Assembly (NCBI GenBank): GCA_002696035.1
Contig: NZQV01000010.1
Coordinates: 558,001 to 622,000 of the forward strand
Direction: 5' to 3'
From: Balneola sp.
GTDB lineage: Bacteria > Bacteroidota > Rhodothermia > Balneolales > Balneolaceae
DNA: 64,000 nucleotides
Both the position numbers and the translations under genes were made by a program. This document shows, piece by piece, positions 1 through 64,000 of the stretch. Positions within the stretch are counted from its first letter, which is position 1; each line of letters starts with the position of its first letter. The notes beneath the pieces were generated by a model that saw nothing but the letters and a program-made list of their open reading frames with translations, made no database searches and was not told the origin of the DNA.

Positions 1-425
1 AGGACCCCAAAATCAGCCCTTTCATTCAATTCAGATGCATGCTCGGTCCACGCCATCAGGTATTCCCCGGGATGATATTTCACATACTCAAGCAAGCCCG
101 AAACCGGATTCCGATTTACGTGTACATTCAGCGGAGAAAGAAAAATACTGATCTGCGTGGCCTTCCCCTTGATATATACATCCTCCTCTACTTCCTTCAC
201 AAAAACGACTTTCCCATCAGCGGGAGAAACGATCAGGTTTTCATCCTCAGGTAGAATTCTTTCAGGATCCCGAAAGAAATAGATCGTTAGCAAAGTCAAT
301 CCGCCGAAAAAGATATAAACGATAGTGGCAAACCAATCCGGGAGAAAATACTCTGCAAAAACAGAGATCAGAACAGATGCTAAACCAACAACAAATATAG
401 TTGCAAAACCTTCCTTTGAGATCAT
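1..425 (-). CDS. psd: Phosphatidylserine decarboxylase, N-terminal part (cut by window edge)
   Basis: Converts phosphatidylserine to phosphatidylethanolamine at the inner membrane. The first 141 codons are present and the C-terminal part, including the autocleavage site that forms the pyruvoyl group, lies outside the window. The N-terminus carries two hydrophobic stretches (about residues 7-25 and 32-50), followed by FFRDPER and then VSPADGKVVFV, the signature of the short, Bacteroidetes/archaeal-type Psd proenzymes; LSPLNVHVNR with its conserved histidine follows. The ATG at 425 sits one base after the stop of rseP, which suggests translational coupling. The protein is read directly from the minus strand and stays open to position 1. 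Confidence 0.9.
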   Translation of the reverse strand, partial: MISKEGFATIFVVGLASVLISVFAEYFLPDWFATIVYIFFGGLTLLTIYFFRDPERILPEDENLIVSPADGKVVFVKEVEEDVYIKGKATQISIFLSPLNVHVNRNPVSGLLEYVKYHPGEYLMAWTEHASELNERADFGV

Positions 426-426
426 C

Positions 427-1767
427 TTAAAGCCCGAAATATCTAAATGCGTCGTTAAACATTACGAATATGAAAAGTCCTACCATCAGGAAAAACCCAA
501 TTTGCTGGGCAATCATGCGGACTTTATCTGAAGGCTCGCGCCTTGTAATACCTTCGTAAATAAGAAAAACCAAGTGCCCTCCATCAAGAGCAGGAATGGG
601 TAGAATATTGATAATAGCCAGTGTAATACTTAGCAAAGCTGTAATATTCCAAAAACCGATCCAGCCGGCAGTATCGGTTGCTTCCCGCGTTAAACTAGCG
701 ATAGCTATAGGTCCGCCAAGATTTTGACTCACAGAAATATCGCCAGTTATCATCCGCGTGAATCCCTGCAAAATACCTACTGTTTGCTCTATGGTTTGAT
801 TGTAGCCTTCCCCAATGGATTCAAAAAATCCATAGTCGATTCGTTCCAGTCCCAGGGTTTGCAGGCTTGGTGAAGCAATTCCTATAGTTTTGGTTTCAGG
901 ATCCGGGGTGATGGATGTATAGAACAAAGAGTCAGCCCGCTTTACACCAAAATTGATGGCCGTATCGGCGCTTTGTATGATCTCTACCAGCTGAACCCAA
1001 TACTTTACCGTATCACCATTGGCTGATACGATCCTATCTCCGGCTTTCAGGCCGGCTTCCGCCGCTGGTCGGCCCGCAGGTACAGATGAAATTCTGCTCG
1101 GGTACATGTAGGTGACATCCAAAAATCCACGGGTTTGAAGACTATCCAGATAATTGGGAGTAACCGGAACATTTACCTGCTCACCATTTCTAATAACTGT
1201 ATAATTAAGATCATCAACGGTAAGTTCTGATGCAGAAACCAATTCATTGAAGTAAGAAACTTCTTGTCCGTTCACCCCAATGATCTTATCGCCTGTTTCA
1301 AATCCAATTTCATTTAAAATAGATGTTTCAGGCACATACATACCGGCTGTTTCCTGAATAGGAAGTACGGATTTACCATTGGAGTAGGTCATCCCAAAAA
1401 AGATCAGGAAGGCGAGTATCATATTGAAGATCACCCCGGCAGTAATGGTAATGATGCGCTGCCAAACGGGTTTACTCCGATATTCCCAGTCTTCCGGTTC
1501 AGATTCCAGGTGCTCGGTATCCATGCTTTCATCGATCATACCGGAGATTTTAACATATCCCCCCAGCGGTGTTGCCCCAATGCAGTAATCGGTATCCCCT
1601 TTTTGGAAACCCCAAACACGAGGCGGAAATCCGATAGAAAATCGTTCTACTCTCATTCCGAAAAATTTGGCAGCTAAAAAGTGCCCCAACTCGTGTACAA
1701 AAACGAGGATCATGAGGGCTCCACCAAAAATAAGAAGCGTATTTAATAAGCTTAAAAACCAGTCCAT
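427..1767 (-). CDS. rseP: RseP-type site-2 intramembrane zinc metalloprotease
   Basis: A 446-residue inner-membrane protease that cleaves membrane-embedded substrates, classically the anti-sigma factor RseA. The zinc motif HELGH is at residues 25-29 in the first membrane helix, PLGGYVKI lies near 67-74, a GxxxN element near 111-115, two PDZ domains span roughly 140-215 and 222-290, and the second active-site motif NILPIPALDGG is at 387-397. Length is normal for the family. It lies 3 bases downstream of dxr, the usual dxr-rseP arrangement of many bacteria, and is followed immediately by psd. The substrate in this organism cannot be told from the sequence. Confidence 0.95.
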   Translation of the reverse strand: MDWFLSLLNTLLIFGGALMILVFVHELGHFLAAKFFGMRVERFSIGFPPRVWGFQKGDTDYCIGATPLGGYVKISGMIDESMDTEHLESEPEDWEYRSKPVWQRIITITAGVIFNMILAFLIFFGMTYSNGKSVLPIQETAGMYVPETSILNEIGFETGDKIIGVNGQEVSYFNELVSASELTVDDLNYTVIRNGEQVNVPVTPNYLDSLQTRGFLDVTYMYPSRISSVPAGRPAAEAGLKAGDRIVSANGDTVKYWVQLVEIIQSADTAINFGVKRADSLFYTSITPDPETKTIGIASPSLQTLGLERIDYGFFESIGEGYNQTIEQTVGILQGFTRMITGDISVSQNLGGPIAIASLTREATDTAGWIGFWNITALLSITLAIINILPIPALDGGHLVFLIYEGITRREPSDKVRMIAQQIGFFLMVGLFIFVMFNDAFRYFGL

Positions 1768-1770
1768 GTA

Positions 1771-2916
1771 TTATTTAATTGATTGTGCGAACGTGCGCGT
1801 CTCTTTGTCTATTTCCTTTAAAATATCAGGGCTCAAACTATCATTCCAATGAATGTTAGCCAAACTTTTTTCCACTATTACAGGGATTTGAATATAACCA
1901 ATTTCTCCCTTCAAAAATCGCTCTACAGCCACTTCATTTGCAGCGTTTAACACTGCGGATGCATATCCCCCGGCCGAAATACTATCCATAGCTAATTTCA
2001 AACAGGGAAATTTTCCGAAATCGACCGGCTCGAAAGTAAGATTCTGTGCTTGGCTCCAGTTCAGTCGTGGTGTATCCAGTGGAATTCGTTTGGGATAGCT
2101 AAGGGCATAAACGATGGGGACTTTCATATCCGGGAGGCCCAGTTGCGCTTTGCTTGAGCCGTCTGTAAACGTGATCATAGAATGAATAATGCTCTGCGGG
2201 TGGATCACCGGCTCGATCTTTTCTACAGGGATATCAAACAGCCAGTGAGCTTCTATTATCTCCAGCCCTTTGTTCATCATGGTGGAGGAATCGATGGTGA
2301 TCTTGGCGCCCATATTCCAGTTTGGGTGATCAAGAGCCTGCTCAACCGTCACGTTCTCCATCTGCTTGTTGGTAAACTCCCGAAAAGGTCCGCCACTTGC
2401 CGTTATAATGATCTTTTCGATGTCGCTATAATTTTCACCAACCAGACATTGGAGCATAGCGCTGTGCTCAGAATCAATCGGAATTAGCTCCGCATCTGAT
2501 TCCTTAAGGGCATTGGTGATGATCTCCCCGCCTACCACTAAAGACTCCTTATTTGCCAGCGCCACCTTTTTTCCGGCATGTATTGCGGCTAAGGTTGAAT
2601 CGAAACCGGCAAAGCCAACCAGTGCATTTATGACGGTATCTATTTCATCACAAGCAGCTAATTCCGGAAGGTTATTTGCTCCTGAAATGATCTCAGTTCC
2701 GGTAACATTCGCTTTTAAAGCCCCAAAATGATCTTCATTTGCAATGAGTGCTTTATTTGGGTTGAATTCCTGAATTTGCTGACCCAGTAATTCCCAGTTT
2801 GAGTTCGCTGAAAGATACACTACTTCGAACTTATCCGGATGTTGCCTGATGATCTCAAGTGATTGTGTTCCAATGGATCCCGTTGATCCAAGAATAGCCA
2901 GTCTTTGTTTTTTCAA
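1771..2916 (-). CDS. dxr: 1-deoxy-D-xylulose 5-phosphate reductoisomerase
   Basis: Catalyses the NADPH-dependent second step of the MEP isoprenoid pathway. The 381-residue protein has the nucleotide-binding GSTGSIGTQ at 10-18, ALANKESLVVGG near 119-130, the metal-binding IPIDSEHSA with Asp148 and Glu150, ASGGPF near 173-178, MMNKGLEIIEA with the Glu ligand near 219, and HPQSIIHSM near 239-247. All catalytic motifs are intact and the length is typical. It is the first gene of a dxr-rseP-psd unit. A gap of 43 bases separates it from the HDAC-family gene upstream. Confidence 0.96.
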   Translation of the reverse strand: MKKQRLAILGSTGSIGTQSLEIIRQHPDKFEVVYLSANSNWELLGQQIQEFNPNKALIANEDHFGALKANVTGTEIISGANNLPELAACDEIDTVINALVGFAGFDSTLAAIHAGKKVALANKESLVVGGEIITNALKESDAELIPIDSEHSAMLQCLVGENYSDIEKIIITASGGPFREFTNKQMENVTVEQALDHPNWNMGAKITIDSSTMMNKGLEIIEAHWLFDIPVEKIEPVIHPQSIIHSMITFTDGSSKAQLGLPDMKVPIVYALSYPKRIPLDTPRLNWSQAQNLTFEPVDFGKFPCLKLAMDSISAGGYASAVLNAANEVAVERFLKGEIGYIQIPVIVEKSLANIHWNDSLSPDILKEIDKETRTFAQSIK

Positions 2917-2959
2917 AATCTACTTCTCTTTAATTCGGTTCAAATGTAAGCATTGCTAT

Positions 2960-3859
2960 TCAGAAACCCATCTCTTTTGCCACCTCATACATTTGTGCAT
3001 GAGCGATCACGGTTTCCTCAACGGACGGAGCATATCCCCCTGAAAGTAATAAAGTAAGTGGGATATCTTTTTGAGTGATGGTTTCTATGACAATTCGATC
3101 TCGTTCTCGCAGTCCCTCTAATGTAAGTGACAATCTCCCAAAATGATCAGTTTCTAAAGGATCAATTCCTCCCAAATAAAATACCAGATCAGGAGAAAAT
3201 CGTTCAAAAATATCATCCAAAGCGGAAATTAATGCTTTATGGTATCCTCTATCCCCGGTTTTGTCAGGAAGTCCTACATCCAGATCAGAAGGTGGTTTCT
3301 TGAATGGATAATTCTTCTCTCCATGAATGGAAAAAGTAAACACATTTGGGTCGTCCCGGAAAATATAGGCAGTGCCGTTTCCCTGATGTACGTCACAATC
3401 AACCACCAACACCTTATTCACCCACATCGACTGCTGCAACACTTTGATGGCCACGGCCACATCATTATATACGCAAAATCCTTCTCCGTGATCGGGCATG
3501 GAGTGATGGGTTCCTCCCGCCAAATTCCCTGCCAATCCATCCTGCAGGGCCATCAAGCCTGCATTAATGGTTCCCTGAACCGCCAACCGTGAACGTACTG
3601 CCAGCGATTTACTCCATGGCAATCCCATCCGCCGGATCTCTTTACGGTCAAGTTCTCCGGTCCAAACGGCATTGGCATATCGGGCGGTATGTGCCGTGAT
3701 AAGATTTGAAATATCAGCCATGGAAGGTCGCACAACTGCTGAGTTACTTACGGTTCCCTTTTGTGTCAAATACGCATGCAGGCCGCTGAATTTCTTCATC
3801 GGGAAGATATGCTCATCCGGGATGTCGGCTACGTAACCGGGACTATAACTTACTCTCAA
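2960..3859 (-). CDS. Histone deacetylase-family zinc amidohydrolase
   Basis: A 299-residue member of the arginase/deacetylase fold, class I/IV HDAC-like. Visible motifs are the paired His118-His119 inside GGTHHSMPDHGEGFCVYND, the zinc-binding DCDVHQGNGT at 154-163 (Asp156, His158), the third zinc ligand Asp233 in GGIDPLETD, and the catalytic tyrosine in LSGGYAP (Tyr276). All ligands are present, so an active deacetylase is expected. Bacterial relatives act on acetylated small molecules such as polyamines or acetoin-related substrates, or on proteins; the substrate is not predictable here. Its start overlaps the end of the PgeF-like gene by 4 bases, so the two are co-translated. Confidence 0.9.
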   Translation of the reverse strand: MRVSYSPGYVADIPDEHIFPMKKFSGLHAYLTQKGTVSNSAVVRPSMADISNLITAHTARYANAVWTGELDRKEIRRMGLPWSKSLAVRSRLAVQGTINAGLMALQDGLAGNLAGGTHHSMPDHGEGFCVYNDVAVAIKVLQQSMWVNKVLVVDCDVHQGNGTAYIFRDDPNVFTFSIHGEKNYPFKKPPSDLDVGLPDKTGDRGYHKALISALDDIFERFSPDLVFYLGGIDPLETDHFGRLSLTLEGLRERDRIVIETITQKDIPLTLLLSGGYAPSVEETVIAHAQMYEVAKEMGF

Positions 3860-4623
3860 GAGTTCTGCTGCTCGTTATTTAATTTGATGATTCCCATCAT
3901 CCGGCCGCTCTTATTATTTTGCCGGCGATAGGAATAAAAGTCTTCGTTATTAATGGTACACTCGGTATCCAATTCAATTTTAGATTCCATCATTCCTGCT
4001 TCCAACATCTGATACCGTAAGAATTCCTTTAGATCAACATGGGGCTTCTCGTATTTGGAGCGATCTACAAATTCATCCGGAAATTTCGATGCTACTTCTT
4101 CCCCAACTTCAAAGTTCTGCAGTGAAATACACGGACTTACATATGCCTTTAACTGTTGAGTTTCAGCGCCCAGTTCTTTCATTTTAGCGATCGTTTTCGG
4201 AACTATATCTCCTGCTGCGCCTCTCCACCCAGCATGAGCAGCACCAATCACTTTGTTAACAGGATCGGCAAGTAAAACAGCTGCACAGTCGGCAACCTGA
4301 ATAGCGAGGGCCAGATCAGTTTTAGTGGTTACGAAGGCATCCGTGTTTGGATAGGTACCACCATGCTTAACTTCTTCAATATGGGTTTTATGCTCCTGAA
4401 CAGCGTAGGTAATTTGATGAGCATCCAAGCCAATTTTATCCAGTAGAATCTCACGGTTTTTGAGGATCAAATTCTCATTCTCTGCCGTATTCAATCCAAG
4501 ATTAAATCCCGCTATCGGTCTTTCGGAGTGAACCGATTCCTGATTACGTAAACTGAACCAGCTTGAGACCTGCTCGTCGTTTAGTAATTTGGGGCGAATG
4601 AATTCAATGGGGAAAGACATCAT
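3856..4623 (-). CDS. pgeF: PgeF/YfiH-family laccase-domain protein (purine nucleoside or peptidoglycan-editing enzyme)
   Basis: A 255-residue protein of the YfiH/laccase-domain family (once called polyphenol oxidase). E. coli YfiH edits misincorporated Ser in peptidoglycan precursors and relatives act as purine nucleoside phosphorylase/adenosine deaminase. The zinc/active-site residues are visible: QEH near 76-78, ADC at 111-113, AAHAGWRGAAGD at 128-139 with His130, and SPCISLQNFEVG near 163-174. Length matches the family. The start lies 20 bases inside the end of aroE; a second Met directly follows the first. Which of the reported activities applies is unresolved. Confidence 0.88.
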   Translation of the reverse strand: MMSFPIEFIRPKLLNDEQVSSWFSLRNQESVHSERPIAGFNLGLNTAENENLILKNREILLDKIGLDAHQITYAVQEHKTHIEEVKHGGTYPNTDAFVTTKTDLALAIQVADCAAVLLADPVNKVIGAAHAGWRGAAGDIVPKTIAKMKELGAETQQLKAYVSPCISLQNFEVGEEVASKFPDEFVDRSKYEKPHVDLKEFLRYQMLEAGMMESKIELDTECTINNEDFYSYRRQNNKSGRMMGIIKLNNEQQNS

Positions 4624-5455
4624 CCAGTTTCATTTTTATGAGTCCAAGTGGAAATTCCTGTCCGGTCCACAGTTTAAAAGATTTAGCTCCCTGATGGATC
4701 AACATGTCCAATCCACCAATTGGAATTCCACCCACTGATTTTGCCTGTTTCAGAAATTTAGTTTCCTGTGGATTATACACAACATCGTAACAAATCTTAC
4801 CGGATAACATTTCCACAAGATCTTCATCAACGGGAGAAGCATCGGTATTTGGCGTCATTCCCAGCGGCGTTGCGTTGATAATAATGGCAGCTTCTTCCCC
4901 GTAAGCACTCCAGTTCCCGTAGTTACACATAATGATATCCGAGGCGGTATCATACTGCCCGGGGCGGCGAGATACCATTACTATTTCCTCTATTCCAATT
5001 TCACGCAAAGCATAACAAATAGCTTTGGTAGCTCCTCCCGTGCCAAATATGATGGCTCTTTCACCGGCCAGTTCATCTTCATACTCTTCGATGGGAACCC
5101 GAAAACCATATTCATCGGTATTCTCTCCAACGATCTTCCCGTCCCTTTTAACGATCGTATTGATAGCTTCAATCTGAGCCGCTTCCATACCCAGCGTATC
5201 CATTGCATCGAAGAGAGTCTCCTTATAGGGAATTGTGATGTTGGCTCCCAAAAACTCAATGCGGTTAAAATGAGCGATCAATGAAGAGATCTCACTTTGT
5301 CGCACAGCTACGGCATGGTATTCAGCTTTCAGGCCGTGATGATCCAGGGCTGTGTTGTGCATCAATGGTGAAACACTATGACTGATCGGACTTCCGATGA
5401 GCAAGTAGTGCGGTTTTTGGCTGGAGGCGGATTTAATAAATTTGCTAAAGTCCAT
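4604..5455 (-). CDS. aroE: Shikimate dehydrogenase
   Basis: Reduces 3-dehydroshikimate to shikimate with NADPH in aromatic amino-acid synthesis. The 283-residue protein shows the substrate-binding GSPISHSVSPLMHN at 21-34, NITIPYK with the catalytic Lys78, GENTDEYG with Asp114, the Rossmann glycine loop GTGGATKA at 138-145, and the C-terminal GGLDMLIHQGA. Length is normal. It overlaps pgeF downstream by 20 bases. Upstream lies a strong hairpin terminator belonging to the preceding minus-strand gene, so aroE probably starts its own transcription unit in the short region near 5456-5475 or is read through. Confidence 0.95.
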   Translation of the reverse strand: MDFSKFIKSASSQKPHYLLIGSPISHSVSPLMHNTALDHHGLKAEYHAVAVRQSEISSLIAHFNRIEFLGANITIPYKETLFDAMDTLGMEAAQIEAINTIVKRDGKIVGENTDEYGFRVPIEEYEDELAGERAIIFGTGGATKAICYALREIGIEEIVMVSRRPGQYDTASDIIMCNYGNWSAYGEEAAIIINATPLGMTPNTDASPVDEDLVEMLSGKICYDVVYNPQETKFLKQAKSVGGIPIGGLDMLIHQGAKSFKLWTGQEFPLGLIKMKLDDVFPH

Positions 5456-5472
5456 ATATAAAAATTATTGAC

Positions 5473-5503
5473 AAAAAAAATGCGCATCGTGTGGGATGCG
5501 CAT
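5473..5503 (-). terminator. Rho-independent terminator after the SRPBCC gene
   Basis: A perfect 9-base inverted repeat, atgcgcatc at 5480-5488 and gatgcgcat at 5495-5503, with a 6-base loop. On the minus strand the hairpin is followed by a run of eight T (A-run 5473-5480 on plus). It lies 30 bases past the stop of the SRPBCC gene and just before aroE, so it separates these two units. Confidence 0.85.
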
Positions 5504-5532
5504 CAAGTAATGTATAATAATGTTGAAATACC

Positions 5533-6018
5533 TTACGCGGTAACTTCTTCTTCGGTTTCTTCATCAGAAGCTTCAGGCTCCAATGACATGTCTTTGAAAG
5601 TTCCGCCTTCAGCTAATTCCTTGAATGTTGCAAGGTCTTTCGCAAGCTGAGCAGGAGAATCTTCTATGAAAGAAGCCAATTCTTCTTCAGGATCTCCGAA
5701 GAAAGTTCGGTAATCCAGAGAAATCTCAACACGTGTGCGTTCGCCATTATCTAAAGGAGTAAAGCGAATAGTACCTGTTTGGTTTAGGTTACCATTGATG
5801 GTAATCCAGGCAAAACGTGTGTTTCTGAGATTATCTATGATGTTGGTTGTCCATTTGTATTCTTCGCCACCGATATCAGTGTGATATTCGAACGTTTGGG
5901 AATTAATACGTTCGATCTTATCGATGCGCTCCAAGAACTTAGGGAATTCAACCGGATTACTTAGAAGTTCGTAAACTTTGGCAAGAGGTAAATCAATTTC
6001 GATTCTTTCGTGCGCCAT
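5533..6018 (-). CDS. SRPBCC-family (START/polyketide-cyclase-like) protein
   Basis: A 161-residue soluble protein with the helix-grip fold pattern of SRPBCC proteins: an N-terminal strand IEIDLPLAKVYELLSNPVEF typical of the polyketide cyclase/dehydrase and Ahsa1-like groups, a central curved sheet (YKWTTNII, RFAWITING, GTIRFTPL, TRVEISLDY), and a long C-terminal helix (ELASFIEDSPAQLAKDLATF). Members bind hydrophobic ligands or act as cofactors; the ligand here is unknown. The last 15 residues are acidic (rich in Glu and Ala). It stands alone, with a strong terminator directly after it. Confidence 0.8.
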   Translation of the reverse strand: MAHERIEIDLPLAKVYELLSNPVEFPKFLERIDKIERINSQTFEYHTDIGGEEYKWTTNIIDNLRNTRFAWITINGNLNQTGTIRFTPLDNGERTRVEISLDYRTFFGDPEEELASFIEDSPAQLAKDLATFKELAEGGTFKDMSLEPEASDEETEEEVTA

Positions 6019-6224
6019 AATTAATTACTTGGTAGTTATGATCGTTAGAATTGTATTCTTTTGATGAACTGGTTGTCATGGAAATAGGCAGGACTCATCC
6101 AGATTGTTCTAAATTTACGGATAATATGATTAAGGCTCAATGCTCTTCCGCTATAAAAAAGAGTTTTCACAAAGTTTTTTTAGAATCTTAGTGCTAACTG
6201 AGGTCTAAAATTTTTAAAACGGGA

Positions 6225-6845
6225 TTAATCCGTATCATTTTTTCCTAATTTTTCGGTCACAGCATTCAAAATATTGGAATGGATAGTGTTAATGTCTTTC
6301 TCGGCGTCAATGACTTCAAAGCGCGCCTCAGTTTGTGATAATTTTTCAAATCCTTGATACACCCGCTCGAAAAATGTATCACCGGATTGCTCCATCCTAT
6401 CCTTTTCAAAACTTTTGGTTCGTTCAGCAGCTACCTTGGGGCTCAGTCTCAGATAAAAAGTAATATCAGGTTCCAATCCATGAGTGGCAGTTTCATTAAT
6501 TTGCTGAATTTGTGCGATAGGCACACTTTCCCGTCCATACCCCTGATATGCAGTGGTAGAATCATAGAAGCGGTCAAGAATGACTACTGCATCTTCTTCT
6601 AATAAAGGGAGCACTTTCTCGGCTACCAGCTGAGAGCGAGCCGAAGAAAAGAGCAACAGTTCCGTAATCGGGTCGATCTCGATCTCGGGGTTAAGGAGCA
6701 TTCCACGAATCATTTCTGAGACATCCGTACCGCCGGGCTCACGAAAAACCTCTACCCTTAGACCTCTTTTGGTTAATTCTTCTTTTAACAGTGAGATCTG
6801 TGTGGACTTCCCACTTCCGTCAATTCCTTCGAATGTAATTAGCAT
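6225..6845 (-). CDS. tmk: Thymidylate kinase
   Basis: Phosphorylates dTMP to dTDP. The 206-residue protein has the P-loop FEGIDGSGKST at 5-15, REPGGTDVSE with the DR-type signature helix, the DRFYDSTTAYQGYGR segment containing the conserved DR(Y/F) and substrate-binding residues, and a LID-like segment AAERTKSFEKDRMEQSG. The LID is Arg-containing, and the P-loop residue after Gly-Ser-Gly is Lys, as in all Tmk. Length is normal. It diverges from metG across a 394-base non-coding stretch rich in palindromes. Confidence 0.95.
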   Translation of the reverse strand: MLITFEGIDGSGKSTQISLLKEELTKRGLRVEVFREPGGTDVSEMIRGMLLNPEIEIDPITELLLFSSARSQLVAEKVLPLLEEDAVVILDRFYDSTTAYQGYGRESVPIAQIQQINETATHGLEPDITFYLRLSPKVAAERTKSFEKDRMEQSGDTFFERVYQGFEKLSQTEARFEVIDAEKDINTIHSNILNAVTEKLGKNDTD

Positions 6846-6896
6846 ACCTCAAAGTTAAGGAGTTTCTGGATGAATATGAGCAGGTTTTTTAAAGAT

Positions 6897-6949
6897 ATTC
6901 CTCTAGCCTCATTGCTAATTCCCAGGTTTGCAATTACGACTAGAGGGAT
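6897..6949. repeat. Compound imperfect hairpin
   Basis: Arms attcctctag (6897-6906) and ctagagggat (6940-6949) pair over 10 bases with one mismatch. Inside them attgc (6911-6915) and gcaat (6930-6934) give a second short stem, so the 53-base unit can fold into one stem with an internal loop. It has no T-run. It lies immediately before a second inverted repeat and may be one half of a larger dispersed element. No protein is encoded. Confidence 0.5.
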
Positions 6950-6962
6950 CTAAACCCCCAAT

Positions 6963-7113
6963 AAAGTCATTCTGAGGCTCCTACGAAGAAGCTTGCCTAT
7001 TTGGGGTGATTGTACTCTACATAAAACAAGCTAACCACTTGCTCCTCTCCTTTTGGGTTGCACTCCCATGCTTCGCAAAAGCCAAAGTCCTTTGAGTTGC
7101 TCAGAATGACTTT
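6963..7113. repeat. Inverted-repeat element with GTCATTCTGAG ends
   Basis: Two exact 14-base inverted arms, aaagtcattctgag (6963-6976) and ctcagaatgacttt (7100-7113), enclose 123 bases without an ORF. The ends share the core GTCAT(T/C)CTGAG with the element at 15694-15860, and the left arm is followed by a cgaagaa motif. I recognise this core as similar to dispersed palindromic repeats common in intergenic regions of Bacteroidetes and some other phyla; that is from memory, not a search. Together with the hairpin at 6897-6949 it fills most of the 6846-7239 gap. Confidence 0.6.
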
Positions 7114-7197
7114 TTGATTGGAGTTCCAGGTAAAATTAATCACACCTACTTATAGAATAAATTTTGATACACCTTAAATATTGAAGCCACCATTTCT

Positions 7198-7205
7198 TAT
7201 CTTCG
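7198..7205 (+). promoter_or_regulatory. Possible -7 box for metG
   Basis: TATCTTCG matches the Bacteroidetes -7 consensus TAnnTTTG at seven of eight positions and sits 35 bases before the metG start, the same distance seen at two other candidate promoters in this window. No well-spaced -33 TTG is visible, so the call is weak. Confidence 0.25.
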
Positions 7206-7239
7206 GCTAAATTCAAAAAGAAGACCAACAACTCACTCA

Positions 7240-9273
7240 ATGCCCGATAAAAAACGAATTCTTGTCACTTCGGCTCTTCCATATGCTAACGGACCCATTC
7301 ACCTGGGTCACCTTGCGGGAGCCTATCTCACACCAGATTTTTATTGTCGCTATAAGCGATTGACCGATGCCGATGTCGCTTTCATTTGCGGCTCAGATGA
7401 ACACGGTGTTCCAATCACCATCGCGGCAGAAAAGGAAGGCGTACAGCCACAGGATATTGTAGACCGCTATCATGGAATGAATAAAAAGGTATTTGAGGAT
7501 TTTGGGATCTCCTTTGATTATTACGGCCGAACCAGCTCTAAAGTACACCACGAGACCTCTCAGGAATTTTTTACCACACTTTATGAGAAAGGCTTCTTCA
7601 AAAAGAAAACGGAAGAGCAGCTGTATGATCCTAAATCAGAGATGTTTCTGCCCGACCGCTATGTAAAGGGAACGTGTCCAAATTGTGGATATGAAGAAGC
7701 CTATGGCGATCAATGTGAGAAATGTGGTACGTCACTCTCTCCTACTGAGTTGATCGATCCGGTGAGTGCGCTTTCCGGAGAGAAGCCTGAGCTGAAGAAA
7801 ACCGAGCATTGGTATATGCCCCTCGGTGATGTGCAACCCAAACTAGAGAAGTGGATCGAAACCCGAGAAAACTGGAAGCCCAATGTTATGGGACAGGTGA
7901 AAAGCTGGCTGAATGATGGTTTAGCTGATCGTGCAGCCACGCGTGACCTCAGCTGGGGCGTACCTGTTCCCCTTGAAGAAGCGGAAGGCAAAGTCCTTTA
8001 TGTATGGTTTGATGCCCCCATCGGCTATGTTTCTGCCACCAAGGAGTGGGCTCAGGAACAAGGAAAGCCTGAACTTTGGAAAGACTATTGGCAAAATGAA
8101 GACACCGAGCTCTATCATTTCATCGGAAAAGACAACATTGTATTTCACTGCATCATGTTTCCGGTAGTGCTGATGGAACATGGCGACTACGTACTCCCCA
8201 AAAACGTACCGGCCAATGAATTCCTAAACCTCGAAGGCAAGAAATTATCTACTTCCCGGGGCTGGGCGGTATGGCTATACGAATATTTAGAAGATTTTGA
8301 GCCCGACCTGCTGCGATATGCATTGGGTACCACCCTTCCCGAATCCAAGGATTCTGATTTTTCCTGGAAAGATTTTCAGATGCACATCAACACCGAACTG
8401 GCCGATGTGTTAGGGAATTTTACCAACCGGTCGTTGTCATTTACTGTTAATTACGCAGATGGAAAGGTGCCCGAGCTGATCGAACCTTCAGATGTAGACA
8501 AGGAAGCTTTGCAAGCCATCGAAGAACAAAAAGACAAAGTTACACAGGCTTATGAGAATTTCCGCTTCAAGGAAGCTATTTCTGAAACCATGAACCTTGC
8601 TCGTATCGGAAACCGGTATTTCACGGAGACAGAGCCCTGGAAGACCCGCAAGACTGAGCCTATCAAATCTGGGAATACTTTATATGTAAGTCTGCAGATC
8701 AGTGCGGCCCTGGCTTGTTTGTTTGAGCCGATACTTCCTGCAAAAATGAAGCAACTGAGGGCTCAACTTAGCCTTTCAGATGACTTCAGCTGGGATGACA
8801 TCACCCCAAATATGCTGGAAACAGGAAAACCCGTGAACCAAGGCGAAATTCTATTTGAAAAAATTGAGGACGAAACCATCGAAGAACAAATTCAAAAACT
8901 ACACGATAAAGCTGAAGCAGCAGACCCAACTCCTGATGTCCCGAAAATTAAAGACGACATGGATTTTGGTGATTTTATGAAAATGGATCTGAGAGCCGGT
9001 GAGATCATTAAGGCTGAAAAGATCGAAAAAGCCGATAAACTGCTCAAATTAACCGTTGATATCGGGCTGGAAAAACGCACCATCGTTTCTGGGATCTCCA
9101 AGCATTTCAAACCGGAAGATCTACCGGGACAAAAAGTAAGTGTGGTCGCCAATCTGGCTCCAAAAAAACTGATGGGCGTAGAAAGTCAGGGTATGATCCT
9201 GATGGCAGAAACCCCTGATGGTGAGCTCAAATTCGTAGAAACCGACGCCGAACCGGGCAGCCCCATTACATAA
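7240..9273 (+). CDS. metG: Methionyl-tRNA synthetase with C-terminal tRNA-binding domain
   Basis: Charges tRNA-Met. The 677-residue protein has the class I signature HLGH at 21-24, a zinc knuckle with Cys146, Cys149, Cys159 and Cys162, the WFDAPIGYVSAT region near 256-267, and KLSTS at 335-339 in place of KMSKS, a common substitution in this enzyme. An OB-fold EMAP/Trbp111-like tRNA-binding domain occupies roughly 575-677 (DLRAGEIIKAEKIEKADKLL onward), which makes it the long dimeric form. The stop codon shares one base with the start of the following GH13 gene (TAATG). Confidence 0.97.
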   Translation: MPDKKRILVTSALPYANGPIHLGHLAGAYLTPDFYCRYKRLTDADVAFICGSDEHGVPITIAAEKEGVQPQDIVDRYHGMNKKVFEDFGISFDYYGRTSSKVHHETSQEFFTTLYEKGFFKKKTEEQLYDPKSEMFLPDRYVKGTCPNCGYEEAYGDQCEKCGTSLSPTELIDPVSALSGEKPELKKTEHWYMPLGDVQPKLEKWIETRENWKPNVMGQVKSWLNDGLADRAATRDLSWGVPVPLEEAEGKVLYVWFDAPIGYVSATKEWAQEQGKPELWKDYWQNEDTELYHFIGKDNIVFHCIMFPVVLMEHGDYVLPKNVPANEFLNLEGKKLSTSRGWAVWLYEYLEDFEPDLLRYALGTTLPESKDSDFSWKDFQMHINTELADVLGNFTNRSLSFTVNYADGKVPELIEPSDVDKEALQAIEEQKDKVTQAYENFRFKEAISETMNLARIGNRYFTETEPWKTRKTEPIKSGNTLYVSLQISAALACLFEPILPAKMKQLRAQLSLSDDFSWDDITPNMLETGKPVNQGEILFEKIEDETIEEQIQKLHDKAEAADPTPDVPKIKDDMDFGDFMKMDLRAGEIIKAEKIEKADKLLKLTVDIGLEKRTIVSGISKHFKPEDLPGQKVSVVANLAPKKLMGVESQGMILMAETPDGELKFVETDAEPGSPIT

Positions 9274-11297
9274 TGGAAGAACAAACGAAGCAAGATTGTA
9301 CTGTCGGGGAGTTGAACGACTATCCTCTTGGGTGTACTTTTTCACAATCCGAGACGGTTTTCAGACTCTTTTCTCCCAAAGCAGATGCTGTGTCGGTAGT
9401 GATCTATGAAAACTATGAGGATAAAAGTGGTCTTACGCTTCCCCTTCAGAAAAATGAAGCGGGCATCTGGGAAACCATCATACAGGATAGCTTTATTGGA
9501 AAGTGGTATGCCTATATCATTGATGGCCCCAAAGACGATCCGTTTTTTATGCACACTTCTCATCCCGTTGCAGATCCCTGGAGCAAACATGTAACCTCAA
9601 AGAATCATTATCTCCAGTTTCCTAAGACCAAGATCTCTGAATCCGTTGATTTTAAATGGGAAGATGAGGAGTTCACCCCGCCACAGGATCCCCGAGACTT
9701 GGTGATCTATGAAACCCATATAAAGGATCTGGTAGCTCATCCATCGGCTAAAACCTATGTTCAAGGTGTATATAATGATTTCAGAGAAGCTAAAGTGGGC
9801 GGCATTGCTCACTTAAAACGATTAGGGGTGAATGCTGTAGAATTTCTTCCGCTGCAAAAATTTGCCTATTTCGAGCCTCCGCATAATACAGAGACTCCAG
9901 AGGGCGTGAAAAATACGTGGAATCCCTATGCGCGTAATTATTGGGGATACATGACCTCCTTTTATTGTGCCCCGGAAACACTTTATGCTTCGGATGCAGC
10001 CCTGAACCCGGATGCCGTGACCGGTTCAACCCAAAAAGCAGAATTGGAGCTTAAGAAGCTGGTGAATGCCCTTCACCAAGAAGGAATATCTGTGATCATG
10101 GATGTGGTGTATAATCATGCCTCCCATTACGACCTGAACCCGCTTAAATATACTGCCAAGGACCATTACTTTAGGCTGGATGAGAAAGGAAACTTCCTAA
10201 ATGACAGCTGGACCGGAAACGACATCAATACCAGAGCCCGGCACTCGAGAGAACTTATTGTAGAGTCCATAAAGTACTGGATGGAAGAATTTCACATTGA
10301 TGGATTTCGATTTGACCTGGCCGGATTGATTGACTGGGAAACGGTAGATCTGATTAAGCAGGAAGCAAAAGATATTAACCCAAACGTGGTTTTGATCGCT
10401 GAACCCTGGGGCCAAAATTATACCCCGGATGGTTATTCTAACCATGGCTGGGCTGCCTGGAATGATCGGATACGAAATGGCTTTAAAGGACATAATCCCA
10501 AAGAAAGCAAGGGATTGATATTTGGTAATTGGGACCCAAGTTACACCCGGTACGGTGTTGAGAATTTGATCCGTGGAACGCTTCAATCCGGAGAACATGG
10601 CTTGTTCCAGCATTCGGGGCATTCGGTTAACTATCTTGAAAGTCATGACGGGAACACGTTGGGCGATTATATTCGGATCGTACTAAACCCAGAAAAAGCC
10701 GATAAGGTGTTTGAGGATGCAACTCAGGCAACATCTTTAAGCAAAAATGAATTTCGTGTCGCAAGCTTTGCTGCCCTGTCTTTATTTGTAACTCAGGGTA
10801 TTACGATGATCCATGCAGGACAAGAGTGGGCGCGCACAAAAATTATTAGTGATCCCCTCGGTATAGATCCCAATAAAGGTAAAATTGATCACGATTCGTA
10901 TAACAAAGATGACGAAACAAATTGGCTGAATTTTAATGAAATACAAGTCAATAAGAGTTTATTTGAATATTATAAAGGATTGATAGACTTACGTTTACAA
11001 TCTCCAGCTCTGCGTAAGGCGACACCGGATGAGATCAACTTCAAGGTATATGATGACCCGCTGCATATCACCTTCTCAATAGATGGAAAAAGTTCGGGTG
11101 ATATGTACGATTACTTTGTATCATTGAACGCCAATACTGAGCAGGAACATGAAATTACCCTGCCAGATACATATTGGGAAATTGTTGTAGACAATAAAAA
11201 AGCAGGCTCTAAGACTATCAAAAGCGTACAAAAATCATATACTGTAGCTCCAAGCTCTGGGGTAGTATTAAGAAAGTTGCGTGTGAGCAATGCTTAA
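9273..11297 (+). CDS. GH13 alpha-glucan debranching enzyme (pullulanase/isoamylase type)
   Basis: A 674-residue cytoplasmic glycoside hydrolase without signal peptide, expected to cleave alpha-1,6 branches of glycogen or related glucans. An N-terminal CBM48-like beta-sandwich covers about 15-130. The four GH13 regions are DVVYNH (277-282), GFRFDLAG (344-351, nucleophile Asp348), IAEPWG (375-380, acid/base Glu377) and YLESHDG (454-460, Asp459). ARNYWGYMTSFYCAPETLYA near 220-239 resembles the NYWGY segment of isoamylase/GlgX and type I pullulanase. A C-terminal beta-domain closes the protein. It overlaps metG by one base. Choice between pullulanase, GlgX and TreX is not possible by eye. Confidence 0.85.
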   Translation: MEEQTKQDCTVGELNDYPLGCTFSQSETVFRLFSPKADAVSVVIYENYEDKSGLTLPLQKNEAGIWETIIQDSFIGKWYAYIIDGPKDDPFFMHTSHPVADPWSKHVTSKNHYLQFPKTKISESVDFKWEDEEFTPPQDPRDLVIYETHIKDLVAHPSAKTYVQGVYNDFREAKVGGIAHLKRLGVNAVEFLPLQKFAYFEPPHNTETPEGVKNTWNPYARNYWGYMTSFYCAPETLYASDAALNPDAVTGSTQKAELELKKLVNALHQEGISVIMDVVYNHASHYDLNPLKYTAKDHYFRLDEKGNFLNDSWTGNDINTRARHSRELIVESIKYWMEEFHIDGFRFDLAGLIDWETVDLIKQEAKDINPNVVLIAEPWGQNYTPDGYSNHGWAAWNDRIRNGFKGHNPKESKGLIFGNWDPSYTRYGVENLIRGTLQSGEHGLFQHSGHSVNYLESHDGNTLGDYIRIVLNPEKADKVFEDATQATSLSKNEFRVASFAALSLFVTQGITMIHAGQEWARTKIISDPLGIDPNKGKIDHDSYNKDDETNWLNFNEIQVNKSLFEYYKGLIDLRLQSPALRKATPDEINFKVYDDPLHITFSIDGKSSGDMYDYFVSLNANTEQEHEITLPDTYWEIVVDNKKAGSKTIKSVQKSYTVAPSSGVVLRKLRVSNA

Positions 11298-11327
11298 AAT
11301 ATTTTACGCCCCTAATTAATCAATCCT

Positions 11328-11345
11328 AAGGAGGAAAATCACTTG
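11328..11345 (+). promoter_or_regulatory. Strong ribosome-binding site with TTG start
   Basis: AAGGAGG at 11328-11334 lies 8 bases before TTG at 11343. The only in-frame candidate ahead of the first membrane helix is this TTG, so the near-perfect Shine-Dalgarno sequence fixes the start and probably compensates for the weak codon. Confidence 0.75.
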
Positions 11346-12686
11346 GCTGTAACAACCACCGATCGCGGTTCATGGAACTCAAAACTTGGATTTATACTTG
11401 CAGCAGCAGGTTCTGCTGTAGGTTTAGGCAACATTTGGGCCTTTCCAACTAAAGTAGCTACCGAAGGTGGTGCTGCTTACCTGCTCATTTATTTACTTTG
11501 TACCTTCGCTATTGGGTTTCCGGTGATGGTAGCCGAAATCACTATTGGACGTCGATCCGGTAAAAACCCGGTTGGTGCTTTTCGGACCATCAGTAATAAT
11601 AAATTTTTCCCATTAGTCGGTCTCTGGGGTGTTATTTGCGGGGTGATGATCCTCTCCTTCTATACAGTTATTGCCGGTTGGGCCTTTGGTTTCGCCTTTG
11701 AGGAGATCTTCTACTTCTTTGGATGGCAGGGAGCCGCAGACTGGCTCACGGATACCGGAAACGGACCTAAAAATGCACTGATTGCAGCCGTTTTCATGTT
11801 TGCTACCATCAAGATCATTACTGGTGGGGTAAGTGACGGTATTGAACGCGCAACCAAGGCAATGATGCCCCTACTAATAGGTATTATTGTAATCATGATC
11901 GTATACGTACTTCTACAACCGGGAAGTGCAGAAGGTGTTCGCGTTTATCTCTTACCTGATTTCAGTAAAATTAATGCTGATCTCATTTTCTCAGCCATGG
12001 GACAAGCCTTCTTCTCCCTTTCTTTGGGGATGGGCGCCTTGATCACTTATGGGTCGTACCTGAACAAAAAAGAAAATATTCCCCAGGCGGCTGCATTTGT
12101 GACTTTAGCCGATGTTGGGATCGCTTTCCTGGCCGGTTTATTAATTGTACCGGCTATGTATCTGGCACAAAGCCAGGGTATTAATATTAATGCCGGTGGG
12201 TCGCTTGCTTCAAGTACCGACCTTGTGTTCCAGATCCTCCCTGCCCTATTCCATACTATAGGCGGTGGCGTGGGAATGTTACTTGGGGTTACCTTCTTCC
12301 TGCTGCTTAGTATTGCAGCTTTGACCTCTACAATCTCGCTTCTTGAGGTACCCGTTTCGTACGTTATTGATGAATTTGAAGTTAAACGAAAAAAAGCCGC
12401 ATGGTATGTAGGTAGCGGAATCTTTATGGTCTCCCTGCTTGTTGCATTCTTCCCGGGTTTGATCGGCTGGTTTGATTATCTCTTTAGTGCCATTGGGTTA
12501 CCCTTGGGTGGTTTCCTGATCTGTATTTTTGTAGGATATTTCTGGGAAACTGAAAATGCGGTCAATGAAATGGAATATGGATTTGCAGGTATCAAGCAAA
12601 CTTTATTTGTTAAGATATGGCCCATTTTCATCAAGTATATTTGCCCGGCCGCCATCCTATACAATTTGGTTACGAATTTCATCTAA
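11343..12686 (+). CDS. Neurotransmitter:sodium symporter (NSS) family transporter
   Basis: A 447-residue inner-membrane protein with eleven to twelve predicted helices and the NSS/LeuT fold. The first helix holds the unwound signature GSAVGLGNIWAFP at 23-35, in which sodium and substrate bind. In the best known members this motif reads GNxWRFP; here Ala33 stands at the position of the extracellular-gate arginine (LeuT Arg30). Bacterial NSS proteins import amino acids with sodium; the substrate here is unknown. The gene starts at a TTG with a strong ribosome-binding site and follows the GH13 gene by 45 bases, without functional linkage. Confidence 0.9.
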   Translation: MAVTTTDRGSWNSKLGFILAAAGSAVGLGNIWAFPTKVATEGGAAYLLIYLLCTFAIGFPVMVAEITIGRRSGKNPVGAFRTISNNKFFPLVGLWGVICGVMILSFYTVIAGWAFGFAFEEIFYFFGWQGAADWLTDTGNGPKNALIAAVFMFATIKIITGGVSDGIERATKAMMPLLIGIIVIMIVYVLLQPGSAEGVRVYLLPDFSKINADLIFSAMGQAFFSLSLGMGALITYGSYLNKKENIPQAAAFVTLADVGIAFLAGLLIVPAMYLAQSQGININAGGSLASSTDLVFQILPALFHTIGGGVGMLLGVTFFLLLSIAALTSTISLLEVPVSYVIDEFEVKRKKAAWYVGSGIFMVSLLVAFFPGLIGWFDYLFSAIGLPLGGFLICIFVGYFWETENAVNEMEYGFAGIKQTLFVKIWPIFIKYICPAAILYNLVTNFI

Positions 12687-12691
12687 ACCGG

Positions 12692-12723
12692 TTTGTTATC
12701 CAAACAGGCAGGTAGTATTTTTG
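12692..12723 (+). promoter_or_regulatory. Candidate Bacteroidetes-type promoter of efp-accB-accC-gcvH
   Basis: TTTG at 12692-12695 and TATTTTTG at 12716-12723 match the -33 TTTG and -7 TAnnTTTG consensus exactly, with 20 bases between them. The start codon of efp follows 31 bases after the -7 box, implying a short leader of about 24 bases. Confidence 0.5.
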
Positions 12724-12753
12724 TGCGAAATTTAATCGAGTAAAAACAAACGA

Positions 12754-13323
12754 ATGTCAAAAGTATCAACATCGGATTTCAGGAACGGAATGGTTCTTGA
12801 TATGGATGGAGAACTCTACTCCATTTCCGAATTTCAACATGTAAAGCCTGGTAAAGGCCCTGCATTTGTACGTACCAAATTAAAAGGGATTGTAAACAAC
12901 AAGAATATTGAGAAAACCTGGCGCTCCGGCGAAAATGCCGAAGCCGTTAGGGTTGAAACCCGCGAGTACCAGTATCTTTATAATGATGGGGAGATCTACT
13001 TTCTCATGCATACCGATACCTACGAACAGGTACCCGTAAATGCATCACAGGTTGAGCGCAAAGGATATTTAGTGGATGGACAAAATTGTACCGTTGTTAT
13101 CAACGCTGATGAAGAAAGTGTACTTTATGTAGAGCCTAAGGATCATATTGATGCCGTTGTCGAAAAAACCGATCCCGGCCTTCGTGGCGACACAGCTCAA
13201 GGGGGCAGCAAACCTGCTACCCTCGAATCTGGCGCAACGGTAAATGTACCCCTCTTTATCAATGAGGGTGAAAAGATCCGCGTTGATACCCGAACCGGAG
13301 AATATTTAGAACGAGCAAAATAA
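12754..13323 (+). CDS. efp: Translation elongation factor P
   Basis: Relieves ribosome stalling at polyproline stretches. The 189-residue protein has the usual three beta-barrel domains. The tip loop of domain I reads HVKPGKGPAF with Lys34 at the position that is beta-lysylated in E. coli; no modification gene is in this window. The C-terminal domain carries the family signature around VNVPLFINEGEKIRVDTRTGEYLER. Length and motifs are canonical. It starts a compact unit with accB 9 bases downstream, a frequent efp-accB-accC arrangement. Confidence 0.97.
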   Translation: MSKVSTSDFRNGMVLDMDGELYSISEFQHVKPGKGPAFVRTKLKGIVNNKNIEKTWRSGENAEAVRVETREYQYLYNDGEIYFLMHTDTYEQVPVNASQVERKGYLVDGQNCTVVINADEESVLYVEPKDHIDAVVEKTDPGLRGDTAQGGSKPATLESGATVNVPLFINEGEKIRVDTRTGEYLERAK

Positions 13324-13332
13324 GACCAAATC

Positions 13333-13812
13333 ATGGATTTAAAACTGATCAAAAATATTTTAGACATGATCGCGGAAAGCGATGTAAACGAAGTTTCACT
13401 CGAAGAGGGTGACTTCAAAATTAAGGTGAAAAAGCAAGGTGAGGTGCAGCAAGTAGCTTACACTCAGCCTGCCGCAGCTCCTCAGGCTCCGGCACAGCCA
13501 TCTGTACCTGCCCAGCCACAACAAGGCGGTCAGCCTCAAGCTGATCAATCAGGGAGCGACGACCAACCGGAAGGAGATGTGCTTAAATCTCCTATTGTAG
13601 GAACTTTTTATGAAGCTCCCTCCCCCGATTCCGATCCTTTTGTGAAGGTTGGAGATAAAATTTCCAAAGGAGATACGATCTGTATTGTGGAAGCCATGAA
13701 GATCATGAATGAAATTGAAGCTGAATTTGGCGGAACCGTTCAAAAGATCTTAGTAGATGACGGTACTCCCGTTGAATTCGACCAACCATTATTTATCATC
13801 AAAAAAGACTAA
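13333..13812 (+). CDS. accB: Biotin carboxyl carrier protein of acetyl-CoA carboxylase
   Basis: Carries the biotin that shuttles CO2 in the first step of fatty-acid synthesis. The 159-residue protein has an N-terminal helical segment, a Pro/Ala/Gln-rich flexible linker (about 42-78), and a C-terminal biotinyl domain with [12 protein letters not shown], biotinylated on Lys123. The thumb loop typical of AccB ([17 protein letters not shown]) is present. It lies between efp and accC, 9 bases before the latter. Confidence 0.97.
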
Positions 13813-13821
13813 GTCGGCTTC

Positions 13822-15177
13822 ATGTTTAATAAAATTCTGATTGCCAACCGAGGAGAAATTGCACTGCGGATCATCCGTACTTGCCAGGAAATGGGTATAA
13901 AAACCGTGGCTGTATATTCCACCGCTGATGCCAATAGCCTGCATGTTAAATTTGCGGATGAAGCTGTTTGTATTGGTCCCCCGGCCGGAAAAGAAAGTTA
14001 TCTTAAGATACCAAGTATTTTAGCAGCTGCGGAGATCACCAACGCCGAAGCCATCCATCCCGGATACGGTTTCCTTTCTGAGAATGCTGAATTCTCCCGT
14101 ATTTGTCGCGAGCACGATATCAAATTCATTGGTCCGTCGCCAGAATCCATTGGTAAAATGGGTGATAAAGCAGTGGCCAAAGCTACCATGATCGCCAATA
14201 ATGTTCCGGTTGTTCCCGGAAGTGATGGTGTGGTTGAATCGTACGAGGACGCAAAAAAAGTATGTGATGAGATCGGATTCCCGGTGATCATTAAAGCCTC
14301 CGCTGGTGGCGGTGGACGAGGAATGCGCCTTGTATTGGAGGCTGAAGAGCTGGAGAAAAATTACAAAATGTGTCGCCAGGAGGCTGAAACATCCTTCAAC
14401 AATCCGGCTGTTTATATTGAACGTTTTGTAACTAATCCGCATCACGTTGAAATTCAGGTTCTGTCTGATCAGCATGGAAATCACACGCATCTTGGGGAAC
14501 GAGACTGTTCGCTTCAGCGACGTCATCAGAAAGTACTGGAAGAATCTCCCTCTCCTCTTATGACGGAAGAACTTCGTAAGCGCATGGGAGATGCTGCTAC
14601 CAACGCAGCCGAAGCCGTAGACTATGAAGGTGCCGGAACAGTGGAATTTTTGGTTGATGATGACCATAATTTCTATTTCATGGAAATGAATACTCGTATT
14701 CAGGTTGAGCATCCCGTTACCGAGGAAGTTACGGGAATTGATCTGATCGAACAGCAGATCAGAGTTGCAGCCGGAGAAGAACTGAAACCATTTGAACTTG
14801 AGTTTAACAATCACTCCATTGAGTGTCGGATCAATGCGGAAGATCCCGAGTTTAACTTCCGCCCTTCTGCCGGTGAGATCACCGTATTTCATCCCCCTGG
14901 AGGACATGGAGTTCGGTTAGACACACATGCCTATTCAGGCTACCGCATTCCCCCTCATTATGATTCCATGATCGCAAAACTCATTGTTAACGCGCCGACC
15001 CGTATTCAGGCTATCAAAAAAATGAAGCGTGCGCTCAAGGAATTCATTATTGAAGGAATCAAAACTACGATCCCCTATCACATTCAGTTGATGGATGATG
15101 AGAACTTCATTAAAGGAACTTTTGATACCAAGTATCTGGAAAGAGAATTCAAATTTAAACCTGAGGAAAGTAAATGA
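13822..15177 (+). CDS. accC: Biotin carboxylase subunit of acetyl-CoA carboxylase
   Basis: An ATP-grasp enzyme that carboxylates the biotin on AccB. The 451-residue protein begins [16 protein letters not shown], carries the glycine-rich ATP lid [12 protein letters not shown] near 154-165, [26 protein letters not shown], and the metal/bicarbonate site [14 protein letters not shown]. The C-terminal biotin-carboxylase domain is complete. Length is typical of AccC. Its last four bases overlap the start of gcvH (ATGA). Confidence 0.97.
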
Positions 15178-15554
15178 GCATTCCAGCAGACTTAAAATAT
15201 ACCCGCGAACACGAATGGGTGAAAGACAATGGCGACGGAACGGTTACCATAGGCATCACCGACTTTGCGCAGGGTGAACTTGGAGACATTGTATTCGTTG
15301 AGCTGGAACCGGAAGGAACCGAGGTAGACAAAGACGACACCTTTGGAACTGTTGAAGCAGTTAAAACCGTCTCAGATCTCTATGCACCCCTAGATGGTGA
15401 GATTACTGAGATCAACGAACAGCTTGAGGATGAACCCGAGCTGGTAAACGATGATCCCTATGGAGACGGCTGGATGGTCAAGTTCAAGCTTGCCGATGAC
15501 TCTCAACTGGACGATCTCCTTTCCGCAGAAGAATACGAAGACGTTATCGCCTGA
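15174..15554 (+). CDS. gcvH: Glycine cleavage system H protein
   Basis: The lipoyl-carrying shuttle of the glycine cleavage complex. The 126-residue protein has the hallmark [16 protein letters not shown] with the lipoylated Lys64, the start HEWV, and [13 protein letters not shown] near the C-terminus. It is translationally coupled to accC by a 4-base overlap, an unusual partner; no other gcv gene is in the window. In some organisms the H protein also serves as a lipoyl donor relay, so grouping with the biotin carrier operon could coordinate two prosthetic-group acceptors, which is speculation. It is followed by a hairpin terminator. Confidence 0.95.
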
Positions 15555-15571
15555 TATTTTCAGGATCGAAT

Positions 15572-15640
15572 AAACCTGTCAGGTTTTTGAAGGCGTCGAT
15601 ACCTCGGTGCTTTCCGCTTTAAACCTGACAGGTTTTTTTA
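15572..15640 (+). terminator. Terminator formed by two reciprocal palindromes after gcvH
   Basis: aaacctgtcaggttt (15572-15586) and aaacctgacaggttt (15621-15635) are exact reverse complements of one another, and each is itself a 7+7 palindrome around one base. They can pair as a 15-base stem with a 34-base loop, or fold as two separate hairpins. The second is followed by a T-run to 15639, giving a good intrinsic terminator for efp-accB-accC-gcvH. Confidence 0.75.
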
Positions 15641-15693
15641 TTATTAATTTTGAATAATTGGTAATTAACGTGAGTCAGAGATAAGCCTTAAGA

Positions 15694-15860
15694 AGTTGTC
15701 ATCCTGAGCGCTTGAAAAACTATTTTAAAAACAACTGTTTGCTGCGAAGGATCTCAAGTAGTTTAATGACTATGATGTTGTTCCTCTTTTTCCCGATTTG
15801 ATCGGGATCGCGGCAAACAGTTATCCATTTTATAATTATTAGTCGCTCAGAGTGACAACT
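15694..15860. repeat. Nested inverted-repeat element
   Basis: Three pairs of arms are nested. Outer: agttgtcatcctgagcg (15694-15710) with cgctcagagtgacaact (15844-15860), 15 of 17 paired. Inner: aactgtttgctgcga (15733-15747) with tcgcggcaaacagtt (15808-15822), 14 of 15 paired. Centre: tcccgat (15791-15797) with atcggga (15801-15807), exact. The two halves are thus about 54-base copies facing each other, with 22- and 21-base unpaired middles. The outer core CATCCTGAG and the following gcgaaggatctc resemble a widespread intergenic repeat. No ORF is inside. It occupies most of the gap between gcvH and guaA; the rest of 15555-15952 holds the gcvH terminator and a short A/T-rich leader. Confidence 0.75.
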
Positions 15861-15952
15861 GTGGCTAATTCTTGAATCGAATTCACGTTAAACATGTGCC
15901 ATAGTTAATCTATTTTCTATTTATCTATAACTAACTCACATCACACACACTC

Positions 15953-17503
15953 ATGCATAGCCGACACTCGGAATGGATCCTCATACTGGATTATGGATCT
16001 CAACTAACACAGCTCATCGCCCGCCGTCTACGTGAACTTCACATATATTGTGAAATTCACCCTTTTAATGTTGAACTGGATGAAGTTTCTGAACCTACTC
16101 CCGGTGGTATTATACTTTCCGGTGGACCCATGAGTGTTAATGATGAAGGAGCTCCATACCTTCAGAAAGAGATCCTGGACTGGGATGTGCCCATTTTAGG
16201 TATTTGTTATGGACTTCAGCTACTTGCCCACGCTGAAATTCCCGGATCGGTAGAAAAAGCTGAAAAAAGAGAATATGGCCGCGCCAATTTGCTGATCGAC
16301 AACAGCGAAGATCTGCTTAAAGACATTCCCGATGAAAGTGTTGTGTGGATGAGCCACGGCGATCATATAAAAACACTGCCTGATACTTACGAGATCATTG
16401 GTCATACAACAAATGCCAAAGTTGCAGCAGTTCGGCATAAAAAAGATGATATATACGGAGTCCAATTTCACCCCGAAGTAGCTCACACTGATCACGGAAA
16501 ACAGCTCCTTCAAAATTTTGCTTATAACATTTGCGGACTTAAAGGCGACTGGACATCCGAATCCTTCATCGAAGAGCAGATCAGGAATATACGTGAGAAA
16601 GTTGGGGATGATAAAGTCTTATGCGGCCTGTCTGGCGGTGTAGATTCTACCGTTGTGGCAACATTACTGCACAAGGCTCTTGGAGATCAGCTTCAGTGTT
16701 TATTTGTTGATAACGGACTTCTTCGTAAGAATGAGTTTGAAGATGTGATGCATCTGTATACAAGAGATCTGGAACTACCCGTTCGCGGAGTTGATGCCTC
16801 AAAATTATTTCTTGATCGACTGGAAGGTATCTCTGATCCTGAAGAAAAAAGAAAGATCATTGGTAATGCGTTTATAGATGTGTTTGATGAGGAGATCGGA
16901 GATAATTCTGATTTTAAATACCTGGCACAGGGAACACTTTACCCGGATGTCATCGAAAGCGTCTCTTTTAAAGGACCATCAGCTACTATAAAGTCGCACC
17001 ATAACGTGGGCGGACTTCCGGAAGAAATGAAACTGGATCTGATCGAGCCGGTTCGGGAATTGTTCAAGGATGAAGTTCGTGAAGTTGGAAAAGCGTTGGG
17101 TATACCTGCTCATTTTATAGGCCGGCATCCTTTTCCTGGACCGGGGCTTGGAATTCGTGTAATAGGCGAGCTAAATAAAGAACGTCTTGATCTTCTTCGC
17201 GAAGCAGATTTTATCTTTGTTGAAGAGCTGAAAAAACAGAATCTCTACCACGAAGTATGGCAAGCACTGGCAGTATTACTTCCTGTGCAAAGTGTGGGCG
17301 TTATGGGCGATGAAAGAACTTATGAATTTACTATCGCCTTGCGCGCTGTAACCAGTGTTGATGGCATGACGGCCGACTGGGCTCATCTCCCCTACGATTT
17401 TCTTGCGCACGTGTCCAACCGCATCATCAATGAGATCAAAGGGATCAATCGTGTGGTATACGATGTGAGTTCAAAACCTCCGGCAACTATTGAGTGGGAA
17501 TAA
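15953..17503 (+). CDS. guaA: GMP synthase (glutamine-hydrolysing)
   Basis: Aminates XMP to GMP. The 516-residue protein has an N-terminal class I glutamine amidotransferase domain with [12 protein letters not shown] (nucleophile Cys85) and [10 protein letters not shown] (His173, Glu175), then the ATP-pyrophosphatase domain with the P-loop [10 protein letters not shown] near 226-235 and the C-terminal dimerisation/XMP domain ending in [17 protein letters not shown]. Length and motifs are canonical. It stands alone between two non-coding stretches and converges on the next gene with 5 bases between stops. A weak -7-like TATTTTCT lies 35 bases before the start. Confidence 0.97.
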
Positions 17504-17508
17504 CATAC

Positions 17509-18177
17509 TTATCTGTTTAGATCCCAGACCGGCACATTTAAAAATTTAGAGATCGTTTCGGCATCCTCATAAATGGATCTACGGTTTCCATGGTCTACAA
17601 TATGAACCCGTTCTCCTTCTTTGGTGATAATGTTGATCTCAAAACTAAAGTAGGAACCATTATCACTTTTGATCCTTTCCGCGATCAATTGTAGAGCGTG
17701 GATGTCAGATAATCGAACTGAATTGCTTGGATCATTCTTGCCGTAGAGTTCCGGCGTATTCTTCCCTCGCCAGAAAAAACCAACATTTTTATCGAATGTA
17801 ATGGGTGTTGTAAAGAGCTTGAACATGTAAAGCCCCACTATAGCGAAAATGGATCCAAAACCCGCTGCAATAAGATTCTCTGAAGCAAAGATCTCAGCTC
17901 CTGAGCCAATACTGCCGTAGATTATAAAAACCGGAACAAGCACCCCTACGGCAGCAAATATCCCAGCAAAAAACATCGCTCCTTTGGAGGCTTTGTAGCT
18001 CAACCGATTAAAATCTTCGGTAAGAGTATGGGTCCTGAAGTTTGTTCCGCCTCCCTTCAATGGCGACCAGTCTATTTTTTTTGCTAAGGGATCACCAAAA
18101 TCGTTCAGTCGCTCTTCCATGGCATTTTGGTAATCTTCTTTTCGCTGTTGTGCTTTGGCTATCATTTTTTTGAACAT
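17509..18177 (-). CDS. Two-helix membrane protein of unknown function
   Basis: I do not recognise this 222-residue protein. The N-terminal 60 residues are charged and cytoplasmic-looking (MFKKMIAKAQQRKEDYQNAM onward). Two hydrophobic helices lie at about 66-88 and 99-120. The C-terminal half is a soluble domain of strands with HALQLIAERI, SYFSFEINIITKEGERVHIVDHG and a closing segment ISKFLNVPVWDLN, a layout seen in DUF-type membrane proteins with a PH-like cytoplasmic domain. It converges with guaA and diverges from the transporter gene upstream. No functional context is available. Confidence 0.6.
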   Translation of the reverse strand: MFKKMIAKAQQRKEDYQNAMEERLNDFGDPLAKKIDWSPLKGGGTNFRTHTLTEDFNRLSYKASKGAMFFAGIFAAVGVLVPVFIIYGSIGSGAEIFASENLIAAGFGSIFAIVGLYMFKLFTTPITFDKNVGFFWRGKNTPELYGKNDPSNSVRLSDIHALQLIAERIKSDNGSYFSFEINIITKEGERVHIVDHGNRRSIYEDAETISKFLNVPVWDLNR

Positions 18178-18256
18178 AGCTATTTCCCGAATTGATTTAT
18201 TTTTTATTGAAACAATAAAGAAATCAATTTCAAATTAAGCAATCCGGTTTTTGGTA

Positions 18257-18286
18257 TTGCATAGATGTTCGAATGTGTTATTTTCT
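18257..18286 (+). promoter_or_regulatory. Possible promoter of the AbgT-type transporter
   Basis: TTG at 18257-18259 and TATTTTCT at 18279-18286 are 19 bases apart, matching the -33 element and six of eight positions of the -7 element TAnnTTTG. The box ends 37 bases before the start codon. Confidence 0.3.
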
Positions 18287-18322
18287 CCATCTGAAATTAA
18301 ATGGAAATCAAAATCATAGACC

Positions 18323-19915
18323 GTGGAAAAGGAAAATAAAGACGTCAAAAATGAAGAGGTAAGTAAAGACAAAACAGGTCTCTTCAATAAGTTCTTGAAC
18401 TTCATCGAAAAAACAGGAAACAAGTTGCCGGATCCGGCCATGCTCTTTTTCCTGTTGCTTGTTTTTGTGTGGATCATGTCGGCCATACTCGCTCCTATCG
18501 ATTTTGGAGAAACACACCCGCTTACAGGAGATGAACTTGCTGTCAAGAACCTGCTCACCGGGGCACAAATGGCGGCTTTTCTGGCAAATATGATTGAGAC
18601 CTTTGTACTATTTGCACCTCTTGGGATTGTGTTGGTTGCCATGCTTGGCGTTGGGGTTGCAGAGCACTCTGGATGGATCGATGCAGGACTGAAAAAGCTG
18701 CTCAATTTTACGCCAAAAGCTTTTCTGACACCTATGCTCATATTGATCGCAATTGTATCTCACACAGCAGCTGATGCTGGCTATGTGCTAGTAATACCGC
18801 TGGGAGGAGTCATATTTTATGCGGCTGGCAGGCATCCCCTTGCCGGAATAGCTGCAGCTTTTGCAGGTGTCAGCGGTGGCTTTTCTGCCAATTTCATTCC
18901 CTCTGCTATCGATCCACTGATCATGAGTTTTACGCTGGAGGCCGCTCGTATCCTGGATCCGGAAATTGCACTCAATCCACTTAATAATATTTACTTCACC
19001 GCCGCTTCCAGCATCCTTATTGTTTTGGTTGGGTGGTACATCACTGATAAAATTGTAGAACCCCGCCTTTCAGATGTAGAAATAGATGGGGATGAAGACG
19101 AAATGCCTGAAATGGAAGAAGTCACCGATAAGGAAAGTCGTGCCTTTTGGTTAGGTTTTGGTGCTATGATGCTCGGTATAGTCGGATTGTTTCTGTGGGC
19201 ATGGCCCGAAGATTCTGCCCTCAGAGATCCAAGCTGGGATAACCCCGATGTGAGTTCTTTGTTCTCATTTCAAGCGCCCCTGATGCAGGCTATTGTTCCG
19301 CTCATCTTTGTATTCTTGTTAATTCCCGGTGTGGTTTACGGATGGGTTTCCGGAAAATACGAGAGCTCCAAAGACATGATCAACAATATGAAAAAGTCGA
19401 TGGAGAGCATGGGGTACTATATCGTAATGGCTTTTTTCTGTGCTCTATTCATTGATGCTTTCGCCAGCTCCAATATTGGACTTCTGGTAGCGCTTAAGGG
19501 AGCAAATTTCTTACAGTCACTCGCTCTGCCTGGTGAGATCACGATCGTTGGAATCATTATTCTTAGTGCTATCGTAAATCTGTTGGTGGGATCTGCTTCA
19601 GCAAAATGGGCGCTCATTGCCCCGATATTTGTACCAATGCTTATGCAGCTCGGTATCTCTCCCGACCTTACCCAGGCAGCCTACCGCGTTGGGGATTCTG
19701 TATCCAATATCATCACCCCGCTACTTCCTTATTTCCCTCTTGTGGTTGTATTCTGTCAGCGGTATGTGAAGAATACCGGAATTGGCACCCTGATCTCGAT
19801 GATGTTACCATACTCGATGATCTACATGGTTGTATGGACCATCTTCCTGCTTATTTACTGGTGGATCGGAATTCCACTTAGCTTTGAGTCAAATTATGTT
19901 TACCCGGCTCCCTAA
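18323..19915 (+). CDS. AbgT-family transporter (p-aminobenzoyl-glutamate type)
   Basis: A 530-residue inner-membrane protein with about eleven to thirteen helices. The start EKTGNKLPDPAMLFFLLLVFVWIMS, the VSHTAADAGYVLVIPLGG segment, GVSGGFSANFIPSAIDPLI and the later GSASAKWALIAPIFVPML and AYRVGDSVSNIITPLLPYFPL are the hallmark blocks of the AbgT family. Members import p-aminobenzoyl-glutamate for folate salvage or export sulfonamides. The start chosen is GTG at 18323; the next in-frame Met lies inside the first helix. An ATG at 18301 is out of frame. A strong terminator follows. Confidence 0.9.
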   Translation: MEKENKDVKNEEVSKDKTGLFNKFLNFIEKTGNKLPDPAMLFFLLLVFVWIMSAILAPIDFGETHPLTGDELAVKNLLTGAQMAAFLANMIETFVLFAPLGIVLVAMLGVGVAEHSGWIDAGLKKLLNFTPKAFLTPMLILIAIVSHTAADAGYVLVIPLGGVIFYAAGRHPLAGIAAAFAGVSGGFSANFIPSAIDPLIMSFTLEAARILDPEIALNPLNNIYFTAASSILIVLVGWYITDKIVEPRLSDVEIDGDEDEMPEMEEVTDKESRAFWLGFGAMMLGIVGLFLWAWPEDSALRDPSWDNPDVSSLFSFQAPLMQAIVPLIFVFLLIPGVVYGWVSGKYESSKDMINNMKKSMESMGYYIVMAFFCALFIDAFASSNIGLLVALKGANFLQSLALPGEITIVGIIILSAIVNLLVGSASAKWALIAPIFVPMLMQLGISPDLTQAAYRVGDSVSNIITPLLPYFPLVVVFCQRYVKNTGIGTLISMMLPYSMIYMVVWTIFLLIYWWIGIPLSFESNYVYPAP

Positions 19916-19927
19916 TTTCTGATCGTA

Positions 19928-19969
19928 AAAAAGGGACAGATTTATTTGGAAACTTCTGTCCCTTTTTTT
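19928..19969 (+). terminator. Rho-independent terminator after the AbgT-type gene
   Basis: aaaaagggacaga (19928-19940) pairs exactly with tctgtcccttttt (19955-19967) around a 14-base loop, and the T-run extends to 19969. It lies 12 bases past the stop codon. Confidence 0.9.
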
Positions 19970-20056
19970 CATTTAATCCACTATTACCAAAGCATTCCAT
20001 TGCAGAACTTTTTAGTTTCAGTCTGCATTATAATCAGGTTTCAATCAATCATATTC

Positions 20057-21754
20057 ATGAAAAGACTGCTGATATTTTCTTTTATACTTTGTCTGTTTTC
20101 AATTTCTGCAAATGCCCAATCCCTTCAAGTAGGCATTCAATTTTATGAGGAAGGCAACTACGAACGTGCTCTGGAGGTATTTGAAAATAGTGATAACCCT
20201 GAGGCCATCTTGTTTGCCGGTAAAAGTCACTATGCGCTTACCAATTATCTGAAAGCAAAACACTACCTAAACAAACTGAATGATTCAGAAAAACAAGTGT
20301 TTGATGAGGCTCTATACACGCAGGCTTTGGTTGATTTCCAGCTCAAGAATTTTGCATCCTCACTTGATGCATTACATGAATTGAATGAATCCAGACCGGC
20401 CGCTACCCTATCCAGAGATGCGTTCCAGTTTTATAATCGACTCGTAGATTTTCTTACGCCCCAACAGCGATATACTGCTTTTAATGCAACGTCTTATGAT
20501 GAAGTCCGCCTTGATCTTATGGAGGCAGCGATTGGCAATGTTGATCTGGGTACAGCACGTACCATCTTCAGCCAGTATCAACAAAGCCTGGTAAATGCAG
20601 ATACCACTCAACTTAGCTCCATTAAAGCTCTGATAAGTGATTCTGCTGCGTACATGCAGCGCTACAATCCCACCAGGTATCCAAAGGCCCCCCAAGGTAT
20701 CGCCTACAACATTGGTGTAGCTCTGCCCGCATTTGAAGTGGAATCTCCTCAATATGAGATCTCTCAACAGCTTTATTTTGGTATACAGCTGGCTGTGGAA
20801 AAATTCAATAGCGAGAATACTGATTTTAAAGCATTCATTTCATACCGAGATACAGAGACTGATCCTGGAAAAGCATCCCAGATTGCTGCAGAACTTGTCT
20901 GGAATGATCATGCGGATGCTATTATTGGCCCTCTATTTTCAGAAATGGCGTTGAGTATGTCCGATTTTGCCGAAGAATATGAAGTCCCTCTTTTAACTCC
21001 GCTGGCTAACTCAGATAAGATCAACCTTGACAAGAACTACACGTTCCAGCTGAATCCCACTTTTGCTGTTCAGGGTAAGAAGATCGCTGAATATGCGATC
21101 AACACCTTAGGGTATGATACACTTGCGGTGATAGCCGAAGAAGGTTCTTTGGGTGAACCTTCGGCTCAGGCATTTTTGGATGAAGCCCGCGATCTTGATG
21201 CAGAAGTTGTTCGGTATTATGTAGAGGAATTAGCCTCTCAGGGATATGATATCACGGAATACGTCAAATATTTTGATCCCGAAGTCGATACAGTCTTCAA
21301 TTATAATATTGATGCGGTTTATGCCCCATTTACAGGAAACATTGCAGAAACTCTGATCAACAACTTACTCACCAACCTGGAGGCTATGCAAAGTGAAATG
21401 ATAATACTTGGCTCTGAAGAATGGGAAAATGTTGATCTTGAAAACAGTCGTTTACGCGAAAATAAGATCTACTATACCAAAACGATGGAACAGAATGCAG
21501 GGAATACTTCCTTTTCAAGCTTTGAAAGCACGTTTAGGTTACGTTTTGAAGTGTCTCCGACACGATTTGCCTTAGTAGGTTACGATGCAGCAAATGTGAT
21601 CCTTCAAACATTGAAGAGAGTGCAAAATCCGGCTTACCTCAAGAAGGGATTGAAAGAACTTACCAACTACAGAGGATTGATCATGGATGTCAGCTTCAAT
21701 GGCTCACACATCAATCAGGAAGTGAAGATCAAGCAAATTCAGAGAGAGGATTAA
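20057..21754 (+). CDS. Exported TPR plus periplasmic-binding-fold protein (LpoA-like architecture)
   Basis: A 565-residue protein with a cleavable signal peptide (MKRLLIFSFILCLFSISANAQ). Residues about 22-190 are helical TPR-like (QFYEEGNYERALEVFE and following repeats). From about 210 to the end it has the two-lobed type I periplasmic-binding fold of branched-chain amino-acid receptors (IQLAVEKFNS, DAIIGPLFSEMALSMSDFAEEYEVPLLTPLAN, NYTFQLNPTFAVQGKKIAEYAI). TPR plus this fold is the plan of LpoA, activator of peptidoglycan synthase PBP1A, and mltG lies next to it convergently, so a cell-wall role is plausible but unproven. The ATG at 20057 is chosen because an upstream in-frame start would translate the preceding terminator. 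Confidence 0.75.
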   Translation: MKRLLIFSFILCLFSISANAQSLQVGIQFYEEGNYERALEVFENSDNPEAILFAGKSHYALTNYLKAKHYLNKLNDSEKQVFDEALYTQALVDFQLKNFASSLDALHELNESRPAATLSRDAFQFYNRLVDFLTPQQRYTAFNATSYDEVRLDLMEAAIGNVDLGTARTIFSQYQQSLVNADTTQLSSIKALISDSAAYMQRYNPTRYPKAPQGIAYNIGVALPAFEVESPQYEISQQLYFGIQLAVEKFNSENTDFKAFISYRDTETDPGKASQIAAELVWNDHADAIIGPLFSEMALSMSDFAEEYEVPLLTPLANSDKINLDKNYTFQLNPTFAVQGKKIAEYAINTLGYDTLAVIAEEGSLGEPSAQAFLDEARDLDAEVVRYYVEELASQGYDITEYVKYFDPEVDTVFNYNIDAVYAPFTGNIAETLINNLLTNLEAMQSEMIILGSEEWENVDLENSRLRENKIYYTKTMEQNAGNTSFSSFESTFRLRFEVSPTRFALVGYDAANVILQTLKRVQNPAYLKKGLKELTNYRGLIMDVSFNGSHINQEVKIKQIQRED

Positions 21755-21757
21755 ATA

Positions 21758-22846
21758 CTAAGGAGTTTCCTGATCTATGTTTTGGGCTTCTTCTCGTTCT
21801 CTCTGTCTTTTGATCCGGTATTGCTCCCTGATCCAAATTCTCCATTTCTCGCTTTCGACCTGATGTTCCCGGAAAGTTTTGGTGAAGGTATGCCCTCCCT
21901 CCGGATTGGCTACCATATACAAGTAATCATGATCTTCAGGAAAAAGTGTGGCTTCAATGGTTGAAAAACTTGGATTTGTGATCGGGCCCGGAGGCAATCC
22001 TCTTCTCAGATAAGTGTTGTAGGGATGATCAATTTGATAGTCTTCAAATAGAAGCCGGCGGCGTTCGCCTAAGGCATACAGTACGGTGGGATCGGCCTGA
22101 AGACGCATTCCCCTATTCAGTCGATTCCAGTAAAGACCACTGATGCGGGGCTTCTCTTCGGTAAATTTTGCTTCCCATTCTACAATGGAGGCCAAAGTAA
22201 GGATCTCATCCAGAGAATAGCCCATTTCTTCAGCTTTAGTATAAAAAGAATCCGGAATGGCACGGTCAAATTCACGCAAAACTTTGGTAACAAATTCCCG
22301 GGGGCTATTTGTCCAGTATGCCAGGTAGGTTTCCGGAAGCATTCTTGCAAATAACTGTCCTTCCGTAAGCTCTTTTTCAGCTAAAAAGGTACTATCGCTG
22401 AGTATAGCCGATAGCTCATCAGGTTGAAAATAGAATTTTCCACTAACCATCTCTACAAAACGCTCCTCTGTGATGCCCGGCAATATCACAATGTTCTCAG
22501 GGTCCTGAATTCCCCGACCTAATTTGGAAAGCAAGCCATTGTAGGAATAATCACCATCCAGCAGATATCGACCTCTGGAAAATGTTTTCCACCCCAAAAG
22601 TGCAGATGCCCAGTCCATCTCTTCCTCATCAACTTCAACCCCCAGGTCTGAAAGATGTTGTTGTAGCTTTTCAACATCAGTTCTTTCTTCTAAGATCAGC
22701 TCTGTTTCATTCTCAAAAACTAAGGCTGAATCAGAAGTGAGGCGGGTTAAACGGGAGCTTATGACCGAAAGCACAATCACTACAAAAATGAGTAGTGTTG
22801 AGATGAGTTCGGATTTACTAAGAGCTATTTGTTGCTGTAGATTCAT
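21758..22846 (-). CDS. mltG: Endolytic transglycosylase MltG
   Basis: Cuts nascent peptidoglycan glycan strands near the membrane and so sets their length. The 362-residue protein has one N-terminal membrane helix (about 13-31), a LysM-like/linker region, and the YceG domain with LASIVEWEA (catalytic Glu223), ISGLYWNRLNRGMRLQADPTVLYALG, NTYLRRGLPPGPITNPS and YLYMVANPEGGHTFTKTFREH. The motifs match MltG closely; the usual SIVEKE reads SIVEWE. The C-terminal 20 residues are charged (RIKRQREREEAQ). It converges with the TPR/binding-protein gene with 3 bases between them. Confidence 0.95.
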   Translation of the reverse strand: MNLQQQIALSKSELISTLLIFVVIVLSVISSRLTRLTSDSALVFENETELILEERTDVEKLQQHLSDLGVEVDEEEMDWASALLGWKTFSRGRYLLDGDYSYNGLLSKLGRGIQDPENIVILPGITEERFVEMVSGKFYFQPDELSAILSDSTFLAEKELTEGQLFARMLPETYLAYWTNSPREFVTKVLREFDRAIPDSFYTKAEEMGYSLDEILTLASIVEWEAKFTEEKPRISGLYWNRLNRGMRLQADPTVLYALGERRRLLFEDYQIDHPYNTYLRRGLPPGPITNPSFSTIEATLFPEDHDYLYMVANPEGGHTFTKTFREHQVESEKWRIWIREQYRIKRQREREEAQNIDQETP

Positions 22847-22996
22847 ACTAAAAGATACAAAACCTATTCAAAAAGAGAATAACGGTTATCGACAAATTAT
22901 TTAAAGAGATGCGTAACAATCTTTTGGGAATGCCGTAATCAGCCAAGGAAGAGCAACAAAGAGCTTTGGATGCTGCAAAGCACCAAATGCCCTAAA

Positions 22997-23034
22997 GAAA
23001 AAACCCGGGTCTTGATCGATCCGGGTTTCTTTTT
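22997..23034 (-). terminator. Terminator after the D15-like barrel gene
   Basis: aaacccgg (23001-23008) pairs with ccgggttt (23021-23028) over a 12-base loop. On the minus strand the stem is followed by a T-run (A-run 22998-23003 on plus). It lies about 20 bases past the stop codon at 23048 and ends that unit before mltG. Confidence 0.75.
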
Positions 23035-23047
23035 GAATGAATATATT

Positions 23048-24313
23048 TTAAAAACTTGGATTAAGTCTTATCCAGAAGGAGGTCCTTCCCTCGCTGCCGA
23101 TAATAGGCTGAGCCACTTCAAACCGAACCGCACCCAGACCAAGTCCTACCCCGGCATTGTGCGATAATTCTGCCATTGGAATATCAAAGTTAGCCACCGG
23201 GTTGTTTGTATTGACAAAGTTTTGATTGAAAGATGAAGAACCGGAATCAAGAAACAGAGTTAGATACGTTGAACTCAAATTAGGCCACCCATTGGTATGG
23301 GATGAAGATTTTCCAAACTGCATCTCAAAATTACTCATCAGCATCTGGTTGCCTTGCATTGATTTGTATCCGAAAGCACGCATGCTTCCAATACCGCCCA
23401 AGGCAAACTGTTTGAACATGGGAGCTTCACCGGTAATGGTGCCGGCCATAAATCTCCATTTAAATACCGTGCTCTTATCCATTCTTAACGTAGATTTCGT
23501 TTCCACTTCCCATTTGTTGTAAGCAAAATCATTATTGAGTGGCGACATGTTAGCCAGTTTGGCTTTTGCAGAAATGGTAGTGCTAAAGAAAGACCTGGTT
23601 AACATAAATGGATTGATGGTTGCACCAAGGTTAAGACTCTTCTGATCGATCTGATCAAAATTTGGATCAATAGCAGGATTCATTCGAAATGAGGAATATC
23701 TCGAAATAAGTGCAAAATCAGTATTCATTTCAACGCTGCTGAACCGGTCTTCATTGTAAGAAGCGCCCAGTTCAAGCATGCGAACGGGCCTTAGCAATGC
23801 GTAGAAACCATATCCTTCTGCGTTGTAATAATCATGATAATCAAAGCCGGTGGCGAATGAACTGATGCTGTTTTCATACAAACCCGTTCGCCAGTAATCT
23901 TCAGATGTTGTGGTTCGGTGAAGCTGTCCACCCAGTAACAACCATTTTCTTTCATTCCCGATACTTTTCTCTGCTCCCAGGGCATATTGAAAATGCTGTT
24001 GTGCAACCGAATAACCCGCCATTCCATGAATATCAATACTTTCGATACCCAGGAATTCAGATCGGTTCCACCCCATTTTGTCTTCCTGATATCCAATAAA
24101 TAAGCCATCTACTCTATTATGGCGGATCATGGAGGTAACGGGGAAAGCAGCATATATGGGGTTTTTGGTTCCAAATGTACTTTTTGAATAAAAAGCTTCG
24201 TCTACTCCCTCATACAAATTCACGTTTAAAGAGATATGGGATGAGGAGTGTTGTGCAACTACGCTAAGCGACATGCTTAGTACGAAAATAAAGGTGCTTA
24301 TTAGTACTCTCAT
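23048..24313 (-). CDS. Outer-membrane beta-barrel of the surface antigen D15 (Omp85 barrel) type
   Basis: A 421-residue protein with signal peptide MRVLISTFIFVLSMSLSVVAQ and about 395 residues of alternating strands. FKQFALGGIGSMRAFGYKSMQGNQMLMSNFEMQFG near 290-325 matches the conserved LGG..LRGY....G......N.E.RFP block of Omp85-family barrels, and the protein ends in an aromatic residue (IRLNPSF), as outer-membrane barrels do. No POTRA domains precede the barrel, unlike BamA or TamA, so it resembles the short barrel-only group. Its cargo or function is unknown. It is a single-gene unit with its own terminator. Confidence 0.75.
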   Translation of the reverse strand: MRVLISTFIFVLSMSLSVVAQHSSSHISLNVNLYEGVDEAFYSKSTFGTKNPIYAAFPVTSMIRHNRVDGLFIGYQEDKMGWNRSEFLGIESIDIHGMAGYSVAQQHFQYALGAEKSIGNERKWLLLGGQLHRTTTSEDYWRTGLYENSISSFATGFDYHDYYNAEGYGFYALLRPVRMLELGASYNEDRFSSVEMNTDFALISRYSSFRMNPAIDPNFDQIDQKSLNLGATINPFMLTRSFFSTTISAKAKLANMSPLNNDFAYNKWEVETKSTLRMDKSTVFKWRFMAGTITGEAPMFKQFALGGIGSMRAFGYKSMQGNQMLMSNFEMQFGKSSSHTNGWPNLSSTYLTLFLDSGSSSFNQNFVNTNNPVANFDIPMAELSHNAGVGLGLGAVRFEVAQPIIGSEGRTSFWIRLNPSF

Positions 24314-24387
24314 GTATTTTTGAATTGTTGAATATTATGTACCTCGTCGGCTAATGTACTTTAAAACATGTTTAAATGGAAATTGGC

Positions 24388-24933
24388 TCAACTTTTGAAA
24401 ACATCGATCATAAACTGAATATGATCCCTTAGATCTCTATCGATCAATTCGGCTCCTTTCCGGATGTCTTCCCTGATGACATTGGCTGCGAATTTCTTAT
24501 CCTTTAGTTTTTTTGTCACAGATTTCACTTTCATATCCTCAAAACCGTTAGGCCGCATCAGTGAAACTGCATTCATAAAACCGGAAAGCTCATCACAAGC
24601 AAAAAGATAGCGTTCAATCTCAGTTTCAGGTTCCTTTCCCGTTCTGTCTGGCGCATGAGCTTTAATAGCCTCCAGGATCGCCCCAGAATAATCATATGCC
24701 GGTAAAATTTCTTCCACTGCTTTGTTGGGATGCTCCTCCGGATACCGCTCCCAGTCCAGATCGTGCAATAAACCGGCGGTCCACCATTCCTCAATTTCCT
24801 GTTTAGATTTATTTAAATTTTGGGCGTAAGACTCCATCGCTTCTGCTACCATCCTGCTATGGTTAAGCAAACTTTCAGTAGCAATATACTCAGCCAATAA
24901 CTCTTCAGATCGTTGTCTGGATTTTAAAATCAT
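24388..24933 (-). CDS. HD-domain phosphohydrolase-like protein
   Basis: A 181-residue soluble protein with the HD signature: His25 in LLNHSRMVAEAM, His57-Asp58 in AGLLHDLDWERYPEEHP, His68, and Asp at LFACDELSGFMNAV. This pattern fits metal-dependent phosphohydrolases of nucleotides or related phosphoesters. FANVIREDIRKGAELI near the C-terminus is shared with small HD hydrolases widely annotated in bacteria. Substrate is unknown. The gene diverges from the cytochrome-lipoprotein gene across 110 bases. Confidence 0.82.
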   Translation of the reverse strand: MILKSRQRSEELLAEYIATESLLNHSRMVAEAMESYAQNLNKSKQEIEEWWTAGLLHDLDWERYPEEHPNKAVEEILPAYDYSGAILEAIKAHAPDRTGKEPETEIERYLFACDELSGFMNAVSLMRPNGFEDMKVKSVTKKLKDKKFAANVIREDIRKGAELIDRDLRDHIQFMIDVFKS

Positions 24934-24982
24934 GGTAGGTATTCATTTTATGTGATTATCACTTGCATTAGTTCTGGATATA

Positions 24983-25010
24983 TTGTTTAATATTGAACAG
25001 AATAGTTTTT
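24983..25010 (+). promoter_or_regulatory. Possible promoter of the cytochrome-YceI cluster
   Basis: TTG at 24983-24985 and TAGTTTTT at 25003-25010 are 17 bases apart and match the -33 element and seven of eight positions of TAnnTTTG. The box ends 34 bases before the first start codon. Confidence 0.3.
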
Positions 25011-25043
25011 CTGACTAATAAATTATTTAACTGTGGCTAAATT

Positions 25044-25454
25044 ATGAAAACTGTTCATGTTGTATTATTACTATTAGGTTTTACCTGTCTTCAGGGCTGC
25101 CTCAACAATGTAGAAGATATTTCGGAAAGTTCAGATTACGATCCTTCTGAAATTAGTTATTCAAATGATATTCAGCCGATTCTCACTCAAACCTGTGGAG
25201 GCAGCGGATGCCACGTGAACTCAAGTACCAATGGAGTAAATGTATCTTCTTACAGTACGTTGATGAATAGCTCAGGAACGGTCTATGGAGAAGCTGTTGT
25301 AAATCCCGGAAATCCTGATGATAGTCCATTGGTGGACAAGATTGAACCTGACCCAAGGTTCGGCAGCCGAATGCCTCAAGGCGGACCTTTTTTAACGAAT
25401 GATGAAATTTCCAAAATACGAGCCTGGATCAAAGGCGGAGCGGAGGACAATTGA
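25044..25454 (+). CDS. Putative c-type cytochrome lipoprotein (planctomycete-type cytochrome C domain)
   Basis: A 136-residue lipoprotein; the signal ends in LQGC with Cys19. Residues 41-135 form a domain of the PSCyt1 kind (SNDIQPILTQTC...SGCH...DDSPLVDKIEP...RMPQGG...IRAWIKGGAED). The heme-binding motif is Cys51-GGSG-Cys56-His57, a CX4CH form instead of CXXCH, and the Met in RMPQ could be the second axial ligand. It is a clear paralogue of the N-terminal half of the gene at 26880. It should sit on a periplasm-facing membrane and carry electrons, but heme attachment to CX4CH needs care. First gene of a four-gene unit. Confidence 0.7.
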   Translation: MKTVHVVLLLLGFTCLQGCLNNVEDISESSDYDPSEISYSNDIQPILTQTCGGSGCHVNSSTNGVNVSSYSTLMNSSGTVYGEAVVNPGNPDDSPLVDKIEPDPRFGSRMPQGGPFLTNDEISKIRAWIKGGAEDN

Positions 25455-25455
25455 C

Positions 25456-26001
25456 ATGAAATACCTACTTCTCATAGCAAGCTTTTTTTTCTTTTCTGTG
25501 GAAGGTCATTCCCAGGCATTTTACACGGAAACCGGAACGGCCATTTTTCATTCTGAAGTTCCTATGCATACTTTCTCAGGTAAGTCTGAGTACCTGACCG
25601 GTAAGATCGACCTGAATACAAAGATTGTGGATTTCTATCTCGACCTGACTACACTGGAGACCGGCATATCCAAACGAGACAGGGATATGCGGGAAACCCT
25701 TGAAACCGAAAAATTTCCATTCGCTGAATTCTATGGTGAAATGATCACACCCTTTGATCCTGATACTTCTGTGGCTCAGGAAATCACGGTTCAGGGTACT
25801 TTTAAAATTCATGGGGTGGAAAAAGATACAACCTACACAGGAACCCTGGAAATGCAGCCCGATGGATTGATGCTTACGGCAAATTGGGTGCTTCGGCTGG
25901 AAGATTACAACATCGTCCCTCCCAGTCTGCTATTCTTTAAAGTAGATCAGGAGCAAAAAATTGAAATTAAAGCCTTGCTAAAACCTATGGAGGATCATTG
26001 A
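25456..26001 (+). CDS. YceI-family periplasmic protein
   Basis: A 181-residue exported protein (signal peptide MKYLLLIASFFFFSVEGHSQA) with the lipocalin-like YceI barrel: FHSEVPMHTFSGKSEYLTGKID, DLTTLETGISKRDRDMRETLETEKFPFAEF, FKIHGVEKDTTYTGTL and a C-terminal NWVLRLEDYNI. YceI proteins bind polyisoprenoids or other hydrophobic ligands and are often linked to cytochrome b561. The ATG at 25456 is chosen over 25399 because it begins a clean signal peptide and follows GGAGG in the end of the previous gene. The stop overlaps the region of the next start. Confidence 0.85.
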   Translation: MKYLLLIASFFFFSVEGHSQAFYTETGTAIFHSEVPMHTFSGKSEYLTGKIDLNTKIVDFYLDLTTLETGISKRDRDMRETLETEKFPFAEFYGEMITPFDPDTSVAQEITVQGTFKIHGVEKDTTYTGTLEMQPDGLMLTANWVLRLEDYNIVPPSLLFFKVDQEQKIEIKALLKPMEDH

Positions 26002-26003
26002 TC

Positions 26004-26861
26004 ATGAGAATCTTCATTTCTTTTGGGTTGATCATGTTAGTTGCAACTTCCAGCTTGTATGGGCAGATGGAACGTACCAGAGCCGTTCAAGACGGACCGG
26101 TGGAGGACATATTCCTGGCGGGAAGTATTGCAGGTTTAAGTACGGTTACAGCCCTTCCTGCTAAAAATCTGAATACCATGGTGATGCATAACTTTGGTCT
26201 GGTATCAGGCGGGATTGATGAATTTTTCGGGCTTGACGGAGGAGCTGCGGTTCGGCTTGGAATAGATTATGGAATTACCGACCGGCTGGATATCGGGATC
26301 GGACGAACAAGCCTCGAAAACATGGTAGATCTTCGGGTAAAATATGTCCTTCTCCAGCAACTTCGTTCAGATGATATTCCCATTCAAATTGCCCTAAAAG
26401 GTGGTGTGGGTATAGCCACTCAGAAAGAAAGGCGCTTTGATTATTCCTTTACAGAACGGCTCAATTATTTGGCCTCAGTTCTGATAGCACGGAAGTTTTC
26501 TGACCAATTCAGCCTTCAGGTTTCTCCTATGATCTCCCATCAAAATACGGTAGTAAAAGAGCTGCCAAATGAATCTTTGCATAATACGTTATTCGGGATT
26601 GGCTTGGCAGGTCGGTATAAATTGAATGCCCGAAATGCCGTGGGGTTTGAGTTTTTACCCGTTATAGGTCCTAGAAACACGAATACAAAAGATCATGTCG
26701 CCATCTCTTACGAAATTGATACCGGCGGACATGTATTTCAGATCTTTTTTATGACTGGAAGATGGTTTACCGAACAGCATTTGTTATCCAGGACAAACGA
26801 TGATTTTTCAGCCATGGATTTCCGGCTTGGATTTAACATTAACAGGTTCTTTGGTCTTTAA
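26004..26861 (+). CDS. DUF5777-type outer-membrane barrel protein
   Basis: A 285-residue protein with signal peptide MRIFISFGLIMLVATSSLYGQ and a barrel-like body of alternating strands; FLAGSIAGLSTVTALPAKNLNTMVMHNFG, GLDGGAAVRLGIDYGITDRLDIGIGRT and MTGRWFTEQHL resemble the DUF5777 family, which is regularly found beside YceI and cytochrome c genes in Bacteroidetes (from memory). The protein ends in NINRFFGL. ATG at 26004 is preferred to TTG at 25998: GGAGG at 25989-25993 is 10 bases away from the ATG but only 4 from the TTG. Function unknown; probably an outer-membrane partner of the cytochromes. Confidence 0.75.
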   Translation: MRIFISFGLIMLVATSSLYGQMERTRAVQDGPVEDIFLAGSIAGLSTVTALPAKNLNTMVMHNFGLVSGGIDEFFGLDGGAAVRLGIDYGITDRLDIGIGRTSLENMVDLRVKYVLLQQLRSDDIPIQIALKGGVGIATQKERRFDYSFTERLNYLASVLIARKFSDQFSLQVSPMISHQNTVVKELPNESLHNTLFGIGLAGRYKLNARNAVGFEFLPVIGPRNTNTKDHVAISYEIDTGGHVFQIFFMTGRWFTEQHLLSRTNDDFSAMDFRLGFNINRFFGL

Positions 26862-26879
26862 TCTAAAACAGGAGTTATT

Positions 26880-27542
26880 ATGAAAACATATGCTACTATC
26901 AGTTTATTTTTGTTTGTGGGATGCTTCATGTCAGTACAGGCACAAGTCGACTATGAAGAAGATATTCAACCAATCTTTGATCAGCATTGCACTTCCTGTC
27001 ATGGAAGTAACAGCGGCGTTACGCTTAGCAGCTATGATGCGGTCATGAACAGTGTTGGAAGTCAATACGGAACAAACATTGTTGAGCCGGGTGAACCTGA
27101 TGAAAGTCCTTTGGTCGATAAGATCGAGCCAAACCCTGAGAACGGAGCCAGAATGCCTCAAAATGCTTCCCCCCTATCTGATGAAGAAATTCAGCTTATC
27201 AGAACTTGGATAGCGGAAGGTGCAAATGAAATGGCTGTTTCTACGGAGCAGTTTACCGGTGTACCAAAGGGCTTCGAAATGATCGGGAATTACCCTAATC
27301 CCTTTAATCCTCAAACCGTGATCACCTTTTCCTCCCCTGAAAAAGCCAACTACAGTGTTGATATCTATAACTCGGCCGGCATGTTGGTTACGGAGCTTTC
27401 AGGAATTACCAATACACCCCAAACCTTTGTAGATGTGGAGATGAATGGACTTCCTACCGGTATCTATCTGTACAGAGTTAAGATCAAGCTGGGTTCATCT
27501 GCTTTTTACCTGGAAACTCAGAAAATGACTTTAACCAAATAA
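26880..27542 (+). CDS. Secreted c-type cytochrome-like protein with type IX secretion sorting domain
   Basis: A 220-residue protein with signal peptide (1-21), a PSCyt1-like domain carrying Cys37-TS-Cys40-His41 (a canonical CXXCH) and RMPQ with Met92, and a C-terminal T9SS type A sorting domain from about 133 (IGNYPNPFNPQTVITF, VDIYNSAGMLVTEL, GLPTGIYLYRVKI). It should cross the outer membrane by the Por/type IX system and be held at the surface. The first 115 residues match the lipoprotein at 25044 almost block for block, so one is a duplicate with altered localisation. Last gene of the unit; converges with the TM2 gene. Confidence 0.85.
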   Translation: MKTYATISLFLFVGCFMSVQAQVDYEEDIQPIFDQHCTSCHGSNSGVTLSSYDAVMNSVGSQYGTNIVEPGEPDESPLVDKIEPNPENGARMPQNASPLSDEEIQLIRTWIAEGANEMAVSTEQFTGVPKGFEMIGNYPNPFNPQTVITFSSPEKANYSVDIYNSAGMLVTELSGITNTPQTFVDVEMNGLPTGIYLYRVKIKLGSSAFYLETQKMTLTK

Positions 27543-27547
27543 CAGGC

Positions 27548-27892
27548 CTACTTTACGTAAGAAAGTATTTCTTTTGCGATACCACGGTTATACTGAAAAG
27601 CGAGGTCTTTGTAATTGATCAGATCAACAATGGTACCCACGAAACATAAACCGGCGGTGAGCAGATATAGAATACCCATTCCAATCTGATTCAAGAGCAA
27701 CCTGTGAATGCCGGCAAAGCCTAAAAATCCAAGTAAACAAGTCCCTAAAATCAATTGGGGATCTTTTCGGCGGGCTCTGTATGCATTGGCAAATCGTGAA
27801 GCCTTTTCATCGCTGAGGCTTTCCATTAACTTACTCACGTAAATCATTTCGTCGCCTTCTACTTCCGGGAGATGGTCTATGATATTAGCCAT
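27548..27892 (-). CDS. TM2-domain membrane protein
   Basis: A 114-residue protein: a soluble N-terminus (MANIIDHLPEVEGDEMIYVSKLMESLSD) and the two-helix TM2 domain (LILGTCLLGFLGFAGIHRLLLNQIGMGILYLLTAGLCFVGTIVDLI), with the conserved G-H-R/D-F/L pattern between helices. TM2 proteins occur widely and their role is unknown. The start at 27892 is chosen because upstream in-frame codons belong to the DUF2752 gene, with which it overlaps by 8 bases. The two genes occur together in many Bacteroidetes. Confidence 0.8.
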   Translation of the reverse strand: MANIIDHLPEVEGDEMIYVSKLMESLSDEKASRFANAYRARRKDPQLILGTCLLGFLGFAGIHRLLLNQIGMGILYLLTAGLCFVGTIVDLINYKDLAFQYNRGIAKEILSYVK

Positions 27893-28193
27893 TGTGTAAT
27901 AATTCTTTGGTTGATGTTGATTGATAATACAAATTGCGCCAGATGGAACCGATCCTAGCTGACAGGACAAGAATGGCAAAAGGTCCGGCTATATGTGCTT
28001 GAAATGCTGCTTCAAAATTTCCTCTGAAACTGTAGGAAATAGAATGTCCCAAGCCTTCACCGGGACAAAAATTAATGCCTGCCCATTCGAAGAAACACAA
28101 AGATGTGCCTGCATTTTCAGGATTCATGAAAGCCAGCAACAATAAACCCGTTGCAAAAACTAACCACTCTAAATGTTTTTTTAAGTGACGCAT
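27885..28193 (-). CDS. DUF2752-family small membrane protein
   Basis: A 102-residue protein with two to three hydrophobic helices (HLEWLVFATGLLLLAFMN, FNCPGEGLGHSISYSF region, AHIAGPFAILVLSARIGS). FCPGEGLGHSISYSFRGNF matches the DUF2752 block usually written CPGCGLTRA, with Glu in place of the second Cys. Function unknown. It is 30 bases downstream of the Pel-like operon and on the same strand, and overlaps the TM2 gene, so all three may share a transcript. Confidence 0.75.
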   Translation of the reverse strand: MRHLKKHLEWLVFATGLLLLAFMNPENAGTSLCFFEWAGINFCPGEGLGHSISYSFRGNFEAAFQAHIAGPFAILVLSARIGSIWRNLYYQSTSTKELLHNG

Positions 28194-28223
28194 GTTCTAC
28201 CCTACGAGACTACCTTCTGAATG

Positions 28224-31200
28224 TTACCTCTTTCTTCTATTTAGGGAACGAGGGAAATAATGCGATATCGTGAAAAATATTCTGTTAGACCTATACACGC
28301 TACTTGTTGAGATCTCTGTGCCTACACTGATCTGCCAGAAGTTTCGAAATTTATGTTCCAGCTGAACACGTCCGGTTGCAAAAAATCCATCTCTTCGTTC
28401 ATGCTTACCTAAAATCTCAGCCGTAAGCTGGGTTCGGTAATCGAAGGTATTAGGTTTTCTGAATTGAAGATCGAGTCCTATGCCCTGAGAAAAATATTGA
28501 TCCGGGGTATAGTATGGTATTCCGGTGAGGTAATTTTCCGTGGCATCCGAATACCCAATTTCAGCAAGGGGACGGATTTTCCAGTTCGATTCCATCAGAT
28601 CCAGGTACAAACGCCCAAAACTTCCATACCTGAGAACATCGTTGGTATAGTATTTCCCATTCGCGGAAATGGTAGTAAGCACATTGCCCTTCATCCAATA
28701 ATCTTGACGATAGAGCTGTAATTGGGCCTGATAGTAATCGTTCTGAATGGATGAAGAGGTGAGTTCTGAGCCTCCCGTTAGCTGCAGAGAGGTGAATACT
28801 GAGTCTCTGCTTAAGCTTACTGAGATCAACCCTTCCGGAATGAAATCTTCCTGTCCAAAAAGTACGGATGAGCCCGCCCGGAATTCCAGCTGCTGGTTCT
28901 CGGAGCGATGGGTATACTCGTATCCTAATCCCTGGTATTGCAAGGTTTCATTGGTTTGAGGATTATCGTCTGCAAACACCAAGTATTCTGTTTTCAGTAA
29001 ATGAGTATTACGGAGCCGATTTCCAAATTGTACCGAAATTCCTCCACGGGCAAAGGTATTATTGAAGTTATCATCACGATATTCTCCAAAAACCTGCCCT
29101 CTTATGCCTTCATTTTCTCGGTATTGTCTCTGCAGACCGTCAACCTGATCATCATCAAAGAATTCAGGGTATTGGTAGAAAAAGTCTTTTTTCTGGGGAT
29201 AGCTAAGGAAGCCGATCTCATTTCTTAAAAGAGTATCTGCTGCAAAACCTTGTTCCTCTTCTTGCTGAAATAAAGGGTATAAGATCCGATAGGCTTCGTC
29301 TGTAAATCCCTGATAGAATAGATTAGTGCCCACAAAAGAGCGAATCTGAGCGTTATCCGTATTATTAGCCAGATAGTCCAAAGCTTTTGCTTTATAAAGG
29401 GCATCCAGGTTAAGTTGAGAGATCCAGAATAATTCCAGGCGACGATCGAAACTGGGTGCGTTACCTGCCCAGAACAAAGCTTGAGCATAATTATTGGCGT
29501 TAAAGCCGTACATCAGTGCAATGTTGGATGCAAATGGTGTTAACTGATCATAGGCCTGTGTCGGAAATTCTTCCACCAAAGCCAGTGTACTGTCTGGACT
29601 TTCGTAATAGATGGACCGCTGTATAGTGTATGCATAAAGAGAATCTGTTTGAGGCCGCATATTCAATAATTCTCGCAAGTTCTCCTTCATCTCGGGCCAA
29701 TTCTCCTGAGATTCAATAGATCTGGTATAATTCAACAACAACACATAATCATTCGGCGCAAGTTTAAGTTCACGTTGTCGCCATCGCCGTTCAAAGTTTT
29801 CTCCAAAAAGCCCCAGTCGCTTTACAGCCAGATTTTTTAGATCAATTACTTTCTGGCTTTGATATACTTCCCATAATTTTTCCAGAAATAACTCAGCTCT
29901 TCCCTGCAATCCTTCCCAGCCATAATAAGTTATCAGCCTCGAAGTGTCTTCTTGTGCCCAGTTTTCATTTTCCAGCAAACGATTCTCTAAAATTGTGATG
30001 GCTCGTTCCATCATCCCAAACTCTGTACTTAAAGAGATTACTTGTTCCTCAGCAGATCTGCTATTCGGGTTTCTACGCCAAGCCCTTAGCGCATCTTCAA
30101 GCCGCGTATCTCTCCAGTCCTCTTCCGTGATCTGTTGCAACTGGGCTGATTGAAGATAATTTTGATATCGTTGCTTAACATCCGCTGCCAGGCTGTTTAG
30201 AAATTGAGGATCATATTGAAGTGAAGGATCAATATTCGGCACAAAAAAGGTCGGCTTATCCGTCTTTATTTGGTATAAAAACCCATTCCAGAGATTAGAT
30301 CTTTCGGTTTCAATTTGTTGAGCCTTAAGAACCTCTTCTACATCATTAGCGTGTTCCTGTGGCACATACAAAAACCAGCTGCGTTCGCCATTTTCAACAT
30401 TCGGGGCATAAGCAGAGCGATACCCGGATCGAATTAATAAATTATTGCCACGGGTCTCATACCTCGTCAAACTTTGTCGCCAATCCTGGGTTATTCTGGC
30501 TCCATCTGTAGCAGAAACAAAATTGTTTTGCGGAAAATGATAAAGAGTGTGCTTAATTCTCTGACTTAATAAATCATAAAGCCCATACCCATATTCGTCT
30601 GAGTTTTGCCATCCCAATCCCAATGGATTTCTACTACTGAAATCGTCTTCATCGCGCTGTACAACTTGAAATACATCATCAGGATGCACAAAATGTGTCC
30701 AAATACCTGTAAGCAGCTGCATCCCTTTTTGATTGAAAAGCGAATTGGTATCCATATTAAACCCGCTTGTGATCCTTGGGTAGTTAAAAATATGAGCCGG
30801 CACATAGGGATCCGGATCAAACTCACGCCCGCCTCCATCTTCCACCTCACCCAGATATAATGAGCTCATATACTTTATGCTGGGCATACCTCTGATTACG
30901 GCTTCAAGTCCAGTAGAATCAATGTTATTGGTTGGGGGTACATAATTAGTTGGAAGTTGACCGAGATTATCTACCTGCCAGCGTTTACGAGCCGCTTGCA
31001 GCGCAGAGATCATGAAATTGATGTTATCCCAGTCTTCCATCCATAATGAAAAGTGATTGTATCCGTGAAATGCCAGCTCATGGCGTGAATCCCGGATATC
31101 TTTGGCCAGAAAGATACTGCCGTCTACAATATTCTCGTTAAAAACTACCGCCCCCTGTCGCCACTCCTGAAAATCAAATGGGGGTACCACATTGGCGTTA

Positions 31201-32147
31201 TAATTAAAGGCTACCATTGCCGCATAATCTATTGAAAATGAATCTGCCAAGGCTTTCATATCGGGCCACCAGATCTTTGTAACAAAATTGGCATGCGTTA
31301 CATTGTATTCCTCATCTATCGGGGGAAGCTTTTCGTTGTATAAGGGAGCAGGAAAATCATCCAGGAAAATGGTGCTAACGTTGGCAACTTGATAAGGGAC
31401 AGAGGCTAAACCGCGGAGTATGGCTGAAAACAAAATTCCACGGTAGATCTTCCCTTCAACCACAAAACTGTTTACGGTAATAACTTCACCCAGCCCCAGA
31501 CTTCTGGAGGTTATAAAAGGTTGTTCGGTATCGGTAGCGGTTCCTGCAAGTGTTGCTACATTATTAGTAAAATCAGTTGACTGAACTCCATAATGTGGCT
31601 GTAATCCGGGGAGATCAAAGTCTTTATTTTTCATGCCAGGAAAACCTTCCTCAAATAAATGAAACCCTTTATTTAGTGAATCGAGTTCTAATTCGGCATC
31701 GGCGCGGAATCCTTGCATAAACCCAAGCCGAGGATCTAAAACAGGGCCTACAAATACAATAGAGCCGCCACGGGAGGCAAACTCAACCATTCGCTCAAGT
31801 TCAAGATCAGAGAGTTCTGCCACACTCTGAGTTGTTACGACCAGACTTTTTACACTTTTGGGGATATTCAACTCTCTGGATATGATACCGAGATCGATAG
31901 TGAGGTAAGGGATCTTTGCGTAATCCAGTGCACGCACAACCTGGTTTGCAGCACCGGGACTAAACTCCTCACTCTGATTCTTCAGTATCAATACCATGTG
32001 ATCAGAAGAAATTTCGACTAAAGATGGTGCACCATTTTCATCCTGAGTACACGCACCAATCAGAAAAAGCAAAGCAAGCAGAACAATTAGCCCAACGCCC
32101 GACTTGTGTCTAAAAAATAAACTATTATTTATATAATCTTGCAGCAC
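28224..32147 (-). CDS. Lipoprotein fusing deacetylase-like, helical-repeat and outer-membrane barrel domains (Pel-like export/modification)
   Basis: A 1307-residue lipoprotein (lipobox LIGAC, Cys33). Residues about 45-255 are an alpha/beta domain with a Rossmann-like or gasdermin-unlike ThuA/glutaminase look (VLILKNQSEEFSPG, GGSIVFVGP). Residues about 256-640 resemble a polysaccharide deacetylase (DUF2194-like): FLDDFPAP with Asp263-Asp264, and HELAFHGYNH with His361-x3-His365, the metal-binding pattern of CE4/CE18 enzymes, then WTHFVHPDD at 483-491. Residues about 690-965 are helical repeats, and about 1010-1307 alternate as outer-membrane strands. PelA supplies deacetylation and PelB supplies TPR plus barrel in Pseudomonas; this one protein could do both. 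It overlaps the upstream 685-residue gene by 23 bases. Confidence 0.75.
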   Translation of the reverse strand: MLQDYINNSLFFRHKSGVGLIVLLALLFLIGACTQDENGAPSLVEISSDHMVLILKNQSEEFSPGAANQVVRALDYAKIPYLTIDLGIISRELNIPKSVKSLVVTTQSVAELSDLELERMVEFASRGGSIVFVGPVLDPRLGFMQGFRADAELELDSLNKGFHLFEEGFPGMKNKDFDLPGLQPHYGVQSTDFTNNVATLAGTATDTEQPFITSRSLGLGEVITVNSFVVEGKIYRGILFSAILRGLASVPYQVANVSTIFLDDFPAPLYNEKLPPIDEEYNVTHANFVTKIWWPDMKALADSFSIDYAAMVAFNYNANVVPPFDFQEWRQGAVVFNENIVDGSIFLAKDIRDSRHELAFHGYNHFSLWMEDWDNINFMISALQAARKRWQVDNLGQLPTNYVPPTNNIDSTGLEAVIRGMPSIKYMSSLYLGEVEDGGGREFDPDPYVPAHIFNYPRITSGFNMDTNSLFNQKGMQLLTGIWTHFVHPDDVFQVVQRDEDDFSSRNPLGLGWQNSDEYGYGLYDLLSQRIKHTLYHFPQNNFVSATDGARITQDWRQSLTRYETRGNNLLIRSGYRSAYAPNVENGERSWFLYVPQEHANDVEEVLKAQQIETERSNLWNGFLYQIKTDKPTFFVPNIDPSLQYDPQFLNSLAADVKQRYQNYLQSAQLQQITEEDWRDTRLEDALRAWRRNPNSRSAEEQVISLSTEFGMMERAITILENRLLENENWAQEDTSRLITYYGWEGLQGRAELFLEKLWEVYQSQKVIDLKNLAVKRLGLFGENFERRWRQRELKLAPNDYVLLLNYTRSIESQENWPEMKENLRELLNMRPQTDSLYAYTIQRSIYYESPDSTLALVEEFPTQAYDQLTPFASNIALMYGFNANNYAQALFWAGNAPSFDRRLELFWISQLNLDALYKAKALDYLANNTDNAQIRSFVGTNLFYQGFTDEAYRILYPLFQQEEEQGFAADTLLRNEIGFLSYPQKKDFFYQYPEFFDDDQVDGLQRQYRENEGIRGQVFGEYRDDNFNNTFARGGISVQFGNRLRNTHLLKTEYLVFADDNPQTNETLQYQGLGYEYTHRSENQQLEFRAGSSVLFGQEDFIPEGLISVSLSRDSVFTSLQLTGGSELTSSSIQNDYYQAQLQLYRQDYWMKGNVLTTISANGKYYTNDVLRYGSFGRLYLDLMESNWKIRPLAEIGYSDATENYLTGIPYYTPDQYFSQGIGLDLQFRKPNTFDYRTQLTAEILGKHERRDGFFATGRVQLEHKFRNFWQISVGTEISTSSVYRSNRIFFTISHYFPRSLNRRKR

Positions 32148-34182
32148 GTCCTTCTTCCTTTGGGTAGATATTATTCAAAACGCCTTCGATAGTAGATTCA
32201 CCTTCCCGGTTCACAATTTCATATATAGTGGTCTGATCCGTTTCATGGTACACCTCTAAAGTACGGCCCTCCATTTCCCGGAACGATGATAGCCATTGTT
32301 CAATATCGCGCATTGTACTTTGTGCATCGTATAAGATTCCCTGTTGAATAGATCCGTAAGGAGGCTTTTCAACAAAAATAAAAATACTGGCCGGCGGAAC
32401 TTCCTGAACTTCTGATCGCTGTTCGGCAGGAACTGTTAAATATTGCTGATATAGCGAGTCAATGGCTCCGTAATTATTCAAAAAGTATTGATAGGTCATA
32501 AAGTAATGACGGTTTACGGAGAGTTCACGATCGAGTTCAGGTCCCACAGTTGCGTAAGTATATGGCACACGTTCATTTACAATTTTGTAGTAGGCCTCGA
32601 AGAACCCGTTGGGTAATGTTTGAGGAAGTAATCGGTTGCTTTGGAATCCCCCTTGTACCATAAAAATGCTGAAAGCAAAAATGAGCACCAAAGCCGGTGA
32701 TAAATACGGGGTTATTTTTTGGAATGACTGAATGGCCCATTCCATGAACAAAAAGACCGAATACAGGGCCAAGCCTGCACATATACTGATAAATATCCCG
32801 TATACAATATTAAGCTGATCAGGATCTACCCAGATATACTGATATTCAAAATATGGCGTATAAATGTACAAGAGTAGAATAAAGAAAGAAATAAAAACGA
32901 CCTCATCAGATAATCTCTTTCTCTTCTGGATAAAAAAGCGGGCAATATAGGCGAAAAGCAAAAAGGCACCGCCAGTTAAGTAATATACACTCAGGTCTTG
33001 TATAGGTATTATCAGATTTGGGGCGAAGCTAAACACCTGTGTATCAAAAAGCTGATCCTGAAAAAAGGTGGAAATGGCAATGTCATGGATAAGGCAATAA
33101 CCAATAAACGGGCTGAGTGTCAGAATAAATACGCCAGTCAGATAGAGTGTGCTTTTGCCAAAATAGCGGAAGAACTTCCCTTTGGGAATAGAGATCAGTC
33201 CAAATATCATAAATGGAAGTAGTACCATCAGGAGAATGAATATATTGGTCATCCCCGTTGCAATCACGCCCATGAACACATAGAACCAAGGGGTATTTCC
33301 ACCGGAACGGATGTTTCTTAAGAACAATAGCATGGTTGGTAGCGCAAAACTCAGCGAGATGGCCAGCGATGACAGTTCGGTTTCAAGCTCCATAGAAACA
33401 GGAAGAAATAGTGATGGGAAGATCGCATATAACATAGTGCCGAATAGTGATGCTGCCGGATATTTTTGTTTTGTGATATCCTGGATCATCCAAAAAATGA
33501 TCACAGCCAGAAAGAAACTTATAAGCCCCCCAATGAGATGAAGGATCATTTCTGGACTGATCTGTGTGATAGTACTGAAGAAACTGATCAGCGAATGCAT
33601 GCCTTTTGGTTCCGGGAAACCATCAAAATATTGCTGAAGACTTAGACCTTTTACAGCACCCAGTTCAAAATACCACAAGCGGCTGAAAGGGGCCGAGTTT
33701 TGAATGGCCGGTGCAATTCTCAATCCCGATCCGGCAAGGGCGATCAAAACTGCAAGAATAGAATATGGCTTGGTGATCTTAAGTTTGGCCTTCCCTTTAA
33801 AGCGCTCCTTTATCTTTGAGAAGGTCAACTCTTTTATCTGCTCAATCTTGTTAATATGCGTGGCAACAAAACTATGCTCGGCCGTCGTAAAGATGTCGGT
33901 AATGTTCTCTCCCTCAAATGTCCTTTTGAAGAATTTCACCAAAAGAGGCAACGTCAGCAGAAAAAACAGAATGCTTATAAAATCATAGATATTTAATGTA
34001 ACCAGGATAAAACTACCCACCACCAGCAAGCCACCAAGGCTGATCCATGAAAAAACAATTCGGTCAATTCCTTTTTTAGTGCTGATGAAATTGAAAAACA
34101 AGGGCGTTATCAGCCCGAACACAAAAAAGAAACCCAGCAGCAATCTGAAAAGTGAGAATATGGCCTGAAGTTCGTAGTTCAT
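32125..34182 (-). CDS. Polytopic membrane protein of a Pel-like locus (function unknown)
   Basis: A 685-residue inner-membrane protein with about twelve hydrophobic helices in residues 5-530 and a soluble C-terminal domain of about 150 residues (YKIVNERVPYTYATVGPELDREL onward, ending EEGRAARLYK). Residues about 105-150 are a charged loop. The shape, with a periplasmic C-terminus, recalls GT-C glycosyltransferases and membrane-bound ligases, but I see no diagnostic motif. Its place in the operon is where pelE might be, yet PelE is a small two-helix TPR protein, so it is not a simple orthologue. It begins one base inside the stop of the GH114 gene (TAATG). Confidence 0.65.
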   Translation of the reverse strand: MNYELQAIFSLFRLLLGFFFVFGLITPLFFNFISTKKGIDRIVFSWISLGGLLVVGSFILVTLNIYDFISILFFLLTLPLLVKFFKRTFEGENITDIFTTAEHSFVATHINKIEQIKELTFSKIKERFKGKAKLKITKPYSILAVLIALAGSGLRIAPAIQNSAPFSRLWYFELGAVKGLSLQQYFDGFPEPKGMHSLISFFSTITQISPEMILHLIGGLISFFLAVIIFWMIQDITKQKYPAASLFGTMLYAIFPSLFLPVSMELETELSSLAISLSFALPTMLLFLRNIRSGGNTPWFYVFMGVIATGMTNIFILLMVLLPFMIFGLISIPKGKFFRYFGKSTLYLTGVFILTLSPFIGYCLIHDIAISTFFQDQLFDTQVFSFAPNLIIPIQDLSVYYLTGGAFLLFAYIARFFIQKRKRLSDEVVFISFFILLLYIYTPYFEYQYIWVDPDQLNIVYGIFISICAGLALYSVFLFMEWAIQSFQKITPYLSPALVLIFAFSIFMVQGGFQSNRLLPQTLPNGFFEAYYKIVNERVPYTYATVGPELDRELSVNRHYFMTYQYFLNNYGAIDSLYQQYLTVPAEQRSEVQEVPPASIFIFVEKPPYGSIQQGILYDAQSTMRDIEQWLSSFREMEGRTLEVYHETDQTTIYEIVNREGESTIEGVLNNIYPKEEGRAARLYK

Positions 34183-35033
34183 TAATCCCCCGCTGGAAAT
34201 TTATTGGCTACAGAATCCGCATTTTCCGGAAGGCGATTCAGTGCGATGTTACTTATAAAATAAGGTCGGCCAAGGGTATCAAGCCGGGATCTTATTTGTC
34301 TGAGATGAGCTTGAGAATCGGCGTAATCGAGCACCATAAATGGTACCCTGCTCTGCTCCACATATTCATTCAGAAAACCCAGGCGGGCTGTGTAAGCACT
34401 ATCTGAGCGAATAAGGTATTCCTGGTTTTCGAAGTCAAAATTTGAAGCAAGCGATTCTGTTAAGAAAGCATCCACATGATCTGCTGTTTCATTCAACAAA
34501 AATAATCCAGCATTCTGTATGATGATCTTATTGGGAAATTTAGCACCTATGGACTGAATCAATTCACCCATTGCGTCTTTCATGTCGCCCCGCTCTGTTT
34601 CTGGGGAAACAGCATCAATGGTATCGAGGAATAACCCATCTACTCCTTTGGCCATGATCTCAGGGAGCACCTGATTCAAGATCATATTGCGGACTTCTGG
34701 ATTTTCAACATCAATAAAAAAGCTATTCCAGACGTCATTCTTACCGCGAAATCCATACTCTTCCATGGCTCCAAAATACCACCGGTTTGGGTCAACTTCC
34801 CCAAGGGTTGCATATGCTATGATCTTAGTTCCGGTCTTCTTTAGCTCAAGGATCTCTTGCCGGGAATAAAAATCAGGCTCGATCACTACCAGCTTGTACG
34901 GTTCAACCTGGGCAGGCTGCAGTTTTGTATAGCAGATTCCGAATGGAGTCAGTGAATCAATGTCTGAAGTGTAATTAGGAGCACATCCCGTCAGAATAGC
35001 CATAAAAAGTAATCCGGTTGCAAAAAGCTTCAT
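34182..35033 (-). CDS. GH114/GH166-type endo-polygalactosaminidase lipoprotein (PelA hydrolase-like)
   Basis: A 283-residue lipoprotein (signal MKLFATGLLFMAILTGC, Cys17) with a TIM-barrel: LVVIEPDFYS (Glu52, Asp54), KIIAYATLGEVD (Glu79), FFIDVENPEVRNMIL, and GVDGLFLDTID (Asp137, Asp140). These are the marks of the GH114-related family that includes the hydrolase domain of PelA, which cuts the partly deacetylated GalNAc-rich Pel polymer. In Pseudomonas it is fused to the deacetylase; here it is a separate gene. Start at 35033 is preferred to 35060, since it gives a clean lipoprotein signal and overlaps the previous stop by one base. Confidence 0.8.
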   Translation of the reverse strand: MKLFATGLLFMAILTGCAPNYTSDIDSLTPFGICYTKLQPAQVEPYKLVVIEPDFYSRQEILELKKTGTKIIAYATLGEVDPNRWYFGAMEEYGFRGKNDVWNSFFIDVENPEVRNMILNQVLPEIMAKGVDGLFLDTIDAVSPETERGDMKDAMGELIQSIGAKFPNKIIIQNAGLFLLNETADHVDAFLTESLASNFDFENQEYLIRSDSAYTARLGFLNEYVEQSRVPFMVLDYADSQAHLRQIRSRLDTLGRPYFISNIALNRLPENADSVANKFPAGD

Positions 35034-36652
35034 TAATCCTTGGCACCTAGAGATGTACAATTATCCCAGCCCAGTGATTGTATAAGTTGTATAGCCGTTG
35101 GAATCAGTACCATATCAAACTGAACATCTGCCCTTTGCATTAATCCTTTTGATAAGGCTTCTAACCATTCATCTTCGCTTTTGGAATCGTCTTCTTTGTT
35201 CGACTCAATAAAATCTACTACATACTCAAAAAGTCCTACAATCTTGCCGGTCCATGGAATTTCTTCGGCTCCTAAACCAGCCGGAGTACCATTCCCGTTT
35301 ATCCACTCATGATGCGTTCGTATACCTTCCACAACATCTTTTTCTACTGCCAGGTTTGAGATCAATTCTGCCCCTATGATCGGGTGATCCATCTCTCCGC
35401 CAATTGTTTTGCCGGGTTCAACACTCATGGCTCCTACATAACCGATGTCATGTAATTTTGCAGTTTTCGTCAGGATTTCCATTTCATCATCTTCCAATCC
35501 AAACAACATGCCAAAGCGTTGCACAAAGGCCACCATTCGCGGGGTATGAAATTTCGTCTTAGTGCGCCTTTTTTCCATGCTTCTCAGCATTTGATAGTAG
35601 GTTTCCATCAGTTGGTCTGAGAAAGACCTGTTTTGGTTACGATAATCCAGCAACTTTGCAAAAGAGTCTCCCAAGCCTGCACCCTCTTCTTCGTAAGAAC
35701 TACTCTCAGAGGTTTTTTCAACTAAGACCATGCCACTGCAAGATTCTCCTTTATAGGAAATGGACTGAATCTCAACGCCCGCCAATTGAAGGAATTTCTT
35801 CCCGTCTTCAGAGAGTTTTTGCCCGGCTTCACTTTGCTCTAATAAATTATTAGTTCCCTCATCTTTTAAAAATGCCTCGGCCTCATCATTTAGTCCCACA
35901 GTGGTTATTACCTGATGCCCCTTTTGGGTGAACTCGAGGACTACTCCTACCTTCGATTTCTGTTTATGAACAAAATAACGAAGCAGAATTTCAGCAAGAC
36001 CAGAAGTGTTTAACTGTCCGCTTCCCAAGTCTGAGATCACAGCCTGAACCTTTTCCCTGTAATCTTTTTGTGGATTGTTCTCTGTTTCGTCAAGACCAAT
36101 AAGCCATGCTGAGAGGATGCGGCTTACAATAGATAGTTTTGGGGTGATCTGCTCCGGACTTTTAGTATAAGGTCCTACGCAATAAATACCCCAGAACTCA
36201 GCCTCTTTTGTAAATAGAGGGATATGTTCACACTGACCTATGGCATGAGATGAGATCCCCTGTTCCATAAAGATATCATCCATATCCATTTTCTTTTCAA
36301 GATTCTGGAGCTGATGTTCAAAGTTTCGGATGTATTCTTTTTCCTGAGGATTTTCTTCGTGAGGGTCTTTCTCATCAGTAGATTTATCCAGGATATTTTG
36401 CGTGAGGACATGTCGCCTGTCAAGGATCAGTTTTCCATCTTTTAGGATGTACACAAAATGAACGGGAGCGCGATACAGCAGATCAATCCAGTTTACAATT
36501 TCACTGAAAGTAGGTGGTTCTTTCCGAGAAAAATGTTCTGCCGAAAGCTCCCAGAATTCTAGTTGATCCTCAGTCCCAAATGTCTCCATAGAAAAAGCCT
36601 TGCTAAGCCTGTTGCCTACGGTATGTATATAGCTTTTTACGTCTTTGATCAT
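35033..36652 (-). CDS. GAF-like plus degenerate HD-GYP-type protein, candidate second-messenger sensor
   Basis: A 539-residue cytoplasmic protein. Residues about 55-185 look GAF-like, about 215-335 perhaps a second GAF, and 365-535 are an HD-GYP-like domain. His369, His401-Asp402 (HDIGY), His423 (HPIIG) and His447-His448 are kept. The diagnostic segment is NGNGTP at 452-457 instead of DGxGYP, HDIGK has Tyr for Lys, and the VADVFDAL block reads VGLFEYVVD with Glu476 in place of the metal Asp. Phosphodiesterase activity is therefore doubtful. It lies in the pelD position of the operon, with PelD being a GAF plus degenerate GGDEF receptor of c-di-GMP; this may be its substitute. It overlaps the GH114 gene by one base. 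Confidence 0.75.
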   Translation of the reverse strand: MIKDVKSYIHTVGNRLSKAFSMETFGTEDQLEFWELSAEHFSRKEPPTFSEIVNWIDLLYRAPVHFVYILKDGKLILDRRHVLTQNILDKSTDEKDPHEENPQEKEYIRNFEHQLQNLEKKMDMDDIFMEQGISSHAIGQCEHIPLFTKEAEFWGIYCVGPYTKSPEQITPKLSIVSRILSAWLIGLDETENNPQKDYREKVQAVISDLGSGQLNTSGLAEILLRYFVHKQKSKVGVVLEFTQKGHQVITTVGLNDEAEAFLKDEGTNNLLEQSEAGQKLSEDGKKFLQLAGVEIQSISYKGESCSGMVLVEKTSESSSYEEEGAGLGDSFAKLLDYRNQNRSFSDQLMETYYQMLRSMEKRRTKTKFHTPRMVAFVQRFGMLFGLEDDEMEILTKTAKLHDIGYVGAMSVEPGKTIGGEMDHPIIGAELISNLAVEKDVVEGIRTHHEWINGNGTPAGLGAEEIPWTGKIVGLFEYVVDFIESNKEDDSKSEDEWLEALSKGLMQRADVQFDMVLIPTAIQLIQSLGWDNCTSLGAKD

Positions 36653-36661
36653 ATTGAGCTC

Positions 36662-38290
36662 CTAAAATGCAGAGTAATAAAAGTAATCCAAATGTTTAAA
36701 AAATCTTTTTGCCAGAATTGCGGTTGTTACAGCAAATACAACGGAACCGGCAATGAGGCCTATAACAGCATACTCTAATCCAAAAATTCGGCTACATAAG
36801 AAGCCGGTTACAAAGTTAACAAATAATGACCCTGCCATAGCGTACATCACTAATTCGGGGCGGTTCAGCGTGAAAAAGAACAGGCTATTCAGTAAACCGT
36901 ATATCAAAAACAGATAGCCGATACTTGCCAGCCAGAATACTCTGAATGTCATTGGGTTCTCAAAAAAATCAGCTATTTCCGGAACCTGATTTTCAAAAAC
37001 CCTCAAACTTAGCACTCCATAATATGTAACTAAAATGGAGATTATACCTACAAATAACAGTAATAATACCTGCTTAACATAAAAACGCCTGAAAAATTTG
37101 TTAAAGAATTTAATCTTGGAAACAAAAGCAGCTTTTTGAGCCGGTATCAGGTATCGGGAAAAGGATTGAATACTGAATTCCAACATCGCGATGGTAATGA
37201 CCAATGTAATAAGAGCCCAATCCATACCCAGTTCATATGGTGTGTTGAACCAGATGATGTACTCAGGGGGCGGCGGCCCGGCAGACCAAGCCAGCAATCT
37301 ATCCATGAATAAAAAAGTGAAATAGCAGAAGCCATATATAAAATATCGGTAGACGTTGTAATAGGTAACTTCTGTTTCGGGTAGCGACTGTTTGAACAAC
37401 TCTTGTCGCAGACTATGGATTTTAAGGCGATAATATATGTACGCGTAAACTGTCATAATAAGCGTACCGACTAAAATACCAAGCCACTGGGATATATAGA
37501 TCCCGAAGCCGGCAAAATCCATCCCAAAAATAACGACTGCAGTCCCTGCAAGAATCCCAAACAAGATCATGGTGCGTTGTTCTGTGGCAAAGAGTACAGC
37601 TGCCACTAAAAGCAGCAGAGAGATCAACACAAAATAGATCATGGATAAGATCATGAGCTGCTGCGGATAAAATGGCAAGATCAGGTTCAACCCAAAAATA
37701 AGCAGTGCTGAAATGAATACTACCGGTATGGCCAGCTTCATGACCGAGAGAGAGGCTTTGGCTGCCAGATAGTAATTGCTCTCCCCTTTGTACTTTGAGA
37801 CCAGACGCCCAAGCGTTTGAATGAAACCACCTGTAATTATAAACGAGAGAATAGTGCCGAGTGCCACCACTGTAGCCTGGGCTTCATTAAAGTCGAACCA
37901 GGCCCATAATGCATACTCAAAGATCAAAATAGCTACGATCTGGGAAAGCATGGGCAATGAAAACACCATCCCCTGGGAATAGTATTTGAGGAAATTTTTG
38001 AGTGTCAGAAAAAAGCCGCCGAAGTTAAAATCATCGTGAATATCTTCGTCTTCACCTTCATTGATCTTCTTCTTGATCCTGTTAAAAACCACATCTGCCA
38101 GGTCAAATACTGAATCAAATCCATAGTCTGTTTTGGCATCTACATCCCGGACTCCCAGCGACTCGATGGTTGCGGCAACCGCCCATTTGCTTATCGGGTT
38201 ACCAACCAATTCGTGCACAGATTCCGTGATGACGTCTACGGCTTCAGCGTGGTCAAGTTCTGTGGTATTCAGCTCTATCTCATCCGACAT
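36662..38290 (-). CDS. pelG: PelG-type exopolysaccharide membrane transporter
   Basis: A 542-residue protein with about twelve membrane helices in the MOP-flippase (Wzx-like) fold after a cytoplasmic N-terminus of about 100 residues. The length and GYLFLIYGLLNSLFFFTLNRPELVM, together with the neighbouring PelF, match PelG, which works with PelF to move the polymer across the inner membrane. The start is set at 38290 (MSDEIELNT) rather than 38317, because GAGGAGG lies 8 bases upstream of it; the ORF overlaps pelF by 11 bases. The family in Pseudomonas is 456 residues, and this one is longer owing to its N-terminal domain. Confidence 0.8.
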   Translation of the reverse strand: MSDEIELNTTELDHAEAVDVITESVHELVGNPISKWAVAATIESLGVRDVDAKTDYGFDSVFDLADVVFNRIKKKINEGEDEDIHDDFNFGGFFLTLKNFLKYYSQGMVFSLPMLSQIVAILIFEYALWAWFDFNEAQATVVALGTILSFIITGGFIQTLGRLVSKYKGESNYYLAAKASLSVMKLAIPVVFISALLIFGLNLILPFYPQQLMILSMIYFVLISLLLLVAAVLFATEQRTMILFGILAGTAVVIFGMDFAGFGIYISQWLGILVGTLIMTVYAYIYYRLKIHSLRQELFKQSLPETEVTYYNVYRYFIYGFCYFTFLFMDRLLAWSAGPPPPEYIIWFNTPYELGMDWALITLVITIAMLEFSIQSFSRYLIPAQKAAFVSKIKFFNKFFRRFYVKQVLLLLFVGIISILVTYYGVLSLRVFENQVPEIADFFENPMTFRVFWLASIGYLFLIYGLLNSLFFFTLNRPELVMYAMAGSLFVNFVTGFLCSRIFGLEYAVIGLIAGSVVFAVTTAILAKRFFKHLDYFYYSAF

Positions 38291-39872
38291 GTGCCGCCTC
38301 CTCTTCAATGCTATCAAGGTGCATCAGCAGATTCTTAACGGATTCTACCTTAACATGCTCTTTAAAAGGTTTGCGAGGTTTTTCCTTGAGCCGGATGTAG
38401 GATTCGTAATAAGCATCAACAGAAATCTCGGTCTTGAAGGTCAATAGTACCCGTTCCCTGGCTTTTTGGCCATATTCCAGGCGAAGGTCATCATCCTTAA
38501 GTAACTTTATTACGCCGGCAGAAATATCTTTTGGGTCACGGGGTTTGCATAGAATTCCACAGCCTTCGAGCGCATCCCGGATTCCACCTACATCCGTTGC
38601 TACAACGGGCCGCCCACAACTCATGGATTCGATCACAGTGTAGGGAAATCCTTCGGAAATAGAGGTCAGTATCGAGATATCGCCCTCATTGAATATCTGG
38701 CTGGGCTGATCATGAAAACCTCCAAATTCGAAGGTACTCTCCAGATCAAGTTCCTTAATTAGTTCCCGGCATTTCTTGACGTAGGGTTTGTCCACTTCCA
38801 GACTGCCATATACTTTGAATTGTACTTCTGGTATCTCTTCCCGAACAAGGGCAGCCGTTCGTATCATGGTCTCAATATCCTTTAACGGAAAAACCTGAGC
38901 CACAGCAATTACGGTCGGTGTATTCTCGGTTTGACGTGGCTTTGGAGTAGGTTTAAAAAGATCTGTGTTGACTCCATTATAAATTGGTACGATGTTTTTT
39001 TCATCCGCTTCAAAGCGTTTTTCCCATTCTTTATTTGCCGTGGTAACAGGTGAGATCTGATCAGCTGTATAATAGACTGCACGACTCACCAATGTGGAAA
39101 GATCTACCAATAAGCGTTTGGAAAAGTACGGCATATCGGCCTGACCAATATTGATCAAGCGCTCCCTCATATATACGCCATGATCGGTTACGATACCGGG
39201 CGTACCATACTCATATTTAGCCGCTATGGAGCTTAATGCAGGAAAACCGGCCAATGTAGCATGGCACACATCAATATCCTTAGAAACATCTACGGCAATA
39301 GGCATAAGGAAATGATACAACCAGCGCATCCCAAAAGTCAGGTCAAAGACGCGGGGTTCTTCGCTTTTCTTTAGATCAGATTCCTCAAAATAAGTAAGAA
39401 CGGCGTGCTTGAATTCAACCCAAAGCAACGGCTGCCGCAGGGTCTGTTTAAAATCATAGTACTGAAAATATTTCCAGAGACCGTAAAGTACATCACTGAT
39501 CTTTTGGACATCGGTATAAGGATTAAGCAAGCACTGAATAAAATCCTCAAAAAGCGGTTTGAAATATTCTAGGGTAACCTGTTTTGTTGCTCTTGATTTC
39601 CGTTCAATTTGAAAGGAAAATGGCCGGTCATTATCGTAATAGTCCGACGGTTCGTCAACGCCCCAAAGCGGTACGTGTATTATTTTGGTGATGTTTTCTG
39701 GGAGACGGTAACGACTTTCTACATATGGATTCCCGGTAATGGCAAGTAGATGAAAATCCACTTTCTCTTTTAATTCGGTGCATAGGATGTGCGCCCAGGT
39801 AGACACACCGCCGCCGCTATAAGGATAAGATCCTTCGGTTTCGAAAAGAATTAAGGGTTTATCATCACTCAA
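38280..39872 (-). CDS. pelF: PelF-type GT4 glycosyltransferase
   Basis: Expected to use UDP-GalNAc or UDP-GlcNAc to polymerise the Pel backbone in the cytoplasm. The 530-residue protein has the N-terminal block ETEGSYPYSGGGVSTWAH (11-28), VDVCHATLAGFPALSSIAA, GIVTDHGVYMRER near 226-238, and the GT4 nucleotide-sugar site SEGFPYTVIESMSCGRPVVATDVGG with the E-x7-E pair Glu407-Glu415. Length and order of domains match the PelF family (DUF3492 N-terminus). A second, shorter GT4 gene precedes it with a 4-base overlap. Confidence 0.9.
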   Translation of the reverse strand: MSDDKPLILFETEGSYPYSGGGVSTWAHILCTELKEKVDFHLLAITGNPYVESRYRLPENITKIIHVPLWGVDEPSDYYDNDRPFSFQIERKSRATKQVTLEYFKPLFEDFIQCLLNPYTDVQKISDVLYGLWKYFQYYDFKQTLRQPLLWVEFKHAVLTYFEESDLKKSEEPRVFDLTFGMRWLYHFLMPIAVDVSKDIDVCHATLAGFPALSSIAAKYEYGTPGIVTDHGVYMRERLINIGQADMPYFSKRLLVDLSTLVSRAVYYTADQISPVTTANKEWEKRFEADEKNIVPIYNGVNTDLFKPTPKPRQTENTPTVIAVAQVFPLKDIETMIRTAALVREEIPEVQFKVYGSLEVDKPYVKKCRELIKELDLESTFEFGGFHDQPSQIFNEGDISILTSISEGFPYTVIESMSCGRPVVATDVGGIRDALEGCGILCKPRDPKDISAGVIKLLKDDDLRLEYGQKARERVLLTFKTEISVDAYYESYIRLKEKPRKPFKEHVKVESVKNLLMHLDSIEEEAAHVG

Positions 39873-41056
39873 AATGTAATGGTCTCCTCTTTCCGGATCA
39901 TTCGGTTCATTAATGCCCGGTATTCATCAAAAATTTCAATCCAGGTGTGCTTTTCTTTGATCAATTTCACTTTTTCATCTACCAGGTACTCAAAATCGAT
40001 TGGAGACGCCCAAAGTTCTGATATTCTTTTCACCTGTTCCTCTATGGACCGATCCTTTGAAAATGAAAGGCCAAAATCATCCGTAAAATCCCCTACCTGA
40101 TATCCAACAGGCAATGCCTTTTTGGCCAATGCTTCGAGCATCACAAGCGGTTGAGATTCATTATGGCTCGTTATGATCAGGATATCAAATTCGGATAAAT
40201 ATGCTTCAGCCGGTTCATTCCAGATCATTGTTACCTGTGGAAATTTTTTGGCTTTCTCAATGACCTTTTTCTGAAGTTCGGGCTCGTTTGCATCACATAA
40301 AAGCATGGTAAAATTTGCCTTCTGCCCAAGCTGATCGAAGGTATTTACATAATCAAAGAAAGCGAGTGGGTTCTTCATTTCAGCACACCGCCCCACCCAT
40401 CCTATCGTTGGGAGCTCTCCTCTTCTTTTTTGATCAACAAGCCAAGTTTCCGGAATCCCATTTGGGATATATTCCACTCTTTCTGCCCCCAGTTTATTCT
40501 GCTCGGGGATATTTACTTTTGAAACCGTAACGATTTGATCTGAGTGTTGATAGGTAAGCCGGGCTAATTCTTTAAAATGCTCAACCGTGTGCTTTTTTGC
40601 GATCTCTGTAGAAGGAATCTGATAGCCACATTCCAGCGCTGAAGCACCCATTTCAACTTCTTTCCAGTAAATGGCATGCTCTGTTAACAGTAAAGGGATC
40701 TGGTTGTCCTGCGATAGATGAGCCCCAAGGAAGCCGGCAAAACCGGTATTGGTCACATGAATAATATCAAAATTATGACCCGCAGGAAACGCCTGTTCCA
40801 TGTCCTCGTACCAGGCTTTTAGGTCTTTCTGCAGATCTGAAGAAAAAGCCGGCGGAGAAATACGGATAAAATCATTGATATTGGGTGTAAGAGGATACAG
40901 AGCTTTATCGGGATCGAGTCCCTGAAATTCATCCGTAGCAATTTGCAACACGGTAAATTCCATTTCTGGAAGGTGAAGAAGGTACTGATATACCCATTCA
41001 CTCACTCCTCCTCTATACCATGGATACGTCCCTTCAATGATCAAAAGTGCCTGCAT
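39869..41056 (-). CDS. Second GT4 glycosyltransferase of the Pel-like operon
   Basis: A 395-residue GT-B enzyme. The N-terminus EGTYPWYRGGVSEWVYQYL (8-26) echoes the PelF N-terminal block but the protein is shorter. LTEHAIYWKEVEMG near 124-137 resembles the GIVTDHGVYMRER block, and the C-terminal nucleotide-sugar motif HNESQPLVMLEAL carries the E-x7-E pair Glu300-Glu308. Sugar donor unknown. A four-base overlap (ATGA) joins it to pelF, so both are translated in equal amounts. It may be a duplicated PelF that adds a second sugar to the polymer. Confidence 0.8.
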   Translation of the reverse strand: MQALLIIEGTYPWYRGGVSEWVYQYLLHLPEMEFTVLQIATDEFQGLDPDKALYPLTPNINDFIRISPPAFSSDLQKDLKAWYEDMEQAFPAGHNFDIIHVTNTGFAGFLGAHLSQDNQIPLLLTEHAIYWKEVEMGASALECGYQIPSTEIAKKHTVEHFKELARLTYQHSDQIVTVSKVNIPEQNKLGAERVEYIPNGIPETWLVDQKRRGELPTIGWVGRCAEMKNPLAFFDYVNTFDQLGQKANFTMLLCDANEPELQKKVIEKAKKFPQVTMIWNEPAEAYLSEFDILIITSHNESQPLVMLEALAKKALPVGYQVGDFTDDFGLSFSKDRSIEEQVKRISELWASPIDFEYLVDEKVKLIKEKHTWIEIFDEYRALMNRMIRKEETITF

Positions 41057-41066
41057 AGCTCGATTT

Positions 41067-42002
41067 TCAGGTATTCGTCTTTTTGAACAACCGATATAAA
41101 ATAGATCCGGATTGCTTGATAAGTCTGGATATCAGTTCAAATTCTTCGGATGAAAACAGAACCGATCGCTTGATAATAAGTAAACCAAACATCGGTGCAT
41201 TTTCCGGAACGTTCATGTTGTTCATGAGCAGATCTCGTTCACTTACAGCAAAAAGAGGAACGCCTATTTCAGCAGCCAGACCATGTTCTTTTGAAAATTT
41301 AAGAAAGAAACCCAGTTCCTTATTGAAAACATGATTACTGAGATACGGCTTTTTACTATCTGTTAAGTGCGAAAAGGTCCCATTGTCTTCGATGGGTGAT
41401 TGATCATCCGCATTAAAAGGGTTCTCCGATTGGATGTAGAATAGATCTGCTGAATTGTTTTTAATCATCCACAATCCCGTAAAGGAAGGATTTACAATTT
41501 CTTTTATCCCTTTGCATAAAGTCTCAACCGTGTCTTCAAAAGAGCCTGATATCGCTGTTTCCATCAGTTCCATGACCAGTTTGTCTTTCTTTTTCACCTG
41601 ATCATCGTCCAGGTCATCAACACGGATATCGGTAACCAACTTCATCCGGATGATCTCACGGACTTTCTCCTTGTCGTTATTAAGGAGCTCTTTTTTAATG
41701 AAATCTGCGGCACCCAGGTCGTATGCTTTTTGCTCTTTTTCTACTGTGGGCAGGTTCGTCATAATGAGAACGGGAATCTTCTTCTTCTCCTCATCCAGCC
41801 GGATAGACTCCAAAAACTCTAAACCCGAAATACCGGGCATATGAATATCTGACAAGATCAGATTCACATTTTGTTCTGAAAGTATATCAATTGCTTGCTG
41901 TACGTCTTTGGCAGATAATACCTTGAACTCATCCTTGATGAGGTTTTTGATCATCAGATGAATGGGTTCATCATCATCAATTACTAAAATTTTATATTTC
42001 AT
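41067..42002 (-). CDS. Response regulator with C-terminal GAF domain
   Basis: A 311-residue protein. Residues 1-125 are a receiver domain with Asp9-Asp10-Asp11, the phosphoacceptor Asp52 in LILSDIHMPG, Thr82 and Lys103/104. Residues about 150-305 are GAF-like (LMETAISGSFEDTVETLCKGI, TGLWMIKNN, GLLIIKRSVLFSSEEFELI). There is no DNA-binding or enzymatic output domain, so it acts through a partner, perhaps the HD-GYP-like protein or the glycosyltransferases. It lies 6 bases after the histidine kinase gene and 10 bases before the GT4 gene. Confidence 0.85.
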   Translation of the reverse strand: MKYKILVIDDDEPIHLMIKNLIKDEFKVLSAKDVQQAIDILSEQNVNLILSDIHMPGISGLEFLESIRLDEEKKKIPVLIMTNLPTVEKEQKAYDLGAADFIKKELLNNDKEKVREIIRMKLVTDIRVDDLDDDQVKKKDKLVMELMETAISGSFEDTVETLCKGIKEIVNPSFTGLWMIKNNSADLFYIQSENPFNADDQSPIEDNGTFSHLTDSKKPYLSNHVFNKELGFFLKFSKEHGLAAEIGVPLFAVSERDLLMNNMNVPENAPMFGLLIIKRSVLFSSEEFELISRLIKQSGSILYRLFKKTNT

Positions 42003-42008
42003 GTCCTT

Positions 42009-43148
42009 CTATTTTTCCATTCTGTTTTGTGGAATTTTTAAATAAAATGTAGTCCCCTTGTCCAATTCAGATTCTACTGAAACATTGCCTCCATGCAATT
42101 CAACATAAAGCTGAACGATATCTAAACCAAGTCCGGTCCCTAACTCACCACTGGTTCCCTCTCTCGAATAATCATTGTTCTTGAATAGGTCGGGCTGCAT
42201 TTTTTCCGGAATTCCGATCCCGCTGTCTGTAACATTAATGTAAATTTGTGGTTGTTCAGAGGCTACTTCAACAACTACATTTCCTCCGGTAGGGGTAAAC
42301 TTCAAAGCATTTGAAACCAGATTATTCACTGCTATTTCAATTTTATTTTGATCAACTTCTGCGGTAAGGTCTTTAGGTGAAATTGAATAGTTAAGGTTTA
42401 TATTTTTCACGATCGCCTTTGCCTTATTCATGGCTATAACTCTTTCAATGATCGCTTTCACCGAAACGGTTTCGTAATCCAGTTCTTCGGAATGTGCTTT
42501 TTTTGATTCCCTGTCTAAAACTTCCCGTACCAAATTCAGTAAATTGGCGCCGCTTTCTTCGATCACAGAAAGCATCTGTTTGCGTTCCTCTTCAGTTACT
42601 TTATCAGAATCCTTAAGCAATTTCACCAACCCAATGATTCCGGTAAGCGGATTTTTAATATCATGGCTTACTGTTCTGACTAGGTCATCTTTTTTCTTGT
42701 TCAACCGGCTTAACTCAACTTCCCTTTCCCTTAGGATTGTAATACGCTGGTTCAGCTGCTTTTGTAAGAATCGAATCTGAAGGTGGGCATTAATTCGGGC
42801 AAGGGTTTCCTCTTTCTGAAAAGGTTTTGTGATGTAATCTACCCCGCCAACTTTAAATGCCTTCACTTTATCAACGGTATCAGTAAGGGAGCTTAATAAG
42901 ATGACCGGGATATCGCTTACTTCAGGAATCGATTTTAGCTTTTTTATAACGTCAAACCCGTTCATGTCAGGCATCATGATATCAAGCAAGATCAGGTCGG
43001 GCTCGTGCTTTTTTGCGGCTTCAATGGCATCTTTACCATTGGTTGCCTCTACATATCGAAACCCTGATTTATCTAATACCCGCGAAAGCAAATGGAGGTT
43101 TGCCTGAGTGTCATCAACAATTAAAATTAAACTATCTTGAGGCGTCAC
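42009..43148 (-). CDS. Hybrid receiver-histidine kinase
   Basis: A 379-residue cytoplasmic kinase. The N-terminal receiver (1-125) has Asp11-Asp12, Asp56 in LILLDIMMPDMNG and Lys108 (ITKPF). A coiled linker (125-155) precedes the HisKA domain with SHDIKNPLTG and phosphorylated His162. The HATPase domain carries the N box near VNNLVSNALKFTP, the G1 box VTDSGIGIPEKM and ELGTGLGLDIV. A receiver at the N-terminus of the kinase suggests control by another kinase or by the partner regulator. First gene of the Pel-like operon; probably controls it or its product. Confidence 0.9.
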   Translation of the reverse strand: MTPQDSLILIVDDTQANLHLLSRVLDKSGFRYVEATNGKDAIEAAKKHEPDLILLDIMMPDMNGFDVIKKLKSIPEVSDIPVILLSSLTDTVDKVKAFKVGGVDYITKPFQKEETLARINAHLQIRFLQKQLNQRITILREREVELSRLNKKKDDLVRTVSHDIKNPLTGIIGLVKLLKDSDKVTEEERKQMLSVIEESGANLLNLVREVLDRESKKAHSEELDYETVSVKAIIERVIAMNKAKAIVKNINLNYSISPKDLTAEVDQNKIEIAVNNLVSNALKFTPTGGNVVVEVASEQPQIYINVTDSGIGIPEKMQPDLFKNNDYSREGTSGELGTGLGLDIVQLYVELHGGNVSVESELDKGTTFYLKIPQNRMEK

Positions 43149-43182
43149 AGAACTGTTTTTTAAAATTCTAAAAATGCCATTA

Positions 43183-43211
43183 CGAAAATATGGCTAAATT
43201 TTTCAGCCAAA
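43183..43211 (-). promoter_or_regulatory. Candidate promoter of the Pel-like operon
   Basis: On the minus strand TTTG (43211-43208) and TATTTTCG (43190-43183) are 17 bases apart; the second box agrees with TAnnTTTG at seven of eight positions. The box ends 35 bases before the kinase start at 43148. Spacing is shorter than at efp (20 bases), so this is moderate support. Confidence 0.35.
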
Positions 43212-43292
43212 AGTAACAGTTATTCTACTTATACCTCAATTAAATAAATCATATTAAGATATGATGTACAAATCCCGAAATTGGTCAACTCG

Positions 43293-44036
43293 TTAAAAAC
43301 TAAAGTCATCCATCATTTCAACCGGCTCTTTTGGCATGGCGATTGAAAGCCCCAAATAAATCAACAGACTTGCTCCCCACCCCATAAAAAAGGCAGCCAC
43401 AAAAATAAATCGAACAACGGTGGAGCTAATACCGAAATATTTAGCAAGCCCTCCGCATACCCCAGATATTTTTTTGTCTGTTCTGGATTTAAGTAGTTTT
43501 TTGGAGTGTCGGTATCCATACGAATCGAAGGAAGCGGAAGATTGTTTGTCTGCGGAACCCGACCGGGATTTTGAATCTAAAGCATTATTCAATTTACCGG
43601 AACTTGAGGCAAACTCTTCTGAGCCAGGTATATCAGAATAAGAAGATGAAGAGCTTGTTGATTTTTTTTGAGCTTGTTGAGCCTTCTGCGCTTTTTTGGC
43701 TTTCCGGACTTTACGCCTGTCCCCAACCAAAAATCCGAAACCAACCAAGGTGATCAAAGCGCCGCCAATAATCGGTAATCCGCCAAGGATGTCACTTACG
43801 AAAGCGCCAAATTCCCCTATATTCAATCCCACCGATTGAATTAGGAATGTGAGAGCCATAAATATCATAACCATTCCCGAGATGGTAGCAATGTTCCAGA
43901 TGCTTTTTCCGGCTTCTTTTTCTTCTTCCTGAAGAAACTCCTGCATTGTAGAATTCAGATCAAAGTCATTGAATTCCAGCGTTGAAGTCCCGGTTTGTGA
44001 TTGTGTTTTAGATGATGTTTTTGTGCGTTCTGCCAT
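43293..44036 (-). CDS. PspC-domain membrane protein
   Basis: A 247-residue inner-membrane protein. Two helices lie at about 47-70 and 84-105, a low-complexity Lys/Ala/Gln/Ser linker spans about 106-175, and a PspC domain (177-236) follows with LLKSRTDKKISGVCGGLAKYFGISSTVVRFIF and a last helix WGASLLIYLGLSIAMP. PspC domains sense or counter membrane stress in the phage-shock response; other psp genes are not in the window. It is followed by the Pel-like operon on the same strand but separated by a 144-base gap with a promoter candidate. Confidence 0.85.
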   Translation of the reverse strand: MAERTKTSSKTQSQTGTSTLEFNDFDLNSTMQEFLQEEEKEAGKSIWNIATISGMVMIFMALTFLIQSVGLNIGEFGAFVSDILGGLPIIGGALITLVGFGFLVGDRRKVRKAKKAQKAQQAQKKSTSSSSSYSDIPGSEEFASSSGKLNNALDSKSRSGSADKQSSASFDSYGYRHSKKLLKSRTDKKISGVCGGLAKYFGISSTVVRFIFVAAFFMGWGASLLIYLGLSIAMPKEPVEMMDDFSF

Positions 44037-44079
44037 AGTTTTTTCCTCCGTAATGCGCTACGAGCTTAGCTCCCCTATG

Positions 44080-44658
44080 TTACAGGAAAATGAGCTCTTC
44101 TTCAGTAATAATTACATCAAGTTTAACGTCAAACTCTTCGGCGGGAATTTTATCAAACAAAAAATCAGAGAATACAAGCCCCACTTTCATTCCCATCGTT
44201 TGCTCCAAAAAGCGATCATAGAACCCTTGTCCGTACCCCAGCCTGTTTCCTTTTCTGTCGCCCGCAGCCATTGGTACAATGATCAGATCTAGATTTTCCG
44301 GTTGAACTTCATCCTGCTCTTTCTCAGGTTCGCGAACCCCCCATTTGTTGGTGATCAATTCACCAAAGGAATGCAATACAATATGGGTTAATGAATGATC
44401 AGAGAAGTTGGTAACGGGTACCACCACCCTTTTATCACTTTCTAAAAGTGTTTCTATTAACTGATCCGTACCAACTTCCCTTCTTTGGTTCATAGAAACA
44501 TAGGTGTGAACGGAATCAGCTTTTTTAAAAAACTCGGTACTTTCCAAAGATCTTAAAATGGCAAGAGATCTTTCTCGCCAATCCTGTTCAGGCATTTCCT
44601 TTCTATCCGAAAGTACCCGGTTCCGCAAGGCTTGTTTTTGTTCCTGAAGAGAACTCAT
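44080..44658 (-). CDS. 5-formyltetrahydrofolate cyclo-ligase
   Basis: Converts 5-formyl-THF to 5,10-methenyl-THF with ATP. The 192-residue protein begins with the basic ALRNRVLSDRKEM, has the substrate-binding YVSMNQRREVGTD, and ends with the family signature GYGQGFYDRFLEQ (GxGxGxYDR) near 141-153. Length is typical. It overlaps bshC by 4 bases (ATGA) and is followed by the pspC-like gene 43 bases later. Symbols vary (ygfA, mthfs), so none is given. Confidence 0.92.
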   Translation of the reverse strand: MSSLQEQKQALRNRVLSDRKEMPEQDWRERSLAILRSLESTEFFKKADSVHTYVSMNQRREVGTDQLIETLLESDKRVVVPVTNFSDHSLTHIVLHSFGELITNKWGVREPEKEQDEVQPENLDLIIVPMAAGDRKGNRLGYGQGFYDRFLEQTMGMKVGLVFSDFLFDKIPAEEFDVKLDVIITEEELIFL

Positions 44659-46268
44659 AATTCGATGACATGATGTCGGGTCAGATCCAATCCTTTTTCT
44701 TCAATTTCCTTTAAAAGATTCGTCCAGATATCGAGACCATATTTGTTCATAAAATACACTGGTGAGACCGAACGCTCCTGCAAACCACCATCTGGAAATA
44801 AGTTCACTTTGATCTTCTCTATCCGTTTGAGCTGGGTATCTTCCTGTTGCTTGATGGATCGATACACTTTTCCTTTCAGGCGATCCAGGTCGTTGCCAAA
44901 ACCGGCAACAGTTTTACCAACCGTGCCATCCAGTGTTGGGTCGATCTCATTAATGACCTCGAGAGGTTTTTCAGCAATTTCATCCAGTTTCTGTTTCCAC
45001 TCAGAAAATACAGCTTCGATGTCCACAGAATCAGATTGCTCTACAAACTCAGACTCCAGATCTTCGATACGTTTATCGTATTCACAAAACTTAAAAGGCA
45101 GTTTTTCAATGATCCTTGATATTCCAGACTCCAGCAATGTAGCCGTGTACCGTGGGAATATAGGCGGCATATTAAGTTCAAACTCCTCATATAATTTCAT
45201 CATTTGGCCGTAGTAGGCTATCTCTCCCGGACCAGCTACATACCCTAAGGTTGGTAAAAGCTTATCCTGGATAATTGGCCGCAAAAAGACATTTGGGGAG
45301 AATCTGTTGGGCTGATCTTGGATCTCTGCGAGTAACTCTTTCTCACTCCAGTTTCTGTCTCCTGCTTTCCAGCCCTCTTCAGCCTGATGGATCTTAACTC
45401 TTCCTTCATCATCCGACAGATAGAATAAGTTGGAATCCCCGTTCATGACCTGTCGGTGAAAGACTTCTTCCAATGCCGAACTTTGAGATTCAATAGCATC
45501 AAATATATTTTCGGCATCCGAGACTGAATGCTTAAAATCTTCGGCAAGCAATTCTTTGATCTTCTGCGTGTTACTTCCTGCGATCAATAATCCCTCTTCG
45601 GCAAACCAGTCATTGATCAATCCTGCAAATGCCCGTGCATGGGAATTCCCTTTTTGATAATGAGAGTCAAGCTGAGTCCAAAGGGTATCAGTGAAATCCG
45701 TATCAAAGAGTTCTTCCTTTACATTGCTCCTGAACGCACCTATCTGGTCGCCGATCTTTTCTTCCGAAACCGGAATGTTATTTCCATCGGCTTCAAAGTT
45801 AATTTTGTTGAAATCGTCGCGGCCTAAAATCCCAGTCCAAGCAATTTCTTCAAAGTCATGATCTTCATCTGCCAGCCAGAATACCGGAACCACCGGGCGC
45901 TCTAAGATCTTCTCATATCTTCTTGCCAGTAAAATGGTAGTCATGGTTTTATAAATGGTAAACATCGGTCCACCATACATACCCAGCTGTTGGCCGGTTA
46001 CCACAGCAAGAGCATTTTCTTGCCCTAATTTTTGAAGAGCATCTTGTTGACCGTCGGCTATTCCAAGCTCATTATGATATGCTTGCAGTGCAGGCAGGTA
46101 TTCCTTTAAATATGCAGCTGCAGAAACCTCTTTTGCTCTTTCTTTAATATGGTCTTCATTAAGAGGATCATATTTATAGAAGCTACGGAGCTCGTCGAAG
46201 TTGTTAATGTATGTGTTAAACAGAGTTGAGTAAGAAAGTTCGCTGAACGAACAGCCAGATATGTCCAA
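44655..46268 (-). CDS. bshC: Bacillithiol biosynthesis cysteine-adding enzyme BshC
   Basis: Adds cysteine to GlcN-malate in the last step of bacillithiol synthesis. The 537-residue length is normal. The N-terminal HUP-like core shows VTGQQLGMYGGPMFT (90-104) and WLADEDHDFEE (131-141), both signature blocks of the family, and a coiled-coil C-terminal segment lies about 385-480. bshA and bshB are not in the window. It is co-translated with 5-FCL and lies 3 bases after the DUF151 gene, forming a three-gene unit. Confidence 0.92.
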   Translation of the reverse strand: MDISGCSFSELSYSTLFNTYINNFDELRSFYKYDPLNEDHIKERAKEVSAAAYLKEYLPALQAYHNELGIADGQQDALQKLGQENALAVVTGQQLGMYGGPMFTIYKTMTTILLARRYEKILERPVVPVFWLADEDHDFEEIAWTGILGRDDFNKINFEADGNNIPVSEEKIGDQIGAFRSNVKEELFDTDFTDTLWTQLDSHYQKGNSHARAFAGLINDWFAEEGLLIAGSNTQKIKELLAEDFKHSVSDAENIFDAIESQSSALEEVFHRQVMNGDSNLFYLSDDEGRVKIHQAEEGWKAGDRNWSEKELLAEIQDQPNRFSPNVFLRPIIQDKLLPTLGYVAGPGEIAYYGQMMKLYEEFELNMPPIFPRYTATLLESGISRIIEKLPFKFCEYDKRIEDLESEFVEQSDSVDIEAVFSEWKQKLDEIAEKPLEVINEIDPTLDGTVGKTVAGFGNDLDRLKGKVYRSIKQQEDTQLKRIEKIKVNLFPDGGLQERSVSPVYFMNKYGLDIWTNLLKEIEEKGLDLTRHHVIEL

Positions 46269-46271
46269 AAT

Positions 46272-46865
46272 TTATCCTTTCATTTTTGAAATGCGGTCTC
46301 TGATCTTTGCCGCCTTCTCATAGTTTTCGGTTTCAATAGCCATCTTGAGCTCTTCCTCTAGCTTTTCCAGCTGGCTGAGCCCTTCTTGTCCGGCACCGCC
46401 TTCTTCAGTACTTAATGCTTGCTCCAGTGTTTGATGTTCAGGCTCAGTCCTTATACCTGCTTCATCAAGGACTTCACTGTTAACAAAAATTGGTGCCTTA
46501 AAGCGAACAGCTAATGCGATGGCATCACTTGGACGGGCATCGAGTTCAATAAGCTGATTTTCACGCTCATAAATTATCTGAGCATAAAAAGTACCTTCTG
46601 CCAGGTCATTAATGAACACCTGTTTTACTTCCGTGTCAAAACTAAGTACAAAGTTTTTGAGCAGATCATGCGTCATTGGCCGGGGCGGTTTTATATTTTC
46701 GAGCTCAAGTGCTATTGCTTGTGCTTCGAAAGAACCAATAATTATGGGCAATCGTTGGTTACCCTCTGCTTCACTTAATATTAACGCGTATGCACCACCA
46801 CTGCTAGGGCTTGTAGAAAGCCCTAATATATCCATCTTTATTTTATTCAAATCTTCACCTGCCAT
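46272..46865 (-). CDS. DUF151 bifunctional nuclease-like protein with UVR motif
   Basis: A 197-residue soluble protein. Residues 1-140 form the DUF151/BFN domain (MDILGLSTSPSSGGAYALILSEAEGNQRLPIIIG, ARPSDAIALAVRFKAPIFV), reported in plants as a bifunctional DNase/RNase; the bacterial function is unclear. Residues about 160-197 contain a UvrB/UvrC motif (LEEELKMAIETENYEKAAKIRDRI), a helical contact for partner proteins. It diverges from nuoA and precedes bshC by 3 bases. A link to DNA repair is possible but is inference from the UVR motif. Confidence 0.85.
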   Translation of the reverse strand: MAGEDLNKIKMDILGLSTSPSSGGAYALILSEAEGNQRLPIIIGSFEAQAIALELENIKPPRPMTHDLLKNFVLSFDTEVKQVFINDLAEGTFYAQIIYERENQLIELDARPSDAIALAVRFKAPIFVNSEVLDEAGIRTEPEHQTLEQALSTEEGGAGQEGLSQLEKLEEELKMAIETENYEKAAKIRDRISKMKG

Positions 46866-47025
46866 ATGCTTTTGTAAATGTCTTAAAAGGTAATGATTTT
46901 TAGTTAAGTGTTAAACCAACCTGTTTATTAATTCAACTTATATGGTTTTAAAAAAGTTTATTCAATTTTCTTGGTTTTTTCTTCCATAAAAATTCAAATA
47001 AAGCCTATATTCTCGCCCACTTTCG

Positions 47026-47056
47026 TTGACATTGCATAACATTGAGGCTAACTTTT
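47026..47056 (+). promoter_or_regulatory. Candidate promoter of the nuo operon
   Basis: TTG at 47026-47028 and TAACTTTT at 47049-47056 are 20 bases apart; the second agrees with TAnnTTTG at seven of eight positions. The box ends 30 bases before the nuoA start at 47086. Spacing matches the efp candidate. Confidence 0.35.
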
Positions 47057-47085
47057 CAGCCCACTAACGGAGAACCATAGACAAC

Positions 47086-47460
47086 ATGCTCGATAATTAT
47101 TTTCCAATTTTAATTCTTGCCATTGTAGCCGTTGTACTGGCACTTGCATTCCTGATTTTATCCAAAATTCTTGGACCTTTTCGTCCGAACCAAACCAAAC
47201 TAAAGCCCTATGAAAGTGGCATGGATCCGGTTGGGGAGGCAAAAGAGCGATATTCTATCAGTTTCTATTTAGTTGCTATGGAATTTATTGTATTCGATCT
47301 CGAGGTTGTTTTTATATATCCTTGGGCTGTTCGTTATCTTGATCTCGGATTTGGAACGTTCATGTCTATGATGGTATTTATCGTAGTATTATTTATAGGT
47401 CTTTTCTACACGCTCAAAAAAGGAACGTTGGATTGGGACCTGAATCATTTTAAAGCTTAA
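47086..47460 (+). CDS. nuoA: NADH-quinone oxidoreductase subunit A
   Basis: A 124-residue membrane subunit with three helices, joining the peripheral and membrane arms of complex I. PYESGMDPVGEAKERYSISFYLVAMEFIVFDLEVVFIYPWAV is the family hallmark. First of eight nuo genes in the usual A-H order. Spacing to nuoB is 9 bases. Confidence 0.97.
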   Translation: MLDNYFPILILAIVAVVLALAFLILSKILGPFRPNQTKLKPYESGMDPVGEAKERYSISFYLVAMEFIVFDLEVVFIYPWAVRYLDLGFGTFMSMMVFIVVLFIGLFYTLKKGTLDWDLNHFKA

Positions 47461-47469
47461 TTATTTACC

Positions 47470-47952
47470 ATGGGAATTGAATCAGCAATGGGTGAAGGTT
47501 TCTTCACCACAAAAGTAGATGCTTTAACAAACTGGGCACGCGCCAATGCGGCCTGGCCAATGCCAATGGGCCTGGCCTGCTGCGCTATTGAGATGATGGC
47601 TTTTGCCGGACCTCGTTATGATGCTGCCCGATTTGGGTCTGAGGTAATGCGCTTCTCTCCCCGCCAAAGTGATGTTATGATCGTTGCGGGATGGTCAACT
47701 TATAAAATGTCTCACGCCATTCGCCGGATCTGGGATCAAATGCCCGATCCCAAATGGTGTATTGCCATGGGGGCTTGCGCTTCTACCGGGGGTATGCATC
47801 GCTGCTATGGAGTGGTTCAGGGGGTGGATAATTATCTTCCTGTAGATGCCTATATCTCAGGCTGCCCTCCCCGACCTGATGCTTTACTTCATGCCCTGAT
47901 GAAGATTCAAGACAAAATTAAAACCGAGCATTCTGTTTTACTGGATACTTAA
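47470..47952 (+). CDS. nuoB: NADH-quinone oxidoreductase subunit B
   Basis: The 160-residue peripheral-arm subunit that holds the terminal [4Fe-4S] cluster N2. Ligands are Cys37-Cys38 in [12 protein letters not shown], Cys103 in MGACASTGG and Cys132 in [10 protein letters not shown], all present. Typical length. It is 3 bases before nuoC. Confidence 0.97.
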
Positions 47953-47955
47953 GAT

Positions 47956-48468
47956 ATGAGTTTAGATTTAACTGAAACGGTACAAGGTGTAGTGGACGGG
48001 CTTACTTCCGAGTATTCGGAAGACCTGATCGAGATCTACAAATCATGTGACCATACCTACATTCGGGTTGAGGCTGAAAACATCATAGAGGTCCTCAACT
48101 TTGTAAAGACCAAGCATCACTTCATTTTCTTATGTGATATCATCGGAACTGACCGATATACTTCTGATGAACGCTTCGAAGTGATCTATAACATCATGAA
48201 TCTCAGAACCCAGGATCGCATATTTATTAAAGTACGCGTGGAAGAAGAAGATCCGGTCGTTCAGTCCGCAACATCTTTGTGGAAAGCAGCATCATGGCTG
48301 GAACGAGAAGTGTACGATATGTTTGGTATCCGGTTTGAAGGACATCCCGATCTTCGTAGAATTTTTATGCCAGAAGATTTCGATTATTTCCCCCTGCGCA
48401 AAGAGTTTCCGCTGTTGGGTATTCCTGGCTCTATTGAACTGCCTAACACAACCCCAGATACGGAGTAA
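47956..48468 (+). CDS. nuoC: NADH-quinone oxidoreductase subunit C
   Basis: A 170-residue 30-kDa-type subunit. The conserved WLEREVYDMFGIRFEGHPDLRRIFMPEDFDYFPLRKEFP block is at about 113-151. C and D are separate genes here, unlike the fused nuoCD of E. coli. Six bases lie between it and nuoD. Confidence 0.96.
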   Translation: MSLDLTETVQGVVDGLTSEYSEDLIEIYKSCDHTYIRVEAENIIEVLNFVKTKHHFIFLCDIIGTDRYTSDERFEVIYNIMNLRTQDRIFIKVRVEEEDPVVQSATSLWKAASWLEREVYDMFGIRFEGHPDLRRIFMPEDFDYFPLRKEFPLLGIPGSIELPNTTPDTE

Positions 48469-48474
48469 GGCATT

Positions 48475-49761
48475 ATGAATGAAATTAACAGTAAAGTAAA
48501 ACCGCAGTTTTTTGAAAAGCATCAGCGGGCTATATATAAAAGCCTGGAAGATAAGCACACTACTATTGAGGCTATCGATGCGGAAGATCCACTGAATGCT
48601 AAGATGATCCTTAACATGGGTCCACAGCATCCTGCCACACACGGTGTACTTCGGCTTATTCTTCAATTACGAGGCGAGCTCATTGAAAAAACGAAACTGG
48701 ATATCGGATACCTGCACCGAGGTGTAGAAAAAATTGCCGAAAATAAAACCTATCAGGAATTCATGCCCTACACGGATCGCATGGATTACCTTTCCCCATA
48801 CAGTAATAATGTGGCCCTTTGTATGGCCGTTGAGAAACTGGCAGAAGTTGAAGTTCCTGAACGTGCCCAGTATATCCGCATGATCTGTATGGAACTATCG
48901 CGAATTTCCTCTCACCTCCTATGGCTTGGTACCATGGTGATGGATGCCGGAGCGATCTCCTTTTTTATCTGGACCTTCCGGGAGCGAGAAAAGATCTACG
49001 ATATTTTTGATGAAGTAGCCGGGCACCGGTTCACCGTTTCCCACTCCCGAATTGGAGGTGTGGCTAATGATTTTACCGACCGAGCTGTTGGACGAATCAA
49101 AGAATTTGTGACCAAATTTGAGCAAGAACTCAAAGACTGGCACGGATTGTTGGACCGCAACCGTCTTTTTATCGAACGAAATGCCGATGTGGGTATCGTT
49201 CACACTGAAGATGCCCTTGACCTCGGAGCTACCGGACCTGTACTAAGGGCTGCCGGTTATGCCGTGGATCAGCGGATCATCACCCCTTATTTGAAATATG
49301 ATGAGGTAGACTTTGAAGTACCAACCCGAATGGAAGGCGATAACTTAGCCCGCTATTTTGTACGTATGGAAGAGATGGGCGAAAGTCTGAAGATCATCAA
49401 TCAGTGTTTTGATAAGATGCCAAAAGGCTCCATTCGTTCAAACAATGCCAAACACGCTTACCCTTCTAAAGATGAAGTATATTATTCAATGGAAGGTATG
49501 ATCCACGACTTTATGATGACTGATACCGGTATTTGTCCACCGGCAGGCAAGGAAGTGTATCATGCAGTTGAAGCACCCAAAGGCGAATTAGGATATTATA
49601 TTCAAAGTGACGGCACCGGCCATCCATGGAGATTGAAAGTAAACGCTCCTTCTTTCCGAAACCTTCAGGTTCTGGAAAATATTCTGGAAGGCGAGATGGT
49701 AGCTGACACAGTAGTAATAATTGGAGGACTTGACCCTGTAATGGGAGAAGCAGATAAGTAA
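48475..49761 (+). CDS. nuoD: NADH-quinone oxidoreductase subunit D
   Basis: The 428-residue 49-kDa-type subunit forming part of the quinone-binding site. An N-terminal extension of about 43 residues precedes NMGPQHPATHGVLRLIL, and YLHRGVEKIAE, MDYLSPYSNN, ISSHLLWLG, RIGGVANDF and GELGYYIQSDG follow. Core motifs are intact. Its stop shares a base with the start of nuoE (TAATG). Confidence 0.97.
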   Translation: MNEINSKVKPQFFEKHQRAIYKSLEDKHTTIEAIDAEDPLNAKMILNMGPQHPATHGVLRLILQLRGELIEKTKLDIGYLHRGVEKIAENKTYQEFMPYTDRMDYLSPYSNNVALCMAVEKLAEVEVPERAQYIRMICMELSRISSHLLWLGTMVMDAGAISFFIWTFREREKIYDIFDEVAGHRFTVSHSRIGGVANDFTDRAVGRIKEFVTKFEQELKDWHGLLDRNRLFIERNADVGIVHTEDALDLGATGPVLRAAGYAVDQRIITPYLKYDEVDFEVPTRMEGDNLARYFVRMEEMGESLKIINQCFDKMPKGSIRSNNAKHAYPSKDEVYYSMEGMIHDFMMTDTGICPPAGKEVYHAVEAPKGELGYYIQSDGTGHPWRLKVNAPSFRNLQVLENILEGEMVADTVVIIGGLDPVMGEADK

Positions 49762-50306
49762 TGGAAGAAACGTACGAATTCACAAAAGAAGACTTAGAAG
49801 AAATTGAAGGTATTAAGGCCAAATTCCCGGAAGTAATGCCGGCTACACTTCCTACGCTTTGGGTAGCTCAAAGACGATTTGGTCATGTTGAACCTCCCGT
49901 TCAGCGCTTAGTGGCAGAGACTTTGGGCTTACCTGAATCCCACGTTCACGGTGTAGCAACCTTCTACACACAATATTATAAAGAGCGTAAAGGTAAATAC
50001 GTGCTGGATGTTTGCACCACCACCAGTTGTCAACTTTGCGGTGGTTACAAAATGTTGCACTACCTGGAAGACAAACTGGGAATTAAAGCCGGTGAAACTA
50101 CCGAAGATGGAATGTTCAGCATTCAATCAGTGGAATGCCTTGGTGCTTGTGGCTATGCGCCCATGATGCAGATCACAAACGACGTTTATGTCAATAACCT
50201 TACTGAAGAAAAGTTAGATAAGGTTATCGACAGCCTTAAAGAAGGTGAAATGCCAGAATTTGAATCCGTAGGAATGCCCCTCCTCGAAAATATTAATGAC
50301 AAGTAA
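49761..50306 (+). CDS. nuoE: NADH-quinone oxidoreductase subunit E
   Basis: The 181-residue thioredoxin-like [2Fe-2S] subunit (24-kDa type). Cluster ligands lie in CTTTSCQLCGG (near 90-100) and CLGACGYAP (near 129-137). It works with NuoF at the NADH end. Two bases separate it from nuoF. Confidence 0.96.
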   Translation: MEETYEFTKEDLEEIEGIKAKFPEVMPATLPTLWVAQRRFGHVEPPVQRLVAETLGLPESHVHGVATFYTQYYKERKGKYVLDVCTTTSCQLCGGYKMLHYLEDKLGIKAGETTEDGMFSIQSVECLGACGYAPMMQITNDVYVNNLTEEKLDKVIDSLKEGEMPEFESVGMPLLENINDK

Positions 50307-50308
50307 TT

Positions 50309-51595
50309 ATGGCTTCTGATTGGAAATCTTTTGAACCGGTATTAATTCCTGACATCCCAAATCTGGATAAGATTGACAACTACATCAAGAATGGCGGATA
50401 CAAAGCGCTTGAGAAAGTTGTAAAGGGAAGCGACTGGAAGCCGGGAGATGTTGTAAATGAAGTGAAAGCTGCAAATATCCGAGGCCGTGGAGGAGCAGGT
50501 TTCAATGCAGGATTGAAATGGTCTTTTATGCCTCCTGCTGATGGTGGTCCGAGATATTTAGCCTGTAATGGTGATGAGTCTGAGCCCGGTACCTTCAAAG
50601 ACCGTAAGATCTTTGAGTATAATCCGCATTTGTTTATTGAAGGAGCCCTGATCGCAGCTTATGCAATGGAGATCACGACCATTTATGTCTACATCCGTGG
50701 AGAATATTATTCCTGGATTAAGATGATGGAAAAAGCTCTTCAGGATGCACGTGATAAAGGTTTCATTGGTAAGAATTTATTTGGTACCGATTACAGCGTA
50801 GAATTTGAAGTAACAGGAGGAGCCGGTGCTTATATCTGTGGAGAAGAAACTTCTATGCTTGAATCGTTGGAAGGAAAGCGTGGTTATCCACGAGTTAAGC
50901 CTCCCTTCCCTGCCCAAAAAGGATTATGGGGACGTCCAACTACCATCAACAATATTGAAACGTTGGCCAATGTACCCGGTGTAATTAACAATGGTTCGGA
51001 CTGGTTTAAAAGCATTGGACCTGAATCTCATCCCGGACCGGTACTTTATGGGATTTCCGGGCACGTCAACCGTCCAGGAGTTTATGAATTACCAGCTGGA
51101 ATGCCTGTTATGGATTTAATCAATGAGGTAGCTCAGGGTATCCGCGGTGGTAAAAAACTGAAAGCCTTAATTCCTGGTGGATCTTCAACACCAGTTCTTC
51201 GTGCCGATCAGCTTGAAGGGGTTTCTATGGATTCTGACTCTCTGCGTGAAGCCGGATCTATGATGGGAACTGCAGGAATGATCGTGATGGATGAAGACAC
51301 CGATATGGTAGATGCATTATGGCGAATTTCACACTTTTATCATCACGAATCCTGTGGGCAATGTACACCATGCCGAGAAGGAACCGGATGGCTGGAAAAG
51401 ATTTTATTGAAGATCAAAAATGGTGAGGGTGAAATCAGAGACCTTGATCTCTTGTTAGACCTCACTACCCAAATGGAAGGCCGAACTATCTGTGCCCTGG
51501 CTGATGCCGCAGCATGGCCGGTTCGACACACCATTAACCGTTTCAGAGACGAATTTGAAGCACGCTGTAAAAAATCAGTGCACGCAGTAGCGTAG
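50309..51595 (+). CDS. nuoF: NADH-quinone oxidoreductase subunit F
   Basis: The 428-residue 51-kDa-type subunit that binds NADH and FMN and one [4Fe-4S] cluster. RGRGGAGFNAGLKW (NADH/FMN loop), GAGAYICGEETSMLESLEG, and the cluster site HESCGQCTPCREG followed by a fourth Cys in GRTICALAD are all present. Followed by a 113-base gap. Confidence 0.97.
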   Translation: MASDWKSFEPVLIPDIPNLDKIDNYIKNGGYKALEKVVKGSDWKPGDVVNEVKAANIRGRGGAGFNAGLKWSFMPPADGGPRYLACNGDESEPGTFKDRKIFEYNPHLFIEGALIAAYAMEITTIYVYIRGEYYSWIKMMEKALQDARDKGFIGKNLFGTDYSVEFEVTGGAGAYICGEETSMLESLEGKRGYPRVKPPFPAQKGLWGRPTTINNIETLANVPGVINNGSDWFKSIGPESHPGPVLYGISGHVNRPGVYELPAGMPVMDLINEVAQGIRGGKKLKALIPGGSSTPVLRADQLEGVSMDSDSLREAGSMMGTAGMIVMDEDTDMVDALWRISHFYHHESCGQCTPCREGTGWLEKILLKIKNGEGEIRDLDLLLDLTTQMEGRTICALADAAAWPVRHTINRFRDEFEARCKKSVHAVA

Positions 51596-51708
51596 TAATT
51601 GATTATTGAAGATTTATTATTGATGATTTTCATCAACGAAATTTAAATGAAGCTTGATTGCAGATTTCAGTAAATCAGTGATCATCTTTCATAAATCAAC
51701 AATCCGAT
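51596..51708. other. Intergenic gap inside the nuo operon
   Basis: A/T-rich, 113 bases between nuoF and nuoG. It contains a perfect 7-base hairpin, ttgatga (51620-51626) with tcatcaa (51630-51636) around three T, but no T-run follows, so it is not a standard terminator. No ORF or promoter box of note. It could modulate mRNA processing or relative subunit levels; that is a guess. Confidence 0.4.
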
Positions 51709-53445
51709 ATGCCAGAAATATTTATAGACGGACAACGATACGAATTTGAGGAAGGCGACGACCGTGGTGTTCTTCAGTTCATTTTGGATCAGGGCAAAGA
51801 AGTCCCCTTCTTTTGTTACCATCCAGCAATGAGTGCTCCGGCCAACTGCCGGCAGTGTTTTGTGAAAGCGGGTACTCCTGTCAAAGACAGGGAAACCGGT
51901 GAATTTGAACTTGATGAGAACGGCGAGCGTAAGATCAGATGGTTTCCCAAAATGCAGACTTCCTGCTCTTTGGGAATGCAGGATGGAATGGTCGTTAAAA
52001 CTCAAGAATCTGATGAAGATGTAGCCCGAGCTCAAAAGGATACCATGGAGCTTATCCTCATCAATCACCCACTTGATTGTCCGATTTGTGATCAGGCCGG
52101 TGAATGTCCGCTGCAAATCCAGACCTACAAATATGGCCCTGAAGGCAGTCGGTTTGAGGTAAAGAAACAGCATAAGCCTAAGCGGGTTGAACTTGGTCCA
52201 CGAGTAACTTTAGATGCTGAACGTTGCATTAACTGTACCCGCTGTGTTCGTTTTACTGACGAAATCAGCGAATCTCATCAGCTTACAATCGTACAACGTG
52301 GAGACAAGAATTACCCTATAGCGGCACCAGGACGCGAATTTAATGACCCTTATTCATTGAATACAGTGGACATTTGTCCGGTTGGCGCACTCACCTCTAC
52401 CGATTTCAGATTCAAAGCCCGCGTTTGGGAAATGAATCAAACCCCAAGTATCGATATAACCGGCGGCAAAGGAACCAACGTTGATCTTTGGACCCGTGAT
52501 AACCTCATCATGAGAATCACTCCACGCTTTAATGGTGAAGTAAATGACCACTGGATGCCGGATGCAGGACGAGAAGCATATAAGCGTTTCAATGAAAACC
52601 GAATTTCCCGACCTGCGATCAAATTGGATGGCGACAATCAGTCCAAAACATCCTGGAACAATGCCATCGAGACGTTTGCTGAGACGCTGGAATCTCACAA
52701 ACCTGAAGATGTACTGGTGATCGGCAGTCCTCATGCATCCGTTGAAGAGAACTTCGCATTAATGAAAGTCTTCAACCTCTGGGGCGTTAACAACTTCAAA
52801 TTTGCCCCGCATATTGAAGAAGGTGCCGGAGATGGATTTTTAATTACCGACGATCAGGCGCCAAATACCAGTGGTGTTAAACTATTGGGATACGAAGAAA
52901 GCAACGACCTTTCATCAGAAGTATCTGATGCAGAGATCGTTATTATGCTTTCAGATGAACTTATTGACCGGGGCACTCTATCAAAAGAAGATCTGAAAGG
53001 TAAATTCAGCATTCTCCTTTCTACCAACGAATGTGAGACTGCCGCTGTTGTCGACTTGGTGATTCCGGTTACCTGTATCGCTGAACATGCCGCAAGTTAT
53101 GTGAATGTAGAAGGTCGTATTCAGCGCTCCTTCCCCGCAAAAGAAACCAAATACAAAGATCGAAGCCTTGACCTTGAAATGAATCAGGGACGACTGGATC
53201 GCTTCGGTACCAACTTTGATAACTGGGTAACCGAAGAAAACAAAGTGGACTGTGTACCGGCCTGGGAGATCATGAATCAACTAGCTGACCGCATGGGACT
53301 TGAAGTTAAATTTGGCCAAAGTCGGGAAATCATGGAAGAAATTGCCGGTTCAAATCCCGCTTTTGAGAATGTAAGTTACGAGCGAATGGATAACGAAATG
53401 GGCATCAACCTTAATACTTCAAACAAACAAGAGGCTACTGCATAA
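51709..53445 (+). CDS. nuoG: NADH-quinone oxidoreductase subunit G
   Basis: The 578-residue 75-kDa-type subunit with several Fe-S clusters. Cysteines are visible in PFFCYHPAMSAPANCRQCF ([2Fe-2S]), SCSLGMQDGM, LDCPICDQAGECPL (with upstream His for N5), and CINCTRCVRF...DICPVGAL ([4Fe-4S]). The remaining part is a shortened molybdopterin-oxidoreductase-like domain. It is shorter than E. coli NuoG (908 residues) but without a frameshift; all Fe-S motifs are intact. Confidence 0.93.
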   Translation: MPEIFIDGQRYEFEEGDDRGVLQFILDQGKEVPFFCYHPAMSAPANCRQCFVKAGTPVKDRETGEFELDENGERKIRWFPKMQTSCSLGMQDGMVVKTQESDEDVARAQKDTMELILINHPLDCPICDQAGECPLQIQTYKYGPEGSRFEVKKQHKPKRVELGPRVTLDAERCINCTRCVRFTDEISESHQLTIVQRGDKNYPIAAPGREFNDPYSLNTVDICPVGALTSTDFRFKARVWEMNQTPSIDITGGKGTNVDLWTRDNLIMRITPRFNGEVNDHWMPDAGREAYKRFNENRISRPAIKLDGDNQSKTSWNNAIETFAETLESHKPEDVLVIGSPHASVEENFALMKVFNLWGVNNFKFAPHIEEGAGDGFLITDDQAPNTSGVKLLGYEESNDLSSEVSDAEIVIMLSDELIDRGTLSKEDLKGKFSILLSTNECETAAVVDLVIPVTCIAEHAASYVNVEGRIQRSFPAKETKYKDRSLDLEMNQGRLDRFGTNFDNWVTEENKVDCVPAWEIMNQLADRMGLEVKFGQSREIMEEIAGSNPAFENVSYERMDNEMGINLNTSNKQEATA

Positions 53446-54480
53446 ATGAGTACAGGTGGAATTGATATATTTGGATTATTATTTATACCAACCTGGGTAG
53501 CAGTTCTTGGATTGGGCGTTTTTACATGGCTGAATTCAGCGGCTATTCTGGTTTATGCAGAACGACGTATAGCGGGTTTAATTCAGAATCGTGTAGGACC
53601 AAACCGTACTGGTCCTGCTGGTCTTTTACAGCCCGTTGCTGACGTACTTAAGTTGCTTCTCAAAGAAGATGTAACTCCTTCGCAAGGTTTTAAAACCATT
53701 CATACCATTGCCCCATTGATTCCGGTGATCACTGCCTTTATGAGTGTTGCACTGATCCCATTTGGCGAAAATATTTATGTAACAGACATCAACGGAGGCG
53801 TGTTATTCATTCTTGCCATAGCCTCCCTTGGAGTTTATGGGGTTACCCTCGCCGGTTGGTCTTCAAATAGTAAGTATTCATTACTTGGTGGACTCCGTGC
53901 AGCTGCTCAGATGATCAGTTACGAATTACCGATGGGTATGGCTGTAGCCTCAGTTGTTTTGGTTGCCGGTTCGTTGAGCCTGGTTGAAATCGCTGCATCT
54001 CAAGAGTTTTTATGGAATGCATTTATCAATCCAATTGGTGCTATAATTTTCATTATTGCCGCCTTTGCTGAAGCCAACAGAACTCCTTTCGACTTAGTTG
54101 AAGCTGAACAGGAACTCGTGGGTGGATTTCATACAGAGTATTCAGGCATGAAATTTGGAATGTTCTTCCTGGCCGAATACATGCACGTATTTATTGGAAG
54201 TGTATTGATAACCACATTCTTCTTCGGAAGTTATCACCTCCCGTTTGCCGGATACTGGCTGCCGGAATTAAGTCCTATGGTAAAAGGAATTCTGGATGTA
54301 TCTGTTTTCATGGGTAAAGTGATGTTCTGGTGCTTTGTATTCATCTGGGTACGCTGGACCATCCCACGCTTCAAGTTTAATCAGGTTATGAAACTTGGAT
54401 GGGGACGACTTCTCCCACTTAGCATTCTTAACTTTGTATTGATAGCTTTAGGGATGTACGCGTACACCCACTGGTTATAA
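53446..54480 (+). CDS. nuoH: NADH-quinone oxidoreductase subunit H
   Basis: A 344-residue membrane subunit with about eight helices that helps form the quinone chamber. [37 protein letters not shown] and [38 protein letters not shown] are diagnostic. It starts one base after the stop of nuoG and is followed by a hairpin terminator, ending the transcription unit in this window. Confidence 0.97.
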
Positions 54481-54506
54481 GATCAACCCTTTTTTATTGA
54501 ATTATA

Positions 54507-54537
54507 AGCCAGGCTCAATCGAGTCTGGCTTTTTTTA
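54507..54537 (+). terminator. Rho-independent terminator after nuoH
   Basis: agccaggctc (54507-54516) pairs with gagtctggct (54521-54530), nine of ten bases, around a 4-base loop, followed by seven T. It lies 26 bases past the nuoH stop. Confidence 0.85.
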
Positions 54538-54637
54538 TTTATACCCTATCGCATTAAATGCCTAACCCCTTTATGCGATGTTCTCACAACGGCCACTCCC
54601 TTATCCTTCTGCTAACCAAAAACTAACCGGAGCCAAT

Positions 54638-55138
54638 ATGAGAACTCTAAAAACTATCCTCCTCTTTTTTAGTCTCTTTGCAATTACTTCCTGCACAATA
54701 TATGACAATAATGTGGAAGGCGAAGCAGATACCGTTTATACAAGCACCATCACTATACGCAGCAATGATTTTGAACATGAAGATGATTTCATTTCGGTAG
54801 CTGAATATGGCTGGGATAATCTGGATGAAGAGATGGTGGATCACGGAATGGTTCTGGGCTACATCCGATTTGAAGGAACCACGGCCTGGCAGGCGCTTCC
54901 CTTTTCCGTACCATTTGAAAATGACCTTGTAAACCTTCGCTTCTTTTTTGATATCAATAACTTTAGTTTGGTCATTGAAGGTGAGGTAGCTGGGAACAAC
55001 GAAGATAATGCTGATCTGTTTAACCGAGACCAACTCAGAGTGGTGGCGATCCCTCCTTCAGTCATAGTAAAAGCCAAAGGCATTGATTATCGGAACTATA
55101 ATCAAGTTGCTGAGTTATATGAAATAAAGAACCTTTAA
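54638..55138 (+). CDS. Hypothetical lipoprotein
   Basis: A 166-residue lipoprotein: MRTLKTILLFFSLFAITSC with lipobox Cys19. The body is a small beta-rich domain (TVYTSTITIRSNDF, EDDFISVAEYGWDN, VLGYIRFEGTTAWQALPFSVPFENDLVNLRFFF, LRVVAIPPSVIVKAKGIDYRNY). It is not recognised. ATG at 54638 is chosen over 54578 because it starts a lipoprotein signal and follows GGAG. The next gene, also exported, follows after 51 bases. Confidence 0.6.
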   Translation: MRTLKTILLFFSLFAITSCTIYDNNVEGEADTVYTSTITIRSNDFEHEDDFISVAEYGWDNLDEEMVDHGMVLGYIRFEGTTAWQALPFSVPFENDLVNLRFFFDINNFSLVIEGEVAGNNEDNADLFNRDQLRVVAIPPSVIVKAKGIDYRNYNQVAELYEIKNL

Positions 55139-55189
55139 ACCGTTGGTCTAAAAAGCAGAAAATCAGATCAACATAAAATCATATATACC

Positions 55190-55669
55190 ATGAATCTTAC
55201 TAAATTTGTTGGATTTACAACCTTAATAATTGGATTATCTTTTACAGCTCAGGCACAAACAACACCTGAAGCCGGCAGCTTTGGCATCAGAGCTAATGTT
55301 GGCGGACAAAACGCGATCGAGATCCCGTATATGTTGAATGAATCGTTTTCAATTGCACCGTATTTAGGCCTTAACGCTATTCAGGATGCAACCACTAATT
55401 TTTCATTTGGGGTGAGCCCACGCTTTTATATTGATGGAAACGAAGATATTTCAACCTATATAAATGGTAATCTGGGTTTCCAGAATACATCGTTCAGTAA
55501 TACCAACAGCTCTGCATTTGATGTAGACCTTGGAGTCGGATATGGTGCTGAATTCTTTTTCAATCCCTCCTTTAGTTTAAGTGGAGATGTAAACCTAAAC
55601 GCTCGCTTTGGCGATAATGCTAACGCACTAAGAACATCCGCTAGCGTAGCCGTTTCCTACTATTTCTAA
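55190..55669 (+). CDS. Small outer-membrane barrel-like protein
   Basis: A 159-residue protein with signal peptide MNLTKFVGFTTLIIGLSFTAQAQ and alternating strands ending in an aromatic residue (ASVAVSYYF), the pattern of an eight-stranded outer-membrane barrel. No known family is evident. Repeated Asn/Ser/Phe strands (GNLGFQNTSFSNTNSSAFDVDLGVGYGAEFFF) suggest surface loops. A terminator follows, so it may be an independent unit or in one with the lipoprotein upstream. Confidence 0.6.
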   Translation: MNLTKFVGFTTLIIGLSFTAQAQTTPEAGSFGIRANVGGQNAIEIPYMLNESFSIAPYLGLNAIQDATTNFSFGVSPRFYIDGNEDISTYINGNLGFQNTSFSNTNSSAFDVDLGVGYGAEFFFNPSFSLSGDVNLNARFGDNANALRTSASVAVSYYF

Positions 55670-55691
55670 ACACGGTCTAAATACTGCCTTT

Positions 55692-55725
55692 AAAAGCCAT
55701 TGAAGCACATTCAATGGCTTTTTTT
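55692..55725 (+). terminator. Rho-independent terminator after the small barrel gene
   Basis: aaaagccattga (55692-55703) pairs exactly with tcaatggctttt (55711-55722) around a 7-base loop; a run of nine T starts at 55719 and closes the signal at 55725 or just before. Confidence 0.85.
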
Positions 55726-55845
55726 ATGGGATAGCATTTAATGTTAATTTATTTTAATATTTGAAAATTAGATTATGCATTTGTAAATAGCATTAGGGAA
55801 AAAACCCACTTTATAAAACGACAAGTTGGCTCAGGATATAAGCAG

Positions 55846-58800
55846 ATGAAGAAGCTTCAAATTAGCAACATTTTTAAATTGTCGCCTACCCCTACTTCTA
55901 TAGTAGAAGCTAAAGAGCCAAAATTTCCGTTCGTTAAAGTGAATGATGCGTACTGTAGAATGACGCAGCGTTCTGAAGAAGAACTCCTTGGCAGGTCTCT
56001 TTTCGATACATTCCCGGCTAATCCAAATGAAAAGAAACCAACCGGACCAGATCGACTTTTATCCTCTTTTCAGAAAGTCATAAAAACGAAGAAAGAAGAT
56101 GAGCTTGGTACCATTCGGTATGATATTGTATTAGATGATGGCAATTTCAAAGAAGTTCACTGGCGGGTTGTGAATACGCCCATTCTTGATGAGCATGGTC
56201 AAGTCGCTTTCATTCTAAATTCTGCAACGCGGGTAACTGAGCAAATTTTGAGTCAGCGCATCTCCAACATGATGCTTGATAACAGCGAAGACAGCTTCAT
56301 TCTCATCGACGAGAACCTGAACATCAAAAATTTTAACCAACGATTCGCTCAAAACTACCAGAAGATTTTTGGGGAAGAAGTAATAGCTAACACTTCCATA
56401 CTAGACTATACCCTTCCCGGCCGGGGCGAAATTTTCCAGGAAACACACCAGCGTGTTCTTAAAGGGGAACGCATCGAAGACACGCTGCCGGTAGAAGCAA
56501 ATGACGGCCATATTTACTATTTCGATGTCAAATATAAACCCGCACGAGATGAAAATGATCAGATCGTAGGTTCATTTGTTTCCCTGATTGATAAAACCGA
56601 AGAGCGGAAAGCACAGAAAGCACTCGAAAGGAACGAAGCCAGATACCGCGCTTTGGTAGAAAATGGCAATGATGTGATCTTCATCGTTAAACCAGATGCA
56701 AGTACTACTTACATCTCTCCCTCCATAGAAAATGTACTTGGATACACGCAGGAAGAAGCCTACAAAAGGGATATGATGGAAACCGTACATCCTGATGATG
56801 TACATATCATATATCAGGACCTTCAAAAATCCTTAGAAAAGCCAGGCGTTCCCATTGAGGTAAGGCCAGCCAGAATGAAGCATAAAAACGGTGAGTATCG
56901 CTGGATGGAGGCAACTATCACCAATATGCTGCACGATCCGAACATAAACGGGATCATCGATAATTTTAGAGATATAACAGAGAAATTTGAATACCAGCGC
57001 CAGGTTGACGAAGCAAAAGAACAATATGAAAGTCTGATCAACACCATTGAAGGTATTTTTTGGGAAGCGGATGCGGATACCTTCATTTTCAACTACGTCA
57101 GTCCACAAACCAAAACAATGCTTGGGTATGAGCCTGAACAGTGGCTGGGATCCTCCGATTTCTGGAAGAATAAAATTCACCCTGAAGACCGTGAAAATGC
57201 AATTTCTTACTGTCACTATAAAACGCAGCAGGAAGAAAACCATTCTTTCGAATACCGCCTAGAGAAAAGTGACGGCTCTTACATCTGGATCCGGGATGTG
57301 GTTACAGTAACAACTGAACAAGGGAAACCCTCTACCCTTCGTGGGCTGATGATTGACATCACAGAAGAGAAAGTTCTCCGGAATAAACTGGATCAGGCAT
57401 ACCATCTCTCAAAGATCGGAACCTGGGAGTTAGACCTTGAACAAGAAAATTTGATCTGGAGTGATATCATAAAGAGACTGCATGAAGTAGATGCAGATTA
57501 TGAACCGGACATGGAATCCGCTATAAGCTTTTATAAAGAAGGCTGGAGCAGAGATAAAATAGATGAAGTCATTGACAAAGCTATCGAAGACGGTTCCTCT
57601 TTTGATGTTGAGCTGGAGATCGTTACAAATAAAGGCAGCGAACTTTGGGTTCGGGTAATTGGTGAACCTGAGTTCAAGGATGGAAAGTGTATTAGGATCT
57701 TTGGTACAACACAGGATATAACCCGACGGAAAACGCTTGAACAAGAGCTCGAAAAAGTTTACCAAATGGCGAAGATTGGTAACTGGGAAGTAGACTTGGT
57801 GAACAATACCTTGTATTGGTCGGATGTTGTAAAAGATACCTTTGAGACAGAACCTGATTTTAACCCGGATATTGAAACTGCCATCAATTTTTATACCGGA
57901 GGCGAAAACCGGGCAAAAATTACAAAAGCCCTTGAAGAGGCCCGGCTCAATGGAGAATCCTACGATCTTGAACTTCAGATCACCACCGCTAAAGATAATA
58001 CGAAGTGGATCCGTACAATTGGTCAGCCCGAATTTAAGGATGACGAATGTGTTCGTATTTATGGAACCACACAGGAAGTTACAGACCGGAAAATAGCCGA
58101 GATCGAGCTTAAGGAAACTAACACTTCCCTGGTGGAGCGCATTAAAGAACAGCTGTGTCTATACAACATCTCTAATCTCAATGAACAAGAACTTACAGTA
58201 CACGAGTTGGTTGAACAGGCCGTCAATATGATCCCAAACGGGTTTCAGTATTCCAGCCTCACAGAAGCTGAAGTAACTCTTAACGGACAAAAATATCAAA
58301 CCAAGGGATACTCTACCGAAAATAAGGGGCTGGTACTTACTCATTCCAACAACCGCCATAAAGATATTGAGATCGTCATCACTGTTGCTATAAGAGACAA
58401 GGAGCAACAAATTTCTGAGCTTGATAAAGTTGAGTTTCTGGATGAAGAACGAACACTTTTATCCGGAATAGCCAATCAGATCGCTCAAAAAGTCGATCAG
58501 ATACAAAAGCGGAAAGAACTTCAGAAGGCAGAGAAAAAATACCGCAATGTTGTGGAACACAGTACCAATATGTTCTATCAGCATGATACCGAAGGTGTAC
58601 TTAAATATGTGAGCCCACAGTCTGTTGAGTTCCTTGGATTTCCACCTGAAGAAACCATTCATAAGTGGACCGAATTTATCACCGATCATCCTCTGAATAG
58701 AAAAGGGGAAGCCCTGACACAGAAGGCCATTGAAACCGGTGAAATTCAGCCGCCTTACGAACTTCAGCTTAAGACTGGAGACGATCGTATTATTTGGGTT

Positions 58801-61800
58801 GAAGTGCATGAAGCCCCTTTGATTGAAGACGGAACCGTAACCGGTATTGTGGGGTCATTGACCGACATCACAGAGCGAAGGAAATATGAAGAGCAGCTTC
58901 AGGAAAGCCTGGAACGCTACGATTACGCAAGTAAGGCAACCCGTGATGCTATTTATGATTGGGACCTGGTCAATAACAGTCTCCACTGGGCAGAGGGATT
59001 CAAAAAGCTATTTGGCCACAACTATGGAGACGGTACATTCACCATTGAAAAGTACAACGAGTCTGTACATCCAGCCGATCGTGAGGAAGCTTTTGAGAAT
59101 CTTAAATTCACCCTCGCAGATTCTTCCCTGAATAAGTGGTCTTATGAGTATCGCTTCAGAAAGAATAATGGAGAATACGCCCACGTCCAGGAAAATGGAT
59201 ACATCATCCGGAATGAGGACGGTACCGCCATTCGAATGATCGGTGCACTGCGGGATATCACCGAAGATAAACAGGCCGAAATTCAAACCAAGCTACAGTA
59301 TCAGGTTGCCCAGTTTTTCAAAAACGAGGATCGACTTAACCCTATTTTGGATAATCTGCTCCACTATTTGGCAGAGTTTGAAAAATTTAACCTTGCAGAG
59401 ATCTGGCTGGTAAGCGGTACCGAAAGCCATCTGAATTTAATGTCCTTTTTTGCCCGGGATGCCATTGGCCGTCAGTTTTATGCTGAAAGTAAACAGATCA
59501 AGAAATTCAAGATTGGAGAAGGGTTGCCGGGTATAGCATGGAAAAATAACCGGATCGAAACCTGGGAAAACTTACCAAAGTCTGTTTCTTTTGTTCGTAG
59601 TAAGGCCGCAAAGCAAGCCGGACTTCAAACAGCCTCTGCCCTGCCTCTTTACCACAACGATGAGATCGTTGGGATCTTAGTGCTTGGAAGTGAAGAATCC
59701 GCCAAACAAGTCAAAACTAAAATTCATCCCTACGAGATCTTACAAGATTTTATAGGAGCGGAAATTCGACGAAAACAGCAAGAAGAAGAAATGCAGCTGT
59801 TGTTTGAAAGCTCACCTGATATTCTAGCGATTACGGCTCCGAACAAACACTTTGTGAAAGTGAATCCCGGTTTTTGTGAGATATTGGGATATAGTGAAGA
59901 CGAGCTGACCTCTCAGAATTTTGACCATTTTGTACACCCCGATGATGTGGACGGGACGCTCAAAGAATTTGATGACACTGTAACCGGACATCGTCACTCC
60001 AACAGCTACGTCAATCGCTGGATCACCAAGTCGGGAGAGATACGATATATCTCCTGGAGCTCCTCGGATGTTTTTGGGGAAGATGAATTTGTATTCTCAT
60101 TCGGAAGAGATGTAACAGACCGAAAGCTGGCAGAGCAAGAAATTGTTGAAGCCAATAAAAAACTAAAAACTGCACAAGAAATAGCGCAGCTGGGATATTG
60201 GGAACACGATCTGGAAACAGATGAGCTGTATTGGTCTGAAGAAGTATATAATATTTGGGGTTTACAGCCCGAAGATGAAGTTTTGACTATCGATCAGTTC
60301 AAAAAAAGCATTCACCCCGGAGATTTAGAACGGTTTGATAAAGAACAGGAGAATGCCTTATCAGGAGGAGGAGAAATAGACATTGAATACCGGATCTTAT
60401 TATCTGATGGCTCCGTGAAATGGGTGCATGAGATCGGAAATACAATAAGTGACAAAGATGGAAAAAACATTGCTTTTGAAGGCACGGTTCAGGATATCAC
60501 GGAAAAGAAGGAACTTGAGTTACTTCTCAAACAAACAAACCGGCTGGCTCTGGTTGGTAGTTGGGAAATAAAAATCCGGGATGAAGGAGATCACGTAATG
60601 TACTGGTCTGAGTTAACCCGTGACATCCTTGAAGTTGAAGAGGAATACGATCCAACCCTGACCGATGGTTTTGAATTCTACCAGGGCGAAAGCAAGGAAG
60701 TTATTGAAACAGTGGTTCAGGAAGCCATCGAAAATGGGACCCCATTCGACAAGGAACTTGAGATCTCAACACAAAAGGGAAACACAAAATATGTACGGTG
60801 TATTGGTCAGGCTGATATTATAGATGGAAAATGTGAGCGGCTATATGGAAGTATACAGGATATCACCGAACGGGTTAAAGCAGAAAAAGAACGGGTGCAG
60901 ATCCTGGAGAGTATATCTGATGCTTTTTATGCCCTGGATAATGACTGGAACTTCACCTACTTCAACAACGAAGCAGAGAGTTTGTTAAACCGGACTTCTG
61001 AGGATGTACTCGGTAAAAATATATGGGAAGAATTTCCGGAAACCGAAGGCACTGATGTTTACGAGCATTATAAAGAAGTGATCAAAAATCATACTTCCAA
61101 AACATTTGAGTATTACTCTCCTCCCATTGAACGGTGGCTGGAAGTTAGTGCTTACCCGCGTAAACAAGGACTTTCCGTATTTTTCAGAGATATCACAGAT
61201 CGAAAAGAAGCCGCCTTAAAGCTACAGGAAGCTTACGAAGAACGAGAAAATATTCTGCAGAGTATAGCCGATGGTTTCTTTACGTTAGACAGAGAATGGA
61301 ATGTCACCTATTGGAACCGGGCTGCAGAAATACTGCTTCAAACGCCAAAACAAGATATTATAGGGCAGAATTTGTGGGATGTATTTGAAGATGCAACCGA
61401 CCTGCCCTCCTACACTAACTATCACCGGGTGATGCACCAAAATATTCCGGTTACGTTCGAAGACTATTATGATTCCCTCGACAAATGGTTCGATATAAAT
61501 GCCTATCCCGCTGAAGATGGAATTTCGGTCTTCTTTAAAGACATCTCAGAAAACAAAAAAGCAAGACAAGCACTTGAGGAACTGAACTCAGAATTAGAGG
61601 TAAGAGCGCAGGAACTAGCTGCCTCCAATGCTGAACTCGAGCAATTTGCCTATGTAGCCTCACACGACCTGCAGGAGCCGCTACGAATGGTTAGCAGCTT
61701 TCTTACCCAGCTCGATAAAAAGTATGCGGATGAACTTGATGAAAAAGCCAATCAGTATATTCACTTTGCGGTAGATGGCGCCAAACGAATGCGTCAGATC

Positions 61801-62295
61801 ATTTTGGATCTGCTAAACTACTCTCGTCTTAATCAAGAAAAGAGCAGGCGGGAAAGTGTGGATCTTAACGTAGTTCTTAAAGATGTAAAAGCCCTTGAGC
61901 ACAACCATATTGAAGAAACCAATGCCCAGATAAGTGCTGATGATCTGCCTACCATAAACGCCAATCCAGGCCCAATTAAGCAACTGTTTCAAAACCTGAT
62001 CAATAACGCTATTAAGTATCAGGAATCAGGTAACCAACCAGTGGTAGAGATCAGCTATTTGGAAACCGACACCCATTGGGAATTTGCTGTTAAGGATAAT
62101 GGAATTGGGATCAATGAAGAATTTCAACACACCATCTTTCAGATCTTTCAGCGATTGCATACGCGCGATCAATATTCCGGAACGGGAATTGGCCTTGCTA
62201 TCTCAAAAAAGATCGTAGAGCGTCACGGTGGTCAAATATGGCTGGAATCAGAAGAAGGAAAAGGAAGTACCTTTAAATTTACCATCGCCAAATAG
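55846..62295 (+). CDS. Very large cytoplasmic multi-PAS/GAF histidine kinase
   Basis: A 2149-residue protein with no signal peptide or membrane helix. I count about thirteen PAS domains (near 10-135, 139-252, 264-380, 391-510, 518-630, 639-750, 897-1012, 1022-1142, 1315-1427, 1441-1554, 1566-1676, 1684-1787, 1801-1900) and two GAF-like regions (about 765-890 and 1150-1310). Many PAS units end in the DITE(R/K) or DVTDR linkers that precede PAC coiled coils. The kinase core has ASHDLQEPLR with His1940 and a complete HATPase (NNAIKYQ, DNGIGI, GTGIGLAIS). PAS5, PAS6 and PAS11 are close to one another, as are PAS12 and PAS13, so recent internal duplication is likely. Ligands are unknown. Confidence 0.9.
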   Translation: MKKLQISNIFKLSPTPTSIVEAKEPKFPFVKVNDAYCRMTQRSEEELLGRSLFDTFPANPNEKKPTGPDRLLSSFQKVIKTKKEDELGTIRYDIVLDDGNFKEVHWRVVNTPILDEHGQVAFILNSATRVTEQILSQRISNMMLDNSEDSFILIDENLNIKNFNQRFAQNYQKIFGEEVIANTSILDYTLPGRGEIFQETHQRVLKGERIEDTLPVEANDGHIYYFDVKYKPARDENDQIVGSFVSLIDKTEERKAQKALERNEARYRALVENGNDVIFIVKPDASTTYISPSIENVLGYTQEEAYKRDMMETVHPDDVHIIYQDLQKSLEKPGVPIEVRPARMKHKNGEYRWMEATITNMLHDPNINGIIDNFRDITEKFEYQRQVDEAKEQYESLINTIEGIFWEADADTFIFNYVSPQTKTMLGYEPEQWLGSSDFWKNKIHPEDRENAISYCHYKTQQEENHSFEYRLEKSDGSYIWIRDVVTVTTEQGKPSTLRGLMIDITEEKVLRNKLDQAYHLSKIGTWELDLEQENLIWSDIIKRLHEVDADYEPDMESAISFYKEGWSRDKIDEVIDKAIEDGSSFDVELEIVTNKGSELWVRVIGEPEFKDGKCIRIFGTTQDITRRKTLEQELEKVYQMAKIGNWEVDLVNNTLYWSDVVKDTFETEPDFNPDIETAINFYTGGENRAKITKALEEARLNGESYDLELQITTAKDNTKWIRTIGQPEFKDDECVRIYGTTQEVTDRKIAEIELKETNTSLVERIKEQLCLYNISNLNEQELTVHELVEQAVNMIPNGFQYSSLTEAEVTLNGQKYQTKGYSTENKGLVLTHSNNRHKDIEIVITVAIRDKEQQISELDKVEFLDEERTLLSGIANQIAQKVDQIQKRKELQKAEKKYRNVVEHSTNMFYQHDTEGVLKYVSPQSVEFLGFPPEETIHKWTEFITDHPLNRKGEALTQKAIETGEIQPPYELQLKTGDDRIIWVEVHEAPLIEDGTVTGIVGSLTDITERRKYEEQLQESLERYDYASKATRDAIYDWDLVNNSLHWAEGFKKLFGHNYGDGTFTIEKYNESVHPADREEAFENLKFTLADSSLNKWSYEYRFRKNNGEYAHVQENGYIIRNEDGTAIRMIGALRDITEDKQAEIQTKLQYQVAQFFKNEDRLNPILDNLLHYLAEFEKFNLAEIWLVSGTESHLNLMSFFARDAIGRQFYAESKQIKKFKIGEGLPGIAWKNNRIETWENLPKSVSFVRSKAAKQAGLQTASALPLYHNDEIVGILVLGSEESAKQVKTKIHPYEILQDFIGAEIRRKQQEEEMQLLFESSPDILAITAPNKHFVKVNPGFCEILGYSEDELTSQNFDHFVHPDDVDGTLKEFDDTVTGHRHSNSYVNRWITKSGEIRYISWSSSDVFGEDEFVFSFGRDVTDRKLAEQEIVEANKKLKTAQEIAQLGYWEHDLETDELYWSEEVYNIWGLQPEDEVLTIDQFKKSIHPGDLERFDKEQENALSGGGEIDIEYRILLSDGSVKWVHEIGNTISDKDGKNIAFEGTVQDITEKKELELLLKQTNRLALVGSWEIKIRDEGDHVMYWSELTRDILEVEEEYDPTLTDGFEFYQGESKEVIETVVQEAIENGTPFDKELEISTQKGNTKYVRCIGQADIIDGKCERLYGSIQDITERVKAEKERVQILESISDAFYALDNDWNFTYFNNEAESLLNRTSEDVLGKNIWEEFPETEGTDVYEHYKEVIKNHTSKTFEYYSPPIERWLEVSAYPRKQGLSVFFRDITDRKEAALKLQEAYEERENILQSIADGFFTLDREWNVTYWNRAAEILLQTPKQDIIGQNLWDVFEDATDLPSYTNYHRVMHQNIPVTFEDYYDSLDKWFDINAYPAEDGISVFFKDISENKKARQALEELNSELEVRAQELAASNAELEQFAYVASHDLQEPLRMVSSFLTQLDKKYADELDEKANQYIHFAVDGAKRMRQIILDLLNYSRLNQEKSRRESVDLNVVLKDVKALEHNHIEETNAQISADDLPTINANPGPIKQLFQNLINNAIKYQESGNQPVVEISYLETDTHWEFAVKDNGIGINEEFQHTIFQIFQRLHTRDQYSGTGIGLAISKKIVERHGGQIWLESEEGKGSTFKFTIAK

Positions 62296-62320
62296 AATAC
62301 ATTTTTTACAGATCTTGCTG

Positions 62321-63691
62321 ATGAACATGCTCAATAAAATATGGTTCAGTTATAAAAACAAAATCACCCAAAACTGTACGGATGATTTTGTTGCAGATAC
62401 CTCCCTCGCCTACTGGCAAAACCGACTGTTTGCCGCCTCCGTGGTTTATATCATTCCTCTAAGCCTCGTGGCCATCATTCCCGGGATTTATATAGCTTAC
62501 ATTACCGAACTAAAGTGGTTAATTGTATCTGACATAATAGCTATGCTGACGATCCTTATTGTGGCTTTTGCCCCGGGATTATCTGTATTCGTACGCAAAC
62601 TATTGTTTAACAGTGTGCTATATCTCACCTCCCTGGCCTTACTTATTTATTTGGGGTCTTTTGGTCCCGGCCTGTTATACCTCCTCGGGATATCAATTTT
62701 TATTGTTCTTAGCCTGGATAAGAAATATGGCTACATAGCGGTCGGTTTAAACACGCTAATATGCATGGTGGTTGGCGTGTTTATATACTACGAAATTGGT
62801 ACCATTGAAATATTGAGCCAGTATGGTTTGGGAACCTGGATAGCTGTTTCAACCAACCTGATCTTTCTAAGTGCCGTTTCTGCCGCCCTGATTCCTATTT
62901 TATTCGAGGGCTTACAAACAGCTATTGTAAAGGAGAATAAGCTCAGAACAGATCTTCAGTATGAACAGGCAAAATTAAAGTCTTCGGTCGAAGAACTTCA
63001 CCAAAAGAATAAGGAACTGGAGCAGTTTTCATACACCATATCGCATGACCTTAAAGAACCCCTTCGGATGATCCGAAATTTCATGGAGTTGCTGGAGCGC
63101 AAATATGGAGATCAGCTCGATGAAAAAGCCCACAACTATATTCATTATGCCACCGATGGAGCACGGCGTATGGCTCAGTCAATTGATGATTTGCTTGAAT
63201 ATTCCAGGATTGGACGCTTATATAATAACGTCGAAGAGGTAGATCTTAACTCTATGATCACCGAGATCATGGAACCCATCAATTCCAAAGACAATCCCGA
63301 GAGTGTACGTATTGAGTATTCAGATCTCCCACGAATAGAGGCCGTTCCAATTTGTATGAAGATGATACTCCAGAATCTGATCACGAACGGCATTAAATAT
63401 CAACCCAAAGGACAGCAACCGGAGATCAAAATATCAGCTAAAGAACACGATAAATACTGGGAGTTTGCGGTGGCTGACAATGGAATAGGTATAGAGGATG
63501 AATATCAAGAAGAGGTTTTTAACTTATTCAGGCGCCTTCACACCCGAGATCATTATGCAGGAAGTGGAATGGGGCTGGCAATTTCAAAAAAGATAGTTGA
63601 GCAGCATGGCGGTGAGATTTGGGTTGAATCCAAACCGGGCGACGGCAGTACCTTCTTTTTTACCATTCAAAAGAATATGGACAAGAAATGA
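62321..63691 (+). CDS. Membrane-bound histidine kinase
   Basis: A 456-residue protein with six to seven N-terminal helices (about 45-195), a coiled linker, and a HisKA/HATPase core: TISHDLKEPLRM with His242, ITNGIKYQPKG, DNGIGIEDEYQ and GSGMGLAISKKIVEQHGGEIWVESKPGDGST. The core is close to that of the preceding large kinase (for instance RLHTRD, SGxGxGLAISKKIV), so the two probably arose by duplication. ATG at 62321 is taken rather than 62228, which would run back into the preceding gene. Its four-base overlap with the next start suggests co-translation. Confidence 0.88.
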   Translation: MNMLNKIWFSYKNKITQNCTDDFVADTSLAYWQNRLFAASVVYIIPLSLVAIIPGIYIAYITELKWLIVSDIIAMLTILIVAFAPGLSVFVRKLLFNSVLYLTSLALLIYLGSFGPGLLYLLGISIFIVLSLDKKYGYIAVGLNTLICMVVGVFIYYEIGTIEILSQYGLGTWIAVSTNLIFLSAVSAALIPILFEGLQTAIVKENKLRTDLQYEQAKLKSSVEELHQKNKELEQFSYTISHDLKEPLRMIRNFMELLERKYGDQLDEKAHNYIHYATDGARRMAQSIDDLLEYSRIGRLYNNVEEVDLNSMITEIMEPINSKDNPESVRIEYSDLPRIEAVPICMKMILQNLITNGIKYQPKGQQPEIKISAKEHDKYWEFAVADNGIGIEDEYQEEVFNLFRRLHTRDHYAGSGMGLAISKKIVEQHGGEIWVESKPGDGSTFFFTIQKNMDKK

Positions 63692-64000
63692 AGCACCCGA
63701 TCGATGATATAAAAAACGACTCCTGTCCATATACCCCGCCACTTAAGAAAGAAGTATTTGATTTTAATTGCATTTTAGAGGATGTTGAAAAAAATAAGGG
63801 TGCAGAAATTGCACACTATGAGGTGATAATAGGTATATATTCAGGTCTGACAGAAATTCCCTTTCTAAAACTAAAACACGAGAGGGTTTTTCAGAGTTTA
63901 TTAACCAGGAGTATCTATTTCTACATATTGGGAGTACTTTCGCAGATATATTTTTTTTGTATAGAACAAAATGAACGTTGGTTATTTAAATTGCAGAAAA
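63688..64000 (+). CDS. Unrecognised protein, N-terminal part (cut by window edge)
   Basis: At least 104 residues are open to the window end, starting with ATG at 63688, which overlaps the TGA of the histidine kinase (ATGA). The N-terminus is soluble and charged (MKHPIDDIKNDSCPYTPPLKKEVFDFN); about 45-75 includes AHYEVIIGIYSG and a moderately hydrophobic run SIYFYILGVLSQIYFF near 78-93. I do not recognise it. Coupling to a histidine kinase would suit a regulator or partner, but the segment shows no receiver motifs. Confidence 0.55.
   Translation, partial: MKHPIDDIKNDSCPYTPPLKKEVFDFNCILEDVEKNKGAEIAHYEVIIGIYSGLTEIPFLKLKHERVFQSLLTRSIYFYILGVLSQIYFFCIEQNERWLFKLQK

Follow-up and report, generated by a model that had tools for sequence, protein, structure and literature searches.

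A divergent Pel-like operon in Balneolaceae with a GT-C fold membrane protein and a deacetylase fused to a probable outer membrane channel

The nine-gene operon described here probably encodes a divergent Pel-type system that makes, trims, and exports a Pel-like galactosamine chain, a reading to which we assign a probability of about 0.6. Descriptions of Pel come from Proteobacteria and Gram-positive bacteria, where it is usually linked to c-di-GMP through PelD. The present operon adds a GT-C protein, fuses the deacetylase to a probable channel, and occurs in a lineage with no detectable c-di-GMP-making enzyme. In the openly accessible literature, we found no account of the locus in Balneolota, nor of any pel locus with a GT-C gene, and as far as we found, it belongs to a widespread Pel branch that is apparently undescribed there.

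Results

The window, which is the whole 64,000-nucleotide stretch of DNA analyzed, carries the nine genes on the minus strand at positions 28224-43148 (Table 1), and an ORF check returned the same sizes and coordinates as the first-pass annotation, which had described co-directional genes that overlap or nearly touch. The host is Gracilimonas, a salt-tolerant marine bacterium. The GT4b and pelF genes overlap by 4 bases (39869-39872), the GH114 and GT-C genes share base 34182 (TAATG), the junction between the regulator and GH114 genes is also TAATG if an internal ATG of the latter serves as the start, and the largest gap is no more than 10 bases. The GH114 protein likely starts at the ATG at 35033 and the PelG-like protein at an internal ATG near 38290. 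Gene-order comparison, proposed with the first-pass annotation, found the same nine genes in the same order and on the same strand in further Balneolaceae genomes, which span several genera and whose proteins are ~40-85% identical, and found the core of the locus beyond Bacteroidota; because the arrangement recurs across Balneolaceae, the tight packing is more than chance. As had been noted, no pelC, pelD, or pelE is visible: the ORF list of the operon holds no spare ORF for any of them, and its proteins have no Pfam or NCBIfam match to PelE.

Table 1. Features of the Pel-like operon (positions within the window)
Feature	Coordinates	Strand	Evidence
REC-HisKA-HATPase cytoplasmic hybrid histidine kinase	42009..43148	-	Pfam Response_reg 1.9e-30, HisKA, HATPase_c
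REC protein, GAF-like C-terminal region	41067..42002	-	Response_reg 1.5e-21; position conserved
GT4b, second GT4 glycosyltransferase	39869..41056	-	DUF3492 4.2e-33
PelF, GT4 polymerase	38280..39872	-	NCBIfam NF038011 equivalog, 160 bits, 8e-47
PelG-like MOP-superfamily flippase, 551 aa	36662..38317	-	PF16933 in homologues, profile alignment, fold
GAF-like/HD-GYP-derived regulator	35033..36652	-	HD_5 9.8e-10; motif alignments
GH114 lipoprotein, PelA-hydrolase type	34182..35060	-	Glyco_hydro_114 1.5e-13; lipobox LTGC in sequence
685-aa multi-pass membrane protein, GT-C fold	32125..34182	-	AlphaFold, Foldseek, VIA
1307-aa lipoprotein, N-terminal part, PelADA-type (DUF2194, CE26) de-N-acetylase	30465..32147	-	DUF2194 3e-61
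1307-aa lipoprotein, C-terminal part, helical repeats and probable outer membrane beta-barrel	28224..30464	-	Orthologue L072, hydrophobicity

Judged by its sequence, the operon PelF is a true PelF: it scores above the NCBIfam cutoff of 100, falls within the PelF clade of the tree, and has the motif EGFPYTVIE intact, in agreement with its original identification. The second GT4 enzyme, GT4b, had also been named; it is related to PelF (106 bits against the same cutoff) yet forms its own group, branching apart from all PelF with support of 95/92, and its motif ESQPLVMLE (E-x7-E) is intact. The contig that carries the operon also encodes a GalE.

The flippase is likely a divergent PelG. It had been described as a PelG with good motifs, a claim that stands by way of intermediates only, as the window protein itself gave no match in Pfam, NCBIfam, or a direct PF16933 search. 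Among its homologues, 7 of 29 match PF16933 (PelG), the only Pfam family that any of them matched, and 0 of 29 matched NCBIfam. A wide PelG-like profile aligned with canonical PelG at an E value of 1.5e-5 over 408 columns, whereas hhalign of a narrow Balneolaceae alignment against one canonical PelG gave no match. The AlphaFold model (pLDDT 87) has the MOP-flippase fold, with VIA Z scores of 15-26 to MATE, WzxE, and MurJ, and an extra N-terminal cytosolic domain at about residues 23-88 also occurs in proteins encoded next to PelF in Deinococcus, Thermus, Streptomyces, and Kocuria. With PelF as the top NCBIfam match of PelF and PF16933 as the sole Pfam family among the flippase homologues, neither protein was better matched by unrelated GT4 or flippase families.

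The GH114 lipoprotein, previously proposed to stand where the PelA hydrolase domain would, is by sequence nearest to the PelA hydrolase; it matches the PelA structure 5TCB (8e-12) with the catalytic Glu aligned, and this residue is invariant in Balneolaceae.

The first-pass annotation had seen a deacetylase domain, repeats, and a barrel in the 1307-aa lipoprotein but did not recognize the deacetylase as PelADA-type or its fusion partner as a probable porin. Its N-terminal part, which from sequence is a PelADA-type deacetylase, matches Bacillus cereus PelADA (PDB 9ZAU) at 1.5e-31 and keeps the catalytic residues D263 D264, H361, H365, P405, R458, H488, and D491 when compared with the published B. 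cereus enzyme, which deacetylates alpha-1,4-GalNAc and is required for Pel (PMC13254593). The DUF2194 domain had no profile match to P. aeruginosa-type PelA, and the tie runs to the Bacillus enzyme; in Cetobacterium, DUF2194 is located in a locus with genes for a GAF protein, pelF, and pelG. The C-terminal part probably comprises a helical repeat region (about 660-1010) and an outer membrane beta-barrel (about 1011-1307). In the window protein, this part had no direct Pfam match, and a profile built from it matched no solved structure at the sequence level; indirect support for the repeats and barrel comes from the Ignavibacteriae orthologue L072, which has DUF2194, TPR_19 (2e-23), and a weak PgaA_barrel match, and from the alternating-hydrophobicity signal, which is 0.22 for the barrel region, 0.07 for the repeat region, and 0.17 for the PelB barrel. 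As profile comparison also showed no link of the C-terminal part to PelB, we infer its function as a probable export porin from these features.

The 685-aa protein, earlier described only as a 12-helix membrane protein, is indeed multi-pass, and its model has a GT-C glycosyltransferase fold, an identity that had gone unrecognized. With the AlphaFold model (pLDDT 75), the top Foldseek ranks were all GT-C, and VIA gave Z scores of about 16-21 to STT3, AglB, PglB, ArnT, AftA, and DPY19, the same fold extending over residues about 130-660. The best matches are oligosaccharyltransferases (Z about 19-21); because ArnT, AftA, and DPY19 also match (Z 16-17), the role of the protein cannot be read from its fold. 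It differs from the named enzymes in its ~10% identity, extra N-terminal helices, and lack of a Pfam family, and the GT66 WWDxG motif is absent from an 18-sequence alignment. A 716-aa Deinococcus protein considered as a counterpart did not match the GT-C alignment and is instead an Agd3-type deacetylase.

The regulator had been called GAF/HD-GYP-like, and its HD domain is confirmed with a degenerate GYP motif: the HD, HP, and HHE residues are kept, and GYP is GTP in the window protein, GTP, GSP, or similar in Balneolaceae, and GYP or GFP in the majority of the more distant homologues. Some family members lack one HHE histidine. Homologues show clear GAF, HD_5, and STAS domains, and no profile link to PelD was found. 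PelD thus appears from the operon sequence to be absent, with an HD-GYP-type protein in its place; a PelD profile search across Gracilimonas genomes adds little to this, as control genomes gave no match either. No GGDEF protein was detected in 10 Gracilimonas genomes by a search that did detect its positive controls, and none scored above the cutoff in 92 Balneolaceae genomes, whereas 11/11 tested genomes outside the Balneolaceae group that carry the locus have GGDEF proteins. The proposal that the operon has its own two-component control holds in part. Several Balneolaceae genera retain the kinase and REC-GAF genes, which are absent from others (the kinase, which has no TM segment, is missing in Fodinibius loci), Pfam found no DNA-binding output domain in either protein, and the GAF-like label of the REC protein was read from its letters only.

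The core was present in 34/34 long loci, which come from about ten groups of phylum level: PelF and the GT-C protein are encoded next to the PelG-like gene in all of them, the HD regulator in 32/34, and GH114 in 31/34; canonical PelG was found in 0/34. The locus occurs in 26/394 sampled Bacteroidota genomes (11/172 genera) and also in KSB1, Calditrichota, Ignavibacteriota, Kryptonia, Chloroflexota, Bdellovibrionota, one deltaproteobacterium, and Bacillota/Sulfobacillus, the Bacillota loci having no detected DUF2194. Because the core recurs so broadly, the locus is not Bacteroidetes-specific, and the earlier label of a Bacteroidetes-type system finds no support.

Discussion

The view of this operon as a Pel-like system of non-canonical composition is supported by the ties of its PelF, GH114, deacetylase, and PelG-like proteins. 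With pelABCDEFG of Pseudomonas aeruginosa it shares PelF, a likely PelG-type MOP exporter, GH114, and a deacetylase paired with a probable TPR-barrel exporter; in contrast, it lacks PelC, PelD, and PelE, its hydrolase and deacetylase are separate proteins, the deacetylase is of the Bacillus type (DUF2194/CE26) and fused to the probable repeat-barrel part, and it adds the GT-C protein, a second GT4, and an HD-GYP-derived regulator in a genus with no detected GGDEF enzyme. The pelDEADAFG operons of B. cereus and Streptococcus and the Cetobacterium pel locus have in common with it the DUF2194/CE26 PelADA (a likeness tested for B. cereus and Cetobacterium), a separate GH114, PelF, and, in likely divergent form, PelG, but here PelD and PelE are missing, GT-C and GT4b are added, and PelADA has a lipoprotein anchor and continues into repeats and a probable barrel, an extension that a cell with two membranes requires. 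Deinococcus, Thermus, Streptomyces, and Kocuria plasmids also have PelF loci, whose PelF forms a sister clade; a membrane protein that shares the N-terminal domain of the window flippase and is annotated only as hypothetical comes next, and GH114 genes lie nearby; no GT-C homologue was detected in them, and in Deinococcus an Agd3-like galactosaminan deacetylase gene replaces DUF2194.

In the proposed pathway, PelF would polymerize GalNAc from UDP-GalNAc in the cytoplasm, after which the PelG-like flippase would move the chain outward, both as expected from their families. In the periplasm, the GT-C protein, judged by its fold, probably attaches another lipid-carried sugar to the chain or transfers one to it, and GT4b may provide its precursor or contribute a second residue. 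By homology, the PelADA-type domain would deacetylate the alpha-1,4-GalNAc chain, which would then pass via the repeats of the same polypeptide to its own putative outer membrane barrel, so that modification and export would reside in one polypeptide replacing the PelA-PelB pair. The GH114 lipoprotein may cut chains for release or clearing. The GAF/HD-GYP-derived regulator would replace PelD, with input probably from the kinase and REC-GAF protein, and in the host lineage it could not answer c-di-GMP from any known GGDEF enzyme.

No Pel system in the accessible literature includes a GT-C enzyme, and the polymer may therefore not be plain Pel. It is conceivable, if rather unlikely, that the product is instead a hetero-polysaccharide containing GalNAc or GalN, in which the GT-C protein works with both GT4 enzymes to assemble a mixed-sugar repeat and the deacetylase and GH114 act on its GalNAc part. 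Two conserved GT4 genes and a constant GT-C gene exceed the needs of a homopolymer, and one KSB1 locus has an epimerase-like gene between its two GT4 genes; however, the CE26 and GH114 families have demonstrated activity on chains of alpha-1,4-GalNAc, and the operon has no sugar nucleotide genes. We consider it improbable that the GalNAc chain is lipid-linked when the flippase moves it and is then transferred by the GT-C protein to protein or lipid, so that no free exopolysaccharide is formed. The oligosaccharyltransferase matches and the MOP fold, which also suits lipid-linked flippases, would fit such a pathway, but the WWDxG motif is missing and other GT-C enzymes match as well, and the PelA-type hydrolase and the fusion of the deacetylase to repeats and a probable barrel suit an exported polymer. 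Continued c-di-GMP control, with a non-GGDEF enzyme or neighbors supplying the nucleotide and the HD protein acting as a phosphodiesterase, is very improbable: the HD metal residues are mostly kept and locus-bearing genomes of other groups encode GGDEF proteins, but the Balneolaceae genomes yielded none, GYP is replaced in all Balneolaceae sequences examined, and some members lose an HHE histidine.

Returning to the Pel-type reading, we tentatively extend it to a separate Pel-family class across about ten phylum-level groups, in which PelF, a divergent flippase, and an obligatory GT-C protein might make a decorated or mixed galactosaminan, with the Balneolaceae regulator freed from c-di-GMP and the deacetylase forming one protein with an outer membrane channel; this broader proposal is somewhat less likely to be right than wrong. 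Since the PelG-like branch is mostly missed by current PelG profiles and its relatives in Deinococcus, Thermus, and Actinobacteria are annotated as hypothetical, surveys of Pel may have missed it. That a GT-C protein is always present suggests that the system is a relative of Pel with one additional sugar step. In P. aeruginosa, the PelA deacetylase binds TPRs 9-14 of PelB (PMC12022489), and a fusion of deacetylase and exporter would make this contact permanent, lending natural support to the PelA-PelB coupling model. Finally, as a Pel-like operon with an HD-GYP-derived regulator for PelD is kept in a genus with no detectable c-di-GMP synthase, other switches for such systems can be searched for directly.

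Gene content and conservation

The operon is a Pel-type locus of novel form. All nine minus-strand reading frames claimed in the first-pass annotation are present exactly as described, joined by overlaps of 1 to 38 bases or separated by gaps of no more than 10 bases, in a genome of 3.97 Mb that is 97% complete. Across the 20 neighborhoods fetched, several genera have the identical nine genes in identical order, and Fodinibius-type loci lack the kinase gene and sometimes the REC-GAF or GAF-HD gene as well. Two deeper loci (L048 and L049) keep only the genes for the second GT4 enzyme (GT4b), PelF, the PelG-like flippase, the GH114 hydrolase, the 685-aa membrane protein, and the deacetylase. Because these loci drop signaling genes, those six genes are the core and the three signaling genes are add-ons. 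The PelG-like gene occurs in 24 of 92 Balneolaceae genomes, and the locus in 26 of 394 genomes sampled from the Bacteroidota in the wide sense. A pattern-seeded scan of 84,980 species, one genome each, returned 49 loci from Balneolota, other Bacteroidota, KSB1, Calditrichota, Ignavibacteriota, Kryptonia, Chloroflexota, Bdellovibrionota, one deltaproteobacterium, and Bacillota; many come from metagenome bins, so single taxon assignments may be wrong, and these counts do not represent independent events.

The broken, partial second copy of the operon in an uncultured Aliifodinibius/Fodinibius genome is a decaying tandem duplication. In G024, from the host's genus, the split GH114 gene and a TAG inside the PelG-like frame are perhaps pseudogenes or sequencing errors.

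Positions of the operon and of additional features in the window and in loci from other genomes
Feature	Sequence	Position
Nine-gene operon, minus strand	Window	28224-43148
Small cluster encoding a YceI-like protein together with planctomycete-cytochrome-like proteins; a type IX secretion C-terminal signal occurs on one	Window	25044-27542
Histidine kinase (2149 aa) carrying a very long PAS-domain chain and one GAF	Window	55846-62295
MASE11 kinase gene, overlapped by the PAS-chain kinase gene	Window	62228-63691
PelF, PelG-like, and GT-C gene fragments flanking an apparently intact GH114	L045 (same region as L063, 3308-7123)	11774-15589
GH114 gene broken into two ORFs	L030 (G024)	11455-12318
Agd3-type (CE18) deacetylase with CBM87	L051, Deinococcus plasmid PelF locus	17964-20114
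Protein read by eye as GAF plus SpoIIE-type phosphatase (C-terminal half), adjoining a GAF-HD-STAS protein	L069, KSB1	7635-11857

Polymerization and membrane transport

The PelF of the window scores 160 bits, above the NCBIfam equivalog cut-off, with its E-x7-E motif intact; GT4b, at 106 bits, likewise passes the PelF cut-off, and therefore profile score alone would label it PelF too. In a maximum-likelihood tree, PelF of operon-type loci forms one group (support 97/92), whose sister is PelF of Deinococcus, Thermus, Streptomyces, and Kocuria, followed by proteobacterial and fusobacterial PelF. In the same tree, read as unrooted, the GT4b proteins of Balneolaceae, KSB1, Calditrichota, Kryptonia, and Ignavibacteriae fall on one side of a branch supported 95/92, separate from every PelF.

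The PelG-like protein of the window has no match to PF16933 (Pfam PelG) or NCBIfam, and among 29 aligned homologues seven match PelG (best 2e-9) and none matches another Pfam family. The homologue profile aligns with that of six canonical PelGs over 408 columns (E 1.5e-5, probability 80%), and the AlphaFold model of the window protein (pLDDT 87) resembles the MOP-superfamily transporters MATE, WzxE, and MurJ (Z 15-26). An additional cytosolic domain spans roughly residues 23-88; it also occurs on the membrane proteins that come after PelF in Deinococcus, Thermus, Streptomyces, and Kocuria, each of which is annotated as hypothetical.

The 685-aa protein matches no Pfam family, and one member of its alignment matches DUF6541. 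All top structural matches of its model (pLDDT 75) are GT-C enzymes, with STT3, AglB, and PglB at Z about 16-21 and DPY19, AftA, and ArnT at Z 16-17; the WWDxG motif of GT66 was not found in the alignment. A GT-C-type protein lies close to the PelG-like gene in each of the 34 loci that are 18 kb or longer, often as two in Bacillota, in a survey whose profile was trained on a set that included nine of these loci. The profile also matches untrained loci (e.g., L074, E 3e-19; L075, E 4e-19) and none of six canonical pel loci. From the predicted fold, the 685-aa protein may perform a GT-C step.

Modification and export

The GH114 protein, with lipobox LTGC, has PelA (9CGY, 5TCB, and 5TSY) as its nearest solved structures, and the Glu substituted in 5TSY is aligned and invariant. 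The N-terminal 495 residues of the 1307-aa lipoprotein match DUF2194 (3e-61) and Bacillus cereus PelADA (PDB 9ZAU, 1.5e-31), the founding member of CE26, which deacetylates alpha-1,4-GalNAc oligomers and is needed for Pel (PMC13254593). The B. cereus catalytic residues D262/D263 and H350/H354 correspond to D263/D264 and H361/H365, and P405, R458, H488, and D491 recur under the same numbers; across 12 aligned sequences spanning phyla, all of these residues are fully or almost fully conserved. The polymer is presumed to be of the Pel type. In the Deinococcus plasmid locus, the Agd3-type gene, of the fungal galactosaminogalactan deacetylase type, suggests that bacterial galactosaminan loci can use a fungal-type deacetylase.

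Outside the DUF2194 part, a Pfam search of the 1307-aa protein gave no match. An Ignavibacteriae orthologue (L072) shows the same arrangement, with DUF2194 first, then clear TPRs (2e-23), then a weak match to a PgaA-like barrel. Alternating hydrophobicity of the last 297 residues is 0.22 (PelB barrel, 0.17; own repeat region, 0.07; shuffled mean, 0.09; maximum of 1,000 shuffles, 0.24), a weak barrel sign because soluble PelF scores 0.18. In Pseudomonas aeruginosa, the PelA deacetylase docks on TPRs 9-14 of PelB, which activates it (PMC12022489). We infer that the 1307-aa protein is a fused deacetylase-exporter with a putative porin step.

Regulation

The operon has no PelD. Neither the kinase nor the REC-GAF protein showed a DNA-binding domain, and control is therefore probably post-translational. 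In the KSB1 locus, the adjoining phosphatase-like and GAF-HD-STAS proteins suggest partner-switch control of the polysaccharide machine.

Relatives of GAF-HD in other phyla have clear GAF and HD-GYP, and sometimes STAS, domains. Several outside Balneolaceae keep GYP or GFP; in the Balneolaceae proteins the motif reads GTP, GSP, or the like, and one HHE histidine is missing from a few of them. GGDEF domains, which mark c-di-GMP synthases, were not detected in 10 Gracilimonas genomes, gave two sub-threshold matches in 92 Balneolaceae genomes, and were present in all 11 locus-carrying genomes of other groups. In Balneolaceae, loss of the GYP motif thus accompanies loss of c-di-GMP synthesis although the gene is retained, which suggests that GAF-HD responds to a new signal; the operon would there be independent of c-di-GMP.
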